Shown piece after piece: positions 1 to 64,000 of a stretch of DNA of 64,000 nucleotides. Position 1 is the first letter of the stretch, and the number at the start of each line of letters is the position of its first letter. This DNA is from Heloderma charlesbogerti. Lineage: Eukaryota; Chordata; Lepidosauria; Squamata; Helodermatidae. The stretch spans positions 763,408 through 827,407 of the forward strand of contig JANEZZ010002672.1 of NCBI GenBank assembly GCA_026122225.1. The letters are read 5' to 3'. Position numbers and translations under genes: made by a program. The notes beneath the pieces were generated by a model. The model did no database searches and was not told the origin of the DNA. It saw only the letters and a program-made list of their open reading frames with translations.

Positions 1-344
1 CTAAGACCACTACGATTCATGGCTAAGGTGAAATCTGCTCATGATTTCATGATTGCTCAGGACCTCTCAACTCATGAATGGAACTACTATGCATGCAACT
101 CCATTACCCAATAGAAGAAATAGCTTTATCTCCCTTGTATCTCCACACCAAATATTCTCAAATTTTGTGCTAGAGGTTTGCATTAATTCTGGGAAAGAAT
201 GAAAAATTGAGGCAAATGGACTTCATTCAGTTCAATTTTTCATTCATTCCAAAATGAATGCATTGAGTGTTCACTTGATACAAATGGATATGTTATTCAT
301 TGTCTCATTTTTACCCGTTCATCACTCATTTCAGGGGTGGGGGG
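1..344. other. no recognised feature (left arm)
   Basis: AT-rich sequence with short repeats of ATTCATT-type words around 220-270. I see no gene or named repeat. It is the mirror of 15399-15742. Confidence 0.5.
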
Positions 345-608
345 AGAGCCTTACCTGTCGCTCAGTGGATGCCTCCTGATGGCCACCATTTTGCCCCCGA
401 TGCTCCAGACATTGCATTGCTCTAGGGTATTATTAGTGGAACAATGGCAGCCACCAATGGGGCCACCATTTTTTTATGCTGGCTGCCATTTTTTCCAGAA
501 TGCCCCAGAATGATGCAACGTCCAAGGCATTTAGGAAAATAAAATGGTGGCTAGGAAGCAGACCCTAAAATCATCCCTGCTACAGGTAAGTTGTCTTACC
601 CTCTGATG
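345..608. mobile_element. foldback DNA element (left arm)
   Basis: The two halves are imperfect reverse complements. CTTACCTGTCGC near 351 pairs with the CTACAGGTAAG end near 590, and a CCACCATTTT / AAAATGGTGG core lies on both sides of a centre near 465. No transposase frame is present. Fits a non-autonomous foldback or MITE-type element; superfamily not determined. Confidence 0.5.
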
Positions 609-1423
609 TATGAGAGACAGCCACCCTATGCTCCAATACCAGTAATGCAAAAAATGGAATAAAATAACAGACAATGTGGGAGAGGGAGGAAAGAGTGAAG
701 TCATCTTCAGAGCACCAAGTCAGGATGGAGTTCACATGTTGTTTTATCCAGACACTTTTGACCACTGCATGACTCCTGAGGAACCAGATATAATTCTTAA
801 AGGTTAAGCACCACAAACAAATTTACCTCATGATGAGAAAAATGTCAGGGAAAAGAATTAATTAAATCTGAAAAGATGTCCACGTGTAGCCAAAGACTTA
901 CCTTGCAGTTAAATCAAGATCTTACAGTTTCTAAAATGTCAAATTCATTTTTAAAGCCAAAAAAGAGGCAAAAGAAGAAATGGAAGGGCAGAACATTCTT
1001 TGTGCAAGGATGATAATAACAAAAACCGTTAATGCTATATTTGAGCATCTCCCCCTGAAAATAAACATCGAGTATCAAAAGCAAGGTACTGTGACACAGC
1101 GCATATTTGCAAACTTATAAATCCTTAATGAGAAAAATAAAAACTGTTGAATGCCAAAGACATTTAGTCTCTGATTCATGTGATTCAGAAACGTTTTGTA
1201 GAACTGGGACACACTCAGCAATAAATATAAACATGCAATGGGAATTGGTAAGAAGAAAGATGCACAAAACATCTTAATGTCCCACAATAATTCAGCAAAA
1301 AGTGCAGGGTTGTAATCTGGGGGTTCTTCTGGACCCGGCCTTGACCCCAGGGGCCCAGGTGTCAGCTGTTGCCAAGTGTGTCTTTGCACAGCTGAAGCTG
1401 GTGAACCATGACAATGGTTCATC
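609..1423. other. no recognised feature (left arm)
   Basis: AT-rich stretch without recognisable repeat or coding sequence. Short open frames here have no recognisable domain. Mirrored at 14320-15134. Confidence 0.4.
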
Positions 1424-1740
1424 ATTATGAATGGTGGCTATTTATGAATTGCCAAAAAGAGGACACCATTTTGTATAAAATTTGCATATGCTAATTTATA
1501 TGTATAGATGAAAATTTAGAACAAATTGTTACAATGTAAATAGAAATACAATACATCTCATCACAGTACGGAAGACCTGTGTGCCTGGCTGTTCAGCCTG
1601 CTGTCCAGGAACTAACTGTTGATGGGCAACAGTTCTGATGGTTCTTTATCTTGAAAAAGGAATTGGACAGAACAGCCCTTCAAACAGAAGGCTATCCGCT
1701 GTAAAAGAACACATGGCCATGCTAGTTCAGGCTATAGATC
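1424..1740 (-). mobile_element. dispersed repeat with GGTGGC ends (left arm copy)
   Basis: Antisense relative to two other copies, 26187-26518 and 43073-43468. Shared landmarks are GTCCTCTTTTT next to one end, an AT-rich middle with TAGATG/TATTTCTATTTA words, the GCTGTTCAG..CCTG segment and a TCCTCTGT/TACAG end. No coding capacity. Probably a non-autonomous DNA element. Confidence 0.5.
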
Positions 1741-2815
1741 TACCCGTGGTGACACATGCTTTGTTACATCATATCTGGATTACTGCAATGCGCTCTACAT
1801 AGAGCTGCCTATGAAAAGTATCCAGAAACCACAACTGTGCCAGAATAGAACAGCCACATATTGGTGGGAGCCACATACTGGGAACACATGGCTCTCTTTT
1901 TGAAACAACTGCATGGGTTTCCAATACATTTATGGGACCAAGTCAGAGTGTTGTTAAAACCATCATGCTTCGGGACCAGGATATCTGAACAACTGCCTTC
2001 CCCCAGTACAAACCTGCTCATGTACTGGGATCTTCAGTGGAGGCCCTCCTGTGTGCACCAATGCCCTCAGGAGAATACTTAGATGGTGCTAGGGAGAGGG
2101 CCTTCTCAGTCAGGAAGGTTTGTTTTGCCCTCTCTTTAATGGCCTTCCATTGGATTGTTAAAAGCGTCCTTTTTAAGAAGGCTTTGGGGTCATGAGGGCG
2201 CAGGTCTGGTAACAGGTTCAGTAGGGCCTTTGCCTCCCAGTGGCCCCCCTCAGGGGCATCCCCCTCTTCCTCAGTGGTAATGCCACCCCCTCCCTTTACT
2301 TTGATGGTGGCAGGCGGCTGCAATAGCAGCAGCCCAAAATAGCCATAATATCTCTGGGGCCCCTAATATAGCACTGTTCTAGAGTGAAACTATGTGAGGG
2401 CCCTGGAGGCATTGTGGGGGAATTAAAATGGTGGGTACCAGCCACAGCCACCCAGGTGCCAGCACTGGGAGGAATGCCAGGCCCGTATGGCTGTAGACAG
2501 CATTTGGGGTTACCGCCGGTAGACTTTCCTGGAAGCAACAGCCTGGCTGTACTCACCCCTAACCCCAGGCATGTGAGTAGGGTTTTGTTTTGTATTTTAG
2601 CTCTGAAGCTCACTTGTCTTAACTTGATAGAAGCTGTCTGGTCAAATTGTTTTTAATGGCTGCTTACATATTTTGTCTTTTTATTCTGCTGTTTCTAGTG
2701 TGTGAGTGTGTGCTGCCTGTCTTTAGTGTTTTATTGTTATATTGTAATTGGGTTTTTTTAAGCTACTTTAAGCTTTGAGGGGAAAGACGTGACAAAAATG
2801 CTGTAAATAAATAAA
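1741..2815 (+). mobile_element. degenerate L2 LINE 3' fragment (left arm)
   Basis: Around 1779 the forward frame encodes LDYCNALYIELPMKSIQKPQL, very close to LDYCNALYMGLPLKTVQKLQL of the better L2 copy at 48318-49733. The frame is soon broken by stops and indels. The 3' end is an AT-rich tail finishing with AAATAAATAAAC near 2810, as expected for L2. The segment 2160-2640 is less clearly L2. Overlapping short frames on both strands are by-products. An old, inactive copy. Confidence 0.65.
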
Positions 2816-3069
2816 CTCTGTGGAACCTACTTTTGGGAGGCCAAACTGCACATTCAGCTAGTTTTATTTACCTTTGTAAGCATGCATGGCCCCGATTTGA
2901 ATTTGGACCATGCTGCTCCAGGAGGAAGGGAGGATAAACCTTCACTCTCACCCATTTTCCCTGAAATTCCACCCCCCTATGGTGGGTTATCCACCACCAC
3001 CACCTCCAGATGATAGTGGAGGAATTACTTTACTCTGGTCCTGAGTAAATGTTCATAGGCTATGGCCAC

Positions 3070-3170
3070 TAGGCCGCAATTCTCTGCACACTTACCTGGA
3101 AGTAAGCCCCACTAAACACAGCAGGACTTACTTCCAAATTGACATGGATAGGATCAGGCTTCATGATAAA
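3070..3170. repeat. short dispersed repeat, AGTAAG-type
   Basis: Contains CTTACCTGGAAGTAAGCCCC and a downstream GACTTACTTCC, an imperfect palindrome. The same motif recurs at 54030-54125 and 56690-56749. Probably a fragment of a non-autonomous DNA element. Mirrored at 12573-12673. Confidence 0.45.
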
Positions 3171-3410
3171 TTGTCACAGCAAATAACTTGGCATTCTATT
3201 GAACTTGAATTGCCACTAAATTTTACCCATAGTGGAATGTATAACTAACTGGGATGGGGGTGTTGTGCTTGAACAAATCATCTGTAAATATTCAAGGGAG
3301 GATCAAATAATGTTATTCAGAGCTTGAAAGATGTTGCCTTACTAGAACTCAACAAACTGAATTCTTGCACTCCTGAGGAAGGTCTTCTTCAAAACACATT
3401 GGGCAACAGA

Positions 3411-3831
3411 GGGCTCAGTCCTATGGGGATAATGAGCTGTCTCCGAACTCAGAGGCAACCGACTATCCAGTGCAGGTTGGGCAGAGTGTGGAGGGGATCG
3501 TCTCCTCCATGCTCCGGCTGCCCTGCACTTGTGGCTAGACAGCCGATTTCAGCAGTCTAGCTGGGGTGGCTCGGAGTGGGGGGGGAGACTGGACGGCGCA
3601 TAGGAAGCATCCTCCCTGCCCCCGGGAATGCCCCCTTTTCCCCCACTCCGCACTGCTCTTATGAGTGCAAAGCCGGGGACAAACCACACCTCCTATGAGG
3701 CAGTGGGGGAGGGGGCAGGGAGGCATTTTTCTGGGAACTGACCTTGGAATGCTGGCTCCAAGGGCACTACCCAGAAAATGAAACATCCTATGGCTTTCTA
3801 GCCGCTGTCTAGCAGCCACAGGATTGTGCCC
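3411..3831. mobile_element. Harbinger-like non-autonomous element (left arm)
   Basis: Ends are GGGCTCAGTCC and GGATTGTGCCC (reverse complement GGGCACAATCC). The interior has palindromic halves, with AGACAGC/GCTGTCTAG and TCTAGC words near both ends. TTA follows the right end; the left flank is not a clean match. A related 438-bp copy at 53356-53793 has a clean TTA target duplication. GC-rich and without transposase; short frames inside are spurious. Confidence 0.65.
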
Positions 3832-4654
3832 TTACTGTTTTATTCAAGTTCTCTATGTTTTTCAATACTATTTTGAGGCTTTCCTCTCATCTCGCACATC
3901 TTGAAGCTGCCACCAAATGTCACCTAGAGAAAATGTGGAATGTCAAACTGAATATCTATATAAATTTCAGGGGAAGTCAAAAGAATTTGAACACTATTAG
4001 CACATTTTCTCAGGAACATTCTAAACTTAACATCCTCCACAAGAGGGCTTTTGAAAGGAATTCCCCAAAGAAACATAGAAAACTGAACTGAAAATCCACA
4101 TCTCAAAGTTCCATGAGGAAGGCCTGAGGTAGATGAAAACAATGGCTCAGAGAAGCAAGTAAGGCTCAGTGTAACTGACAGATAATTTTATAATGGACAC
4201 GATGTCGGGGAAATCATGGTCCAAAAGACTGGAGGTCACACATGTTCGGAGGATTGGGTAAAGCAAATATTCATGCATGAGATTGCTCTCCTGAGAGAAG
4301 AACATCTCCAAAATGGTGGCACACATATATAGACATATAAGAGGCAGCTTCTGGGCAGGGCAGTTCTGCCTTCAAGGCGGCCTCCATGCAAGGGTTACAC
4401 AGCCAATAGCAACATTTGGTGGCAACTTACAACCAATCATATTAAGATAACACAGCAAAGGTTCTGCACATGCTCAGTTATACCTTACTCACATGGGCAT
4501 GATGATCTCACGTGGGCATGATGATCTCATCATGACTCTTGGCACATACGCAATGGTATCTGTTATGAGTGACCTGAGTACTTCAAGGCACTTCCTTGCA
4601 TGAACACAATAGAATTCCGAATGTGCTTTGTCCATCTCCAGCTATTGGAAATAG
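3832..4654. other. no recognised feature (left arm)
   Basis: AT-rich, apparently single-copy sequence. A 16-bp direct repeat (GTGGGCATGATGATCT type) sits at about 4493-4530. Mirrored at 11089-11911. Confidence 0.4.
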
Positions 4655-5036
4655 TCTCTTACTGTTCGCCCACAGGGGCTTGTTTGCTTGTGTGAAGCCT
4701 TTTTATCCTGTCCCTCAGCCAAAAAGGTTTCCAGAGTGGCTTACATAAAATCAGTAAAATAGGATAGTTCCTGCCCACAGGCTGACAATTTATTTTATTT
4801 ATTTATTTATTGCATGTATATCCTGCCTTTTTTCCTCTTGCAAGGAACCCAAGGCGGCTTACATGATCCTCCTCCTCTCCCTTTTATCCTCACAACAACA
4901 ACCCTGTGAGGTAGGTTGGGCTGAGAGTCTGTGACTGGCCCAAAGTCACCCAGTGAGCTTCCATGGCCGAGTGGGGACTAGAACCCGGATCTCTGGGCTC
5001 CCAGTCCAACACTCTAGCCAACACGATCTGGAGAAA
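4655..5036 (-). mobile_element. tRNA-headed MIR-like SINE plus LINE-type tail (left arm)
   Basis: Read on the minus strand, the 5' end near 5033 has a tRNA-like head with a GGCTAGAGTGTTGG A-box region and a GGTTCTAGTCCCC B-box region. This is followed by the conserved core GGGTGACTTTGGGCCAGTCA and CCTACCTCACAGGGTTG, then an AAATAAAT tail at about 4792-4810. The block 4655-4790 (TAAGCCACTCTGG on the minus strand) resembles the LINE tail at 51790-51895 and may be a second element. SINEs of this type are transcribed by RNA polymerase III and mobilised by LINE machinery. Confidence 0.7.
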
Positions 5037-5282
5037 TCAGCAAGGTGAAGCTTTCCAGGGCATGGAGATAAGTATTACCACTTGCTGAAAACTATAGATC
5101 ATCAAGCTGCTTTTAAGGGCACAGGAGCCAGCTGAGAAATTGGCAACCCCTGATTTTCTAGTCTTTTACTGCTTCCTCCACAACAGTACATGCTAAAGCT
5201 GCTTTCAGCATTTGCTTGTACTCTGAAATTGCCCCACTTATGCTTTTCCTAAGATGGCTATTTTCCATTGGTAGATGTTACT

Positions 5283-5834
5283 AGGGATTTACGGATCCCC
5301 TTACCTGGGGTCCGTGGGGGGGTCTGCAGGCGGGGGGAGGTGATCCGGTCCTCCCCCCGGAATCCTCTCCAGCCAGCTCCACTCCGCTGGGAGTCCACGG
5401 AGCCGCCGGCCAACTCCGGCCGCTGCTGGACTTCTGGTCATGGCCAGTCTGCGGACACAAATGGCGTCCGGCATAGGGGACTCCATTTGCATCCTGCCCT
5501 TGGCCGTGATTGGCTACGTAAATATTTATATAGCCTATCACGGCCAACGGCAGGGACACAAATGGCATCTGCTACGCCATTTGTGTCCCTGCTCTTTGTC
5601 GTGATATGCTACGTAAATATTTACGCCATTTTGCTACGCTGGACGCCATTTTGTTCCACAGCCCAGCAGCGGATGGCTGCGGAACAAAGACGGCGACCTG
5701 GACCAGCCGCCTCCAGGTAGATTCCGTCCCGGGGGGTTGCAGGGGGGTAGTCCATTCCGCCACGGACTCCAGGGGGCCGGATTCCAAAGAATCTGGCCTC
5801 ATTGGAGTCCATGGCTGATTTTTCTGCCATCCCT
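5283..5834. mobile_element. GC-rich foldback element with 10-bp target duplication (left arm)
   Basis: The 552-bp element begins AGGGAT and ends ATCCCT. It is flanked by the direct repeat AGATGTTACT (5273-5282 and 5835-5844). Inside are several inverted motifs, such as ACAAATGGC / GCCATTTGT and TACGTAAATATTTA repeated at about 5515 and 5611. A 10-bp target duplication would suit a Mutator-like or hAT-like element better than Harbinger or Tc1. The long frames on both strands are consequences of the GC-rich palindromic sequence, not genes. Confidence 0.6.
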
Positions 5835-5844
5835 AGATGTTACT

Positions 5845-7084
5845 GGGCATGTTCATTAATGTGTGAGGAACTAGATTTACATGCTAGTAGTGACGTGTTT
5901 GAGTTTTGGAGGAGGCTTCTTAGAAGAGGAGTTCTTTCACAGAAAACATAATTCTACAAGCATCTATTGCTTGAAAGTATCAAACTTTGAATGAGCTCCC
6001 TTCAACATCAGCATCCCAGTTGCTTATGGCTCAGGCAAGTTCACTTATCATATATGAAAATATATAAAAGTGAACATTTTTCAGAGAAAAAGTACAAGAA
6101 AATCATGAGAGCTTACATGTTCCCCCAAATAAGCCTGCAGACAGTTATTTCCAATCCACATGTAAAGCTAAGGGCATATATTTACCTTACAAACCCTACA
6201 CCCATATGTTTACTATATTTTGCGTGTGTATCTCACACACAAAGTTTATACAGAGATGATACTAAATTTATTTGTTAACTACCTTGAGACCCTTTAAGCT
6301 ATAAGATGGGACAGAATGAATAAACAAACAAACAAATGCCACCTTTTAAAAAACAAAACTTTCTAAATCAGGCCATCTCTTAAAGCACTTATATCCAGTC
6401 CTTAAATATTTCATAAACTATTTCCCCATGCGTATACAAAAATGACTCATTCTTTCGCTAATTGCCAATATGTCACTGCTAAATATACATGTGCAGTTGA
6501 CGGACTGGCCCACCATTCGCTGCTTACAGGAGAGAAGATGGTTGGGGCTTGTGGGGGGAGGTGCAGCAGCAGCAGCAAAAAAAGTGTGTGGGGGGGAAGC
6601 AGCTGTCACAATAGTATTGGTGCTCAGGCAGAGTAAGCAGCCCAGGCGGGCACAAATTCCATTATCTCAGCCTTATCCTCTAATCCTACCATTCTATGGA
6701 GACGTGTTGTTACAGGCCCCAGCTGCCATGCCCTGTTAGTTACCATCAGCTGTTCACCACAGTGGACTCTCAAGGGAACACCAAGTCCGCAGCTTTCATC
6801 TATGGACTACAGATGTTAAATCAATTCTGCTCTCTCCCAACCACCACTCCCTCCCACCCCTTCACACACATACACAAAATTTGGGCATATTTTCTGCAGA
6901 CCCTCAATCACTGCATTAATGTTTTGCCATAGAAGGGGGAGGTGTCCATGCAAGACATTGATACTAGCTCTGTGTTTCTTTCTTATTGTTATTTAAGCTA
7001 CAGCTAGCAGAATTATATATTCTCATTTCTGACTTGATCAGGAGGTTAAGGGATTGCAGCTGCCAGACTACTCTCTTGTTTTAC
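5845..7084. other. mostly unrecognised; LINE/SINE tail at 6270-6340
   Basis: No gene recognised. Positions 6270-6340 read like a retroposon 3' end (ACTACCTTGAGACC followed by ATAAACAAACAAACAAAT). A CAGCAGCAGCAGC run lies near 6563. Mirrored at 8659-9898. Confidence 0.4.
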
Positions 7085-7201
7085 TTTATTTATTTATTTA
7101 TTTATTTAATCCCTATTAAACTCTTAAGACTCAACTATCTAAAGATGCTATTCTCTCCTTAATTGCCGCTGTTGCTGGTAAATCTCTCTCTCTCTCTCTC
7201 T
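7085..7201. repeat. (TTTA)n and (TC)n microsatellites (left arm)
   Basis: A TTTA tetranucleotide run at 7085-7108 and a TC dinucleotide run at 7183-7201. Confidence 0.85.
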
Positions 7202-7584
7202 AGCTTCTGAGATGCTGAAGGTGAAGGAAATGTGTAGCTTCATTCAATCTTTGCTCCTCCAAGATCTGCATACATTACTCTACAACCACGAATGTAGGGG
7301 CTGTGATTGAATTTGCCTTCCCTATTACTGAATTAGTGTCAGCTATGGTGGAGGGTCATCCATACATGGGGCAGAGTAAAGGACACAAAAAGGCACACTG
7401 ATGCAATGGTTGATAGTACAGATCTGAGATTTTGTTCAACCATTGAAAGTTGGGAAGGCAGATGCAAACGAAATCAGAACTCCTGCGACTTTAATAGTAG
7501 TGTAGAAGAGGACATTTTCAGTAGGCTCTGATTACTGCATAACAAGTTCCACTGGCCCAAATTCTCCATCTGCATAAATTTAAA
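7202..7584. other. no recognised feature (left arm)
   Basis: No repeat family or coding exon recognised. Mirrored at 8159-8541. Confidence 0.4.
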
Positions 7585-7765
7585 GATACAGGAGCTGGTG
7601 CTGTGCCAAGAATTTCTTCCACATTTAAAAAAAAGCATTCTCATTCAATTTGATAGAAAATAAATTGCTTTCGAGAAGAAATTCAGAGAACAAATTTCAG
7701 AGAACTTCTGGGTTGGGGTTGGGTTATAAGGTGGCTAAGCAGTGTGCATGAATGTCCTGTCTTGG
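7585..7765 (-). repeat. dispersed repeat shared with 21610-21810 (left arm)
   Basis: In reverse it matches 21610-21810. Shared words in order are GACAGGACA, CCCAACCCCAACCC, TCTCTGAAATTT, TCGAAAGCAATTT, AAATTGAATGAGAATG and an ATGTGG.AGAAAT block. Family unknown to me. Confidence 0.5.
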
Positions 7766-7814
7766 GGTAAAATCCAACATAACTCCTACTTAGAGTAGAC
7801 CCATTGAAATGAAT
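7766..7814 (+). mobile_element. Harbinger-like element cut at the adapter junction
   Basis: Begins GGGTAAAATCCAACATAACT and runs through CCCATTGAAATGAAT, matching the terminal part of the 38445-38632 element in reverse (GGGTAGTATCCAATGTTAGT, CAATTGAAATGAAT). It stops at the adapter boundary. This is what the end of a randomly broken insert would look like. Confidence 0.55.
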
Positions 7815-7928
7815 ATCTCTCTCTTTTCATCAACATCAACCGCACACCGTCCTCCGGGGTGTGTGTTTTTATTTTTTCACTCACCCCGGTGGTCGGTGTG
7901 CGGTTGTTGTTGTTGAAAAGAGAGAGAT
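7815..7928. other. retained sequencing hairpin adapter (SMRTbell-like)
   Basis: Two 51-nt arms (7815-7865 and 7878-7928) fold on a 12-nt loop of five T, one A and six T. The stem is perfect except for five T.T mismatches at 7830/7913, 7836/7907, 7850/7893, 7853/7890 and 7862/7881. All mismatches being T against T suggests design rather than mutation. The left end reads ATCTCTCTCTTTTC and the right end contains GTTGTTGTTGTTG followed by AGAGAGAT. From memory, these are the ends of the PacBio SMRTbell hairpin adapter. The middle differs from the classic 45-nt version, so this would be a longer variant. The outermost A/T could come from A-tailing and T-overhang ligation. It is not genomic DNA. 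Confidence 0.92.
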
Positions 7929-7977
7929 ATTCATTTCAATGGGTCTACTCTAAGTAGGAGTTATGTTGGATTTTACC

Positions 7978-8158
7978 CCAAGACAGGACATTCATGCACA
8001 CTGCTTAGCCACCTTATAACCCAACCCCAACCCAGAAGTTCTCTGAAATTTGTTCTCTGAATTTCTTCTCGAAAGCAATTTATTTTCTATCAAATTGAAT
8101 GAGAATGCTTTTTTTTAAATGTGGAAGAAATTCTTGGCACAGCACCAGCTCCTGTATC
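7978..8158 (+). repeat. dispersed repeat shared with 21610-21810 (right arm)
   Basis: Mirror of 7585-7765, here in the same orientation as the copy at 21610-21810. Confidence 0.5.
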
Positions 8159-9908
8159 TTTAAATTTATGCAGATGGAGAATTTGGGCCAGTGGAACTTG
8201 TTATGCAGTAATCAGAGCCTACTGAAAATGTCCTCTTCTACACTACTATTAAAGTCGCAGGAGTTCTGATTTCGTTTGCATCTGCCTTCCCAACTTTCAA
8301 TGGTTGAACAAAATCTCAGATCTGTACTATCAACCATTGCATCAGTGTGCCTTTTTGTGTCCTTTACTCTGCCCCATGTATGGATGACCCTCCACCATAG
8401 CTGACACTAATTCAGTAATAGGGAAGGCAAATTCAATCACAGCCCCTACATTCGTGGTTGTAGAGTAATGTATGCAGATCTTGGAGGAGCAAAGATTGAA
8501 TGAAGCTACACATTTCCTTCACCTTCAGCATCTCAGAAGCTAGAGAGAGAGAGAGAGAGATTTACCAGCAACAGCGGCAATTAAGGAGAGAATAGCATCT
8601 TTAGATAGTTGAGTCTTAAGAGTTTAATAGGGATTAAATAAATAAATAAATAAATAAAGTAAAACAAGAGAGTAGTCTGGCAGCTGCAATCCCTTAACCT
8701 CCTGATCAAGTCAGAAATGAGAATATATAATTCTGCTAGCTGTAGCTTAAATAACAATAAGAAAGAAACACAGAGCTAGTATCAATGTCTTGCATGGACA
8801 CCTCCCCCTTCTATGGCAAAACATTAATGCAGTGATTGAGGGTCTGCAGAAAATATGCCCAAATTTTGTGTATGTGTGTGAAGGGGTGGGAGGGAGTGGT
8901 GGTTGGGAGAGAGCAGAATTGATTTAACATCTGTAGTCCATAGATGAAAGCTGCGGACTTGGTGTTCCCTTGAGAGTCCACTGTGGTGAACAGCTGATGG
9001 TAACTAACAGGGCATGGCAGCTGGGGCCTGTAACAACACGTCTCCATAGAATGGTAGGATTAGAGGATAAGGCTGAGATAATGGAATTTGTGCCCGCCTG
9101 GGCTGCTTACTCTGCCTGAGCACCAATACTATTGTGACAGCTGCTTCCCCCCCACACACTTTTTTTGCTGCTGCTGCTGCACCTCCCCCCACAAGCCCCA
9201 ACCATCTTCTCTCCTGTAAGCAGCGAATGGTGGGCCAGTCCGTCAACTGCACATGTATATTTAGCAGTGACATATTGGCAATTAGCGAAAGAATGAGTCA
9301 TTTTTGTATACGCATGGGGAAATAGTTTATGAAATATTTAAGGACTGGATATAAGTGCTTTAAGAGATGGCCTGATTTAGAAAGTTTTGTTTTTTAAAAG
9401 GTGGCATTTGTTTGTTTGTTTATTCATTCTGTCCCATCTTATAGCTTAAAGGGTCTCAAGGTAGTTAACAAATAAATTTAGTATCATCTCTGTATAAACT
9501 TTGTGTGTGAGATACACACGCAAAATATAGTAAACATATGGGTGTAGGGTTTGTAAGGTAAATATATGCCCTTAGCTTTACATGTGGATTGGAAATAACT
9601 GTCTGCAGGCTTATTTGGGGGAACATGTAAGCTCTCATGATTTTCTTGTACTTTTTCTCTGAAAAATGTTCACTTTTATATATTTTCATATATGATAAGT
9701 GAACTTGCCTGAGCCATAAGCAACTGGGATGCTGATGTTGAAGGGAGCTCATTCAAAGTTTGATACTTTCAAGCAATAGATGCTTGTAGAATTATGTTTT
9801 CTGTGAAAGAACTCCTCTTCTAAGAAGCCTCCTCCAAAACTCAAACACGTCACTACTAGCATGTAAATCTAGTTCCTCACACATTAATGAACATGCCCAG
9901 TAACATCT

Positions 9909-10460
9909 AGGGATGGCAGAAAAATCAGCCATGGACTCCAATGAGGCCAGATTCTTTGGAATCCGGCCCCCTGGAGTCCGTGGCGGAATGGACTACCCCC
10001 CTGCAACCCCCCGGGACGGAATCTACCTGGAGGCGGCTGGTCCAGGTCGCCGTCTTTGTTCCGCAGCCATCCGCTGCTGGGCTGTGGAACAAAATGGCGT
10101 CCAGCGTAGCAAAATGGCGTAAATATTTACGTAGCATATCACGACAAAGAGCAGGGACACAAATGGCGTAGCAGATGCCATTTGTGTCCCTGCCGTTGGC
10201 CGTGATAGGCTATATAAATATTTACGTAGCCAATCACGGCCAAGGGCAGGATGCAAATGGAGTCCCCTATGCCGGACGCCATTTGTGTCCGCAGACTGGC
10301 CATGACCAGAAGTCCAGCAGCGGCCGGAGTTGGCCGGCGGCTCCGTGGACTCCCAGCGGAGTGGAGCTGGCTGGAGAGGATTCCGGGGGGAGGACCGGAT
10401 CACCTCCCCCCGCCTGCAGACCCCCCCACGGACCCCAGGTAAGGGGATCCGTAAATCCCT
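9909..10460. mobile_element. GC-rich foldback element (right arm)
   Basis: Mirror of 5283-5834. The target duplication reads AGTAACATCT at 9899-9908 and 10461-10470. Confidence 0.6.
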
Positions 10461-10706
10461 AGTAACATCTACCAATGGAAAATAGCCATCTTAGGAAAAG
10501 CATAAGTGGGGCAATTTCAGAGTACAAGCAAATGCTGAAAGCAGCTTTAGCATGTACTGTTGTGGAGGAAGCAGTAAAAGACTAGAAAATCAGGGGTTGC
10601 CAATTTCTCAGCTGGCTCCTGTGCCCTTAAAAGCAGCTTGATGATCTATAGTTTTCAGCAAGTGGTAATACTTATCTCCATGCCCTGGAAAGCTTCACCT
10701 TGCTGA

Positions 10707-11088
10707 TTTCTCCAGATCGTGTTGGCTAGAGTGTTGGACTGGGAGCCCAGAGATCCGGGTTCTAGTCCCCACTCGGCCATGGAAGCTCACTGGGTGACTT
10801 TGGGCCAGTCACAGACTCTCAGCCCAACCTACCTCACAGGGTTGTTGTTGTGAGGATAAAAGGGAGAGGAGGAGGATCATGTAAGCCGCCTTGGGTTCCT
10901 TGCAAGAGGAAAAAAGGCAGGATATACATGCAATAAATAAATAAATAAAATAAATTGTCAGCCTGTGGGCAGGAACTATCCTATTTTACTGATTTTATGT
11001 AAGCCACTCTGGAAACCTTTTTGGCTGAGGGACAGGATAAAAAGGCTTCACACAAGCAAACAAGCCCCTGTGGGCGAACAGTAAGAGA
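10707..11088 (+). mobile_element. tRNA-headed MIR-like SINE plus LINE-type tail (right arm)
   Basis: Mirror of 4655-5036 in sense orientation. The A-box region GTTGGCTAGAGTGTTGG is near 10722, the B-box region GGGTTCTAGTCCCC near 10758, and the tail AATAAATAAATAAAAT near 10932. Confidence 0.7.
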
Positions 11089-11911
11089 CTATTTCCAATA
11101 GCTGGAGATGGACAAAGCACATTCGGAATTCTATTGTGTTCATGCAAGGAAGTGCCTTGAAGTACTCAGGTCACTCATAACAGATACCATTGCGTATGTG
11201 CCAAGAGTCATGATGAGATCATCATGCCCACGTGAGATCATCATGCCCATGTGAGTAAGGTATAACTGAGCATGTGCAGAACCTTTGCTGTGTTATCTTA
11301 ATATGATTGGTTGTAAGTTGCCACCAAATGTTGCTATTGGCTGTGTAACCCTTGCATGGAGGCCGCCTTGAAGGCAGAACTGCCCTGCCCAGAAGCTGCC
11401 TCTTATATGTCTATATATGTGTGCCACCATTTTGGAGATGTTCTTCTCTCAGGAGAGCAATCTCATGCATGAATATTTGCTTTACCCAATCCTCCGAACA
11501 TGTGTGACCTCCAGTCTTTTGGACCATGATTTCCCCGACATCGTGTCCATTATAAAATTATCTGTCAGTTACACTGAGCCTTACTTGCTTCTCTGAGCCA
11601 TTGTTTTCATCTACCTCAGGCCTTCCTCATGGAACTTTGAGATGTGGATTTTCAGTTCAGTTTTCTATGTTTCTTTGGGGAATTCCTTTCAAAAGCCCTC
11701 TTGTGGAGGATGTTAAGTTTAGAATGTTCCTGAGAAAATGTGCTAATAGTGTTCAAATTCTTTTGACTTCCCCTGAAATTTATATAGATATTCAGTTTGA
11801 CATTCCACATTTTCTCTAGGTGACATTTGGTGGCAGCTTCAAGATGTGCGAGATGAGAGGAAAGCCTCAAAATAGTATTGAAAAACATAGAGAACTTGAA
11901 TAAAACAGTAA

Positions 11912-12332
11912 GGGCACAATCCTGTGGCTGCTAGACAGCGGCTAGAAAGCCATAGGATGTTTCATTTTCTGGGTAGTGCCCTTGGAGCCAGCATTCCAAG
12001 GTCAGTTCCCAGAAAAATGCCTCCCTGCCCCCTCCCCCACTGCCTCATAGGAGGTGTGGTTTGTCCCCGGCTTTGCACTCATAAGAGCAGTGCGGAGTGG
12101 GGGAAAAGGGGGCATTCCCGGGGGCAGGGAGGATGCTTCCTATGCGCCGTCCAGTCTCCCCCCCCACTCCGAGCCACCCCAGCTAGACTGCTGAAATCGG
12201 CTGTCTAGCCACAAGTGCAGGGCAGCCGGAGCATGGAGGAGACGATCCCCTCCACACTCTGCCCAACCTGCACTGGATAGTCGGTTGCCTCTGAGTTCGG
12301 AGACAGCTCATTATCCCCATAGGACTGAGCCC
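11912..12332. mobile_element. Harbinger-like non-autonomous element (right arm)
   Basis: Mirror of 3411-3831, starting GGGCACAATCC after TAA and ending GGACTGAGCCC. Confidence 0.65.
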
Positions 12333-12927
12333 TCTGTTGCCCAATGTGTTTTGAAGAAGACCTTCCTCAGGAGTGCAAGAATTCAGTTTGTTGAGTTCTA
12401 GTAAGGCAACATCTTTCAAGCTCTGAATAACATTATTTGATCCTCCCTTGAATATTTACAGATGATTTGTTCAAGCACAACACCCCCATCCCAGTTAGTT
12501 ATACATTCCACTATGGGTAAAATTTAGTGGCAATTCAAGTTCAATAGAATGCCAAGTTATTTGCTGTGACAATTTATCATGAAGCCTGATCCTATCCATG
12601 TCAATTTGGAAGTAAGTCCTGCTGTGTTTAGTGGGGCTTACTTCCAGGTAAGTGTGCAGAGAATTGCGGCCTAGTGGCCATAGCCTATGAACATTTACTC
12701 AGGACCAGAGTAAAGTAATTCCTCCACTATCATCTGGAGGTGGTGGTGGTGGATAACCCACCATAGGGGGGTGGAATTTCAGGGAAAATGGGTGAGAGTG
12801 AAGGTTTATCCTCCCTTCCTCCTGGAGCAGCATGGTCCAAATTCAAATCGGGGCCATGCATGCTTACAAAGGTAAATAAAACTAGCTGAATGTGCAGTTT
12901 GGCCTCCCAAAAGTAGGTTCCACAGAG

Positions 12928-14002
12928 TTTATTTATTTACAGCATTTTTGTCACGTCTTTCCCCTCAAAGCTTAAAGTAGCTTAAAAAAACCCAATTACA
13001 ATATAACAATAAAACACTAAAGACAGGCAGCACACACTCACACACTAGAAACAGCAGAATAAAAAGACAAAATATGTAAGCAGCCATTAAAAACAATTTG
13101 ACCAGACAGCTTCTATCAAGTTAAGACAAGTGAGCTTCAGAGCTAAAATACAAAACAAAACCCTACTCACATGCCTGGGGTTAGGGGTGAGTACAGCCAG
13201 GCTGTTGCTTCCAGGAAAGTCTACCGGCGGTAACCCCAAATGCTGTCTACAGCCATACGGGCCTGGCATTCCTCCCAGTGCTGGCACCTGGGTGGCTGTG
13301 GCTGGTACCCACCATTTTAATTCCCCCACAATGCCTCCAGGGCCCTCACATAGTTTCACTCTAGAACAGTGCTATATTAGGGGCCCCAGAGATATTATGG
13401 CTATTTTGGGCTGCTGCTATTGCAGCCGCCTGCCACCATCAAAGTAAAGGGAGGGGGTGGCATTACCACTGAGGAAGAGGGGGATGCCCCTGAGGGGGGC
13501 CACTGGGAGGCAAAGGCCCTACTGAACCTGTTACCAGACCTGCGCCCTCATGACCCCAAAGCCTTCTTAAAAAGGACGCTTTTAACAATCCAATGGAAGG
13601 CCATTAAAGAGAGGGCAAAACAAACCTTCCTGACTGAGAAGGCCCTCTCCCTAGCACCATCTAAGTATTCTCCTGAGGGCATTGGTGCACACAGGAGGGC
13701 CTCCACTGAAGATCCCAGTACATGAGCAGGTTTGTACTGGGGGAAGGCAGTTGTTCAGATATCCTGGTCCCGAAGCATGATGGTTTTAACAACACTCTGA
13801 CTTGGTCCCATAAATGTATTGGAAACCCATGCAGTTGTTTCAAAAAGAGAGCCATGTGTTCCCAGTATGTGGCTCCCACCAATATGTGGCTGTTCTATTC
13901 TGGCACAGTTGTGGTTTCTGGATACTTTTCATAGGCAGCTCTATGTAGAGCGCATTGCAGTAATCCAGATATGATGTAACAAAGCATGTGTCACCACGGG
14001 TA
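12928..14002 (-). mobile_element. degenerate L2 LINE 3' fragment (right arm)
   Basis: Mirror of 1741-2815. The LDYCNALY block is on the minus strand near 13950. Confidence 0.65.
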
Positions 14003-14319
14003 GATCTATAGCCTGAACTAGCATGGCCATGTGTTCTTTTACAGCGGATAGCCTTCTGTTTGAAGGGCTGTTCTGTCCAATTCCTTTTTCAAGATAAAGA
14101 ACCATCAGAACTGTTGCCCATCAACAGTTAGTTCCTGGACAGCAGGCTGAACAGCCAGGCACACAGGTCTTCCGTACTGTGATGAGATGTATTGTATTTC
14201 TATTTACATTGTAACAATTTGTTCTAAATTTTCATCTATACATATAAATTAGCATATGCAAATTTTATACAAAATGGTGTCCTCTTTTTGGCAATTCATA
14301 AATAGCCACCATTCATAAT
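14003..14319 (+). mobile_element. dispersed repeat with GGTGGC ends (right arm)
   Basis: Mirror of 1424-1740, here in the same orientation as the copies at 26187 and 43073. Confidence 0.5.
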
Positions 14320-15134
14320 GATGAACCATTGTCATGGTTCACCAGCTTCAGCTGTGCAAAGACACACTTGGCAACAGCTGACACCTGGGCCCCTGGGGTC
14401 AAGGCCGGGTCCAGAAGAACCCCCAGATTACAACCCTGCACTTTTTGCTGAATTATTGTGGGACATTAAGATGTTTTGTGCATCTTTCTTCTTACCAATT
14501 CCCATTGCATGTTTATATTTATTGCTGAGTGTGTCCCAGTTCTACAAAACGTTTCTGAATCACATGAATCAGAGACTAAATGTCTTTGGCATTCAACAGT
14601 TTTTATTTTTCTCATTAAGGATTTATAAGTTTGCAAATATGCGCTGTGTCACAGTACCTTGCTTTTGATACTCGATGTTTATTTTCAGGGGGAGATGCTC
14701 AAATATAGCATTAACGGTTTTTGTTATTATCATCCTTGCACAAAGAATGTTCTGCCCTTCCATTTCTTCTTTTGCCTCTTTTTTGGCTTTAAAAATGAAT
14801 TTGACATTTTAGAAACTGTAAGATCTTGATTTAACTGCAAGGTAAGTCTTTGGCTACACGTGGACATCTTTTCAGATTTAATTAATTCTTTTCCCTGACA
14901 TTTTTCTCATCATGAGGTAAATTTGTTTGTGGTGCTTAACCTTTAAGAATTATATCTGGTTCCTCAGGAGTCATGCAGTGGTCAAAAGTGTCTGGATAAA
15001 ACAACATGTGAACTCCATCCTGACTTGGTGCTCTGAAGATGACTTCACTCTTTCCTCCCTCTCCCACATTGTCTGTTATTTTATTCCATTTTTTGCATTA
15101 CTGGTATTGGAGCATAGGGTGGCTGTCTCTCATA

Positions 15135-15398
15135 CATCAGAGGGTAAGACAACTTACCTGTAGCAGGGATGATTTTAGGGTCTGCTTCCTAGCCACCATT
15201 TTATTTTCCTAAATGCCTTGGACGTTGCATCATTCTGGGGCATTCTGGAAAAAATGGCAGCCAGCATAAAAAAATGGTGGCCCCATTGGTGGCTGCCATT
15301 GTTCCACTAATAATACCCTAGAGCAATGCAATGTCTGGAGCATCGGGGGCAAAATGGTGGCCATCAGGAGGCATCCACTGAGCGACAGGTAAGGCTCT
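15135..15398. mobile_element. foldback DNA element (right arm)
   Basis: Mirror of 345-608. Confidence 0.5.
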
Positions 15399-15804
15399 CC
15401 CCCCACCCCTGAAATGAGTGATGAACGGGTAAAAATGAGACAATGAATAACATATCCATTTGTATCAAGTGAACACTCAATGCATTCATTTTGGAATGAA
15501 TGAAAAATTGAACTGAATGAAGTCCATTTGCCTCAATTTTTCATTCTTTCCCAGAATTAATGCAAACCTCTAGCACAAAATTTGAGAATATTTGGTGTGG
15601 AGATACAAGGGAGATAAAGCTATTTCTTCTATTGGGTAATGGAGTTGCATGCATAGTAGTTCCATTCATGAGTTGAGAGGTCCTGAGCAATCATGAAATC
15701 ATGAGCAGATTTCACCTTAGCCATGAATCGTAGTGGTCTTAGGGGAGCACGTTTTCTCCCAGCCACAACCCAACCCCCACTATCTGGAATATGGAGAAAA
15801 CAGT

Positions 15805-16110
15805 ACTTAATTACTAGACTTATATCCTGTCTTCCATCAAGGAGCCCAGTGCAGCATACAGAAGCATTTTTGCTATTCATTTAATTCCCCACAACAACCC
15901 TTTGGGTAGGTTAGGATGACAGAAACTGCCCTGTCATCCAGCAGAGTTGGCAAATCCAGAAACGAAAACTTTGGGTATATGGGTGAGGTACTTATTATTA
16001 TGAAAACCCAGGGTGTTCTATGGCTGAGCGGAGCTGAGCTCTAGTCTTCCTGGTCTAAGACAGCTTGCTTTTGACTACACCATACTGGCTCTCCCTAAGG
16101 GCTGTTTTAA
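15805..16110 (-). mobile_element. old MIR-like tRNA SINE, antisense
   Basis: Diverged copy of the SINE type seen at 10707-10953. The order on the plus strand is a degraded 3' part (TATATCCTGTCTTCCATCAA), the core CACAACAACCCTTTGGGTAG, a less clear middle that may hold a small insertion, and a tRNA-like 5' head ending ACACCATACTGGCTCTC near 16094. Confidence 0.55.
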
Positions 16111-16232
16111 GGATTGCTGTGTAGCAAGCAGTTTGAATAGTAAAAATACACAATATGAATGTTCAGATGATGATGATGAAGCAGGCTTTCAGTTTATACA
16201 AAATCCTTCTTAATAACTTGTATCCCTTATGC

Positions 16233-16764
16233 CAAAGGTAGGCAATCTTTTTGGCCTATGGACATATTTGGCGATATGAGAAACTGTTGTGGGCACCACC
16301 ACAAAATGGCTGCCATGGGAGGCTTGTCTAGTCACAAAGGACAGGTAACCTGCCAAAATGACTGTGTACATTCAGAGGTGAAGTCTGAACCACAACACAC
16401 TAAACAACTTCTTTGAACACATCGTTTTCAGCGCCAACAGAAACCTATTTCACAGAAGGCAAACTCTTTTTCTTCCTGCTCCCTCCTCTGCTAGCCAACC
16501 GATTCTCCCCATCTCTTTTTCTCACTCTGGGTCATGACCCATAGATGCTTCCTCTCTCCCCCCTCCCTTCCCTCCTCCCTCCTTCTCTCTCTCTCTCTCT
16601 CTCTCTCATCTTTATTTCCTAAGCGTGTCTCTGAGACCCTATCATGTAGCCCAGAGGCATCCATGGGAAATGAAGATGGCAGCAGCTGGAGGTAGCTTGG
16701 CAGGCACCAAGAAAGTTATAAAGGGGCACATTGGTGTCTGTGGGCACCACATTGCCTACCCCTG
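16233..16764. mobile_element. hAT-like non-autonomous element
   Basis: Ends CAAAGGTAGGCAAT and ATTGCCTACCCCTG are inverted repeats with the CAGGGGT-type terminus typical of hAT elements. Flanks CCTTATGC (16225-16232) and CCTTATGT (16765-16772) match at 7 of 8 bases, the hAT target length. A related copy is 61497-62357. The CT-rich centre includes a (TC)n run near 16580-16607. No transposase frame. Confidence 0.75.
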
Positions 16765-16772
16765 CCTTATGT

Positions 16773-18177
16773 GATGGACCAAATGATATGGCAACAGCCA
16801 TATTTACCACAGAGTATGAAAAGACAAGAAGGAAAATATGATGGCTATTTTCTTTTGGATGTGTGCACTGCCTTTGGATTAGGCATTTCAAGCATCTTAA
16901 TGAAATGTTTGCAGTAATATAATGATCTATCATTTTGGTAGTCTTACCATCTGCTTCTATCACAGGAAGGGGGGATTAATACATTTCCCACTGCCAAATC
17001 ATCTAGTAAAACCTGTCAACATCGCCTTGATAAGGTTACTTTTTTTTTTTTAATTGATTTGGCTCCATAGAATAAAATACCCAGTACAATAAAAAGCTGA
17101 AATACTGGGGGAAGAGGACTCTGGGTAATTGCCAAGTAGCATTTTTTGGCAGCTCACGGTACATGATGTTTATATGGGATATGGGACATGAAACAAGTAT
17201 ATTTTGGTGATGTAAGGAGTAGCTGCTTGCAGTATATCTTAGTTTAGGGGGATACTGTTGTGTGTGCCACTGCAGACCAGTTCCAGTCCTTACAGGCTGA
17301 GGGGTATAGTTCTCTCACGGGACAGTACGAGCTTAGTCTTCATGTGTGGAGTCACTGGGCACTACCCAAGGCGACAGTAGCACTCATGCACGTTACTTTG
17401 TGCTAGTGTAGGCGGCCTCTAGCCCAACTCCAATAGGGGCACAAGAGGCTTTCTGGGGGAACCTGTCGCACCAACAAATGCTATGAGACTTGCTCTAGAG
17501 GGTGCTAATGCAAGCGTGATGTAAATTGGTGCTAATATCGACTTGGATGATGCCTTTTGTTTGAAGCACCGCCTTTGAAGAACTGTGTCTCATGTCACAA
17601 CATCCTATCTCTGAAAGAGGAGTGGAAACAAACCTATTTTCCGAGGTCACAAGTTTGAACATGGAATCTGATTTCATAGGGAAATTTTTAATAACAACAA
17701 AAGGAAAGGGGGGGGGAAGTGGTGGAGAACAACACCATCTGCATGCAATAATTATTAATTATTTTGATATTATTGTGACTTATTTTTATTATATGTTACT
17801 GCAACCAGAATCCCACTTGCAGCCTGAAGTGGTACGGTCCATTCTGCCACCTTAGTCTGCTGCATGAGTAGATCCAGACAAAGAGTATCTCCATGAATAT
17901 GCCCTACAAATAAGCAGAAATAACAAGGCGAGGCATGGAGGGCTGGATAAACTACAGCCATAACTTCACTGAATTAACAACCCTGATCTGCAATGTGTGG
18001 GTCTCACTAGGTTAGCTAATAAGGCTGACCTGGTCTTGAGCCCTGGCACAGCCCAAATGTCTGTCACCACTCTCTGTTTAGGTGTTGAGGGGTACCTTCC
18101 TGAGTCCCAACCCCTCAGGCCCCACAGCTAAGTGTGTGAGCCATTCAAGTCCCAAAGGGGGCTCCTTCCCCACCCCA
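16773..18177. other. no recognised feature
   Basis: No gene or named repeat recognised. There is a poly-T run near 17040. Short frames show no domain I can identify. Confidence 0.4.
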
Positions 18178-18226
18178 AGTCCCACACCCCGAGTTCCAGG
18201 TGGTAGGTCCTGGAAATCCCCCTTTC
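18178..18226. repeat. 49-bp near-identical repeat, copy A
   Basis: Matches 21065-21113 at 48 of 49 positions, while the flanks differ. It contains CCAGGTGGTAGGTCCTGG, itself nearly palindromic. Confidence 0.75.
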
Positions 18227-18455
18227 ACCTTAAAGGTGCCTCTGGATGCTCATCAAAGCCTCTCTCAATATGTGCCCTACCTGCACTGCTTGCCAGTTGT
18301 GACTAGGCAGGAAGAGAATGGGAAGAGGTAGTTCTTCAGATATTGCAGGCTCTATCTGCCTGCATATTTGTGGGTACTTGAGTTTTTGCTTTCTCTCCCA
18401 AATACCTGAGGGGTTGAGGGTAAGGTGTCTTCTTCTGTTGTCAAGGGTAGTGGGG

Positions 18456-18570
18456 TACAGGGGAGGCTGGTGGATCGATTTTGGTGGGGCTGAGATTCCA
18501 TTCTAGGTTTTAGGTACAACCCGCCAGACGTCTAAAGGAGCTATCCAAGGTGCTGGGCCCTTTTTGAGGA
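18456..18570. mobile_element. half copy of a CAGGGGAGGC hAT-like foldback
   Basis: Starts CAGGGGAGGCTGGTGGATC and continues GAGATTCCATTCT and TCTAAAGGAGCTATCCAAGG, matching the left half of the intact element at 37957-38175. The right half is missing or diverged. Confidence 0.6.
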
Positions 18571-18859
18571 TAGCCCATATCCATAATGAGACATCCTTGG
18601 GACAAACTGAGTTTAATTTCCAGAGGCAAAGTCAGTGGAAACAGCTAAATTCATTCAGTTTGAGAACCAGGAAAAATATCACACCCTCAAAACAGGCTAC
18701 ATTGTTCTGTTCCTGTTTACAGCACAACAGGTCAGCTTTGAGAGGAGGGGTTACCAAAAAAAAGTCTTCCAGTCACCAGCACCATTTAAGAAAGAGGAAG
18801 AGCACAGGGAGGCAATTCCCCAGTCTGTCTTTCACTAGCTCACTAGTTTGACATACTAA

Positions 18860-18972
18860 AGGTGCAATCCTATGCATGTTTAGACAGAAAAAAGGTCTAC
18901 AGTTCCTAGCACACCAGGCATGCTGGGAGTTGTAGGACTTTTTTCAGTCTAAACATGCATAGGATTGTGCCC
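18860..18972. mobile_element. 113-bp hairpin MITE, Harbinger-like
   Basis: Near-perfect palindrome. AGGTGCAATCCTATGCATG at one end pairs with CATGCATAGGATTGTGCCC at the other, with TTTAGACAG and TGGGAGTTGTAG inside. TAA flanks both sides (18857-18859 and 18973-18975), the 3-bp TWA target typical of PIF/Harbinger elements. A second copy is at 40074-40178. Confidence 0.75.
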
Positions 18973-19216
18973 TAAGGTGCTTTAATTGTGCCAGTGCCCT
19001 GCCTCATCCACAGATTTTTACTGGGGACCTGAAGATGACATCTTCTGTTTGCAGCCGCCTGTGCTTTCCCACTGCTGCTTCCATCGTTTTTTTTCTTACC
19101 ACAGAATACCTGTGAAGGAGTGAAAGACAGAATAGCTGCACAAGAAACCCTCTATTTGGAAATACCCTAGCTGGCAATGATAATATTCAATTAAGCTACC
19201 CTAGCATTAGATAAGT

Positions 19217-19510
19217 ATGTCAAAGGCACAAATCCCTGTGCTATTTTTTTATTTTATTTTGAAGATGACATGTGTGGGTGGGATGCCTGTGCTGATAACA
19301 TTGCTGCAGTTATTGCGAGAGATGAAAAAGCTATTGCAACAAATGCTTTCAAAATCCACTGCTGTTTTACAATTGATTTTGCTGAGGCTCTTGTCACTCC
19401 CTCCGCATGCACACATTCTTCCACCCTATGCAAGGGGTGCACCCCTCTATAGGCTCCACCCCCTCTGCCCTGCAAGCCCCACTGACAAGGGCTCCTTGGC
19501 AGCCTCTTTC
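19217..19510. other. no recognised feature
   Basis: Open on both strands for about 70-100 codons, but without a recognisable domain. No repeat identified. Confidence 0.3.
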
Positions 19511-20060
19511 AGTCTAATCCAGTAGCCAAGTCCAGACACAGACAAAGGGATTCTTTTCAAAGCTTTATTCCTTTTTTTACAACTTAACAACTCTACTATT
19601 AGCGACTAGCTATGAGCAGCAGAGTACCTATGCCCTCAGTTGGAACAGTTGGTCCCCGTTTGAAGGAGAATCACTGGCAGACCCTGAACTTATGGGCTGG
19701 GGAGAATCCTTCCCCTTTTCCTTTGGATCCTCTGGGTGCAACCATTGCTTGCGCGCCAACCGGGCACTACACCTCCTTTCCGTGCCCTCCGTTTGGCGCC
19801 GCTCCCTGCGTCGGCATCGCTCGTCCAGCAGGCCCTCTTCCCACACTCTCTCACTCCCGGGACCGCTATCTATGTCAGGAATGCCGGTGGGAGGAATTTC
19901 TGCCAGCTGTTGGCCCTGGGAAGGATGAGCGCGCTCCTCTCCCAGGAGTGGCTGCTCCACCTCAGAATCAGAACTACTCTGGGATTCTATGGGCTCAGTG
20001 TCCACCCTGATACCCACCCCCTCCACAAGCCCCACCCCTTCCAGGGGTTGTAGAGGATAA
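19511..20060 (-). mobile_element. possible retrotransposon fragment with 135-codon frame
   Basis: On the minus strand a 135-codon frame (20035 to 19628) is rich in Ser, Glu and Arg, with stretches such as SSDSEVEQPLLGEE and RCRRRERR. Downstream on the same strand, near 19565, is AATAAAGCTTTG, a plausible polyadenylation signal. The layout would suit a retroelement 3' region or LTR, but I recognise no conserved domain and frames are also open on the other strand. Treat as unproven. Confidence 0.3.
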
Positions 20061-20159
20061 GGGAAGAGGAATCCCCCACCCTGTTATCTCCAATCACAGA
20101 TAGGAGATAACAGCAGGGATTCCCCTTGACTGTTGCTTCACTGTGCATGGGGCTTCTCT

Positions 20160-20435
20160 GACTAGGAAAGCCCATGTGCAGCAAAGCCAGGACAGAGCCA
20201 GCCATGTCCCCTTAGCTTCTCATTGCAGGAGTCAAGGGGATTCGGCCGGCTTGGCTCCACCTGCTCCACCTCCTTCCCCCACTGCAGGATGGTGGTGGGG
20301 TGGCCTAAGCCAGGAATAAGCCAGCGGTGTCCCCTTTGCTTCTCCAATGCAGAAGGGAAGGAGATGTGGCCAGCTGGGTCCTGGCTTCGACTGCCCCATC
20401 TCATTCCCCCATTGCAGCACACAGTGAAGCTTGGT
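20160..20435. repeat. two diverged tandem copies, about 124-bp unit
   Basis: The block from 20185 (AGCCAGGACAGAGCCAGCC, CTTCTC..TGCAG, CCCCCACTGCAG) recurs from 20309 (AGCCAGGAATAAGCCAGCG, CTTCTCCAATGCAG, CCCCCATTGCAG). This explains the long open frames on both strands. Confidence 0.6.
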
Positions 20436-21064
20436 CCCTGGCCCTAGTCCCCAGCGGAAGATCTACCCCACACTTTGGTGGCCAAGTAGCAAATGATGAC
20501 AGGTGGGCATGGACATATCCCCTGCTGTCAGTGGGTGTGGCCATGCCTACTCACGTCAAGGGCACAGCCATGCTGACATGATGTTATACAGCCCACAGCG
20601 GGGTGGGTAGGTGGGTGGGTGTCATCCAGCCCCCACCCCGTTTTGGTTCTGCACCCCTGGCCTACACAGTGAAATCTGTATTAGTGCTCCTGGTTCCAGT
20701 AATCAGACTGGAATAAACTCTCTCTCTCTCTCTCCCCCCACCCCCCAAGACAAACTCTCCGCATCAAGAACATTTACTTTTCTCTCAGGATAAGTCAGAG
20801 AAGGATCTGGAATGAATGAAGAATGAAAACTAAAGAGAAGGGTGTTTTGTTTTTAAATACCTGTTAAAAAATTGTATTTCCAGGAACTACATGAATCATC
20901 CAGTGAGATCAGGCCTAGTGTTATTTCTCCTTACAAGAGAGTTGCATCATGACAGTATCAACCAGAATCATCTGCGACAGACAAAAGCTGAGGACTAGAG
21001 GAGAAAGGAACAAGGAGTTACAAGCTAGGGTAGATGCAGGCCCAACCATTAGGTAGAATTAGGT
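20436..21064. other. no gene recognised; simple repeats only
   Basis: Contains GTGG-rich sequence at 20600-20622 and a (TC)n run at about 20711-20733; otherwise nothing recognised. Confidence 0.4.
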
Positions 21065-21113
21065 AGTCCCACACCCCGAGGTCCAGGTGGTAGGTCCTGG
21101 AAATCCCCCTTTC
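21065..21113. repeat. 49-bp near-identical repeat, copy B
   Basis: See 18178-18226. Immediately upstream the word ATTAGGTAGAATTAGGTAG is a small local duplication. Confidence 0.75.
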
Positions 21114-21412
21114 TGTGCACAAATGGCTTCTCAAAATTCTCCAGCCTATTTGTGGGCAGAGAAATTAGGGGGGACAATTTCTAGGGGAGGAGAAATTCTC
21201 ACAACAGTTTCTCACAGATAAGGCTCACTATTGGCAGGGATTGTAGCACAGGTTCTTTCTTTGTTCCTCAGGGTTTTTGGTTTATTGCACAGCTTCTGTA
21301 GGTGGCAACAGCATCAATTGTATTGAGGCTTCCACTTTTTTGAGGCAGAAATTTGAATTTCTTTTGGTGGTATTTTTGAGCTTACCTAATCATTGTGAGG
21401 TGGCCAAGGGTG

Positions 21413-21448
<36 letters not shown>

Positions 21449-21470
21449 CTCTCTCTCTCTCTCTCTCTCG
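21413..21470. repeat. compound (GT)n-(CT)n microsatellite
   Basis: GT run from about 21416 to 21446, followed directly by CT to about 21469. Confidence 0.9.
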
Positions 21471-21609
21471 ATTACATTGCTCTCCAGCATCGCAGGCCAC
21501 CTGCATTTCCTGAACTGAAAAAGCCCCATGGGAGGAATTGCCTCATGCTGTCTTCCTCGTGATGGCTTTAACTGAAGTGTGGGAAGCCAGGGAGGCTACA
21601 GGCTGCCAC

Positions 21610-21810
21610 AGAGATTATTGTACAGACAGGACACTTGTGCACACTCCTCAGCTACCTCGTATGGAAGGTAAGCCCAAGAAACCCAACCCCAACCCCTGAG
21701 AATTTCTCTGAAATTTCTCCTCCTTTAATTTTCTCTTCGAAAGCAATTTCTCTTCTATTAAATTGAATGAGAATGGTCGAAAAAATGTGGGAGAAATGAG
21801 CAAGCCACTA
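21610..21810 (+). repeat. dispersed repeat shared with the palindrome arm
   Basis: Aligns with 7978-8158 through several conserved words (see that entry), with small indels. The 149-codon minus-strand frame overlapping it (21648-22097) has no recognisable domain and is probably chance. Confidence 0.5.
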
Positions 21811-22322
21811 GAATGAGGCGGCCACTTCAAGAAGTGCTGGGCGGGGGGGAGTGGCAGCAAGGCATTGCAGGATAGAGCTATGTATGCCAGGTGGTCTGCC
21901 TTGTGCTCCCCCGAAGGTAGTGTGCTGCTCTCATGTGCAGTGGAGGACGATGTCCAAATGCCAGTGTTGACATAAGATTCTTCTGCACATGGAAGGGTAC
22001 ACGTGTGTGCCATCTTTGCTTCAGGAAGCAGAATGTCTTGGATTAGCTCTGGTAGTTGTTTGTTCAGTAAAGTTATATCAGTGTTTGAAATGACCACAGT
22101 TGCCTGACTGTTTATTCACAAGCAATAGGGGAGCAATATTATAGAAGACTATCTATGAATTATATAGATTATTCTGTATTCTAATTCAGCCTACAGAGTC
22201 TTGTGCAAGGCTTTAGCTGGCCTGTGAGGTCAGTTAAGTGAGGTCTAAGCCTGCCTGTGGGGCTTCACAGCTGAAGAGGGATCTGAGATGAGTCCCCCAT
22301 AGCAAAGAACAATATTCCATAC
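21811..22322. other. no recognised feature
   Basis: No repeat or coding sequence that I can identify. Confidence 0.35.
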
Positions 22323-22466
22323 CAGGGGGTGGAGAACATGTGGCTCTCCAGATAATGTTGGACTGCAATGCCCATTAGCCACAGCCAGCATGGGAAATGG
22401 TCAGTGATGGTGGGAGTTGTAGTCCAGAAACATCTTGGGAGCCACAGGTTTTCTTTCTCTACACAA
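22323..22466. mobile_element. foldback MITE, hAT-like ends
   Basis: Begins CAGGGGGTGGAGAAC, with ATGTGGCTCTCCAGATAATG pairing with CATCTTGGGAGCCACAG. The centre has TGCAATGCCCATTAGCC pairing with the GTGGGAGTTGTAGTCCA type arm. Confidence 0.6.
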
Positions 22467-23317
22467 TATACTCCACTGATCCCACCATCTAATGAGACTT
22501 GCAAAGTTGAGAAATAGTAGCAAAATGGTTGTAGGGGCCGAGCTCTGAAATGACAACACTGCAGCTTTAAATTTCCCTTTCTCTACCCGTCAGCTTAAGA
22601 ATGCCACACACACAAACTATGTTACCTATGGGATCCTGCATTCCAAAGTTCCGCATCAGAAACCTGAATGTCTGTGTTTCGAATCTCTTGTCACTTGGGT
22701 AAACATTGCACATTGCATTGGCTATATAAGCCATTAAAGTCAGTAAACAGCACAAATGAATAAAACAGCAACTTACATATTTTTAACACCTCTGAGTAAA
22801 AAATAAAAGAAAAGCCATTTTGCAGCACGGAAAAAGAACAGATGCTCTCTTCTAAATACTAGAGCCACAACTGGGAATATGGAAGTTGTAACTCTTGCCA
22901 TCTGTTTTCAACTGTTCTTTTTTACCCTGCCCTCCTACAATCGTTTCTGAATGTGGAGCCATACATTTCCAGAAGCAGAAATGGGACCGGCAGTGGGTAA
23001 AGAACGAATTCTCAAGTCTTCTCTCATCTTCGCTTTTACGCAAACTCCTCAGTAGTGGTCCATTCAAAGTTTACATACTGCTGCATTCCCCTTGGCATTT
23101 TCCATACATGCCAGTCTCTTGGTTGTATTATAAACAGGGCACTGGAGGAGTATGCATGCCGTCGAGCCAGTCAGATTGCTTCAGGTGAGTGGTTGGCTCA
23201 TGTTAAGTTTTCCAGGACTACCCTGGGGGAAAAAAGAGATAGAGAAGGAAACTGGAAAACCAAAGCTGAACTGGAAGCTCTATAGAGATGCTGTGAATTA
23301 AGAATGCATTCTGCTGC
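22467..23317. other. no recognised feature
   Basis: Apparently unique sequence; no exon or repeat recognised. Confidence 0.35.
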
Positions 23318-23894
23318 TCACCCTGAAAGGGGCTTTGCAAGCCACAAGTGGGCAGCCCACAGCTTATGGCATGGATGGCATGTGGCCATCAAAGCCTTCA
23401 GTGCAACCCATGCTGGTGCCCAAGCTGGTGCCTCTGCTGAATGCCGTGACCTCTGCTGAATTTTCCTGAAAATTGCGCTTCCACAAGCCCACCATTCAGC
23501 TGTTTGATGGGCTGGAGGGGGGATTCTTTGCTCGGCGAGGATGATGCATTGAGAGGGACATTGCTGCACATAATCCTCCCCATGAAAATTATGCTCCTCC
23601 AGCCTGCCAAACACCTGAGTGGAACACACACACACACACCATGCACAGTCACATACACACATACATTCATGGGGAGGATTGGTGTGTGGGGAGGGGAGGA
23701 GTAGCCCTCTCCCATGCCCTGCCCCCCCATGAAAACGATGCTCTACCAAGACCACAAAAAGGTTGTTTGGTGCGCTGTGGAGAGCACCATTTTCATGGGG
23801 GAATGGTTCCTCTCCATGCACCATCCTCTCCTTCACAATCACGTTCTCACAAGCCTACCAAAGGTTACCCTTCCCCTCCCCATATACCATCCTC
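23318..23894. repeat. degenerate internally repeated region
   Basis: The motif CCCCATGAAAA followed by ATGCTC occurs at about 23579 and 23726, with related TCCCCATGAA and the inverted TTTTCATGGGG near 23793 and 23893. An (AC)n run lies at about 23624-23638. Long frames on both strands follow from this repetition. Family unknown. Confidence 0.4.
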
Positions 23895-24357
23895 CCCATG
23901 AATGGGGTTTACAAAATTATGCATGGTGTGAAGAATGTGGATGGGGAGACATTTTTCTCCCTCTTTCAAAATACTAGAACCTGGGCTCATCCTATGAAGC
24001 TGATTGGTGGGAGATTCAGGACAGATAAAAGGAAGTACTTCCTCATACAGCATGTAGTTAAACTGTGGAATTTGCTACCACAGGATGTAATGATGGCCAC
24101 CAATTTGGATGGTTTTAGTTCCTGGAGGAGAAGGCTATCAATGGCTACTCGTCCTGATGGCTATATGCTACCTCCAGTACCAGAGGCAGTGAGCCTATGT
24201 ACACCAGTTGCTGGGGAACATGGGTGGGAGGGTGCTGTTGCAGTCATGCCCTGCTTGTGGGTTCCCAGTCGACAACTGGTTGGCCACTGTGTAAACAGAA
24301 TGCTGGACTAGATGGACCCTTGGTCTGATCCAGCATGGCTCTTCTTATGTTCTTATG
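23895..24357 (+). mobile_element. CR1-clade LINE 3' end (TTATGTTC-type tail)
   Basis: The frame 23763-24311 runs through it, with WNLLPQDVMMATNLDGFSSWRRRLS resembling the extreme C-terminus of CR1-clade reverse transcriptases (compare WNQLPGEVVGSPTLEAFKTRLDS in the 34580-36749 copy). The 3' end has ATGCTGGACTAGATGGACCC, then CTTATGTTCTTATGAC, a short octamer-like tail. 5'-truncated; no reverse-transcriptase core remains. Confidence 0.7.
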
Positions 24358-24383
24358 ACTCTCTCTCTCTCTCTCTCTCTCTC
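24358..24383. repeat. (CT)n microsatellite
   Basis: About 13 CT units directly after the LINE tail. Confidence 0.85.
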
Positions 24384-24969
24384 GGGGGAGGCTGGGTTAT
24401 GTATGTGAGAGAGAGGGTGAGTGTGTGTGTGTTTTGAGTGAGAGGAAGGAGGAGATTCTAACCCTGGCCAGTCACACCAGTATGTGGCCTCTGACCCACC
24501 ACTCACTGCCGCATGTAGGTCTCAGGGGCAAAAAGCATTCCAATTGCACACCCAAGGTGCCCGTCTCTGCTGCATTCGCTTTCCCATGTCCCAAGATCCA
24601 GAAATGTACCTTGGGGCATGGGAAGGTGATGGCTAAAGCAGTGACAGAAGCAGTGAAGATGCTTCCAGACCTGGACTTTTCCTGCTAGGAACTTGGACTG
24701 GAACTACAAGTCCCAGAATACCCATCAGGAAACTGTCACTCAACAAGGCATTTCTGACAGGTAGAAACCCAAGGCCCCTACCATCACCTGCCCTGAGCTT
24801 ACAGGGTTGAAGGAAGCACAGTCTCAAGGCAAGAAAAGATGCCTGGGGAGAGCTCCTGATGCTATCTGCTCCTGCCTACGGTATGCTTCTGGGGCTCAGC
24901 ATAGGGGAAGGGGGAAATGGTGGCTTAGAATCTCAGCCAACAAACGAAGACAAAGTTCCCAATGAACGA
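24384..24969. other. no recognised feature
   Basis: GT/GA-rich at the start, then no recognised repeat or exon. Words such as ACTACAAGTCCCAGAA near 24705 hint at a decayed MITE. Confidence 0.3.
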
Positions 24970-25159
24970 AAACAATCCAAAATGCTCAAAATGCAAGGAA
25001 CCAAACAACGATGTGCTGGACTAGTAATTGACATTATATTTGAAATAATTATTGAGTTTAAGTGTACCATTTAATATTATAAATGTTGTATAAAATGTCA
25101 ATTGCTGGTCCAATGCATCGTTGCTTGGTTCCTTGCACTTGGAGCGTTTTGGTTTGTAT
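24970..25159. mobile_element. 190-bp inverted-repeat (foldback) sequence
   Basis: Arms 24970-25056 and 25075-25159 are imperfect reverse complements. ATGCAAGGAACCAAACAACG pairs with CGTTGCTTGGTTCCTTGCAC, and AATTGACATT pairs with AATGTCAATT. No target duplication recognised. Confidence 0.6.
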
Positions 25160-25423
25160 TATTAGCTTAGAATCTCAAGCAGGACAATGCGCACCTTGAT
25201 CCTACTTGTAAGCATTTGACCAGGGACACAGGTGTATGTGAGCACCCCTGCTTGAATGCTTCCAACAACCATAAATGAATGATTTAGGGGAAGGAGCATC
25301 AGGATTGTGCTCACTCACACAGCTCCTATGAATTCATCTGAAGTTCTGGACATTGCCTGTGTGCATACATTTTGTGCAGGCACAGTTTCTGTCCATGTAA
25401 TCAGGAACACTGAGAAGAAGACA

Positions 25424-25548
25424 CAGTCCTTCCATCCAGAGATGCAATCCTTGATTGCACATCCAGAAACACAGTCCTTGATTGTGCATCCAAAGACATA
25501 GCCCTTGACCCCACATCCAGAGGCACAGTCCTTGATCCATGCGAATCC
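25424..25548. repeat. 27-bp minisatellite, about 4.5 units
   Basis: Units 25445-25471, 25472-25498 and 25499-25525 are each 27 bp, with partial units on both sides. The consensus runs roughly CAGTCCTTGATT then CACATCCAGAGACA. Because 27 is a multiple of 3, several frames stay open and show nonapeptide repeats. These are not supported as genes. Confidence 0.85.
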
Positions 25549-25659
25549 AACAGTCCACAAGTAGGTGGAATTTCAACCTTTGGGTGAGCATGTGGAAGTG
25601 AGGAGCAAGTACAGCACATGCAATCATGATTCCCTGACTGCTACCACATGTCATAGACA

Positions 25660-25847
25660 CTCTGCTTTATGCTGAGTCAGACCATTGGTCCATCTATCCC
25701 AGTATTGTCGACACTGACTGGTAGCACCTCTCCAGGGTTTCAGGCAGGAATTTTTCCTTGCCCTACCTGGAGCTACTGGGGATTGAACCTGGAACCTTCT
25801 TCATGCAAAGCTGGTGCTCTTATCATTGAGGTACGCCCCTTCCCTAC
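25660..25847 (-). mobile_element. tRNA-headed SINE with LINE-like tail, antisense
   Basis: On the minus strand the 5' head has an A-box-like TACCTCAATGATAAGAGCA and a B-box-like GGTTCCAGGTTCAATCCC. These are followed by CTACCTGGAG-complement and CTGCCTGAAACCCTGGAG, and a 3' part ATGGACCAATGGTCTGACTC shared in type with LINE 3' ends. Pol III promoted in life. The copy is nearly full length but diverged. Confidence 0.75.
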
Positions 25848-26186
25848 ATCCACTGAACATCTGAAAAGGAACAGAATTAACAGCAGGGGGAGGCAAAAGG
25901 GCAGAGGTGAAATGCAGTGGGACTGTGGGAGCATCCTGAGCAGTCTGAACATACAATGAGCTCAGAGCTGAATAGCCAAGCTGAACCTGTTCTCCCTTTG
26001 TTTCTAGGGCCCCACTAACCAATTCCTTCAACCTACAGGTGGGTGAGGAGTAAACCACGCCCTCTATCCCTCAGTTGATCTTGGGGCAACACCTCTCCTT
26101 CATCTTGATCCAGGTGTCATAATTCCATCATGATTTTGTAATCTCCCTAAATTTAGAGTGGTAGCACTGTTCTAATAGGGCTGCCA

Positions 26187-26518
26187 GGTGTCCTCTTTTA
26201 CAGAGGATAGTCCTCTATTTGATGGGCTGTCCTGTCCAATTATAGTTTAAAGATAGTGAACTATAAGCACTATTGCTAATCAATAACTAGCACCTGAACA
26301 GCTGGCTGAACAAGCAGGCACACAGCTCACCTGGTCACAGTCTTTCACACTATAGCGAGATGTACTGTATTTCTATTTAAATTATAATAGTTATTTCTAT
26401 ATGTATAACTATACAAATAGGTTAGCATATGCAAATGCTGTGCAAACCACTGTCCTTTTTTTGTCCTCTTTTTTGGTGATGCGTGTCCTCTTTTTGGCAC
26501 TTCAAAAGTGGCCATCCT
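26187..26518 (+). mobile_element. dispersed repeat, GGGCTGCCAGGTGTCCTC type
   Basis: Starts GGGCTGCCAGGTGTCCTC and ends GTGGCCATCCTAC. Matches 43073-43468 and the palindrome-arm copy 14003-14319 through GTGTCCTC, TACAGAGGA, GATGGGCTGTC, GCGAGATGT and the GTCCTCTTTTTTGGTGATG segment. Non-coding; superfamily uncertain. Confidence 0.6.
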
Positions 26519-28039
26519 ACATACTGAGCATTGCTGAATAATTGCATTGGCACTCCAGTATCCTCAAATTTGAAACTTTGACCCAAGGCAGAAGAACAAG
26601 AATATTCGAAGAACTGGAAATGATCTTAACGGAAGGGGGGAAATGGGGAGTTTTGTCACGGTCCAAAAACAAAACAAACATAAAACCATTGCTAAAAATC
26701 GCAATGTAAGTAATTGGCTGGTACATCCAGTTCCTTGAGCTTGTTTGGTTGTTTTTATTTTGATTTATTTGGCTAGTTACCAGAAAGAGCATTATGGAAT
26801 TCCAGGCCCAAACTGTCTCCTTATTTGTAGTCTGCATCCAATACAGTTTTATATAGCTGCTGTATTAAATATGGATGAGAGGATCGTTTGTGTGGGAAGG
26901 TGCCTTCCGGAGAATAGAAGCTCAAATCCTTTTATAGCTGCAAAGGGGAATAAGGGAGATTGTATAGTGCCGTCATCAACCTGTAAATTAGCCAAATTAA
27001 AGCCAGAGCTGGATTTTGGCTAATTGAAGACAGGGTAATTGTAGGTAAATTACTACATGTTCCAAAGAGCAAGTGCAATGGTAGATATTTTCCTTTCTCC
27101 CAACGTCCCCTTAAACCCAGGTTGAGATAGTTATCCCACAGGGGTCAGTTCTCTCCCTATTGATGCAAATACTTGAAATGCATAAAAAATGTAGGTTTAA
27201 AGATTATTCTCCATGGGGATAAACATTCATTTCACACTATACAGGCAAGTTCTTTCATACATATTCTTTGTGTAAAAGGCGTTAGGAAGGTGGGTTTAAT
27301 TGTGTGGATGCGTGCATGTATGTGTGTTTAAGGGAGCCCCTCATCACTTCATTTCCCCAATATTTCAGAAGTTTAGGGAGGAGATTTTGCTACTGGTGGA
27401 AGTAAAGCACAGATGGCAACTCTGATCCGGAAATCACAGGGAGCTTTTTGCTCCAGCAAAACACACAGGATCATTGATCCTGTTTGATTTGTGCATCAAA
27501 TGGATTTCCCTTTTTTATCTGTGCTCAATTAGAGCAGTAAGGAAAGTTGAGGATGGTATGGCAAGAAACAGGAGCACAAACAGACTATGCGAGAAACAAA
27601 ACAGACTTACTGAAAGTGCTTCATAAATATTATGGGGTAGGTTTGAACCACTTTTCAAAATAGATCTGTGCCGAGCTATCTTCCCCCGGAGATAAGCCTT
27701 TTCCAACTTTCCCTTTTTTCTTCCTTCAAATCAAAATCATTTTGCGACTGTTTTGCCATGTTGCTGACCAAGAAAAAAAAGTTGGAAAAGGGCTGATTAA
27801 CTCAGCTTTGCAAATAAGTCCACCAAAATTACTAGCTCACAAACATTGTTACTAATCCATACCTTCATGAATATTATGGAATAGCAGAAGAATGAGAAGG
27901 TCTATGTTCAGGGCTCGGCCTCTCTATTCTCAGCCTCAACTCTGTCTCCACTCTCTCTGTGCACTAGGCTTTCAGCTCAGCTGGAGACTGCTTCACAATG
28001 CCACACTGTGAGGAAGGACCCCTCAAAACACAACATTAA
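26519..28039. other. no gene recognised; apparently low in repeats
   Basis: I recognise no transposable element in most of this stretch and no exon. AT-rich, with some ordered-looking segments (27400-27700) that could be conserved non-coding DNA. That cannot be judged without alignment. Confidence 0.35.
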
Positions 28040-28500
28040 TCCAATTTCTCATCTGGGTGACTCTCCCAGAGCAAGAGATTGGGCGAGACAAGGCCTCTCT
28101 GGAAGGGTACATTGGCCACTTTATGTAGTTCTTTGGGGAGGCCACTCACCCACCCAATCCCTTGATCAGGGAGTGTTTGCAGAGCGAGAGATGAGGTGGG
28201 CAGGCGGGCAGACAGGTTGCCTCTCCAGGGAGCCCACCTACCCATCTCTCGCTCTGAGTCCTCTCCCAAAGCAAGACATCGGCTGGGCAGCCTATCTGCT
28301 TGAACTCTCGCCTTGTTAGAGGGCTCAGAGCGAGAGACGGGGTGGTGGCGTCCGCTTCTCCAAGGAGCCCCACTTGCTGCTCTCCTGCTGTGTCCTGTGC
28401 TGCAGTGGGCGAATGGGCCTGGTGTGACAGCGGTACTCACAGAGGCCCTCCCAGCTATGATGGGGAATGACCCACCACCCCTCAATCTGCTGCCTGAGCA
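28040..28500. repeat. degenerate tandem repeat, GAGCGAGAGA motif
   Basis: CAGAGCAAGAGATTGGGC, CAGAGCGAGAGATGAGGTGG, AAAGCAAGACATCGGCTGGG and CAGAGCGAGAGACGGGGTGG recur roughly every 80-120 bp, with an inverted CATCTCTCGCTCTGAG near 28243. Explains the 149-codon minus-strand frame, which has no known domain. Confidence 0.5.
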
Positions 28501-28981
28501 GGGGATTCACCCTGCATCATGGGAGGGCTGGCCCTGTCCTGGGTTGATGTACTGATTTTACTTTTCTTAAAAGAGTGTATAGATCAGTGCTCCAATCGCA
28601 AGGCCGCGGTGGTGGGATGGCTCCCTTATCTTTTGTGACAGTCTCCTTACCTATTTTCAGAAGGCTTCTGGGAGGGGGGGGCACAATTTGGCTAAAATTG
28701 GGGAGGAGGGGCAGGGGAGGTTTGGGGATTTAATTAAGGGCTGCCCTACCTTTCCCCTCCATAATTCATGCAGTGACTCTGATGTTGGAGCCAGAGAGTC
28801 AAGATATCCTTAAAGTGGGAAATCTCTAGTTCATGAATGCTGCTACTTGCTTCGCTCCTGCTTGCACACCATCTATAGCTTCTGGGTCTTCTGAGAAGAC
28901 CAGTCTGTGCCTCACGGACTGAGGGACCATGAGAAGGAGGTATATGCAGAGAAGACTGTAGTACAAACCTCACCACAGCTA
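28501..28981. other. no recognised feature
   Basis: Nothing recognised. Confidence 0.35.
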
Positions 28982-29143
28982 TGAATTCACTGGGTGGCCA
29001 AAGGCAGGCCTCTGTCTTTTAGCCTCAGCAGCTACCCCACCCCATTTTCTAATATGGGAATAATAATGCTGGCCTACCTCACAGGTTGTTTTTAAGGATC
29101 ATTGAGGTAATGTTGAATACTTAGCAGAGAAATGCTAAGTATT
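28982..29143 (+). mobile_element. ancient MIR-type SINE remnant
   Basis: Shows the MIR order: a diverged AAAGGCAGGCCTCTGTC block, then ATATGGGAATAATAATGCTG, CCTACCTCACAGGTTG, AAGGATCATTGAGGTAATG and GCTAAGTATTATTG. Too diverged to date. Confidence 0.6.
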
Positions 29144-30300
29144 ATTGTTTTATCGAATATACACAAGATTTAAGAAGTCTCTCTCTTTCTCTGTTAAATG
29201 ATCAAGAGCGGACGACTCCAGGTTGCAGTGTATTACTTTGCTTGGAAATGCTTCCTGTTGGTATTTATTATTTGGGATACAGACTTTCTTCCTCTCTTTT
29301 ATCTTTCAGCAAAGTGGGGACTGAATTCTGCATTTAAGGAATTCTGCCTTAATGCTTCAAGGCCGAACTCCAAGATTTATTCCAATAGTTCACTGTGATA
29401 GGACCCCAGTTTGCTCAATAATCCTATGACATTTAATAAACATCTAGTTTCATTGATATGACATTTACATGTTTCCATAGTCAGCAGCTGCTCACAGCTG
29501 TAGAACTTCTGTCTATTGGAGATGTCTGGGCATTGGTCTATGTATTTACGGAAATGGCGTAAACCCGTTTGATTTTGTCTGGTTTGTCGGGTGGCTGGAT
29601 ACAAAGGCAGATGGAACAGCTGAACTTTTCATAGTTACATAGGACAGGGATGGGCTGATGTGTTCTATATGGTATATCCCCCACCCCTTTTGTTTACTTG
29701 AATACCCATGGTCCACCAAAGGGCTTTGAACTTAAAAAGCAAAAGTGCACATCCACTTGTAATACTTACAGCCAGTCTTAAAATAATCTGGTTAAAGTGA
29801 TACTTCACTGTTGTTTAAGAATATAAGTAGTACTTTGATGGATCAGATCCAAGTTCCTCTTGGTCCAGCATTATTTCCAAGAATCTTAGCAACCAGGAGT
29901 CCCTAGGTAACTGTGTGCTAATCCACCAAGAGATCACCATGTTTACCTTCCGCTCACCACTGATGTAGGAGAGGAAATTTTAGCTGATGCAACTTGTTTT
30001 GCAGGCAGGGCCAGTTCTACCATTAGGCAGAGTGAGGCAACTTCCTGGGGTGATAGGTGCTGTCTGAGTATGTATCTGTGTGTGTGCATGTGTGTGTGGG
30101 GGCAGCTGCAGCAGGTCTCCTAGCTGTTTCTCCTGAGCCCCCTTGGCTGTTCTCCTCTGTCAGAGGACAGAACTCTGTGTGATACCTGCCCTATGCTCCT
30201 TAAGCTAGACTGCTGTCCTAAGGTGTGGCAAAGGATGCTATCCCATCACCAGCATTGAAGTCAGATTTAACTGCCAGTCCGCTTGGCTTCTGTATAGGGA
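29144..30300. other. no gene; possible hAT-like end near 30007
   Basis: Mostly unrecognised. Near 30007 CAGGGCCAGTTCTACCATTA followed by GGCAGAGTGAGGCAAC resembles the end of a dispersed hAT-like repeat, without a visible partner end. Confidence 0.3.
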
Positions 30301-30331
30301 ATGGTATGTGTGTGTGTGTGTGTGTGTGTGA
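30301..30331. repeat. (GT)n microsatellite
   Basis: GT run from about 30306 to 30331. Confidence 0.85.
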
Positions 30332-30751
30332 CCATCTTGTCCTTTGCTTCAAGGAGCAAAAAGACTTGGGCTGGCCCTATAAGACAAACTGAACCTGCCA
30401 AAATTCCCTCTCTCCACTCCATAAAAACAACAGGAATCCCTTCCTCCTTTGCTTCTGGCCACCCTTTTGGCTTTGGTGGATGAAGCTAAGTAAGTTAGGC
30501 TTTTCAAAACACAGGGCCTATATTCTAGACCCTGTAATTTAGTTTGATCTTTGCACTATATAGCAATAAATTGATCGTTTCCAAACTTTTTACCTTGAAA
30601 AAACCCTTTCCATAAACATGTCTGCCACAGGACAATTACATATCTGCCATGGAAATCCTATGTGTGTTGCAGAGGATTCTGGGACATAGCTTAGGATTCA
30701 CACTCATTTGACATGAGGCTCTAACCAGGTCTATTGCACCTCATTGTCATT
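30332..30751. other. no recognised feature
   Basis: Nothing recognised. Confidence 0.35.
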
Positions 30752-31463
30752 AGGGCTGTGCATGGACCCCCCAGCCCACTTCAGAGGCCAATTCGGTGCT
30801 TCCGAATCAGCCCCGAGCTGCCTCGGCCCACTTTGGACCTGGTCCAGCCTGCTTTGGACTCTGGATCCAAAGCAATATTTGGACATCTGGATTGGGCTGC
30901 TGAGCCATGCCACCCACCCACCTACCCACCAAGCCTGTTTCCCCTGTTCCTTACTTGGACCTGTCGCGAGTGCCTGCAGCCATCACCCACTTCAAGGGCT
31001 CATTTTGTTTTCTGGAAATTAAATCTTACACAAATGGCGGCCATAAGGCCATCATATATGCAACATTACAGGTGTAAATGGGACATTTGCAGCTGTAATG
31101 TTGTGTACATGATGACATTATGGCCAATATTTGCATAAGATTTCATTTCCAGAACAGATGACCCACCATTTTAAAAGAAAATGGAGACTCCCTTGAAGAG
31201 AACAATGGCTGTGGGCACTCACAGTGGGTCCAGGTAAGGAGCAGGGGGCTCATGCGACTTGGAAGGCACGTCTGGTGGGGGTAAGCAAGGATTTGAAATG
31301 TCCTGATCTGTCTGAAGTGATCTGAAGTGGGTCAGATCAATCCAACCTGTTCCAGGCCACTTCGGACCAATCTGGACCTGCTTCAGATCTGGACTGATTC
31401 AGTCCGAATTGGCCCACTTCAGCTCAGAATTCGGATCCGAAACGGAAGCAGTGCACAGCCCTA
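30752..31463. mobile_element. 712-bp foldback DNA element
   Basis: Ends AGGGCTGTGCA and TGCACAGCCCT are perfect inverted repeats; with flanks they read ATTAGGGCTGTGCA on both sides. The interior is palindromic too: TGCAACATTACAGGTGTAAATG pairs with CATTTGCAGCTGTAATGTTG around a centre near 31080. Frames of 92 and 134 codons inside are by-products. Target duplication ambiguous (TA or TTA/TAA). Confidence 0.7.
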
Positions 31464-31495
31464 ATGGTCATCCTGAGGAAACTGAGAATATCCAA

Positions 31496-31881
31496 GGGTT
31501 TCTCCACACAGAGGCTTTTTATCCTGTGGTTTTACTAGGGCTTCTGCTTCCAGATTCTTTGCGGAATTAAGATCGCCCCTTTACATGCACTTCCCTTTCC
31601 CCTGCTTTTCCCCTTTAACTGCGAGTTCTATATGTTTCCTTATATGGCCACTAGATAGTGCTGTTGTTATAGAGCCACTTCTTCTTTACACAGACAAATT
31701 CAACTTGATTCAAACTACTTCTTTTGATTAGCTCATTGCTTCCATTTCAAATTAAGCCACAGAAATAATAAGAAACCATGGGCAAGGTGCTAGAGGTTGA
31801 CAACGTCATGTAAAGGGCCCACCAACTTCCATGAGTAACCAATCCCAATCGCAGGATAAAAGCCTCATGTGGAAAAGTCCC
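31496..31881. mobile_element. TIR element, GGGTTTCTCCACA family, copy 1
   Basis: Starts GGGTTTCTCCACACAGAGGC with TTTTTATCCTG following, and ends with the complementary CAGGATAAAAGCCTCATGTG..GTCCC. Shares CAAGTTCTATATG-type, GCCACTAGATAG, ACCATGGG and GTCATGTAAAG..CC words with the copy at 45736-46111, and end motifs with 39110-39500. Non-coding. Confidence 0.65.
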
Positions 31882-32069
31882 AGATGTATCCAAACATTCT
31901 CCCAGGGCCAGTGGTGTAGTGGAGCCAGGGCTCACAGGGCTGAAGGGCCAGGACTGTTTGATTAGCAGAGATGATGATGTCATTTGGCACCCCTGTTCAG
32001 GTTTCCCTGTTCTCCATGAGCTTAGCTGCATTCCCTCGCAGTAGCTGAAACTGGATTTTCTCTGTAGTA

Positions 32070-32240
32070 ATCATAGATCATAGAATCATAGGGTTGGAAG
32101 GGGCCTACAAGACCATCGAATCCAACCCCTTGCTCAGTGCAGGAAGCCTGATTCCCAGGCGGTCTCCCATCCAAGTACTAACCAGGGCTGACCCTGCTTA
32201 GCTTCTGAGGTCAGACGAGATCAGGCACATCTAGCCCTTT
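32070..32240 (-). mobile_element. 5S rRNA-headed SINE with CR1 tail
   Basis: On the minus strand, 32235 to about 32147 is 5S rRNA-like: CTGATCTCGTCTGACCTCAG, then AGCTAAGCAGGGTCAGCC, then GGTTAGTACTTGGATGGGAG and ACCGCCTGGGAATC. This covers the internal control region (A box and C box) used by TFIIIA and Pol III. It passes directly into a CR1 3' end (32146-32070: GGGGTTGGATTCGATGGTCT, CCCCTTCCAACCCTATGATT and TCTATGATC). The first ~30 nt of 5S are poorly conserved and the 3' end of 5S is replaced, so it is not a working 5S gene. Head plus CR1 tail suggests a SINE3-type retroposon mobilised by CR1, but a one-off fusion is possible. Confidence 0.8.
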
Positions 32241-32348
32241 GCTCTATACATTGCTGTGAACCATCCCTGTTTTAATGCAAAGTATTTTGGGATGCCTTGT
32301 TCTTGGATGGGCAATTAAGATTCATTAGTTTTACAAAAGACATATATA

Positions 32349-32379
<31 letters not shown>

Positions 32380-34232
32380 ATGGGCCAGCACAGCTGCCTG
32401 CATTTTAGGAGCCTCCTTAGGGGCATGGCTATGGGGACTGTTCAGAATTAACCATTACTACACTGCCCAGGGCTGGCCCTGCCATGAAGGCCTGACCCTG
32501 GGAGCAGGGTGAAGTGCTCTTTGCTTTCACCAAAACAGGGTGAAGTAACTAGCTTTAGATGGCCCCATGGTGGTGGAGAGGCGGGGGGAATAGATGAAGG
32601 CAAGGACTGGTGCAAGAAAGCTTTTTAAAGTGTTGGCAGGTATGTGTGGGGGAAGGCTCCACTTGGGCTCCACTTCTGGCAGCAAAAATGTATAGGGGCA
32701 TCACTGTACTCTCTTGTATCTGTGCATTGTGGGGAAACAACAGGAATAGTGGGCAAGCTGTCATTCAAGGAATCTTGTCTGCCATCACTGATCTTTCCAA
32801 GGAAGCCCTAAGTTCTAAAGAACCCTTGAGTGTCATAGAACACAATTTGAAACCAGTCTTCAGAATGCTGTTTCTTGTCCCCAGCCATCTGAAATCTAAA
32901 TAAGAACATGCATATATCACCATCTACTTGCAGTGCCATCCCTTTTGAGAAAACGGCTGGTTGTTTCTTGTTTAGAATATAGAATGCATGTGTGAGGGGA
33001 GATACCTTTTTAAAAGGTGAAAAGGTTTAAATAGAAACAAGGGCATTGAATCTCCAGCTGGCACAAGGCAACTGCATCGAAAAGATCTGGGTTTCAGCTA
33101 ACCAAGCTACAATTCTCACTCCTATATATTTTTTTTTATGAAGAATATCCTCATTTAAGGGAATACACCGTGTTTACTGGCTATTCGTCCTTTAAGAGAC
33201 AGAAAATGCCAAAAGCACCAATTTGTTCAGGGCTTCCCCCCCTTTTTTGAGGGGAGGGGATGTAAACAAATGTTGACCTGACAGCTGGAACCTTGATATC
33301 TCTTTTTACTTGAACCGGCCTACCTCTAATCTTTGTGATTCAAGGCCTCTAGGGTATAGCCAGTCTTTTGTGTGACATATAAATGCAGTCCTATAAAAAG
33401 AGGCCTTTTCTCGCTTGCTTCCGAAGAGGGCTTTAAAAATCCAAAGAGATTGAAAGCCTCCGCACTGTCTGCCCCACAGTCCTGTTTGCGTGCTTGCTTT
33501 CCTTGTTAATATTATTTTATTTTAGCCTCAGCCATAGAACTGACCTTGCCTTATTGTGTTCAGCAGCTGAGGGAAATATGCGGTGGTCTATTCAGGAGCA
33601 CCCACTCATTCTTTGCTGCCTTTAGGACAAAGCTGCTCCCTCCGCATGTCTGTGCCGACCTCTGACCCGGCACGTTTGCTTCAAGTAAACATGCCAGATG
33701 GTGAAGAAAAGTGGTAGGTCAAAGAACAGCCCTCCAGGGGTCAAGAGTCATGAAATCCTTCTCCACAAAAGCCAGCTTAAAAGCAACAATTTCGACAAAA
33801 TGCCTTAGAGCAACTTCACAGTTGGAACAATAAAGGGAAGGGAAAGGATGAATATTTTGCTATCTGTGTCTAAATGGATATTTCATTTGGCTCTTTTCGG
33901 CACAAAACATTACTAAGTGTTCATAGAGAATGGCGGACAGATGGGCTGCTTATTTGGAGAGACAGTCTGAGGTAGGCAGGAAGCTGGAGTGGAAGAAGGG
34001 GATTTGGGTATTATAATTAGAAGCTGGAATGCTTATCCACCTTCCAGCCACCTCCTTCACAGGAGGCATTGTTGAAGGGGGTAGGCATGAAATGGGGGTT
34101 GCTGGCGTTAAGTGTTGTGGCTCCATTCTGAAGACCATGTTCTGCACACCAGAGGCATTCATGGGGAAAGAAGATGGGAGCAGACAGAGGCCTTCACTTT
34201 GCTTTGAAGCAATCCCGGTTGCCTTTATGAAA
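32241..34232. other. no gene; candidate conserved non-coding region
   Basis: Apart from a (GA)n run at 32355-32379, no transposable element is recognised over about 2 kb. 33140-33930 looks like single-copy DNA with AT-rich, TTTAAA/TATAAA-containing sequence. No exon found. Whether it is conserved needs alignment. Confidence 0.35.

Positions 34233-34269
<37 letters not shown>
34233..34269. repeat. (GTT)n microsatellite
   Basis: About 12 GTT units. Confidence 0.9.
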
Positions 34270-34533
34270 ATTTTTAAAGTAGGAGGGGTAGGGCACCTTG
34301 GCAGGCATCAAGAAAGGTGTCCAAAGGTATTCTGGTGCCCTCAGGCACTATGCTGAGTACCCCTTCTGTATCTGAAGAGGTGTCCAGGCCAAGTCTCATT
34401 TAAAGTCAATGGGGTGGGTGCTATGGGGTGGGAATTCTTAAGCCTATTTTCCCCGGAGGTTTTTCTGCTGATCTTCCTTCCCCCCAACTGCCTTTCTTCC
34501 CTGCCTTGAGAGAATTAGCATGCCATAAAGAAG

Positions 34534-36660
34534 GTGAAGATGAACCCTTTCCCCTGTCATACTTGTCTTTTATGTCCAGGGAATGTCACCTGCCAGGGAG
34601 CATTCAAACATCTCAGAACAATGATCAGTAAGGTCCCATGGCAAGCAATGCTAGCGAGAAAAGGAGTCCAAGATGGGTGGGAACTTTTAAAAAAGGAAAT
34701 TCTCAAGGCACAATCACAAACAATTCCAACAAGAAGAAAAGGTGGAAGACAACAGAAGAAGCCAATGTGGCTTCACAAAAAGCTTAGGGATGACCTGAAA
34801 ACAAAAAAGGACACATATAGGAAGTGGAAAGAAGGCCAAGTAACAAAGGAAGAGTACAGGCAGGTAGCACAGAATTGCAGGGATGGTGTCAGGAAGGCTA
34901 AAGCGGAGAACGAGGTGAGGTTAGCGAGGGATGCTAAAAACAACAAAAAGGCTTTCTTCAGCTACGTGCATAGTAAAAGGCAGAGGAAAGAAATGGTTGT
35001 TCAGCTATTAAATAAGGATGGCAAAATGATAACAGATGACAAAGAAAAGGCAGAGGTGCTCAATTCCTACTTTGGCTCAGTCTTCTCCCAAAAGAGGGTC
35101 TATGACCCCCCTGGCAAAGGCGAAGTACAGGCTGAAGGGGCAGGATTACAGCTTGAGATCGACAGGCATATGGTCAAGGAACACCTCATTACTTTGAATG
35201 AGTTCAAATCTCCAGGGCCAGATGAACTGCATCCTAGAGTCATAAAGGAACTGGCAGAAGAACTCTCAGAACCGCTGTCTATTCTCTTTGAGAAATCATG
35301 GAGGACGGGGGAAGTGCCAGATGACTGGAGGAGGGCTAACATTGTCCCTATCTTCAAAAAGGGTAAAAAGGAGGAACCTGGGAACTACAGACCAGTCAGT
35401 CTGACATCAATCCCTGGGAAAATTCTGGAGCAGATCATAAAGCAATCCATCTGGAAGCACCTTGACAACAATGCCGTGATTACTCGAAGCCAACATGGAT
35501 TTGTCAAAAACAAGTCCTGCCAGACAAATCTGATCTCATTTTTTGATCAAGTCACCTCCCTTGTAGACCGTGGGAATGCTGTAGACATCATATACCTCGA
35601 CTTCAGCAAAGCTTTCGACAAAGTGCCCCATGATATCCTGATGAGCAAACTAGCTCGAAGTGGGCTAGATGAAACAACGATCCAGTGGATCCACAGTTGG
35701 CTACAGAATCGGACTCAAAGAGTGCTTATCAATGGGACCTTCTCAAGCTGGGGAGAGGTAACGAGTGGGGTACCGCAGGGCTCAGTCCTGGGCCCAGTGC
35801 TCTTCAACATTTTTATTAATGACTTGGAGGAGGAGGTGCAGGGAATGCTGATCAAATTTGCAGATGACACAAAATTGGGAGGGATAGCTAATACTTTGGA
35901 AGACAGAAACAAAATTCGAAGTGATCTGGATAGACTGGAGTGCTGGGCAGAAAACAACAGAATGGCATTTAATAGGGATAAATGCCAAGTTCTGCACCTA
36001 GGAAAAAGAAACCAAATGCACAGTTACAAGATGGGGGATACGTGGCTCAACCACACTACGAGCGAGAAGGATCTTGGAATTGTTGTCGATCACAAGCTGA
36101 ATATGAGCCAACAATGTGATGTGGCTGCAAAAAAGGCAAATGCTCTTTTGGGCTGCATTCATAGAAGCATCGCTTCCAAATCCCGGGAAGTACTAGTTCC
36201 CCTCTACTCAGCACTGGTTCGGCCTCATCTTGAGTACTGTGTCCAGTTCTGGGCACCACACTTTAAGAAGGATGCAGACAAGCTGGAGAGGGTTCAAAGG
36301 AGGGCAACAAAGATGATCAGGGGACTGGAAACAAAGCCCTATGAAGAGAGACTGAAAGAACTGGGCATGTTTAGCCTTGAGAAGAGAAGACTGAGGGGAG
36401 ATATGATAGCACTCTTCAAGTACTTGAAAGGTTGTCACAGAGAAGAAGGCCAGGATCTCTTCTTGATCATTCCAGAGTGCAGGACACGGAATAATGGGCT
36501 CAAGTTACAGGAAGCCAGATTCCGGCTGAAAATCAGGAAAAACTTCCTGAGTGTCAGAGCAATACGGCAATGGAACCAATTACCTGGGGAGGTAGTAGGC
36601 TCTCCCACACTGGAGGCCTTCAAGACGAGGCTGGACAGCCATTTGTCAGGGATGCTCTGA
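34534..36660 (+). CDS. CR1 LINE reverse transcriptase (truncated ORF2)
   Basis: This frame of 708 codons is the longest in the window. It encodes the reverse-transcriptase and C-terminal part of a CR1 ORF2, the enzyme that copies LINE RNA into DNA at a nicked target. Visible motifs are PGPDELHPRVIKEL (about residues 228-241), YLDFSKAFDKVPHD with the first catalytic Asp at 356, GVPQGSVLGP, and FADD at 442-445 with the catalytic Asp pair. The FADD form is usual for CR1. The C-terminus ends WNQLPGEVVGSPTLEAF..LSGML. The N-terminal apurinic endonuclease domain is missing, so it cannot retrotranspose alone. The first 15-20 residues probably come from flanking DNA, so the real family start lies upstream in a full element. 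The absence of stops suggests a fairly recent insertion. Confidence 0.85.
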   Translation: MKMNPFPCHTCLLCPGNVTCQGAFKHLRTMISKVPWQAMLARKGVQDGWELLKKEILKAQSQTIPTRRKGGRQQKKPMWLHKKLRDDLKTKKDTYRKWKEGQVTKEEYRQVAQNCRDGVRKAKAENEVRLARDAKNNKKAFFSYVHSKRQRKEMVVQLLNKDGKMITDDKEKAEVLNSYFGSVFSQKRVYDPPGKGEVQAEGAGLQLEIDRHMVKEHLITLNEFKSPGPDELHPRVIKELAEELSEPLSILFEKSWRTGEVPDDWRRANIVPIFKKGKKEEPGNYRPVSLTSIPGKILEQIIKQSIWKHLDNNAVITRSQHGFVKNKSCQTNLISFFDQVTSLVDRGNAVDIIYLDFSKAFDKVPHDILMSKLARSGLDETTIQWIHSWLQNRTQRVLINGTFSSWGEVTSGVPQGSVLGPVLFNIFINDLEEEVQGMLIKFADDTKLGGIANTLEDRNKIRSDLDRLECWAENNRMAFNRDKCQVLHLGKRNQMHSYKMGDTWLNHTTSEKDLGIVVDHKLNMSQQCDVAAKKANALLGCIHRSIASKSREVLVPLYSALVRPHLEYCVQFWAPHFKKDADKLERVQRRATKMIRGLETKPYEERLKELGMFSLEKRRLRGDMIALFKYLKGCHREEGQDLFLIIPECRTRNNGLKLQEARFRLKIRKNFLSVRAIRQWNQLPGEVVGSPTLEAFKTRLDSHLSGML

Positions 36661-36749
36661 CTTGGATTCCTGCATTGAGCAGGGGGTTGGACTCGATGGC
36701 CTTGTAGGCCCCTTCCAACCCTACTATTCTATGATTCTATGATTCTATG
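34580..36749 (+). mobile_element. CR1 LINE, 5'-truncated, with intact tail
   Basis: Extent of the retrotransposon that carries the 708-codon frame. The 3' untranslated end has CAGGGGGTTGGACTCGATGG and CCCCTTCCAACCC, followed by three copies of an ATTCTATG-type octamer ending at 36749, the hallmark CR1 tail. The 5' boundary is estimated from where CR1-like protein similarity begins. Endonuclease and ORF1 are absent, as usual for truncated insertions. Confidence 0.9.
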
Positions 36750-37252
36750 CACTGCTTATACCTGCAGCCAAAAGTGGTACAGTCCAGAAAAAGGCTTACT
36801 CCTGTGATTTTGCAGATGATATAAACTGGCCCTCACGTTCTGTCACCTCTGGACATGATCCAGCAAATGTTACATACTTGTATGTCCCAATGATTTTGAT
36901 GAGAGATTTAAGCATGAAATCAAGAGGATGTTGCTGTAGAAGAGGAAGCTGCCCCAGCTGGTCTAGGGGCTATACAAGCAAGCAAGCTCCCAGGCAGCGA
37001 GTGATCAGAGAGAGAGTGAACAGGGAGAGCAAACAGGAGTTTGGCAGGAGAGTTGCAGTGGAAGAGGAGACAAAGGCAAAGTGGGATGGAGTAAGCCCAG
37101 GGACTTTCCATTCTGAGTCGCTGTATGCTCACCATGTGCTCCTGACAGCTCCAATTGAATTGAAGGTGTGTGGCCTGATTACTCTCAGCAGCTGTGTAGG
37201 TGGGGAGTTTCAGTCTGTTTCCTGTCTCCTAGCTGAGCAGAGCAGATGAAAC
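36750..37252. other. no recognised feature between CR1 copies
   Basis: A 123-codon frame (36878-37249) starting near Met-Tyr-Val-Pro has a Cys/Arg-rich stretch (RGCCCRRGSC) but no domain that I recognise. Probably not a gene. Confidence 0.3.
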
Positions 37253-37908
37253 CACTGTGTTCAATTGGACTTCCTCCCAAGTATGTGTGCAAATCAGCCA
37301 AACGCAAGCTCATCCAGTTTCTATCAATTCCACCACAAGTGGAATTTCCACCACATGGCAAACTCCCCTCTACTCAGCACTGGTTAGGCCTCATCTTGAA
37401 TACTGTGTCCAGTTCTGGGCACCACACTTTAAGAAGAATGCAGACAAGCTGGAAAGGGTTCAGAGGAGGGCAATGAAGATGACCAGGGGACTGGAAACAA
37501 AGCCCTATGAGGAGAGGCTGAAAGAACTGGGCATGTTTAACCTTGAGAAGAGATGACTGAGGGGAGATAGGATAGCGCTCTTCAAGTACTTGAAAGGTTG
37601 TCACAAAGAGGAAGGCCAGGATCTCTTCTCGATCATCCCAGAGTGCAGGACACGGAATAATGGGCTCAAGTTAGAGGAAGCCAGATTCCGGCTGAACATC
37701 AGGAAAGACTTCCTGACTGTTAGAGCAATACGACAATGGAACCAATTACCTAGGGAGGTGGTGGGCTCTCCCACACTGGAGGCATTCAAGACAAGGCTGG
37801 ACAGCCGTCTGTCAGGGATGCTCTGACTTGGATTCCTGCACTGAGCAGGGGGCTGGACTTGATGGTCTTAGAGGTCCTTTCCAGCCCTTCTGTTCTATGA
37901 TTCTATCT
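37253..37908 (+). mobile_element. chimeric CR1 3' fragment, copy A
   Basis: About 115 bp of non-CR1 leader (TTCAATTGGACTTCCTCCC, CCACCACAAGTGGAATTTCC) joins CR1 sequence at about 37370, in frame with [26 protein letters not shown] after LEKR (37553-37555) breaks the frame; the CR1 C-terminus resumes at 37590-37826. It ends with a CR1 tail (TTCTATGATTCTATC). The leader, junction and stop are shared with the inverted copy at 46660-47306. Confidence 0.85.
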
Positions 37909-37956
37909 ATGTAAAAGCACTTAACATTGGCTGGATATTGCCTTCCAAGTTCAAAT

Positions 37957-38175
37957 CAGGGGAGGCTGGTGGATCCCGTTTCAGTGGGACAGAGATTCCA
38001 TTCTGAGTTTAGTTGCAAGCAGCCAGAAGTCTAAAGGAGCTATCCAAGGTGCCAAACCCATTTTGGGAGTAGGGCTAAGCCCCTTGGATAGCTCCTTTAG
38101 ACTTCTGGCTGCTTGTAACTAAAACCGAGAATGAAATCTCCAGCCCACTGAAACTGGATCCACCAGCCTCCCCTG
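37957..38175. mobile_element. 219-bp hAT-like foldback element
   Basis: Ends CAGGGGAGGCTGGTGGATCC and GGATCCACCAGCCTCCCCTG are perfect inverted repeats. The interior also pairs (AAGTCTAAAGGAGCTATCCA with TGGATAGCTCCTTTAGACTT). Flanks GTTCAAAT (37949-37956) and GTTCTAAT (38176-38183) match at 7 of 8, the hAT target length. Confidence 0.85.
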
Positions 38176-38210
38176 GTTCTAATGTGTGTACACACGAAAC
38201 ATTCCATATC

Positions 38211-38233
38211 AATCAATCAATCAATCAATCAAT
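38211..38233. repeat. (AATC)n microsatellite
   Basis: About six AATC units. Confidence 0.8.
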
Positions 38234-38444
38234 CTATATGCTGCCTTCCAACAAATGCCCTCTAGGGGGCATTATAAAAAACCCTTTAAAATCATAAAGT
38301 TCAACCCAAACCTACTGTTCTGTTCACAGAACAAGTTTCCATTCATGGATAACTCCTCCGTAATTGCAAGAGCTCCTTTCTGAGAATGGAAGCTCCTTCT
38401 GTGATTGGAGTGGTAAGTTTGAATCCAACCCAATACAAACATTA

Positions 38445-38632
38445 TGGGTAGTATCCAATGTTAGTCCTACAGACAGTAGTTGTTGTTGTTCAGTCGTTCA
38501 GTCGTCTCCGACTCTTCGTGACCCCATGGACCATAGCACGCCAGCCCTTCCTGTCCTGTGCTCACTTAATGGTGACTAACTTAAATCCCATTCATTTCAA
38601 TTGGTCTTAGGACTAACATTGGATACTACCCT
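38445..38632. mobile_element. Harbinger-like element carrying a BovB fragment
   Basis: Terminal inverted repeats TGGGTAGTATCCAATGTTAG and CTAACATTGGATACTACCCT, flanked by TTA on both sides (38442-38444 and 38633-38635), the TWA-type target of PIF/Harbinger. The middle is interrupted by BovB-like sequence at about 38474-38565. Confidence 0.75.
38474..38565 (-). mobile_element. RTE-BovB LINE fragment
   Basis: GTTGTTCAGTCGTTCAGTCG, TCCGACTCTTCGTGACCCCA, TGGACCATAGCACGCCAGCC and TTCCTGTCC match, from memory, the antisense BovB / ART2-type sequence abundant in ruminants and squamates. BovB is the classic horizontally transferred LINE shared by these groups. Only about 90 bp remain. Orientation follows the usual BovB convention and is less certain than the identity. 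Confidence 0.75.
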
Positions 38633-38635
38633 TTA

Positions 38636-39109
38636 TTTAATTATTTAGTACTATCAGTAGGCATCACTCTTTACAGAGTACAAGAGCTCCTTGCCCCCGG
38701 GGAGCTTACTATCTAAAATTTAACACAGGGGAAACAAAAGAGGGAAAGGAAGGGGAGGCAGGGAAGCAATTTGTGGTTTATGTTGCCCACGCTTAGGCTT
38801 GCTTACAGATAGGGCCAGTGTCAAGAGCTGGAGTGGCTGGGTACTTGCCGAGTGCTCACACCTCAGCAGGGGACCCACTAAGAAGAACCCCCTGGAATTC
38901 TTCCTCCTCTTTACCATTGCAACTGGCTTGTTCATCTTCCTCTTGCTGTGGCCCAGACAATGATGGTTGTGTGAAGGAGGATCAGTAGATGCCACTGCCT
39001 ACTTGCTCGTGGGCTCTCTGTCTGTCAGACAAGCAAGTGGTGGTAATGATGAGAAAGAGGAGGAGGAGCGAGAGCGGTTGGTGACTATGGCGGCAAGAAG
39101 GTAGACTCA
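38636..39109. other. no recognised feature
   Basis: Nothing recognised apart from A/G-rich patches. Confidence 0.35.
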
Positions 39110-39500
39110 GGGCATTTCTACACCAGCCTAAAATCCCGCATTTAAAACGGGGCTTTCTGCTTCTGTTTTAAATGCAGGATCGCCACTGACTCCCTTTACA
39201 CATGCTTCCTTTTTCCTTTCCCCTTTCCCCCTCCTCTCCCCCCCTTTATCTGAATCTTCCATTATCTGTCATTGACGTCGCTCCTCTTCTTGCCGCTTTA
39301 ACTCTATTCACGGAGGAAACTGAAGCGGAACAGAACGGGGTAATTTGATAGCTCATTATCTGCGATCTATTTAAAAATGGAACAAAGGGCATTTAGTGCA
39401 GGAGGGTCACGGCAGGGTCACGGTGTCATGTAAAGAGCCCGCAAACTTCCGTGAAGGAGCAACCTCAATCACAGGATAAAAGCCCGGTGTTAAGGAGCCC
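39110..39500. mobile_element. TIR element, GGGCATTTCTACA family, copy 2
   Basis: Starts GGGCATTTCTACACCAGCCT followed by AAAATCCCGC, and ends CAGGATAAAAGCCCGGTGTT..GGAGCCC. The interior keeps GTGTCATGTAAAGAGCCCGC as in 31496-31881 and 45736-46111. The centre is diverged or replaced. Confidence 0.55.
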
Positions 39501-40073
39501 TCACTGAGGGAGGGGGCCCATGGAGGGTGTCTTTGGTCCTGAAAAAACGCGGCGTCAGCACTGGTTACAGGCTTACTTGCTATAGGGCATGGGGACATAT
39601 CTAATGAAACAACAAATAGCATTCAAACAGCGAGACCAACAAAGAGATGTTAAATATCTCTGAAACCCTGGGAGAACAGGACAGACTATGCCTGGTGCCG
39701 AAAAGGTAGAAATGAAGCCACCAGTGGACATGTTTAGGAAGACAGCTCCAATATTAGAGTGCCACCATGGAAAAATGTCTTACTTTGTTAGTAACATGTT
39801 TTTATAATTAAACATAACAAAGATATAATTGCCTAGAGATAAACAACACTAAACCGGAACAGGAGTTAAGCCATTTCATAACCTCACAAAAAGGCAAAGT
39901 TATTTGTTAGCTATTACTTATCCCATTATGCTTGGATAACAGCTAAGCTGTTTTCACTTGCAACACATTATAAGGGGAGAGAGCAACACTTATTATTAAA
40001 TGGGTGCTGGTATTTGCGGACTGAGTTTCCAATTGTAATTATTATTTCCATTTTGAGACAGTTTAGCAACTAA
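39501..40073. other. no recognised feature
   Basis: AT-rich; nothing recognised. Confidence 0.35.
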
Positions 40074-40178
40074 AGGTACAATCCGATGCATGTTTAGACA
40101 GAGAAAAGGCCTACAACTCCCTACAATGCTGGGAGTTGTAGGCCTTTTCTCTGTCTAAACATGCATAGGATTGCACGT
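40074..40178. mobile_element. 105-bp hairpin MITE, Harbinger-like
   Basis: Second copy of the 18860-18972 element. AGGTACAATCCGATGCATG pairs with CATGCATAGGATTGCACGT, and CTACAACTCCC with GGGAGTTGTAG. TAA on both sides (40071-40073 and 40179-40181). Confidence 0.8.
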
Positions 40179-40244
40179 TAAAACTGTTATGAGTAGATGG
40201 AATATTCTTTTTCTTTGATTAAAAATGCTAATAGTCTGCTAATA

Positions 40245-40495
40245 GTCTGGTGGTTTCCTGACTATTGTGCATTTTTCCACCTATTCTAAAAGGCTGAAAT
40301 GCCTCTCCTAAGGCTTAGTTACTAGTGGAAAATGTTTTAAGCTAAAATATGCTGGTAGTTTTGCTATTTTTGGTATTTTGGCCCAACCCGTTGTGCCTTT
40401 GGGCCTACCAGCTTTTGCATTTGACCCTCCTCATTACTGAGAGCTTCTCCAAAATTGAATTTGGCTCTTGGACTGAATGACATTCAACACATGTC
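40245..40495. mobile_element. hAT-like element fragment (GAACCTC family)
   Basis: GGTTTCCTGACTATTGTGCA, TTCTAAAAGGCTGAAATGCC, AAGGCTTAGTTACTAG and AAGCTAAAATATGCTGGTAG match the interiors of 43873-44245 and 50332-50695. Both ends are missing. Confidence 0.6.
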
Positions 40496-41386
40496 CTTGT
40501 GGACATGTGTCTCAGGGTATGGCCTGAAGGCATATGAGACAGCTACCTAAGTAGGTCTGAGTCTGGTCAGTGCTTGGGGGGGAGACTATCTGAGAACCAC
40601 ATGGAACCTTGAGTTCCATGATGGAAGAAAGGTGGGGTAGAAATGTGAGAAATAATTAAACAGTTCTGCTTCAACCCATAATCCCCTGAGCTTTGGAGCA
40701 AAGCTTGTGGCAAAGGGATTGAAACGGAAGTGCTGGAAGGCTAGATCAGGCCCAGAGGTTGAGCTGTGGGTTCGGGCATTATGAAGCCTTGCTGCCAGAG
40801 AAAAGATAGCTTATGTTAAGTGAGAATTCTTGGAGAAATTCCAAAACATTTGGCAGGGTTTCTTGGAACTTTGGGGGAATTAGAAGCAGTTTGAGTATGC
40901 CAAACAAATCTACCAAGACTGACACCACTAAAATAAAATGTTCCCTCTTTCCTCCTTTTCTTTTCTCCCCTCTTTTTCCATCTCTTGTTGATTGTCCTCT
41001 TTATTTCACACCAGAGTTTTTACCCCTTTACTTTGCCCCATACGTTCTGCAGAGTAAGAGAAAGATGACAATCAACAAGAGATGAAATAACAAACTCTCC
41101 CTGGAATGTTTGTAGTTGGTGAAGGAATAGGGGATGGCTTGGGAGGGAGATGGGGCTGCAGTTTTTGTCACCACGAATGTTCTTTACTTATACTGTTTCT
41201 ATGAATGGCTATAGGAGTGGATTTAGGGTGGGAGGTGGTGGTGTGATTCTTCCTGTTGTGTGGGGTTGTGTACAAGTTTTAGATGTCTCATCAAAATAAA
41301 AACTGTTAATAACCACAGTAACAAAAATAATATCCAGTTGCTGTACCTGTGGTGTATTGCCTTCCCACCCCAGCTGTGCATAGGAA
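40496..41386. other. no gene; 17-bp perfect inverted repeat at 40980/41067
   Basis: ATCTCTTGTTGATTGTC (40980-40996) has its exact reverse complement at 41067-41083, enclosing about 70 bp. Otherwise nothing recognised. Confidence 0.4.
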
Positions 41387-41856
41387 CATAGAAAGCTGTC
41401 TTATATTGAGTCAGACCATTGGTCCGTCTAGCCCAATATTTCTGACATTGGGCTGGTTTGCATGATCACCGCAGCCCACCATGTATTATTTAAGCCATGG
41501 TGGGATGTGGTGCATGCAGGTGGCCATTATGAATAGTCTACCCCCAGCAGGGGGTTGCCATGGTTTGTTGTGTTGTCCAAACTGGGGTGGTAGAGGTTGT
41601 CTGAAGGTTAAACAACCCTACAATAGACCATGGGTTATTTGCGGGCTGTTTAACCCTCAAACAACCCCTGCTGCCCAGGTTTGGACACCACAACAAGCCA
41701 TGGCTGGGGCTTGAATAGGTAACTTGGTGCCCACAAGTGCTGTGGCTCATCGTGGCTTAAATAACCCACAGTGGGCTGTGGAGATTGTGCGAACCAGGTC
41801 ACCAGAGGTTTGCCGGTGTTTCAGACAGGACTTTTTCCTGCTCTACCTGGAGGAAA
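41387..41856 (-). mobile_element. tRNA-type SINE split by a foldback insertion
   Basis: The 3' part on the plus strand (41387-41450: GAGTCAGACCATTGGTCCGT, CTAGCCCAATATT) and the inner part (41806-41856: GTTTCAGACAGGACTTTTTC, CTACCTGGAG) correspond in order to the SINE at 25660-25847. The foldback at 41451-41799 separates them. The tRNA head is missing. Confidence 0.6.
41451..41799. mobile_element. 349-bp foldback element nested in a SINE
   Basis: GCTGGTTTGCATGATCACCG, CAGCCCACC and TTATTTAAGCCATGG at the left pair with CCGTGGCTTAAATAAC-type sequence, CAGTGGGCTG and GATTGTGCGAACCAG at the right. The inner halves pair as well (GCCATGGTTTGTTGTG with CACAACAAGCCATGGC). Arms are diverged, unlike the 15.7 kb palindrome, as expected for a genuine old element. 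Frames on the two strands resemble each other for this reason. Confidence 0.75.
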
Positions 41857-41918
41857 AAGTGGCTTCTGCAGTGGAGACTGGGCCAGTTTTTCATGAGGGA
41901 GTCCAACTATGGCTACAG

Positions 41919-42231
41919 AGGGTGGAATCCAATAGGGCACTTCCCCCTGTGCTGATTCTCTTGCACCCTGCAGATTCTGTTGCACAAGCAGTGGGTCCCG
42001 CCAATTCCTCTGATCCCGGAGGAAGCCCTGAAATGAGCAGAAATGCTTGTTTCTCGATTGGGACAGGTCAGCTCCCTCATGTGAGTTCCGCTGACCTGCC
42101 CCATTCTAGAAACAAGCATTTTTGCTTGTTTCCAGTTGCCCCGGGAGCGCTAAATCTTCATTCTGCAAATAGTGAGCACTGCTTTTGGGCAGGAATTGGC
42201 AGGCCATAAGCATCCCATTGGATTCTGCCCA
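41919..42231. mobile_element. MITE with GGGTGGAATCCAAT ends
   Basis: Ends GGGTGGAATCCAATAGGGC and GCATCCCATTGGATTCTGCC are inverted repeats. An inner hairpin pairs AAATGCTTGTTTCTCGATTG with the CATTCTAGAAACAAGCATTT arm. The 161-codon plus-strand frame spanning it is spurious. The end sequence resembles the GGGCACAATCC Harbinger-like group. Confidence 0.6.
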
Positions 42232-43072
42232 ATGACTTGCCATTTTTCCATAAGAGAAAGGAAGCCTGGATAGTTTAATAACCTTTTAAAACTGACTGGT
42301 GTATTCTAGATATTGTTAAAATGGGTCTTCATTGCTAACAAGCTTTGATATGTGTAGGTGACGTATCGTTCTGCCAGCTCCTAATTTGGCTTGGGTTGAA
42401 TACCATTTCCAGTAACTTTGGTAATCACTCATTTGTTATAATTAGATGTTTGCTGCCCTCCTCATTACAGTGGGAGCAGGGTGTCACTGTGTGCAATGCT
42501 TAAGTGTTGCAGCTTCCTTTTGTGCATGGATGTTGTCCTTTTCTTCATGGCTTTTCCATTTACATTCATTGTTTGGAGAAGGAGATAATTTGAGACCTCC
42601 CTGAAAGGGTAATTGGGTTGGGAGTGACAGGTGGCACGAAGCTGCTGTATAGAGAGAGAGGGAGACATCTAGCTTGAAGGTAGAAGGCAGTGAGATTGGG
42701 AAGGGATCCTAAGGAGCAGCTCTCTGGCTGGTTTTGTGTCCAGTTGGTGCAATTACTCAGTTCAGCCTGAGGAGAGGACTACAGGGAGTTTGGGCCTGGA
42801 TTATCCATATATGATGTACGCTAAAGATATTGTCACTGCTAATGAAAGTGACCCCTCCTGAGCTTACCTACTGGTGCTGAACAGCGGCAGCAACGCAATG
42901 TGTGCTGGATGGCTTGGAGCCACCATTATAATTTTCCCCAATTTCCCCAATAGAGCATTCCTTTGGGACATTGTGAGAAATTTAAATGGTGGGTGACTCC
43001 TAGACCCAGCCTCTTGGTACAGTGGGGGGCCCTATGGCAGACATCAGTGCAGTGGCGGGCCATGGTTGGGAC
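42232..43072. other. no recognised feature
   Basis: Nothing recognised. Confidence 0.35.
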
Positions 43073-43375
43073 TCAGGGTGGCCAGGTGTCCTACTTTACA
43101 GAGGACAGTCCTCTGTTTTGGCAAGCTGGCAGAGGACACTCCTTTATCTGAAAGTGTTCTCTGTTTGATAGGCTGTCTAGTTCAAGTCTGGTTCAAAGTC
43201 AAAGGACCATAAGAAGGGAGAGCAGGGGCCTTGAATTTGCCCATCAAACAATTATTATCTGTACCGCAGACTGAGCAGGTAAACAGGTCACCTAGTCAAT
43301 CTTTTCTACTATAGTGAGATGTCTTGTATTTTATTTAAATAATAAGTATTATTTCTAGATTTGCATCTATCTATC

Positions 43376-43407
<32 letters not shown>

Positions 43408-43468
43408 GTAAAAGTTATGCAAATTGGTGTCCTCTTTTTTGGTGATGTGTAAGAATTGGCCACCTTAG
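43073..43468 (+). mobile_element. dispersed repeat, GGTGGCCAGGTGTCC type, with (ATCT)n
   Basis: Starts AGGGTGGCCAGGTGTCCTAC and ends GAATTGGCCACCTTAG. Homologous to 26187-26518. An (ATCT)n array at 43366-43407 has expanded inside it, and an extra copy of the TCCTCTGTTT / CAGAGGACA segment suggests internal duplication. Confidence 0.6.
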
Positions 43469-43872
43469 GTGAGATGCTGTGGCCCAAGCAACTGCCCAAG
43501 GGTACTGCATGCTGGCACCAGGTCTGTCCTTAGTAGTTCCAAAGTATTGCTGGGTTTGGTCTGAAATCATACATGTTGACAGCACCAGCAGAAGAACAAA
43601 GGGGAAGTATGGAAGAGAATGTACATGACGTATGAGCAGATGCAACTTTGAACAAGGTCCATAGAAGGTCAGTGTGGTGATGCTGATCTTATTGAGATGT
43701 TGACTTTATTACAACTAGGGAAGGAATGTCATTTTGATTTGGACAGATATAGGCAATAGGGATTGTCTTCAAAGAAGAGTTAAATAAGGAAGGGGAATGG
43801 TGTGAGAAACAGAGAAGGCAAAATATACATCAACCCAGGAGGACAAATTAGTTAAATTAGTACCAGTTAAAG

Positions 43873-44245
43873 CAGAGGTGTTGAACCTCAAGCCTGCTGA
43901 CCAAATCTGGCCCACCTGGGGTCCCAATCCAGACCTCTAGTGTCCCTGGAAGGCTATGTCACCTTCCCCTTGTCCCGCCCCTTTCCCTCCAACTGCTGAT
44001 GGTTTGGTAGTTTCCCAGCTTTTGTGCAGTTTTCCCCCCCCATTCTAAAAGGCTGAAATGCCTATTATAAGGCTTAGTTTCTAGCAGTAAGAGCTTTAAG
44101 CTAAAATGGCTAGTATTTGGGGTATGGACACACTCCTTTTGCCATTGGCTCTGCCCTCTACTGGGATGTAGTAGAGGGCAGAGCCCCCAAGACCTTCTCT
44201 GAAACTGAATTCAGCCCTTGGGCTTAAATAGGTTTGACACTCCTG
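43873..44245. mobile_element. hAT-like element with perfect 8-bp target duplication
   Basis: Ends CAGAGGTGTTGAACCT and AGGTTTGACACTCCTG are inverted repeats. AGTTAAAG flanks both sides exactly (43865-43872 and 44246-44253). The interior has TCTAAAAGGCTGAAATGCC and TTTAAGCTAAAATG as in its relatives. Non-coding, so it relied on a transposase elsewhere. Confidence 0.88.
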
Positions 44246-44253
44246 AGTTAAAG

Positions 44254-45253
44254 GGTCATTGTTCAGGGCAAGAAGTTCTTTCAGGATAGTCAACAATCCA
44301 GGTATGCCTGAAGTTATGGCTGAAGTGATAACAGAACAACAGTCTTTCTGCATCAGAGGAAAGTTCCATCTAGTCCAGCATCTGTTTCCAATAGCAGTCT
44401 GCTAGATGCTCCTAGAGGTTCACAAAGAGCATGAAAAAAGAGCCTTCTCCCTTGTTTGCCCCCATTCATAATGTGGATATTAATTATGATCTGCAAAATT
44501 CTCTTTGTTTCTTATACTCAGCAGTTAATAGCTAAAAAGTAAAAGCCCTACATTAACGATTATGTTCAGCATTTAAAATCACCTCATCTGCCTAAGGTGT
44601 GACAAAATGGCTGGATTGGGCATGGGGACAACATTTGGGGGGCCTTTAAAAGTCACGTGGAAGATAGAATCTTGGCAGGTGCAACTGTGAGCTCCCTTGC
44701 AGCACTGTAATAGGAGAAGCCACATGTGAGGCAACCAAGTGATGCAAGTAGTAGGACATGTATTTTATCCCCCTTCCCCCAATGTTCCTCCCTTGAAATA
44801 TGCACTCTATGCCTATTGGTATTATGTGAAGTCTTTTCTAGAGAACAAAGGCATGTCTATGGTACAAAACTGCATTCCCCGCCCCTCAAGATAATCAATG
44901 CCTGGTTATTATTTTATTGTATCCCCCCCACCTTCTGTTAGAAGGCTAAAATAAAGCTCGCTTAGCACAGAACAATTTCATGCTGGAACGATCCTTCAAA
45001 AGAGAAAGATTTGGCAAGTTGTAGATGCAGATTTCAAGCAGCAGTTAATCTCTCCTTTTAGAATTTGGAAAGTCTACAATTCCTTCTTCTTTCTTGGACT
45101 GTTGATCGCTTTTAATTTATTCACAAAGCAATGCACAATTCACAAATGGCAAAGAGGTGCACCGTGCACTTTAGAACAATCACAACACCCCCCAAACATC
45201 ACCACAAATTTCCATCAGTTGTTCAATTGTAAAACCTTGCATCTGGTTTATCC
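44254..45253. other. no recognised feature
   Basis: Nothing recognised, except that 44340-44400 (TCTAGTCCAGCATCTGTTTC) resembles a decayed LINE/SINE 3' end. Confidence 0.35.
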
Positions 45254-45261
45254 ACATATAG

Positions 45262-45728
45262 CAGGGGTGTTGAACCTCTTTCAGCCCAAGGGACAAATTC
45301 ATTTTCAGACAAACTCTCAGGGGCCACAGTGGTGGGTGTGGCCAAAAGCAAAAGGGGAGAAGCTAAAATATAAAAAATACCAGCATATTTTATGTGACTT
45401 TGGGCTAGTCACAGACTCTCAGCCCAACCCACCTTGCAGGGTTGTTGTTTTGAGGATAAAATGGAGAGGAGGAGGATAATGTAAGCCACCTTGGGTTTCT
45501 TGCAAGAGGAAAAAAGGCAGGATATAAATGCAACAACAACAACAACAATAATAATATAGCTTAAAGCTCTTAAAGCCTTAGGAGGGGGCATGTCAGCCTT
45601 TGAGAATGGGGGAGGGGAACTGCGCAAAGGCTGGAAAACCACCAAATGATTGGTTGTTGGGGGAAAGAGGGGGCATGGCCATCTAGAGAACCTTGGAGGG
45701 CAGATTTATCTGAGGTTTAGCACCCCTG
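45262..45728. mobile_element. hAT-like element with nested SINE
   Basis: Ends CAGGGGTGTTGAACCTC and GAGGTTTAGCACCCCTG are near-perfect inverted repeats. ACATATAG flanks both sides exactly (45254-45261 and 45729-45736). Same family as 43873-44245 but in the opposite orientation and interrupted by a SINE at about 45391-45553. Confidence 0.88.
45391..45553 (+). mobile_element. 5'-truncated MIR-like SINE inside the hAT-like element
   Basis: TGACTTTGGGCTAGTCACAG, CCCACCTTGCAGGGTTG and TAAGCCACCTTGGG lead into a CAA/TAA-rich tail at 45532-45553. The tRNA-like head is missing. It inserted after the hAT-like element. Confidence 0.75.
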
Positions 45729-45735
45729 ACATATA

Positions 45736-46111
45736 GGGCTTTACCACATGAGGCTAAAATCCCGCATCCTTACTGAGGCTTCTGGTTCAGGATTTGTGGG
45801 ATTAAGATTGGCTGCTTTACACAGGCTGACATGTGCTGTTTTATTTCTTGGCAAGTTCTATATGTTTCATGTTACAGCCACTAGATGGCACTGCTGTTAT
45901 AGAACCATTATGCAAATACACCCAGCAAGTAAAGCACTTCATAGTGCTTCCCAGAGAAAAATCGGACTTTCCCCATGCTTTACAAAGGCTGGATAAGGGT
46001 AACAAACCATGGGAGGGGCCCTGGAGGTTGACGACATCATGTAAAGGACCCACAAACATCCATGAGTGACCAATCTTGATCACACAATATAAGCCCAGTG
46101 TGGAGTAGCCC
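45736..46111. mobile_element. TIR element, GGGCTTTACCACA family, copy 3
   Basis: Starts GGGCTTTACCACATGAGGCT with AAAATCCCGC following, and ends AATATAAGCCCAGTGTGGAG..TAGCCC. Interior words AAGTTCTATATGTTTCATG, GCCACTAGATGGCACTGCTG and GACATCATGTAAAGGACCCA align with 31496-31881. It abuts the preceding hAT-like element's target duplication. Confidence 0.7.
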
Positions 46112-46329
46112 ACAGACTGAAGATTCAGAGTACTACATTGGTGTGCACAAAGACTTGGGCATGCCCATCCAATTTCTTCTTTTAATTCTCCCTTTGGATG
46201 ACTGACCTCCCAGTGTCATAACACAAACAACTTTTGAAGCTTCCCTCAGTTTCAAAAGAAATTTGCCATGTGGTATGGATAGGCTGCTGTTTGAGAAATG
46301 CAGCCTTATATAGGGATAGATGAGAAATG

Positions 46330-46640
46330 TGTTTCAGTTCCTTTTTGACCAGAATTCACCCAGTTTGCACCTCCTGGAATCAAATGCAATCCCTAATGCA
46401 ATCGGCAGTTAAAGTCCATACATTTCTGAGCTTGTGCTGCGATTCATGGGACAGTAAAAAAAATTAAAAAGTGGTATAAAAATGCGTACTTTTGAAAAAT
46501 GCACACAAACAGCCTTTAATCAATGGGGAAAATGCATCCCTTTCCAAGATGCACACAATTTATTTGGAAAAATGTGCATGAAAATATGCACAAATTTTCA
46601 TGTGAAAAGAAAAACAAATGAACCTTGCAATCTGATACAG
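46330..46640. repeat. TGTGCAT/ATGCACA-rich dispersed repeat
   Basis: Repeated AATGCACACAA, ATGCACAAATTTTCATG and AAAATGTGCATGAAAAT words, resembling 60170-60600. Family unknown. Confidence 0.4.
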
Positions 46641-46659
46641 ACATGAGTTGGAACAACTT

Positions 46660-47306
46660 AGAATCATAGAATAGTAGGGTTGGAAGGGGCCTATAAGACC
46701 ATCAAGTCCAACCCCCTGCTCAATGCAGGAATCTAAGTCAAGGCATCCCTGACAGACAGCTGCCCAGCCTTGTCTTGAATGCCTCCAGCGTGGGAGAGCC
46801 CACCACCTCCCTAGGTCATTGGTTCCATTGTCGTATTGCTCTAACAGTCAGGAATTTTTTCCTGATGTTCAGAGGGAATCTGGCTTCCTGTAACATGAGC
46901 CCATTATTCCGTGTCCTGCACTCTGGGATGATCGAGAAGAGATCCTGGCCTTCCTCTTTGTGACAACCTTTCAAGTACTTGAAGAGCGCTATCCTATCTC
47001 CCCTCAGTCATCTCTTCTCAAGGTTAAACATGCCCAGTTCTTTCAGCCTCTCCTCATAGGGCTTTGTTTCCAGTCCCCTGGTCATCTTCATTGCCCTCCT
47101 CTGAACCCTTTCCAGCTTGTCTGCATTCTTCTTAAAGTGTGGTGCCCAGAACTGGACACAGTATTCAAGATGAGGCCTAACCAGTGCTGAGTAGAGGGGA
47201 GTTTGCCATGTGGTGGAAATTCCACTTGTGGTGGAATTGATAGAAACTGGATGAGCTTGCGTTTGGCTGATTTGCACACATACTTGGGAGGAAGTCCAAT
47301 TGAACA
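46660..47306 (-). mobile_element. chimeric CR1 3' fragment, copy B (inverted)
   Basis: Minus-strand counterpart of 37253-37908. The reading [20 protein letters not shown] and the following CR1 part up to LEKR-stop are identical over 98 residues, including the same TGA. The C-terminal part and tail differ slightly (AATCATAGAATAGTAGGGTT at 46663 is the CR1 tail end). Upstream of the shared leader this copy continues into an AGTAAG-type repeat (CTCAGCTGTAAGTCCCACTG on the minus strand), which copy A lacks. Confidence 0.85.
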
Positions 47307-48317
47307 CAGTGGGACTTACAGCTGAGTAAACGTGAATGAGATTATTCTCCAAATTCCCTTGGATACATGGCCCGAGTTGCTCAGGTCTTTGGACCCTGGC
47401 AGCAGTTGTTCCCATTGCTCTTTAATCTTTCAACAAAATTTGAAGGTCTTACTTCGTTCAATATTCACTTTTTTATTTAGCCCAGAACATTAAGAAAGGT
47501 CATTAGATGTTAAGAGAGAGACAGAGAGACAGAGAGACAGAGAGAGAGAGAATAGGAACTAGTGATAGGTGATGCCACATATAAGTACACAAGTTGTAAC
47601 AGTTGCCGTTCTGAGGTGATTCTTCTTGCTGGTAATCAGCTAGAGCTTCCTAATAGTAATCCTTCACACACACAGTTGCTCCTTCCCTGTCATTTTCGTA
47701 CTTCTGTTGTTCAGCTCTGTCCCTTTAGGCCCGCTGTATTTATGTCACACATCCTAAGAGGGTGACCTACTGGCTGACATCAAAGCCACTCTGAGAACTG
47801 GTCGGTGGGGAGCCACGAGGAGCCATCTGCTCTCTTCTGCTGCGGAGATGGAGAATGTCACCTCTGCAGTACTCTGTAGTTTATGGAAAGATAATAGAGT
47901 CATTCTTAACTAGGCGTGTTATTAGCCAAAGGAAGAGCCACTGTGCGTGTGTGTGTGTGTCTTAGACAGTAAATAATGAGCAGACTAATAAAGATTCAAC
48001 CAGTACTAATAGGAAGGCTGAAATTACAGGCCGGCAAACCATTTCCTTGTATGAACATGAACGATTAAAAATAATTGCCTACATACCACCCACACAGAGC
48101 TTTGGGGGTAGGGGACATTCCCATTGTCCCAATTGGCCTTCTCTGGCTTAAATCTATTAGGGAACAGCTTTGCTTTAAATTTTATGAAAGGATGAGGAAA
48201 ATTCATTAGTGCTAAAGAGGGACCTTCTGTTCCACCACAGCACTATAGAATACAGTGATGCTCACAGAAAAGAGAGAGAGAGAGAGAGATTAGTCCAGAC
48301 TGGGAGTTTGGGTAGAC
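47307..48317. other. no gene; GA-rich simple repeats
   Basis: GA/GACA-rich run at 47512-47551, (GT)n at about 47945-47959 and (GA)n at 48268-48290, the last just before the L2 element. Otherwise apparently unique sequence, candidate conserved DNA at 48000-48200. Confidence 0.4.
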
Positions 48318-49477
48318 TAAGATGCCGGGAGAGGGACAGGGGGAGTGCAACTCTGTTGATTCTCCTGGACCTCTCAGCGGCTTTCGATACCATCGACCAT
48401 GGTATCCTTCTGGATAGGTTGTCTGGGTTAGGAGTTGGAGGCACTGCACTACAGTGGTTCCGCTCCTACTTGGATGGCCGATTCCAGAAGGTGGTGCTGG
48501 GGGATTATTGCTCTGTGCCATGGCAATTGTGCCATGGGATTCCACAGGGCTCTATTTTATCCCCCATGCTGTTTAACATCTACATGAAACCACTGGGGGA
48601 GGTTATCCGGAGGTGTGGGCTGAGGTGCCATCAATATGCAGATGACACCCAGCTCTACCTCTCTTTCTCATCAAAACCAGGTGAGGCAGTGGCTGTTCTG
48701 AATCAGTGCCTGGGCATGGTAATGGACTGGATGAGGGCCAATAAACTGAAACTCAATCCAGACAAGACGGAGGTACTGTTAGTGGGTGGTTCGTCTGCCC
48801 GGCTAGGTGATATTCAACCTGTTCTGGAGGGGGTTGCACTCCGCCTAAAGGATCAGGTTCATAGTTTGGGGGTGCTGTTGGATCCAGAACTGTCACTTGA
48901 GGCACAGGTGAACTCAGTGGCACAGAGCACTTTTTATCAGCTTAGGCTGGTATACCAACTACACCCTTCTCTGGACAGAGATAGCCTAGCTACAGTTATC
49001 CATGCTCTGATAACTTCTCGTCTGGATTACTGCAATGCGTTATACATGGGGCTGCCTTTGAAAACAGTCCAGAAACTTCAGCTGGTCCAAAATAGGGCAG
49101 CAAGATTGTTAACAGGGACTGGCCTGCGAGCTCATATTACACCAGTACTTTTCCAGCTGCACTGGCTGCCAGTCCATTTCCGGGCCCGATTCAAAGTGCT
49201 GGTGTTAACATTCAAAGCCCTTAACGGCTTGGGGCCAGGTTACCTGAAGGATCGCCTCCTCCCATATGTGCCTGCCCAGACCTTAAGATCATCATCAGCG
49301 GCCCTTCTCCGTGAGCCCCTGCCAAAGGAAGTGAGGTGGGTGGCTACTAGGAGGAGGGCTTTTTCTGCCGTGGCACCCCGGCTCTGGAATGAGCTCCCTA
49401 GTGAGGTTCGCCTGGCGCCTACATTGTATTCCTTTCGGCGCCAGGTGAAGACCTTTTTATTTTCCCAGGCATTTTAG
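48209..49477 (+). CDS. L2 LINE reverse transcriptase (truncated)
   Basis: The frame has 422 codons; the first 35-40 come from flanking GA-rich DNA and are not part of the family. It encodes the catalytic part of an L2 reverse transcriptase. Motif A is LLDLSAAFDTIDHGI with its catalytic Asp at 54, motif B is HGIPQGSILSPMLFNIYM, and motif C is YADD at 143-146. The C-terminal region contains SRLDYCNALYMGLPLKTVQK and RRAFSAVAPRLWNELP..RRQVKTFLF, as usual for L2. The endonuclease and the upstream fingers are missing, so the copy is inactive. No stop interrupts the retained region, which suggests a young insertion. The frame is unrelated in sequence detail to the CR1 frame, which has FADD. Confidence 0.87.
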   Translation: MLKRDLLFHHSTIEYSDAHRKERERERLVQTGSLGRLRCRERDRGSATLLILLDLSAAFDTIDHGILLDRLSGLGVGGTALQWFRSYLDGRFQKVVLGDYCSVPWQLCHGIPQGSILSPMLFNIYMKPLGEVIRRCGLRCHQYADDTQLYLSFSSKPGEAVAVLNQCLGMVMDWMRANKLKLNPDKTEVLLVGGSSARLGDIQPVLEGVALRLKDQVHSLGVLLDPELSLEAQVNSVAQSTFYQLRLVYQLHPSLDRDSLATVIHALITSRLDYCNALYMGLPLKTVQKLQLVQNRAARLLTGTGLRAHITPVLFQLHWLPVHFRARFKVLVLTFKALNGLGPGYLKDRLLPYVPAQTLRSSSAALLREPLPKEVRWVATRRRAFSAVAPRLWNELPSEVRLAPTLYSFRRQVKTFLFSQAF

Positions 49478-49733
49478 CATTTTAGCTTTCTAAATTTTTA
49501 TCTTTGCTGTTTTAAATCTGTATTTTAAACTCCTGCACTGCTGCTAGGTTTTATTGTGGTTGTATTGTTATATTGTGGTTTTAATGTTCTATATATTTTA
49601 AATTGTTTTATTGTGTGTTGTTTGGTTTTAATTTGTGTGAACCGCCCAGAGAGCTTCGGCTATTGGGCGGTATAGAAATGAAATGAATGAATGAATGAAT
49701 GAATGAATGAATGAATAAATAAATAAATAAGAT
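48318..49733 (+). mobile_element. L2 LINE, 5'-truncated, with 3' tail
   Basis: Carries the L2 reverse-transcriptase frame and a typical 3' end: GTGAACCGCCCAGAGAGC, GGGCGGTATAGAAATG, then tandem GAAT and AAAT units (49680-49731) as a microsatellite tail. The 5' boundary is set where L2-like protein similarity begins. Confidence 0.9.
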
Positions 49734-49797
49734 TACTATTAGACATTTCTATGGTATCTTTCATTAACTGAAGTGCTTCACCATCCTCATTTTTAGG

Positions 49798-50237
49798 TAC
49801 ATTGACAACAACAGTATGAAGGGCTTTGCCCAAGGGCATTCATACTTGAGAGAGCATCCTCCTCCTTACCAACCTGCCCAGTTACTGAGGTCATTGGAGG
49901 GCTTGCTCTTGGGGTTCCATATGAACCAACTGGAGTCCACCAGGAGAAGAGCCTTCAGCATGGTGGCCCCCTTTCTTTGGAATTCCCTGCCCCTGGAGGT
50001 CAGGCTGCACCAACACTGCATTGTTTCTGGCACCTCCTGAAAACAGCACTGTTCCAGGCGGCATTCCTTGATTGACCAGTCACAGTTTTTATTGGCATTC
50101 TGTTTTTAAACAAATATAATTTTAATGTGCTGTTTAATCTTTTTAAAATCCTTTTTACTGTTTTATTTCTTTTGTTCACTGCTCCAAAATCTGTTCTAGA
50201 TATGGTGCGGTATATAAATATTGTAAATAAATAAATA
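49798..50237 (+). mobile_element. older L2-type LINE 3' fragment
   Basis: The frame around 49930 reads RRRAFSMVAPFLWNSLPLEVRLHQH, parallel to RRRAFSAVAPRLWNELPSEVRLAPT in the previous copy. The 3' end has GGTGCGGTATATAAATATTG and an AAATAAATAAATAAAA tail. Same strand as the upstream L2 element but more diverged. Confidence 0.75.
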
Positions 50238-50331
50238 AAATAAAATTCAGAGCCAAACTGAATGGCTCTGCAAGGCAATGAGGAAAGGGAGCAATTTGCA
50301 GTTGGGAGATGATGGGCAGGAGTGCTTAAGC

Positions 50332-50695
50332 CAGTGGTGCAGAACCTCGGGTCCACCTGAGCTCCCAATCCAGAGTCCTTCAGGGTTTTCCTGATGGTCA
50401 CAACCCCTTCCAATGGCCCTACCCTCTTTCCCTTGACTACCAATCAGTTAGTGGTTTCCCAGATTTTGTGCAGCTTCCCCTGTCCCCGTTTTAAAATGCT
50501 TAAATGCCTCTCCTAAGGCTTCATTAAAGCTCTTAGTCCAAGTGAGAGCATTAAGCTAAAGTATGCTGGTACTTTGGGTATTTTCGGACCTGACCCTTTT
50601 TGCTTTCAGCCCCAGCTACCACTTGTATGTAGCCCCTGAAAGCTTTTCTGAAATGGAATTTCATCCCTTGGGCTGAAAGAGGATCTGTACCCCTG
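50332..50695. mobile_element. hAT-like element (GAACCTC family)
   Basis: Ends CAGTGGTGCAGAACCTC and GAGGATCTGTACCCCTG. Flanks GCTTAAGC and GCCTAATC match at 6 of 8. Interior matches 43873-44245 (TTAAAATGCTTAAATGCCTC, AAGCTAAAGTATGCTGG). Confidence 0.75.
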
Positions 50696-50836
50696 GCCTA
50701 ATCCTTTTCCTTACCCATCCCTTCTTCCCTGCAACCACTGTTCCCCAGGAACTTTTGCCCCAGGCGAGATGCCAGTCTTGACATGTGTTTGCCGGCCATG
50801 TAATAGGCATTGTATAGAGGAGACTGAGACATGACC

Positions 50837-50976
50837 CAGAGGCCTTCTCCAACCTGGTGCCCTCCATATCTTTTGGACTACAACTCCCAGCACTCCTGAC
50901 TATTGGCTTTGCTGGCTGAGACTGATGGGAGCTGACTTCCAAGACAGTTGGAGGGCACCAGGTTGGAGAAGGTTGC
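50837..50976. mobile_element. 140-bp foldback MITE, CAACCTGGTGCCCTCC type
   Basis: GGCCTTCTCCAACCTGGTGC at the left pairs with GCACCAGGTTGGAGAAGGTT at the right. The centre has ACTACAACTCCCAGCA and GATGGGAGCTGAC. Related to 22323-22466; a decayed half copy lies at 56003-56060. Confidence 0.7.
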
Positions 50977-51559
50977 CTTATATTCTACAATAGGTGGACA
51001 AGGATAGAAAGGGAAAATGAGTTGTGTGTATGACACAGAATGGACAGGGATCTTTTGTTGAATTACAGTAAGTATTACTGAATTATTACCATAACTGCCT
51101 TCTACTGAAAGGCCAATATTTATTTATTGCCCTCACCATGAAACCAATGCAATGGAGCACAGCAGCATCAGTTAAGAGTGTCATTGACAATACTTATTTG
51201 CAGCCACACTAGCTCTTTGCAGTGGGAGACCTGCCACATTATATATCCCGGTAATGCAGTTTCAGTCATCTATGTCACCCCGGTAATGAGATGAAGCAAT
51301 TTTTCTGCCCTCAGTGCATGACATCAACATGTACAGAGTGCTATTATATTACCAAATTGCTGCTGGGCAAGCTGGCTGCCTTAGGAAATGGGGAAGAGGA
51401 GACAGAACACTGGCGAGTCATTCAAGCCAAACATAGCCTAACAATTTTATTTCTATATTTCTATAATTCTTTATATGCTGCTGTGACAAAATCACAATGC
51501 TTGCCTTGTGGAGTTTATATTAATGTTTATTAATATGGAACATCAGGGCCGGCTCCAGT
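50977..51559. other. no recognised feature
   Basis: Nothing recognised. Confidence 0.35.
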
Positions 51560-51719
51560 TGGACACCCCACCCCCCGGGCTAACTGACATCCATGGCCCT
51601 GTGGGGAAGAAGAAGAAGGAGGGAGCAGGCAAAGGGAACATCAGGGCCTGCTCCAGTTGGACTGCCCCTCGTTTGGGAGATGAGAGGGGGGAACAGGGCC
51701 ATCCCACCAGCCCTGCTGA

Positions 51720-51897
51720 CAGTCTACTTAATTCTTTTTTCTCCCTCTTCCCTCTCCGTTGCCTTTTCCTTGCGTGTCATGTCTTTTTTAGATTGTAAGC
51801 CTGCAGGCAGGGACTGTCTTCTTTGTTCATTGATTGTAAGCCACTCCGGGAGCCTTTTTTGGCTGACGAGCAGGATAAAAATACAAGAAATAAACGT
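51720..51897 (+). mobile_element. LINE/SINE 3' tail
   Basis: TTTTAGATTGTAAGCCTGCA, GGCAGGGACTGTCTTC, TGTAAGCCACTCCGGGAGCC and GACGAGCAGGATAAAAATAC are typical of a LINE-type 3' end, related to 10953-11088. Parent family not identified. Confidence 0.55.
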
Positions 51898-51899
51898 GC

Positions 51900-51969
51900 T
51901 TGCTGTGTTAAATAGAACCCAGGTGGGTTAGGGTTAACTGTTTGGTAGAGAGAGTGAGTGAAAGGTGGG

Positions 51970-52039
<70 letters not shown>

Positions 52040-52460
52040 ATAAAAGGCAGGAACAGACAGTCGGTCAGATAAGGATAGGGTTTGGAGATAGGGCCTTTGG
52101 ATTTGATGAAGCTACATCTAGATAGTGTGGTTGTGGGAACAGGAATTAGAAGGGATAGAGTAGGCAGAGTAAGACCAAGAACTGAGTGCTTAATTATAAG
52201 ATATAACATCTCTTGTATTCAATAAACATTAATTTGTTTGTTTTTAAAATTATAGAATCCCATGTCTTGTTTGTCTTTCTGCGCTACTAATGGTGTTCAT
52301 ATTTCCTGGATACTTCTCCTGGTTTGGTAAAGGGAACCAATAGGGCATATTGGGTGTCTTTTTCACCTAGTGAATTTAGGGGCTGAAGCCTGTGGGACAG
52401 TGAGGACACTCAGCTGTCCCAAAGCAGAGGCAGATGGACCTGAGAGAGGGTTATGTCACA
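51900..52460 (+). mobile_element. probable solo LTR
   Basis: TATAAAAG at 52039-52046 with AATAAA 175 bp further on (52221-52226) is the expected U3-R-U5 promoter and polyadenylation layout. The segment after AATAAA (CATTAATTTG..AATCCCATGT) and a terminal CACAGCC resemble the minus-strand insertion at 61698-62298. Exact ends are not resolved. A compound (GT)n-(GA)n run sits in the putative U3 (51972-52036). No internal genes follow. Confidence 0.4.
51972..52036. repeat. compound (GT)n-(GA)n microsatellite
   Basis: GT from about 51972 to 52000, then GA to 52036. Confidence 0.92.
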
Positions 52461-52545
52461 GCCACCTTTCAGGAGTCCCACCGAGAGGGCTTACAAGTAA
52501 CATAAAAATAATAAAATCACAATAACCAATATTAACAAATGAAGA

Positions 52546-52589
<44 letters not shown>

Positions 52590-52590
52590 T
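52546..52590. repeat. (TAGA)n microsatellite
   Basis: About 11 TAGA units. Confidence 0.92.
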
Positions 52591-53355
52591 CAGGATCCGT
52601 CCCACAGAGCAAGTGGAGTAAGATAGGCCTATGAGCAGTTTGAGTCAGGTTAGAACAGAAGCAGGTGTCTGATGTTATCCACATCTACCTCCCGCCCCCT
52701 CCCTCTCTCAGGATCCTTCCCACAGGGCAGTTGATGGTAGATGGCCTTCTGGGAGGAGTGGGGAAGAGAAAGTCCAGATGGAACAGGCCCTCTTTGCCTG
52801 CCCCTCTCCCAATGATACCTGTAATCCAGTCATCACTGTAACACTTTACCAACTGAGACCCGTTTTGTGGCATTTATGACGAGTTAGTTGTCACGCTCAG
52901 GAATCTCAGTAGCCAGCAGCAGTGCTAGGTATGGAAAAGATTCTGGGCTCAGCCCCACAGGACCAAAAATGGCACAAAGTTGCATATGCTCATTTACATA
53001 TGCAAATATATGTGCATAATTAGAAATTATTGCTACACTTTATAGAAGGCAAGCTAATTAACATCATGATTGCTTTCAGGACAGAACCGTGCAACACCCC
53101 AAATTGTGCTTGCTGACAATGTACCCTCCATGCACCCACACTTTTCCTTGATCTTTCAGGCCCAAATCCAGATGGGGAGGATGGAGTGCTTTAATTACTT
53201 TAATTAATTAATACTTTAATTTGGTATTTTCTGGGATTCTATAACACTTCTTTAAAACAATTATTGGGTTCTAATTTCTGGAAATTGTTGCCACATGTTG
53301 CCACCACACGTTGCAATATTAAGTTTTTAGCAACCTCATCATCATACAACTCTTA
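52591..53355. other. no recognised feature
   Basis: Contains AT-rich sequence with TTAATTAATTAATA near 53205; no gene or named repeat. Confidence 0.35.
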
Positions 53356-53793
53356 GGGAGCAATCCTACGGCCACTAGTCAGTGACTAGACAGCCATAGG
53401 ATATGTCAGTTTCTGGGAACCGACCTCAGAGCCCATGCTCTGAGGTCAGTTCCCTGATAACCGACCTCCCCCCACTCCCGCACTGCCTTACAGGCAACTC
53501 AGAACAACCCTGCACTCCGCACTCAGAAGACGAGTGTGGAGCGATGAAAACAGGGCATTCCGGGGCCGGGAAGGTGGAAATGCAGATACGACACATCCTA
53601 TGTGTCATCCGGCAGCCCCTTCCCCTGCTCCGCCTTCCCGCAGCTAGACTGCTGAAATCGGCTGTCTAGCCACAAATGCAGGGCGGCTGAAGTGCAGAGG
53701 GGACGATCCCCTCCACACTTCTCCTGCCTTGCATTGGATAGGCAGTCATCTCCGTGTTCAGAGTCAGCTGCTTATCCCCATAGGATTGTGCCC
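53356..53793. mobile_element. 438-bp Harbinger-like element with TTA duplication
   Basis: Ends GGGAGCAATCC and GGATTGTGCCC, with TTA on both sides (53353-53355 and 53794-53796). The interior aligns with 11912-12332, sharing AGCTAGACTGCTGAAATCGG, CTGTCTAGCCACAA, GACGATCCCCTCCACACT and CTTATCCCCATAGGATTG. Non-autonomous. Confidence 0.85.
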
Positions 53794-54029
53794 TTAAAGT
53801 ACATAGATTGACACCTTTATTAGGATCAAAAATAAAATTCCTAATAAAAGTATTGCCCAACTGTGGATTTTGGGTTTTTATTTCTCATGGACCAACATGG
53901 TTACCTTTGCTTTTTGTGTTTTTTTAATTGCCAAGGTTATCAATCCCCAGATTTCTATCTAGATATTGGAACTACCTTCAGGGTGGATAAGGCAAGTCGC
54001 AGATCTGATGACATTTACTACGCAGTAAG

Positions 54030-54125
54030 ACTCCAATCCTACATACACTTACCTGGGAGTAAATCCCACTGAACTCAGTATGACTTACTTCTGAGTAAAC
54101 ATATTTACGAATACACAGTAAGCCT
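54030..54125. repeat. AGTAAG-type dispersed repeat
   Basis: CCAATCCTACATACACTTAC, CTGGGAGTAAATCCCACTGA and GACTTACTTCTGAGTAAACA. Same family as 56690-56749 and 3070-3170. Confidence 0.55.
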
Positions 54126-54270
54126 GATGTAATCCTGAACATGTTTCCCATCCACAGATCTCTCTGTATTCCCCACTTGTTTTCCTACCACACATAATTT
54201 CCTGTATCATCTCATAATTTCCTGTATCATCCTGTACCTTTTCCCACCCCACAGGTCTCTATAGCCATGT

Positions 54271-54569
54271 CCAGGGGTGGCCCCAAGACATTTTGCTGCC
54301 TGAGGCAGAGCAGAAAAGGGCACCTTCCCCCTGCGCTGCCCCACAACCCCAGTCAAGGTGTGTAGTAGTACTCAAGGCCAGGCAAGTTGTTTTGGCTCCT
54401 GAGGCAGAAAAGCTTGCAGGCAGCTCTCTCCCCTTTCCTGGCAGTGAAAATACAATCATTAATAAATTAAATAATGAATACTTTGCTGCTTTTTCATGAC
54501 ATTCCAAATCAGCTGTCTGAAGCAGTTCCCTTAGGCTCTTAAAGGACCCTGTCTCCTAAGGACAGCCCT
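54271..54569. mobile_element. possible hAT-like element
   Basis: Starts CAGGGGTGGCCCCAAGACAT, followed by TTTGCTGCCTGAGGC, and ends CTAAGGACAGCCCTA. No clear target duplication. A TTGTTGCCTGAAGCAGAG remnant at the window end may be the same family. Confidence 0.4.
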
Positions 54570-54618
54570 ATTTGTAAAAAGGGATGCATGGACAGGGGAG
54601 AGGAGGGCATTTGATTTC

Positions 54619-54744
<126 letters not shown>

Positions 54745-54924
54745 AAAGATTCAAGGGAGGCAGCAGGAGGGAAAGCCCATGTGGGCAAAAGCCAGCCAAA
54801 CCAGGGGGAGCAGATGCAACACAGATCATCAGGGCTCCTGTACCTTTATTTCAGCAAGTGCCATTTTTCTCCGGTTACATGGAAAACAACAGCTTCCAAA
54901 GAACTTTCTGTAGAGGGATTCCTG

Positions 54925-54985
54925 TCCATGAAAGCTTAGTATGCCACAGTAAATTTGTGAGTCTTTAAGGTGCCACAAGGCATTG
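54925..54985 (+). repeat. fragment of a dispersed repeat (GGTGCCACAAG type)
   Basis: CATGAAAGCTTAGTATGCCA and GTCTTTAAGGTGCCACAAGG; the reverse complement of the same family occurs at 63795-63925. Confidence 0.55.
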
Positions 54986-54989
54986 TAGC

Positions 54990-56069
54990 TTTAGAAAACA
55001 AAAAAGCGAGAAGCCCCTGTCCTCCTCCTATGTCTACTCATCTTTCTCTCACTAGTGCAAACCCCTGATCCCAAGGAGGACCATGCACCCACCAGAGTCT
55101 GGCCACATGGATCATGCAAAAAGCAGGTGCACTCCAGAAAGATGATTGCAGTGCCAAGGAGCTCCAGGCACACTCCAGCAAGCCAGGGCAAGCGCTACAC
55201 TCGTACATCACCATGGCCCAAACTCAGACATTGCTGCTCGTTGAACTGTTCTTGCAAGGAAGCCCACTTCTGTTTTCCCCTGGTGTAAGGGCCGGGCCAG
55301 CTTGTAGCAACGGGCGAGGGAGGCCTCTGGCATGTCATTTGCTATCAGCCAGTGCGCCCGCTCGTCCTCTCGTCGGGGCCTCAGTGGTCCAGGGAGCAAG
55401 AGCGATTTCCCAGTAGCAATTGGCTGGGCAGGTCTCTGCAGAGTCAGGCACACTCTGAGAAAGCTGGATGATAGTGGACTGTGGACCTTTTGGACTCTGG
55501 ACTTAAGAGACAATACTGAGCAAACTGTGGGAGGAAACGGTGTACTCTCCCCTCTAGTTTCAAAGGCTGGTGCCTTCTTGCCACACTTCCTGTTAGTCTG
55601 CTAAGGGAGAGAGTCCTAAGGTCTCCTGGTAACAAGGCTACTGAGTTCAGAGGGAAGAAGCAGGCATGTATTAAGGCAGATGATGGCAACTGGGGCAGCT
55701 GTAAAGATCCAGGGCACTGTTCAGAAGTTCTGGGGCCATGTCTAGGTGGGTCTCTCTAATACCACTCATATCAGTAGCGGAAATAAATGTCCTGTTGCCT
55801 CACCTCGGCCCCTCAGGTCTATCTAGCAGTCTGCTGCCTAAACCATTTACCTCTCTTGTTGCTTGATAACATGACTCCCCACCCCCGCTTAAATCTGGCT
55901 TCCTGTCCACACCCAGATCCAGCACAAGCTTACTCCTGAGTAGGCATGCATAGAATCATCCATGAATTTGACTAATAATTTTAAAGCCATCTAAGCCAGC
56001 CTTCCCCAGCCTGTTCCCTCCATATATGTTGGGCTATGACATCAATCATTCCCAGCCAGAATTGCCAAT
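54990..56069. other. no gene recognised
   Basis: Frames of up to about 100 codons occur on both strands around 55114-55513, without recognisable domains. A decayed MITE half copy (CCTTCCCCAGCCTGTTCCCT) lies near 56003. Confidence 0.35.
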
Positions 56070-56420
56070 GTACTTTTTTGATTTACAGTGATCCTCTAGA
56101 ATAATTGCAATTCTTCCTAATATTGCATCATATGTGAATCGGATATGTGGACTGTTTGCCTCTTCATCCAAGTCACTGATGAACATACTGGACAGCAGCA
56201 CTACATTGAGCACCGATTCCTGAGAAATACTGCTGGCTACGTCTTTTCAGTTTGATGGCAAACCATTTATTGCAGTCCTTTGCACATTTTTCAGCTAGTT
56301 GAATTACTTTGGTTTCTTCTGAGCCATTTTTCTTCAGTGTTCTTCTGAGGTTGGCATGTAGGGCAATCTCAAAAGCCTTGCTCAAGTCCAGATTATATTA
56401 TATCCACTACATTCCCTTTA
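56070..56420 (-). mobile_element. degenerate CR1-clade LINE fragment, antisense
   Basis: AAGTCACTGATGAACATACT, GCACCGATTCCTGAGAAATA, CAAAAGCCTTGCTCAAGTCC and the AT-rich AGATTATATTATATCCACTA have the order of antisense CR1-like reverse-transcriptase sequence, the last two covering the KAFD region. Strongly decayed, so the assignment is tentative. Confidence 0.45.
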
Positions 56421-56689
56421 TATATAAACCCAAACACTGATCATTGCATTTGGGCTATGAGAGTGGCAGGCAGGAAGCCACAGTGCAACTCAAGAAAAAA
56501 AAAACCTCAGCCAGTACAACTGAAGTTCCCCCCTCAGTCCCCTCTAAAATTTGGGCATAAGATACAACCATACCAGCAATCTCATCTAAGTGATCAGTCT
56601 ACGGGAACGTCTCTCTCTGCATCATATTCTCCAGTGAATGCTGTACAGAAAGAGCACACACCTATACTGCATAACTGTTTTACTGTGCA

Positions 56690-57594
56690 ATCCTATGCAT
56701 GTCTACTCAGAGGTAAGGCCCACTGAGTTCAATGGGATGTATTTCCAGGGCCCCATCTATATGGCACCGCTTTGACCGCCTCCGCCGTTGCAACTGCGCA
56801 GCAATGCAGCTTTGAATCAGCATGCTCTGCGATACACTTGCAATGTACTGCGTGCTTCCCTAACAGGCCCTCTGTGCCTTTTTTTGGTCATTTTACTGAA
56901 ATGCGCAGCTGTGCAATCCCGTGATTGTGAGGGTGCAACACTTCAGTGGCTGTTTTGTATCTGAGGGGCTCTGCTGTGTCTTTCCGTCCCTTTTTAGCTA
57001 AGAAGTGGGTGTTTTGTGCTCCTTCTTTTCCACACCATCAGTTTGTCAGTTCCCCAGCCTGAGACTCTCACGATGGCTTGAACTCACAAGTGTGAGCACT
57101 ACGTGCCTAGCCATTGCTCCGAAATGGTGGCCGGAGCAATGCTGGTCCTCCCCCAAGACCCCCCCCCCAGCCCTTGGGTACTGAGTCCACAACCGTTGCA
57201 AAGATACGAAGCTGCAAAACTGTGCGAAACTGTGATTAAATAGATGAAAACACCCCACTGTGCCCCTGTAACTGTGCAGCTGCGAAGGGAAGAGGGAGTA
57301 AAGGGGCATCACAGAATGATGCAGGCACTACACATGCCTACAACACGCCCACTGTATGATGCAAAGTCAGGTCGGGGAAGGAACAGACGGCCTGCAGCCA
57401 TGGGGGAACCTGCAGCAAACCCCAAAACCGCAGTAAACAACTCCTTGGAATTCCACATTTTCTGGGCAAAAACCACGGATGGCTGCGAAGTCACGACTGC
57501 ATCGTCTATCATGAGAGACCTCGACTTGCACCTGCTCCAGAGTAAAAGCCCGGTGTAGATGGGGCCCAGGTAAATGGGTAAAGGTTTGCAGCCA
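56690..57594. repeat. AGTAAG-type repeat interrupted by an insertion
   Basis: 56690-56749 (TGCAATCCTATGCATGTCTA, CTCAGAGGTAAGGCCCACTG, ATGTATTTCCAGG) continues after the insertion at 57571-57594 (TAAATGGGTAAAGGTTTGCAGCC). Joining the parts across the duplicated CCAGG restores the order seen at 54030-54125. Confidence 0.6.
56750..57565. mobile_element. 816-bp inverted-repeat element with CCAGG duplication
   Basis: Ends GCCCCATCTATATGG and GGTGTAGATGGGGC are inverted repeats. CCAGG flanks both sides (56745-56749 and 57566-57570). The interior is rich in TGTGCAACTGCG-like words and has a frame of about 100 codons (57244-57558) without a known domain. The end sequence GTAAAAGCCCGGTG recalls the 39110-39500 family. 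Confidence 0.6.
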
Positions 57595-57596
57595 GA

Positions 57597-58048
57597 AGGA
57601 GCAATTCTGTGTCCCCTAGACTGTGTCTGGGGGGCATAGGATTTTTTGGTTTCCTGCTTCTGAGCTCGAAGCCGGAGTTCTGAGCTCAAAGCCAGGAAAC
57701 CGTGCTCCCTGCTCCATCCCTCTTGTAGCTGGCATGGAAAGAATCACACCACCTGCCTCTCTGTGCTCAGTAAACAGACTGCATAAGTGGGGGAAAGTGG
57801 GCATTCCTGGGGGAGGGGAGGGGGGAGGGGAGGGGAGGAGACCAGGGCAGCAGTCCTACAATCTTTCCTATGGCTGCCCCAGCCTCCTTCCCTCCTCCTC
57901 CCTGAAGCTTCCGCTAGACGGGCAAAATTGCCCATCTAGCTAAAATGCAGAGAGGGAGGCACAAGGTGTCTCCCTCTCTGCATAGGACACACAGTCCTCG
58001 AGTTTGGGGGCTTACATGTACCCAGGGCACAATCTATAGGATCGTGCC
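57597..58048. mobile_element. diverged Harbinger-like element
   Basis: Ends AGGAGCAATTC and GGATCGTGCCT, interior GGGCATAGGATT, AAGTGGGCATTCCTGGGGG and CCGCTAGACGGGCAAAATTG, similar in layout to 53356-53793. Contains a GGGGA-rich run at 57808-57840. Target duplication not clear. Confidence 0.55.
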
Positions 58049-59089
58049 TTTGGTGTATTAACTTATAGATAAGTGGATCTCCCCATCTTATTCTTTTTCG
58101 TTGTCTTCTTCATTAGGAGACTTTCTGACATTAATTTTGGAATTGGAAGACACACATTTTTTTGGTAGCTTTCAGTTTATGAGCACTGAATATAAATTAA
58201 GCGATATATATGTATGTATAAACCAGCCGTGGGTAATCAAATGTGTTGCATCCAAACAGGTCCAGTTAGATAGATGGGGGCTCAGGTCAATACCCTTCTT
58301 GCAAACATATCTCACTTCCCTTTTGTTTGGAGATCTTCTGCTTCACCTTCAACACTTTGGTGGGGTTGGCAGCTGGGTGGAAGTACTTAGCGGTTTGCAT
58401 GCTGAACATTGGATAGATTTCCTGACTCAGAAGCAATTGAGAATTCTGGCTAGAATATCACTCCTGCCAACCCCATCCCGGTTGGTAGAAGCTACAGTAT
58501 CTGTAGCAGTTTGTTACTGGAAGGCTCCTTTGATGCAGAGAACTTCAGCTCTCCGACTGTAAAATCATCTCAGTGTTTTGTACTGTCACAGGAATTCAAG
58601 CAGAGCTTTAATCATGGTTGCCAGCTGCTGCTTCTGGGTTTGAAGTAATTGCTGCATTTAAAAAGAGGGTATTTGGTGCTTGCTGCTGCTTAGTTTGGTG
58701 TGACTCAAGTGAGAGTTCACTTCTACTGAAGCGAATTGCCACACAAGTGAAGGAATCGAGTAGAGAACTCAAGCATCATAAATATACATCGACTCTTCTA
58801 TGTGCTGTTCAAGGAGTACCTACTTGAACCATGCTTGTTCCCATTATGAATCCCTCCTCCTTTTATAATGAGCATTTGTAGCCTGAGAACCTTTTGAGGT
58901 CCTTTCCAGATCATTATTTTTGCACAATAAACGCACTGTTATTTGTCACTTATTTGGTGTGGAGGACCCAGATGGTTTTTCCCCAGGTAAATATTTCTGT
59001 GGCAGGGATCATGTTTAGCCAGCATCGAAACAGCAGTCGTTTGTTGCTGGGATAATGTGATTGCTTTGTACCTTCTCCAGCTACGTGTG
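58049..59089. other. no recognised feature
   Basis: A 153-codon plus-strand frame (58101-58562) includes hydrophobic stretches but no domain or splice context that I recognise. Confidence 0.35.
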
Positions 59090-59355
59090 CAGTCCTTAAC
59101 ATGGTGCCTGTGGATGCCAGTGTGCCCACAGATACCTCCCTTGCTGCCCACATGCTCCCTGCCCCTCCTGAATTTTATTTTATTTCTTAAGTTTTTTTAA
59201 TTATTATTTTTAACTAGGAGGCTGGCTACAAAGCATCATGACAGCCATTTTATGAATGGGCAATGTGCCCCTATGCCACCCAATGGGTGGGAGCACCCAT
59301 GACTCCCCAAATTCCAAAGGTGCCCACCAACCCAAAAAGTTTGGGGAACCCTGAG
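59090..59355. mobile_element. hAT-like element fragment (GTAGGCAAT family)
   Basis: GTGCCTGTGGATGCCAGTGT, GCCCACAGATACCTCC and GGGCAATGTGCCC-type words resemble 61497-61697 in order, but the termini are not intact. Confidence 0.4.
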
Positions 59356-59663
59356 CGATGTGGTTACTGTGACTGGCAGTTCTGCTGTGTAGAATGTGGT
59401 TAGACAACTGTCACCAGCGATTTGTTTATTTCTAAAGTACATAAAATGTAAAAGTACTATTCAACCAACAAACACATAAACTGATCAATTTCTTTTTTAA
59501 ACTTAAAATTTAAAATGCCTGGAGAAACTGGAACATCTTGATCTGGCACTGAACAAAAGGTCCCTGTAACACCACTAAAACAGAGCAACAGCACTAACAT
59601 GGAGCTACTGTCCGAGTTTCACTTTTAAAAAGATGGCATATATTTATCTATTTTACTTCATTA

Positions 59664-60066
59664 AGGGCGCAATGCTGTCAGGATAGGTGGCCATCTCCGA
59701 ACTTGGAGGCGACCACTTATCCAATGCAGGGCAGGAGAAGCAAGGAGGGGATCAGCTGTCTAGCCATGGGAAGTCAGAACAGGGGAGGGCGGAGGCCAGA
59801 AGACCCAGAGGAAGTGTCGGGACGGCACGTCTGCCCTCCCTGCCCTGGCACGCCCCCAGGAATGCCCCGTTTTTGCCGCTGCTGTGCTCCTCTTCTGAAC
59901 ACGGTGCACGGGGCCGTTCCATGCTGCCTATGAGGTAGCGCAGGCAGGGGGTTGAGGTTGGTTCTCAGGGAACCGACCTCAGAACGCGTGCTCTGAGGTC
60001 AGTCCCTGGGAACTGACCGATCCTATGGCTGTCTAGCCGCTGACTAGCAGCCATAGGATTGCATCT
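59664..60066. mobile_element. 403-bp Harbinger-like element
   Basis: Ends AGGGCGCAATGC and GGATTGCATCT, flanked by TTA/TAA on both sides. The interior has GGTGGCCATCTCCGAACTTG, TATCCAATGCAGG, CAGCTGTCTAGCCATG and GGCTGTCTAGCCGCTGACTA as in 53356-53793. Frames of 76-83 codons are spurious. Confidence 0.75.
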
Positions 60067-60169
60067 TAAATGTTATGGTGGAGAGGCACTAGAAATGGCA
60101 TTGCTGTATTGAGTTTTCTCTCTTACTTCCAGAATGTGAAGGATCATTTAGTCCACCTCATGATGCCTA

Positions 60170-60600
60170 GGGATGGACAAACCTGTCAATTTCAGTTCTG
60201 CTCTGTTTCTCATTTTTCCAACCTTAAATTTGGTCTGGCCCAGTTTCACAGCAGGGTACATTAAAAAAAGAAAATAATAAGTCTGTATGAAAATGTGCAT
60301 GTATTTTGATGTGCATTCTGCAGTATGCATTATTTATGCACTTTTCCTTAATGTACACAGGGTTTTGTAAGCAATTTCCCCTCGTATAATGCATTTTTGT
60401 ACACGATTTCCACTAACACACCTATATTTGTGCACGCTTTTTCTTAACGTATGCAGGGGTGTGTGTGTGTGTTTGTTTTTTGAGTGGAGAACTGTATCAC
60501 AAAGTTCGGAAAACTGCAGACTTGAGAGGGCATGTGCATTTTGGTTCATGCTGGTTCAGGAGGTCAAAGGTATGTTCACATAAAAGTTCACACTGAACAA
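60170..60600. repeat. GTGCAT-rich dispersed repeat
   Basis: Begins AGGGATGGACAAACCTGTCA; contains repeated ATGTGCATG, TATGCATTATTTATGCAC, AATGCATTTTTGTACACG and TTTGTGCACG words. Similar to 46330-46640. Confidence 0.45.
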
Positions 60601-60604
60601 ATTT

Positions 60605-61095
60605 CTCTCGTCAGTTCCACTTTCTCCCACTTTAAAAAATAATTAAAATCTCACGTTATTTCCCTTCCAGATATGAAGATCTTGGTAAATCCTTATCAAA
60701 ACAAAGTGAAATGAAACTCTCAACCATCTGCACCAGCCAAATTCAATAGGTGCAGCTACTTGCAGCATGGAGAGGACCAGGATGCACCTGCCTCAGCCTG
60801 TCATATTGCTGTTAATGATGAGAGGCCTGTCAGAAGGAAAAGAGGCAGCAACCCTAATTTAACATTAACATGGTTGAATACACAGGGATTCCAACCCAGA
60901 CTTTGAAGAGGAAAGCCCTCAAATCCCCAGTCTTCGATGGATGGATCTGTCCATTTCAGTTTCTTCCATATCCATTTTTCTTAAAAAAAAAACAGCCTCA
61001 AGTTCTTTTTGTCTCCAATACGGACAACTCCCGTGCATGTTGGTAAAGTCTTATCAAAGCCAAACTGAAATAAAATTCTCACCCATCCTTAATTC
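60605..61095. repeat. two copies of an unknown repeat
   Basis: 60605-60730 and 60950-61090 share CTTGGTAAATCCTTATCAAA / GTTGGTAAAGTCTTATCAAA, then GTGAAATGAAACTCTCAACC / CTGAAATAAAATTCTCACCC. Family unknown. Confidence 0.5.
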
Positions 61096-61134
61096 CCTCT
61101 CCCGCTAAATTCATTCCAGTCTCTGATCAGCAAG

Positions 61135-61262
61135 CTGACTGGGTGACTTGAGTCAGTCATACTCCTTAGCCTAACCTACCTTGCAGGGGTGATAGGTGCA
61201 TAAAATGGGATACAATGGGACGCTGCCCCAAGCAACTTAGAGGCAGGGCAAGATACAAACTT
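61135..61262 (+). mobile_element. MIR-like SINE fragment
   Basis: ACTGGGTGACTTGAGTCAGT, CCTAACCTACCTTGCAGGGG, TAAAATGGGA and AGGCAGGGCAAGATACAAAC follow the order of the SINE at 10707-10953, without the head. Confidence 0.6.
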
Positions 61263-61496
61263 AATCCATGAAAATAACATGCTATTTGGTAGACCTTTTG
61301 CTTATATTTTATTCCTTTCATTGAAGCTCCACTTTCTGGTCTCCGATGTGGGATCATATACATATATTTCCTTGTTTCTTTTAAAAGCCAGTAAACACAA
61401 GTAGAGCTTTTCCCTCACAGTACAGCTATGCCCACTACATTAACTGGGGACAAAATGTCATGCCACTCCTAGGACTAGAATGGTGCTGGTATAAAT

Positions 61497-62357
61497 TGGA
61501 GATAGGCAACGTAGTGCCTGTGGGCACCATTGTGCCCCCAGACACCTTCCTCAGTGACTACTGAGACATCCTACTCCTACCAATTTTTATTTAAAAATAA
61601 TTTTATATTTTCTTACTAGCAGGTAGGATTGCATTGAAGAGAGGTGGAAGCACTTAGCTGCTGCTATCTTAATTTCCCATGAATGCCTCTGGGCAGGTTA
61701 CTTGTTCTTTTCATGGCAGGCTGTGAGGTCTGCCTCTCCTTTTACCCAGGCTTTCCCCTAATATCCCTCCAGGCCCAGAATAATAAGCCTCAGGAGTGGG
61801 ATGTCACTGCCAAATCAGCTGTACCCACTGACTTAGCTAACCTTTACCCAGCCACAATTAACACCAAGTGTGTCAGATTTATCCCTGTCACTGTTACTTC
61901 TAATTTGGGAAGTGGGTGCTGGTTATTAGGTATTCTTACATGAAGCAGCATAAACAAAGACCCAGCTGTCACATGGATTTAAATTAGAAAAATTAGAATA
62001 AATGTTTATTATTTACAAGATGTCATTAATTAGCCTAGGCCTGCCTCATTACCCCTCTAAAACCTCCCTCCTCATCCAAGATGGCGCTCTGTTCAGCTCC
62101 CTGCCCTATCGCCCCCCAAAACCAACTGACCAAACAAAACTAAATTAAAAGCCTCCTATCCTTCCTCACTCCCCCCTCCCCCCCAGGTAGAACTAAAATA
62201 GCCAATCACACACAAGCCCCATCCTGTCCAAAGTTAATCCTTTCCTACCTCTACATTCATTTCCTGCAAAACTAAATACAGTACCATTAACATAACAAGC
62301 AGGAAATTTCTCAAATTTCCAAATGTGCCCATTGGCCCAAAATGTTGCCTACCACTG
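61497..62357. mobile_element. hAT-like element split by an insertion
   Basis: Ends TGGAGATAGGCAAC and GTTGCCTACCACTG are inverted repeats. Flanks GTATAAAT (61489-61496) and GTATAAAG (62358-62365) match at 7 of 8. Same family as 16233-16764. The 601-bp insert at 61698-62298 interrupts it. Confidence 0.75.
61698..62298 (-). mobile_element. LTR-like insertion inside the hAT-like element
   Basis: GCAGG flanks both sides (61693-61697 and 62299-62303), a 5-bp duplication typical of LTR elements. On the minus strand AATAAACATTTATTCT near 62010 is a plausible polyadenylation signal, followed by U5-like TAAATCCATGTGACAGC and ending near CACAGCC, similar to 51900-52460. The ends as placed are not the usual TG..CA, so the boundaries may be off by a few bases. 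Confidence 0.5.
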
Positions 62358-62365
62358 GTATAAAG

Positions 62366-63091
62366 TATAGCATGAAGAAAAAAAGTAGGACTTTTTTCAT
62401 TAGAGGGAAAACATCCATTTAACTCTCCAATATTTTGCTTTTCTCCTTAAAGCACTAAGCACAGTCCAACCTATCAATAACAGCTAAAGTGCTCAATGTG
62501 TCAGTATGGAGATGAGCTGACATCAAAAGTATATGTGAAAGCTGGATGAATAACAATCTTTCTGGATAGGTAGGTCCCTTTACAAAAAAAGAGCTATTTT
62601 TGCCACCCTTTCTCTTCCTTTGAGTAACACAGAATGGGGAAGAAAAGGAGGAAAGAAGCAGAATATGACATGCTTTAATCCTTCAATACATTGGGGGATG
62701 AGCAGATTTCCCCATTTTTTATTTCATTATTTATCCATGGGCTGGCACTGGCTTACAATTACATTCCACTTGGTTTGTTTCATATGGAGGATTTCTAATT
62801 ACTTTTGGAACTAGTGCATGTGCAGTTTGCCTCCGTAAATTTCCATTAATCCCCCAATATCTCCATGTACCGAAAGAATACTGTGTGTGTCTTTAAAATA
62901 AATTGGGGAACTGTGTGCATGAAGTACATCAATACAGAAATGTGGATGGTGAAGGGATGTTCATCAAAGAGCTTACCCCAAAGGGTGCAATGATGCAGAT
63001 GATGCATTTCTATCTAGAGCGGGAGTGGCAGCAGTTTCCCCAAGGATTCCAATGTGCACATTCACTCATGCACATAAAGGGTAGAGAAAAC
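62366..63091. other. no recognised feature
   Basis: No gene or repeat recognised. Confidence 0.35.
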
Positions 63092-63199
63092 CTGAAGGAA
63101 AGGAATGGAAAACTGCAGCAAGAATCCATAATGCACATGTTACAACTTTTATTGTAACCATCCGGTCCATTAACCCACTCCAAAATAACTGTGGATGAT
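63092..63199. repeat. direct repeat, copy 1
   Basis: CTGAAGGAAAGGAATGGAAA, then ACTGCAGCAAGAATCCATAA and CTTTTATTGTAACCATCC recur at 63632-63735 with substitutions and small gaps. Confidence 0.75.
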
Positions 63200-63631
63200 C
63201 AAGTCAGCAATGCCACCTGATTAGGAACAGGTAATTCTGGGAAGAAATTTGGATGGAGAGAAAATTTGTAAGCATCCCATTAGAATGCCCAATTCTCAGA
63301 AAAAAAAATTGCACCTGACCCTGCAGGAGATGTTGCACATCACCTGTGCATGTGCTAGGCGCATACCACACACACAAGATACACACATGAATGAGATCAT
63401 TCAGAACCAGTAATAAAATGCTCCCTGGGGATCCTAGCAGAAAATGGAAAACAGCAGAAGGCAGATCATAATTGGACTGCTTAGACCTCTGCAATTCTTT
63501 TGCTTCCTGATTCCACCCCCTCCCTCTCCCAACACCCAACTTGAGGTACAAAGTATTCCAAACATTATATTATTAGTGCAGGGTATCATTTTATGCTCAA
63601 AGCAAGTGAAATTGACCTGTTGATTATGAAA

Positions 63632-63735
63632 CTGAAGGAAAGGAATGGAAAACTACAGCAAGAATAAACGATGCACATGCCACAACTTTTATACCATCCA
63701 ATCCATTAACCTAATCCAAAATAATGACGGTTTTG
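63632..63735. repeat. direct repeat, copy 2
   Basis: See 63092-63199. The region between the copies (63200-63631) has no recognised feature. Confidence 0.75.
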
Positions 63736-63794
63736 TTGATAATACTTAGGAAAGCACAGCTCTTCTGAACCTGGCAAAATATTTAGAATTCCAG

Positions 63795-63925
63795 ACTAGC
63801 AGCTATCTTAGTCTGTTGTACAGAAAAAAACAAAAAAGGAACAGAATCCTGTGGCATCTTAAATACTCATGGTTTTACTGGGGCATAAGCTTTCATGGAC
63901 TAGAACCCACTTTGTCAGATATCAG
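63795..63925 (-). repeat. dispersed repeat (GGTGCCACAAG type)
   Basis: Minus strand of the family at 54925-54985: GAATCCTGTGGCATCTTAAA, GGGGCATAAGCTTTCATGGA and CTAGAACCCACTTTGTCAGA on the plus strand. Common in reptile DNA in my recollection; superfamily not assigned. Confidence 0.55.
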
Positions 63926-64000
63926 TTATTCTTAGTTGGAACATATTCATATGCATGACCAAACAAAGGCTTTTTGTTGCCTGAAGCAGAGCTGCAAATT

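What the first reader, a model, noticed from the sequence alone, without database searches (positions are those of the whole stretch)
7815..7928. Retained SMRTbell-like hairpin adapter at the palindrome centre
The apex is a 51-bp stem with five T.T mismatches and a T5-A-T6 loop. Mutation would not give only T against T, but oligonucleotide design would. The outer ends ATCTCTCTCTTTTC and GTTGTTGTTGTTG..AGAGAGAT match the PacBio adapter as I recall it. An adapter in a finished assembly means this part of the contig is contaminated and structurally false.
Basis: partly seen in the sequence, partly recalled or inferred. Interest (0 to 1): 0.9.

Follow-up and report, generated by a model that had tools for sequence, protein, structure and literature searches.

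The report
Leftover sequencing hairpin adapter folds contig
A 114-base, apparently man-made hairpin of the PacBio library-adapter type was left in this genome assembly, and the contig turns back on itself there, so its last 56 kilobases are a false mirror copy; it is an artefact, not biology.

Summary
Window 7815-7928 is a 114-nt hairpin: 51 stem positions with five mismatches, all T against T, and a TTTTTATTTTTT loop. It sits at the centre of a palindrome far larger than the window shows. The right arm (7929-64000) runs to the last base of the 827,407-bp contig; the left arm is contig 715152-771221. The arms (56,072 and 56,070 bp) differ by 4 substitutions and 3 indel sites. The 114-mer lies at one place in the 2.3 Gb assembly. 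A 1.7-kb arm piece matches in full length only at the two arms.

The hairpin shares the PacBio blunt adapter's first 14 bases, its GTTGTTGTTGTTGA block and its last 9 bases, in order. It is not that 45-mer, and its letters were found in no held paper. With VecScreen-like settings the two PacBio sequences printed in papers do not detect it.

Best reading: a variant SMRTbell-type adapter was missed when the read was split; the resulting insert-adapter-mirror read made the assembler fold the contig back. Contig 771222-827407 is structurally false. Kit and maker are unproven, and no reads were seen.

The parts
7815..7928 (.). 114-nt adapter-like hairpin (contig 771222-771335)
   Evidence: Sequence and pairing; one place in 2.3 Gb; blocks shared with the PacBio 45-mer
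7815..7865 (+). 5' half of the stem; mismatched T at 7830, 7836, 7850, 7853, 7862; 7815-7828 equals the first 14 nt of the PacBio blunt adapter
7866..7877 (+). loop TTTTTATTTTTT
7878..7928 (+). 3' half of the stem; mismatched T at 7881, 7890, 7893, 7907, 7913; 7903-7916 equals adapter positions 25-38 and 7920-7928 the last 9 nt of the PacBio blunt adapter
1..7814 (+). inner part of the left arm, taken as the genuine one; it goes on left of the window to contig 715152 (56,070 bp in all)
7929..64000 (-). right arm, 56,072 bp, mirror copy of the left arm, taken as the false duplicate; ends on the contig's last base
   Evidence: 99.975% identity, 4 substitutions and 3 indel sites
24359..55559 (.). 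differences from the left arm: 2-bp indel at 24359-24360; substitutions at 28276, 28605, 36081, 55559; 4-bp indels at 52545 (missing here) and 54679-54682 (extra here)
   Evidence: from the alignment

Best explanation
The 114 nt are a synthetic hairpin adapter of the PacBio SMRTbell type, in a variant longer than the published 45-mer. Shown: the hairpin, its partial match to the known adapter, its single copy, and two near-identical mirror arms of which the right one ends at the contig end. Inferred: in a SMRTbell the polymerase reads one insert strand, goes round the hairpin and reads the other strand. The adapter was not recognised when the raw read was cut into subreads, so a read of the form mirror(insert)-adapter-insert entered the assembly. 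That read overlaps genuine reads on both of its sides, in opposite orientation. The assembler therefore walked rightwards to the insert end (contig 771221), through the adapter, and back over the same locus for 56 kb until the contig stopped. The few arm differences suggest that the way back used reads of the other haplotype. The genuine contig very likely ends at 771221; what follows there in the genome is unknown.
For: Ordered match to the PacBio adapter's first 14 nt, GTT block, TCCTCC core and last 9 nt: gapped score 26.7 against at most 14.8 in 2000 shuffles and at most 13.0 in up to 5000 random window segments (adapter as printed in PMC10172123). Mismatches of one type only. Exact centre of two 56-kb mirror arms, the first 16,430 bp identical. 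One place in 2.3 Gb, so not a repeat family. A 1.7-kb arm piece has only two full-length matches, both here. Described mechanism: a missed SMRTbell adapter gives a palindromic read (PMC6218980, passages); described error class: contigs with an inverted duplicate beside the adapter (PMC8864876, Results section).
Against: It is not the known adapter: the longest exact match is 14 nt, and other places in the window match the 45-mer over up to 13 nt, so single blocks mean little and only their ordered combination counts. Published SMRTbell derivatives seen here (barcoded, PMC11393041; Tn5-flanked, PMC11226609) keep the 45-mer intact, unlike this one. No paper held prints the 114-mer's letters, and no collection searched holds it. 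It occurs only once in the assembly, so recurrence beside unrelated inserts could not be shown. No reads were seen.
Confidence: 0.9

Rival explanations
1. The hairpin is man-made but not a PacBio product: a custom or another maker's hairpin adapter, or one carried over from another library, that borrows the SMRTbell end sequences. The fold-back mechanism is the same.
For: The 114-mer is not the 45-mer and was found in no paper held; laboratories do make their own SMRTbell derivatives; only one copy survives in the assembly.
Against: The derivatives seen keep the 45-mer whole, whereas this hairpin is redesigned throughout, from the ends inwards; nothing held here points to another maker.
Confidence: 0.07
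2. A real inverted duplication of about 56 kb with a natural hairpin or inserted element at its centre, for example a natural closed hairpin end.
For: Large near-identical palindromes exist in animal genomes (established knowledge, not tested here); arm differences (4 substitutions, 3 indel sites) could be read as divergence since a recent duplication.
Against: Blocks of the PacBio adapter at both junctions; the right arm stops exactly where the contig stops, with no unique sequence beyond it; the 114-mer has no relatives in the genome and no Rfam match.
Confidence: 0.015
3. A palindromic chimera made by whole-genome amplification before sequencing.
For: Whole-genome amplification often makes artificial palindromes (start of abstract of PMC6218980).
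Against: Amplification alone would not place a 114-nt hairpin with adapter ends at the centre.
Confidence: 0.015

Closest known systems
Pacific Biosciences blunt (SMRTbell) adapter, UniVec NGB00972.1, 45 nt (as printed in PMC10172123)
   Same: First 14 nt, GTTGTTGTTGTTGA block, a TCCTCC core and last 9 nt, in the same order; self-complementary ends; joins the two strands of an insert
   Different: 114 nt against 45; the stem has 51 positions with five T.T mismatches, where the known one pairs only its outer 9 bases; loop TTTTTATTTTTT
Adapter-flanked inverted-duplicate contigs, type D of PMC8864876 (Results section)
   Same: Contig with an inverted duplicate beside an adapter, otherwise ordinary sequence
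   Different: There the adapter is the known 45-mer, found by BLAST screening; here it escapes VecScreen-like settings with the two printed PacBio sequences
Palindromic reads from a missed SMRTbell adapter (PMC6218980, passages)
   Same: Sequence followed by its own mirror around a missed adapter
   Different: Seen here in an assembled contig with 56-kb arms; the read itself was not seen

Membership tests
PacBio blunt adapter NGB00972.1 (exact) | Identity with the 45-mer | tested here: not met
   Longest exact match 14 nt; three separate blocks plus a short core
SMRTbell-type hairpin adapter (class) | Self-complementary hairpin that closes the insert end | tested here: met
   Stem and loop, at the exact centre of mirror arms
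SMRTbell-type hairpin adapter (class) | SMRTbell end sequences and internal blocks in order | tested here: met
   Score 26.7 against control maxima of 14.8 and 13.0
SMRTbell-type hairpin adapter (class) | Recurs beside unrelated inserts | tested here: inconclusive
   One place in the own assembly; none in the other collections, but these are poor in the known 45-mer too
SMRTbell-type hairpin adapter (class) | Listed by a maker or in UniVec / FCS-adaptor | not testable with these tools
   No such list held; paper searches found no print of it
Adapter fold-back misassembly | Mirror copy of the locus beside the adapter | tested here: met
   56-kb arms at 99.975%
Adapter fold-back misassembly | Reads do not support the fold at normal depth | not testable with these tools
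   No reads held

The most novel reading that the evidence does not exclude
The 114-mer is an adapter version not covered by the adapter sequences that published HiFi filters print, so contigs of other recent assemblies may carry the same hidden hairpin with tens of kilobases of false inverted duplication.
Probability: 0.4. Interest if true: 0.4.

Novelty: not a real feature. Interest (0 to 1): 0.2.

Why it matters
Taken at face value, the last 56 kb of this contig would be read as a very young inverted duplication, and the contig's end would be mis-scaffolded. More generally, in a VecScreen-like test the printed 45-mer and C2 primer did not flag this 114-mer, so it is worth adding to adapter lists and looking for in other assemblies.

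Tried and rejected
Absence from collections as evidence: the 28-nt core has 0 exact matches in genome contigs and viral contigs, the right-hand 28 nt have 0 in viral contigs, and the hairpin has no match in E. coli genomes and only chance-level rows in plasmids (2 records) and phages (7 records), 19-28 nt long with E of 3 to 4. I give this little weight: the known 45-mer is likewise absent from genome contigs and E. coli, has 13 plasmid records none of which covers 80% of it (5 of 13 listed), and is in 1 viral contig.

Natural RNA hairpin or repeat element: Rfam gives 0 matches at gathering scores in 7500-8300 and the 114-mer is at one place only. Rejected.

Palindrome ending at 16.5 kb: an ungapped comparison seemed to show this; gapped comparison showed a 2-bp repeat-length difference, after which the palindrome goes on to the contig end.

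An uninterrupted copy of the locus, to show what lies beyond the insert end: not found. The sequence 50-250 nt from the adapter belongs to interspersed repeats (46 places within 2 mismatches for a 32-mer; 183 within 3 mismatches for a 44-mer, both counts with the two arms). For window 8250-9950, 105 candidates arose and 40 were scored; 2 of the 40 are full length, both in the arms, and 38 are pieces of about 37-61 bases. The 27 nt next to the adapter have no further copy within 5 substitutions in the window, L006, L007, L011-L016 and L019-L024 (the other loci were not scanned). The contig's first 10 kb shows only a 125-bp inverted repeat, no long fold-back.

Papers: ATCTCTCTCTTTTC is in 15 papers; I read passages of 7 of the 15, one of them (PMC8864876) with its Results section. 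Pieces of the 114-mer were sought (5 terms, 0 papers; 6 terms; only AAAAGAGAGAGAT found, in 2 papers that print the known adapter's reverse complement). A sequence broken by spaces in print, or held only in supplements, would be missed. Three searches for the mechanism or a stem-mismatch adapter were seen as listings only and gave nothing used; led to PMC6218980.

Full report
WHERE IT IS. The window is the last 64,000 bases of an 827,407-bp contig (C2441) in an unnamed assembly of 2,302,168,690 bases in 3246 contigs. The species is not given.

THE HAIRPIN. Window 7815-7928 is 114 nt. Its stem has 51 positions: 46 Watson-Crick pairs and five mismatches, every one T against T, closed by the loop TTTTTATTTTTT. 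On the other strand these read A against A, so the rule is 'one mismatch type only', whichever strand was synthesised. If each mismatch came from one random substitution, all five being T.T has a probability of about 3e-6 with no transition bias and 9e-8 with a strong one.

LIKENESS TO THE PACBIO ADAPTER. The PacBio blunt adapter is printed with its UniVec number NGB00972.1 in PMC10172123 (passage) and used in PMC8864876 (passages; Results section). The 114-mer has that adapter's first 14 bases at its own 5' end, GTTGTTGTTGTTGA near its 3' end and the last nine bases at its 3' end, with a short TCCTCC match between. The gapped alignment scores 26.7; 2000 shuffles of the 114-mer reach 14.8 at most, and up to 5000 random window segments reach 13.0. 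Single blocks prove little: other places in the window share up to 13 nt with the 45-mer; the ordered set is what stands out. So it is a longer relative of the known adapter, not the adapter itself. Two published derivatives seen in passages, a barcoded one (PMC11393041) and a Tn5-flanked one (PMC11226609), keep the 45-mer whole, which this hairpin does not. Pieces of it in both orientations were sought in 5.39 million open papers: one search found 0 papers, and one search found only one short term, in 2 papers that print the known adapter's reverse complement.

THE PALINDROME. The window alone shows mirror arms cut by its left edge (1-7865 and 7878-15742). With 60 kb to the left added (L002-L007), the left arm is contig 715152-771221 (56,070 bp) and the right arm is window 7929-64000 (56,072 bp), ending on the contig's last base. 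They align at 99.975% with 4 substitutions and 3 indel sites of 2, 4 and 4 bp. The first 16,430 bp from the adapter are identical. The 11.7 kb fetched left of contig 715152 have no mirror partner, since the contig stops.

COPY NUMBER. The 114-mer lies at one place in the assembly, matched on both strands because it is a hairpin; its 28-nt core is found once forward and never in reverse, with 0 in the reversed-pattern control. Of the 40 scored matches (of 105 candidates) to window 8250-9950, 2 are full length, the two arms; the other 38 are pieces of about 37-61 bases at one end of the query. No third copy shows what lies beyond the insert end.

HOW IT AROSE. A missed SMRTbell adapter yields a palindromic read (PMC6218980, passages), and contigs with an inverted duplicate beside the adapter are a described error class (PMC8864876). 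That paper found adapter in 53 of 55 public HiFi sets, never above 0.25% of reads. The inference for this contig: a folded read joined the locus to its own mirror, and the walk went back for 56 kb, probably over reads of the other haplotype, which would explain the few differences. That the differences are allelic is inferred; no reads were seen.

WHY IT MAY HAVE SURVIVED. With VecScreen-like BLAST settings the two PacBio sequences printed in papers hit neither the 114-mer nor the window, while the positive control (the 45-mer in viral contig IMGVR_UViG_3300046167_000019, L008) is hit over all 45 nt. With low-complexity filtering off, only the 14-nt and shorter pieces appear (first 30 rows seen). 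Current UniVec and FCS-adaptor releases were not available, so whether they list the 114-mer is open.

WHAT SPEAKS AGAINST. The hairpin is not identical with any adapter seen here, it was found in no other source, and its single copy gives no recurrence beside unrelated inserts. The other collections say little either way, because the known 45-mer is nearly absent from them too. The standard 45-mer could not be sought in the own genome (the tool stayed busy).

VERDICT. The damage is larger than stated: contig 771222-827407 (window 7815-64000, 88% of the window) should be treated as false. As biology it is not a real feature; its use is as a warning and as a sequence to add to adapter screens.

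Noticed in passing
window 34534-36660 (+) and 48209-49477 (+): Long open frames with reverse-transcriptase domains (RVT_1, E 8e-35 and 7e-25; 2 of 5 frames tested), remnants of retrotransposons; both lie in the right arm and so are mirrored in the left arm.
   Followed up: partly
window 36198-36740 and 37364-37906: A 543-bp direct repeat about 1.2 kb apart, 92% identical, inside each arm (window positions computed from the distances given there).
   Followed up: no
window 5517-5625 and its mirror 10118-10226; window 18856-18976: Short imperfect inverted repeats (50-nt arms at 86%, 56-nt arms at 82%, each with 9 nt between).
   Followed up: no
window about 7600-7770 and its mirror: Interspersed repeat sequence near the insert end: 46 places within 2 mismatches for a 32-mer and 183 within 3 mismatches for a 44-mer in the assembly.
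   Followed up: partly
L008:2335-2379 (IMGVR_UViG_3300046167_000019): The standard 45-nt PacBio adapter sits intact at the end of the stored stretch of a public viral contig.
   Followed up: partly
L026:2630-3461 (contig C2441 start): A 125-bp inverted repeat, 98.4% identical, in the first 10 kb of the contig.
   Followed up: no
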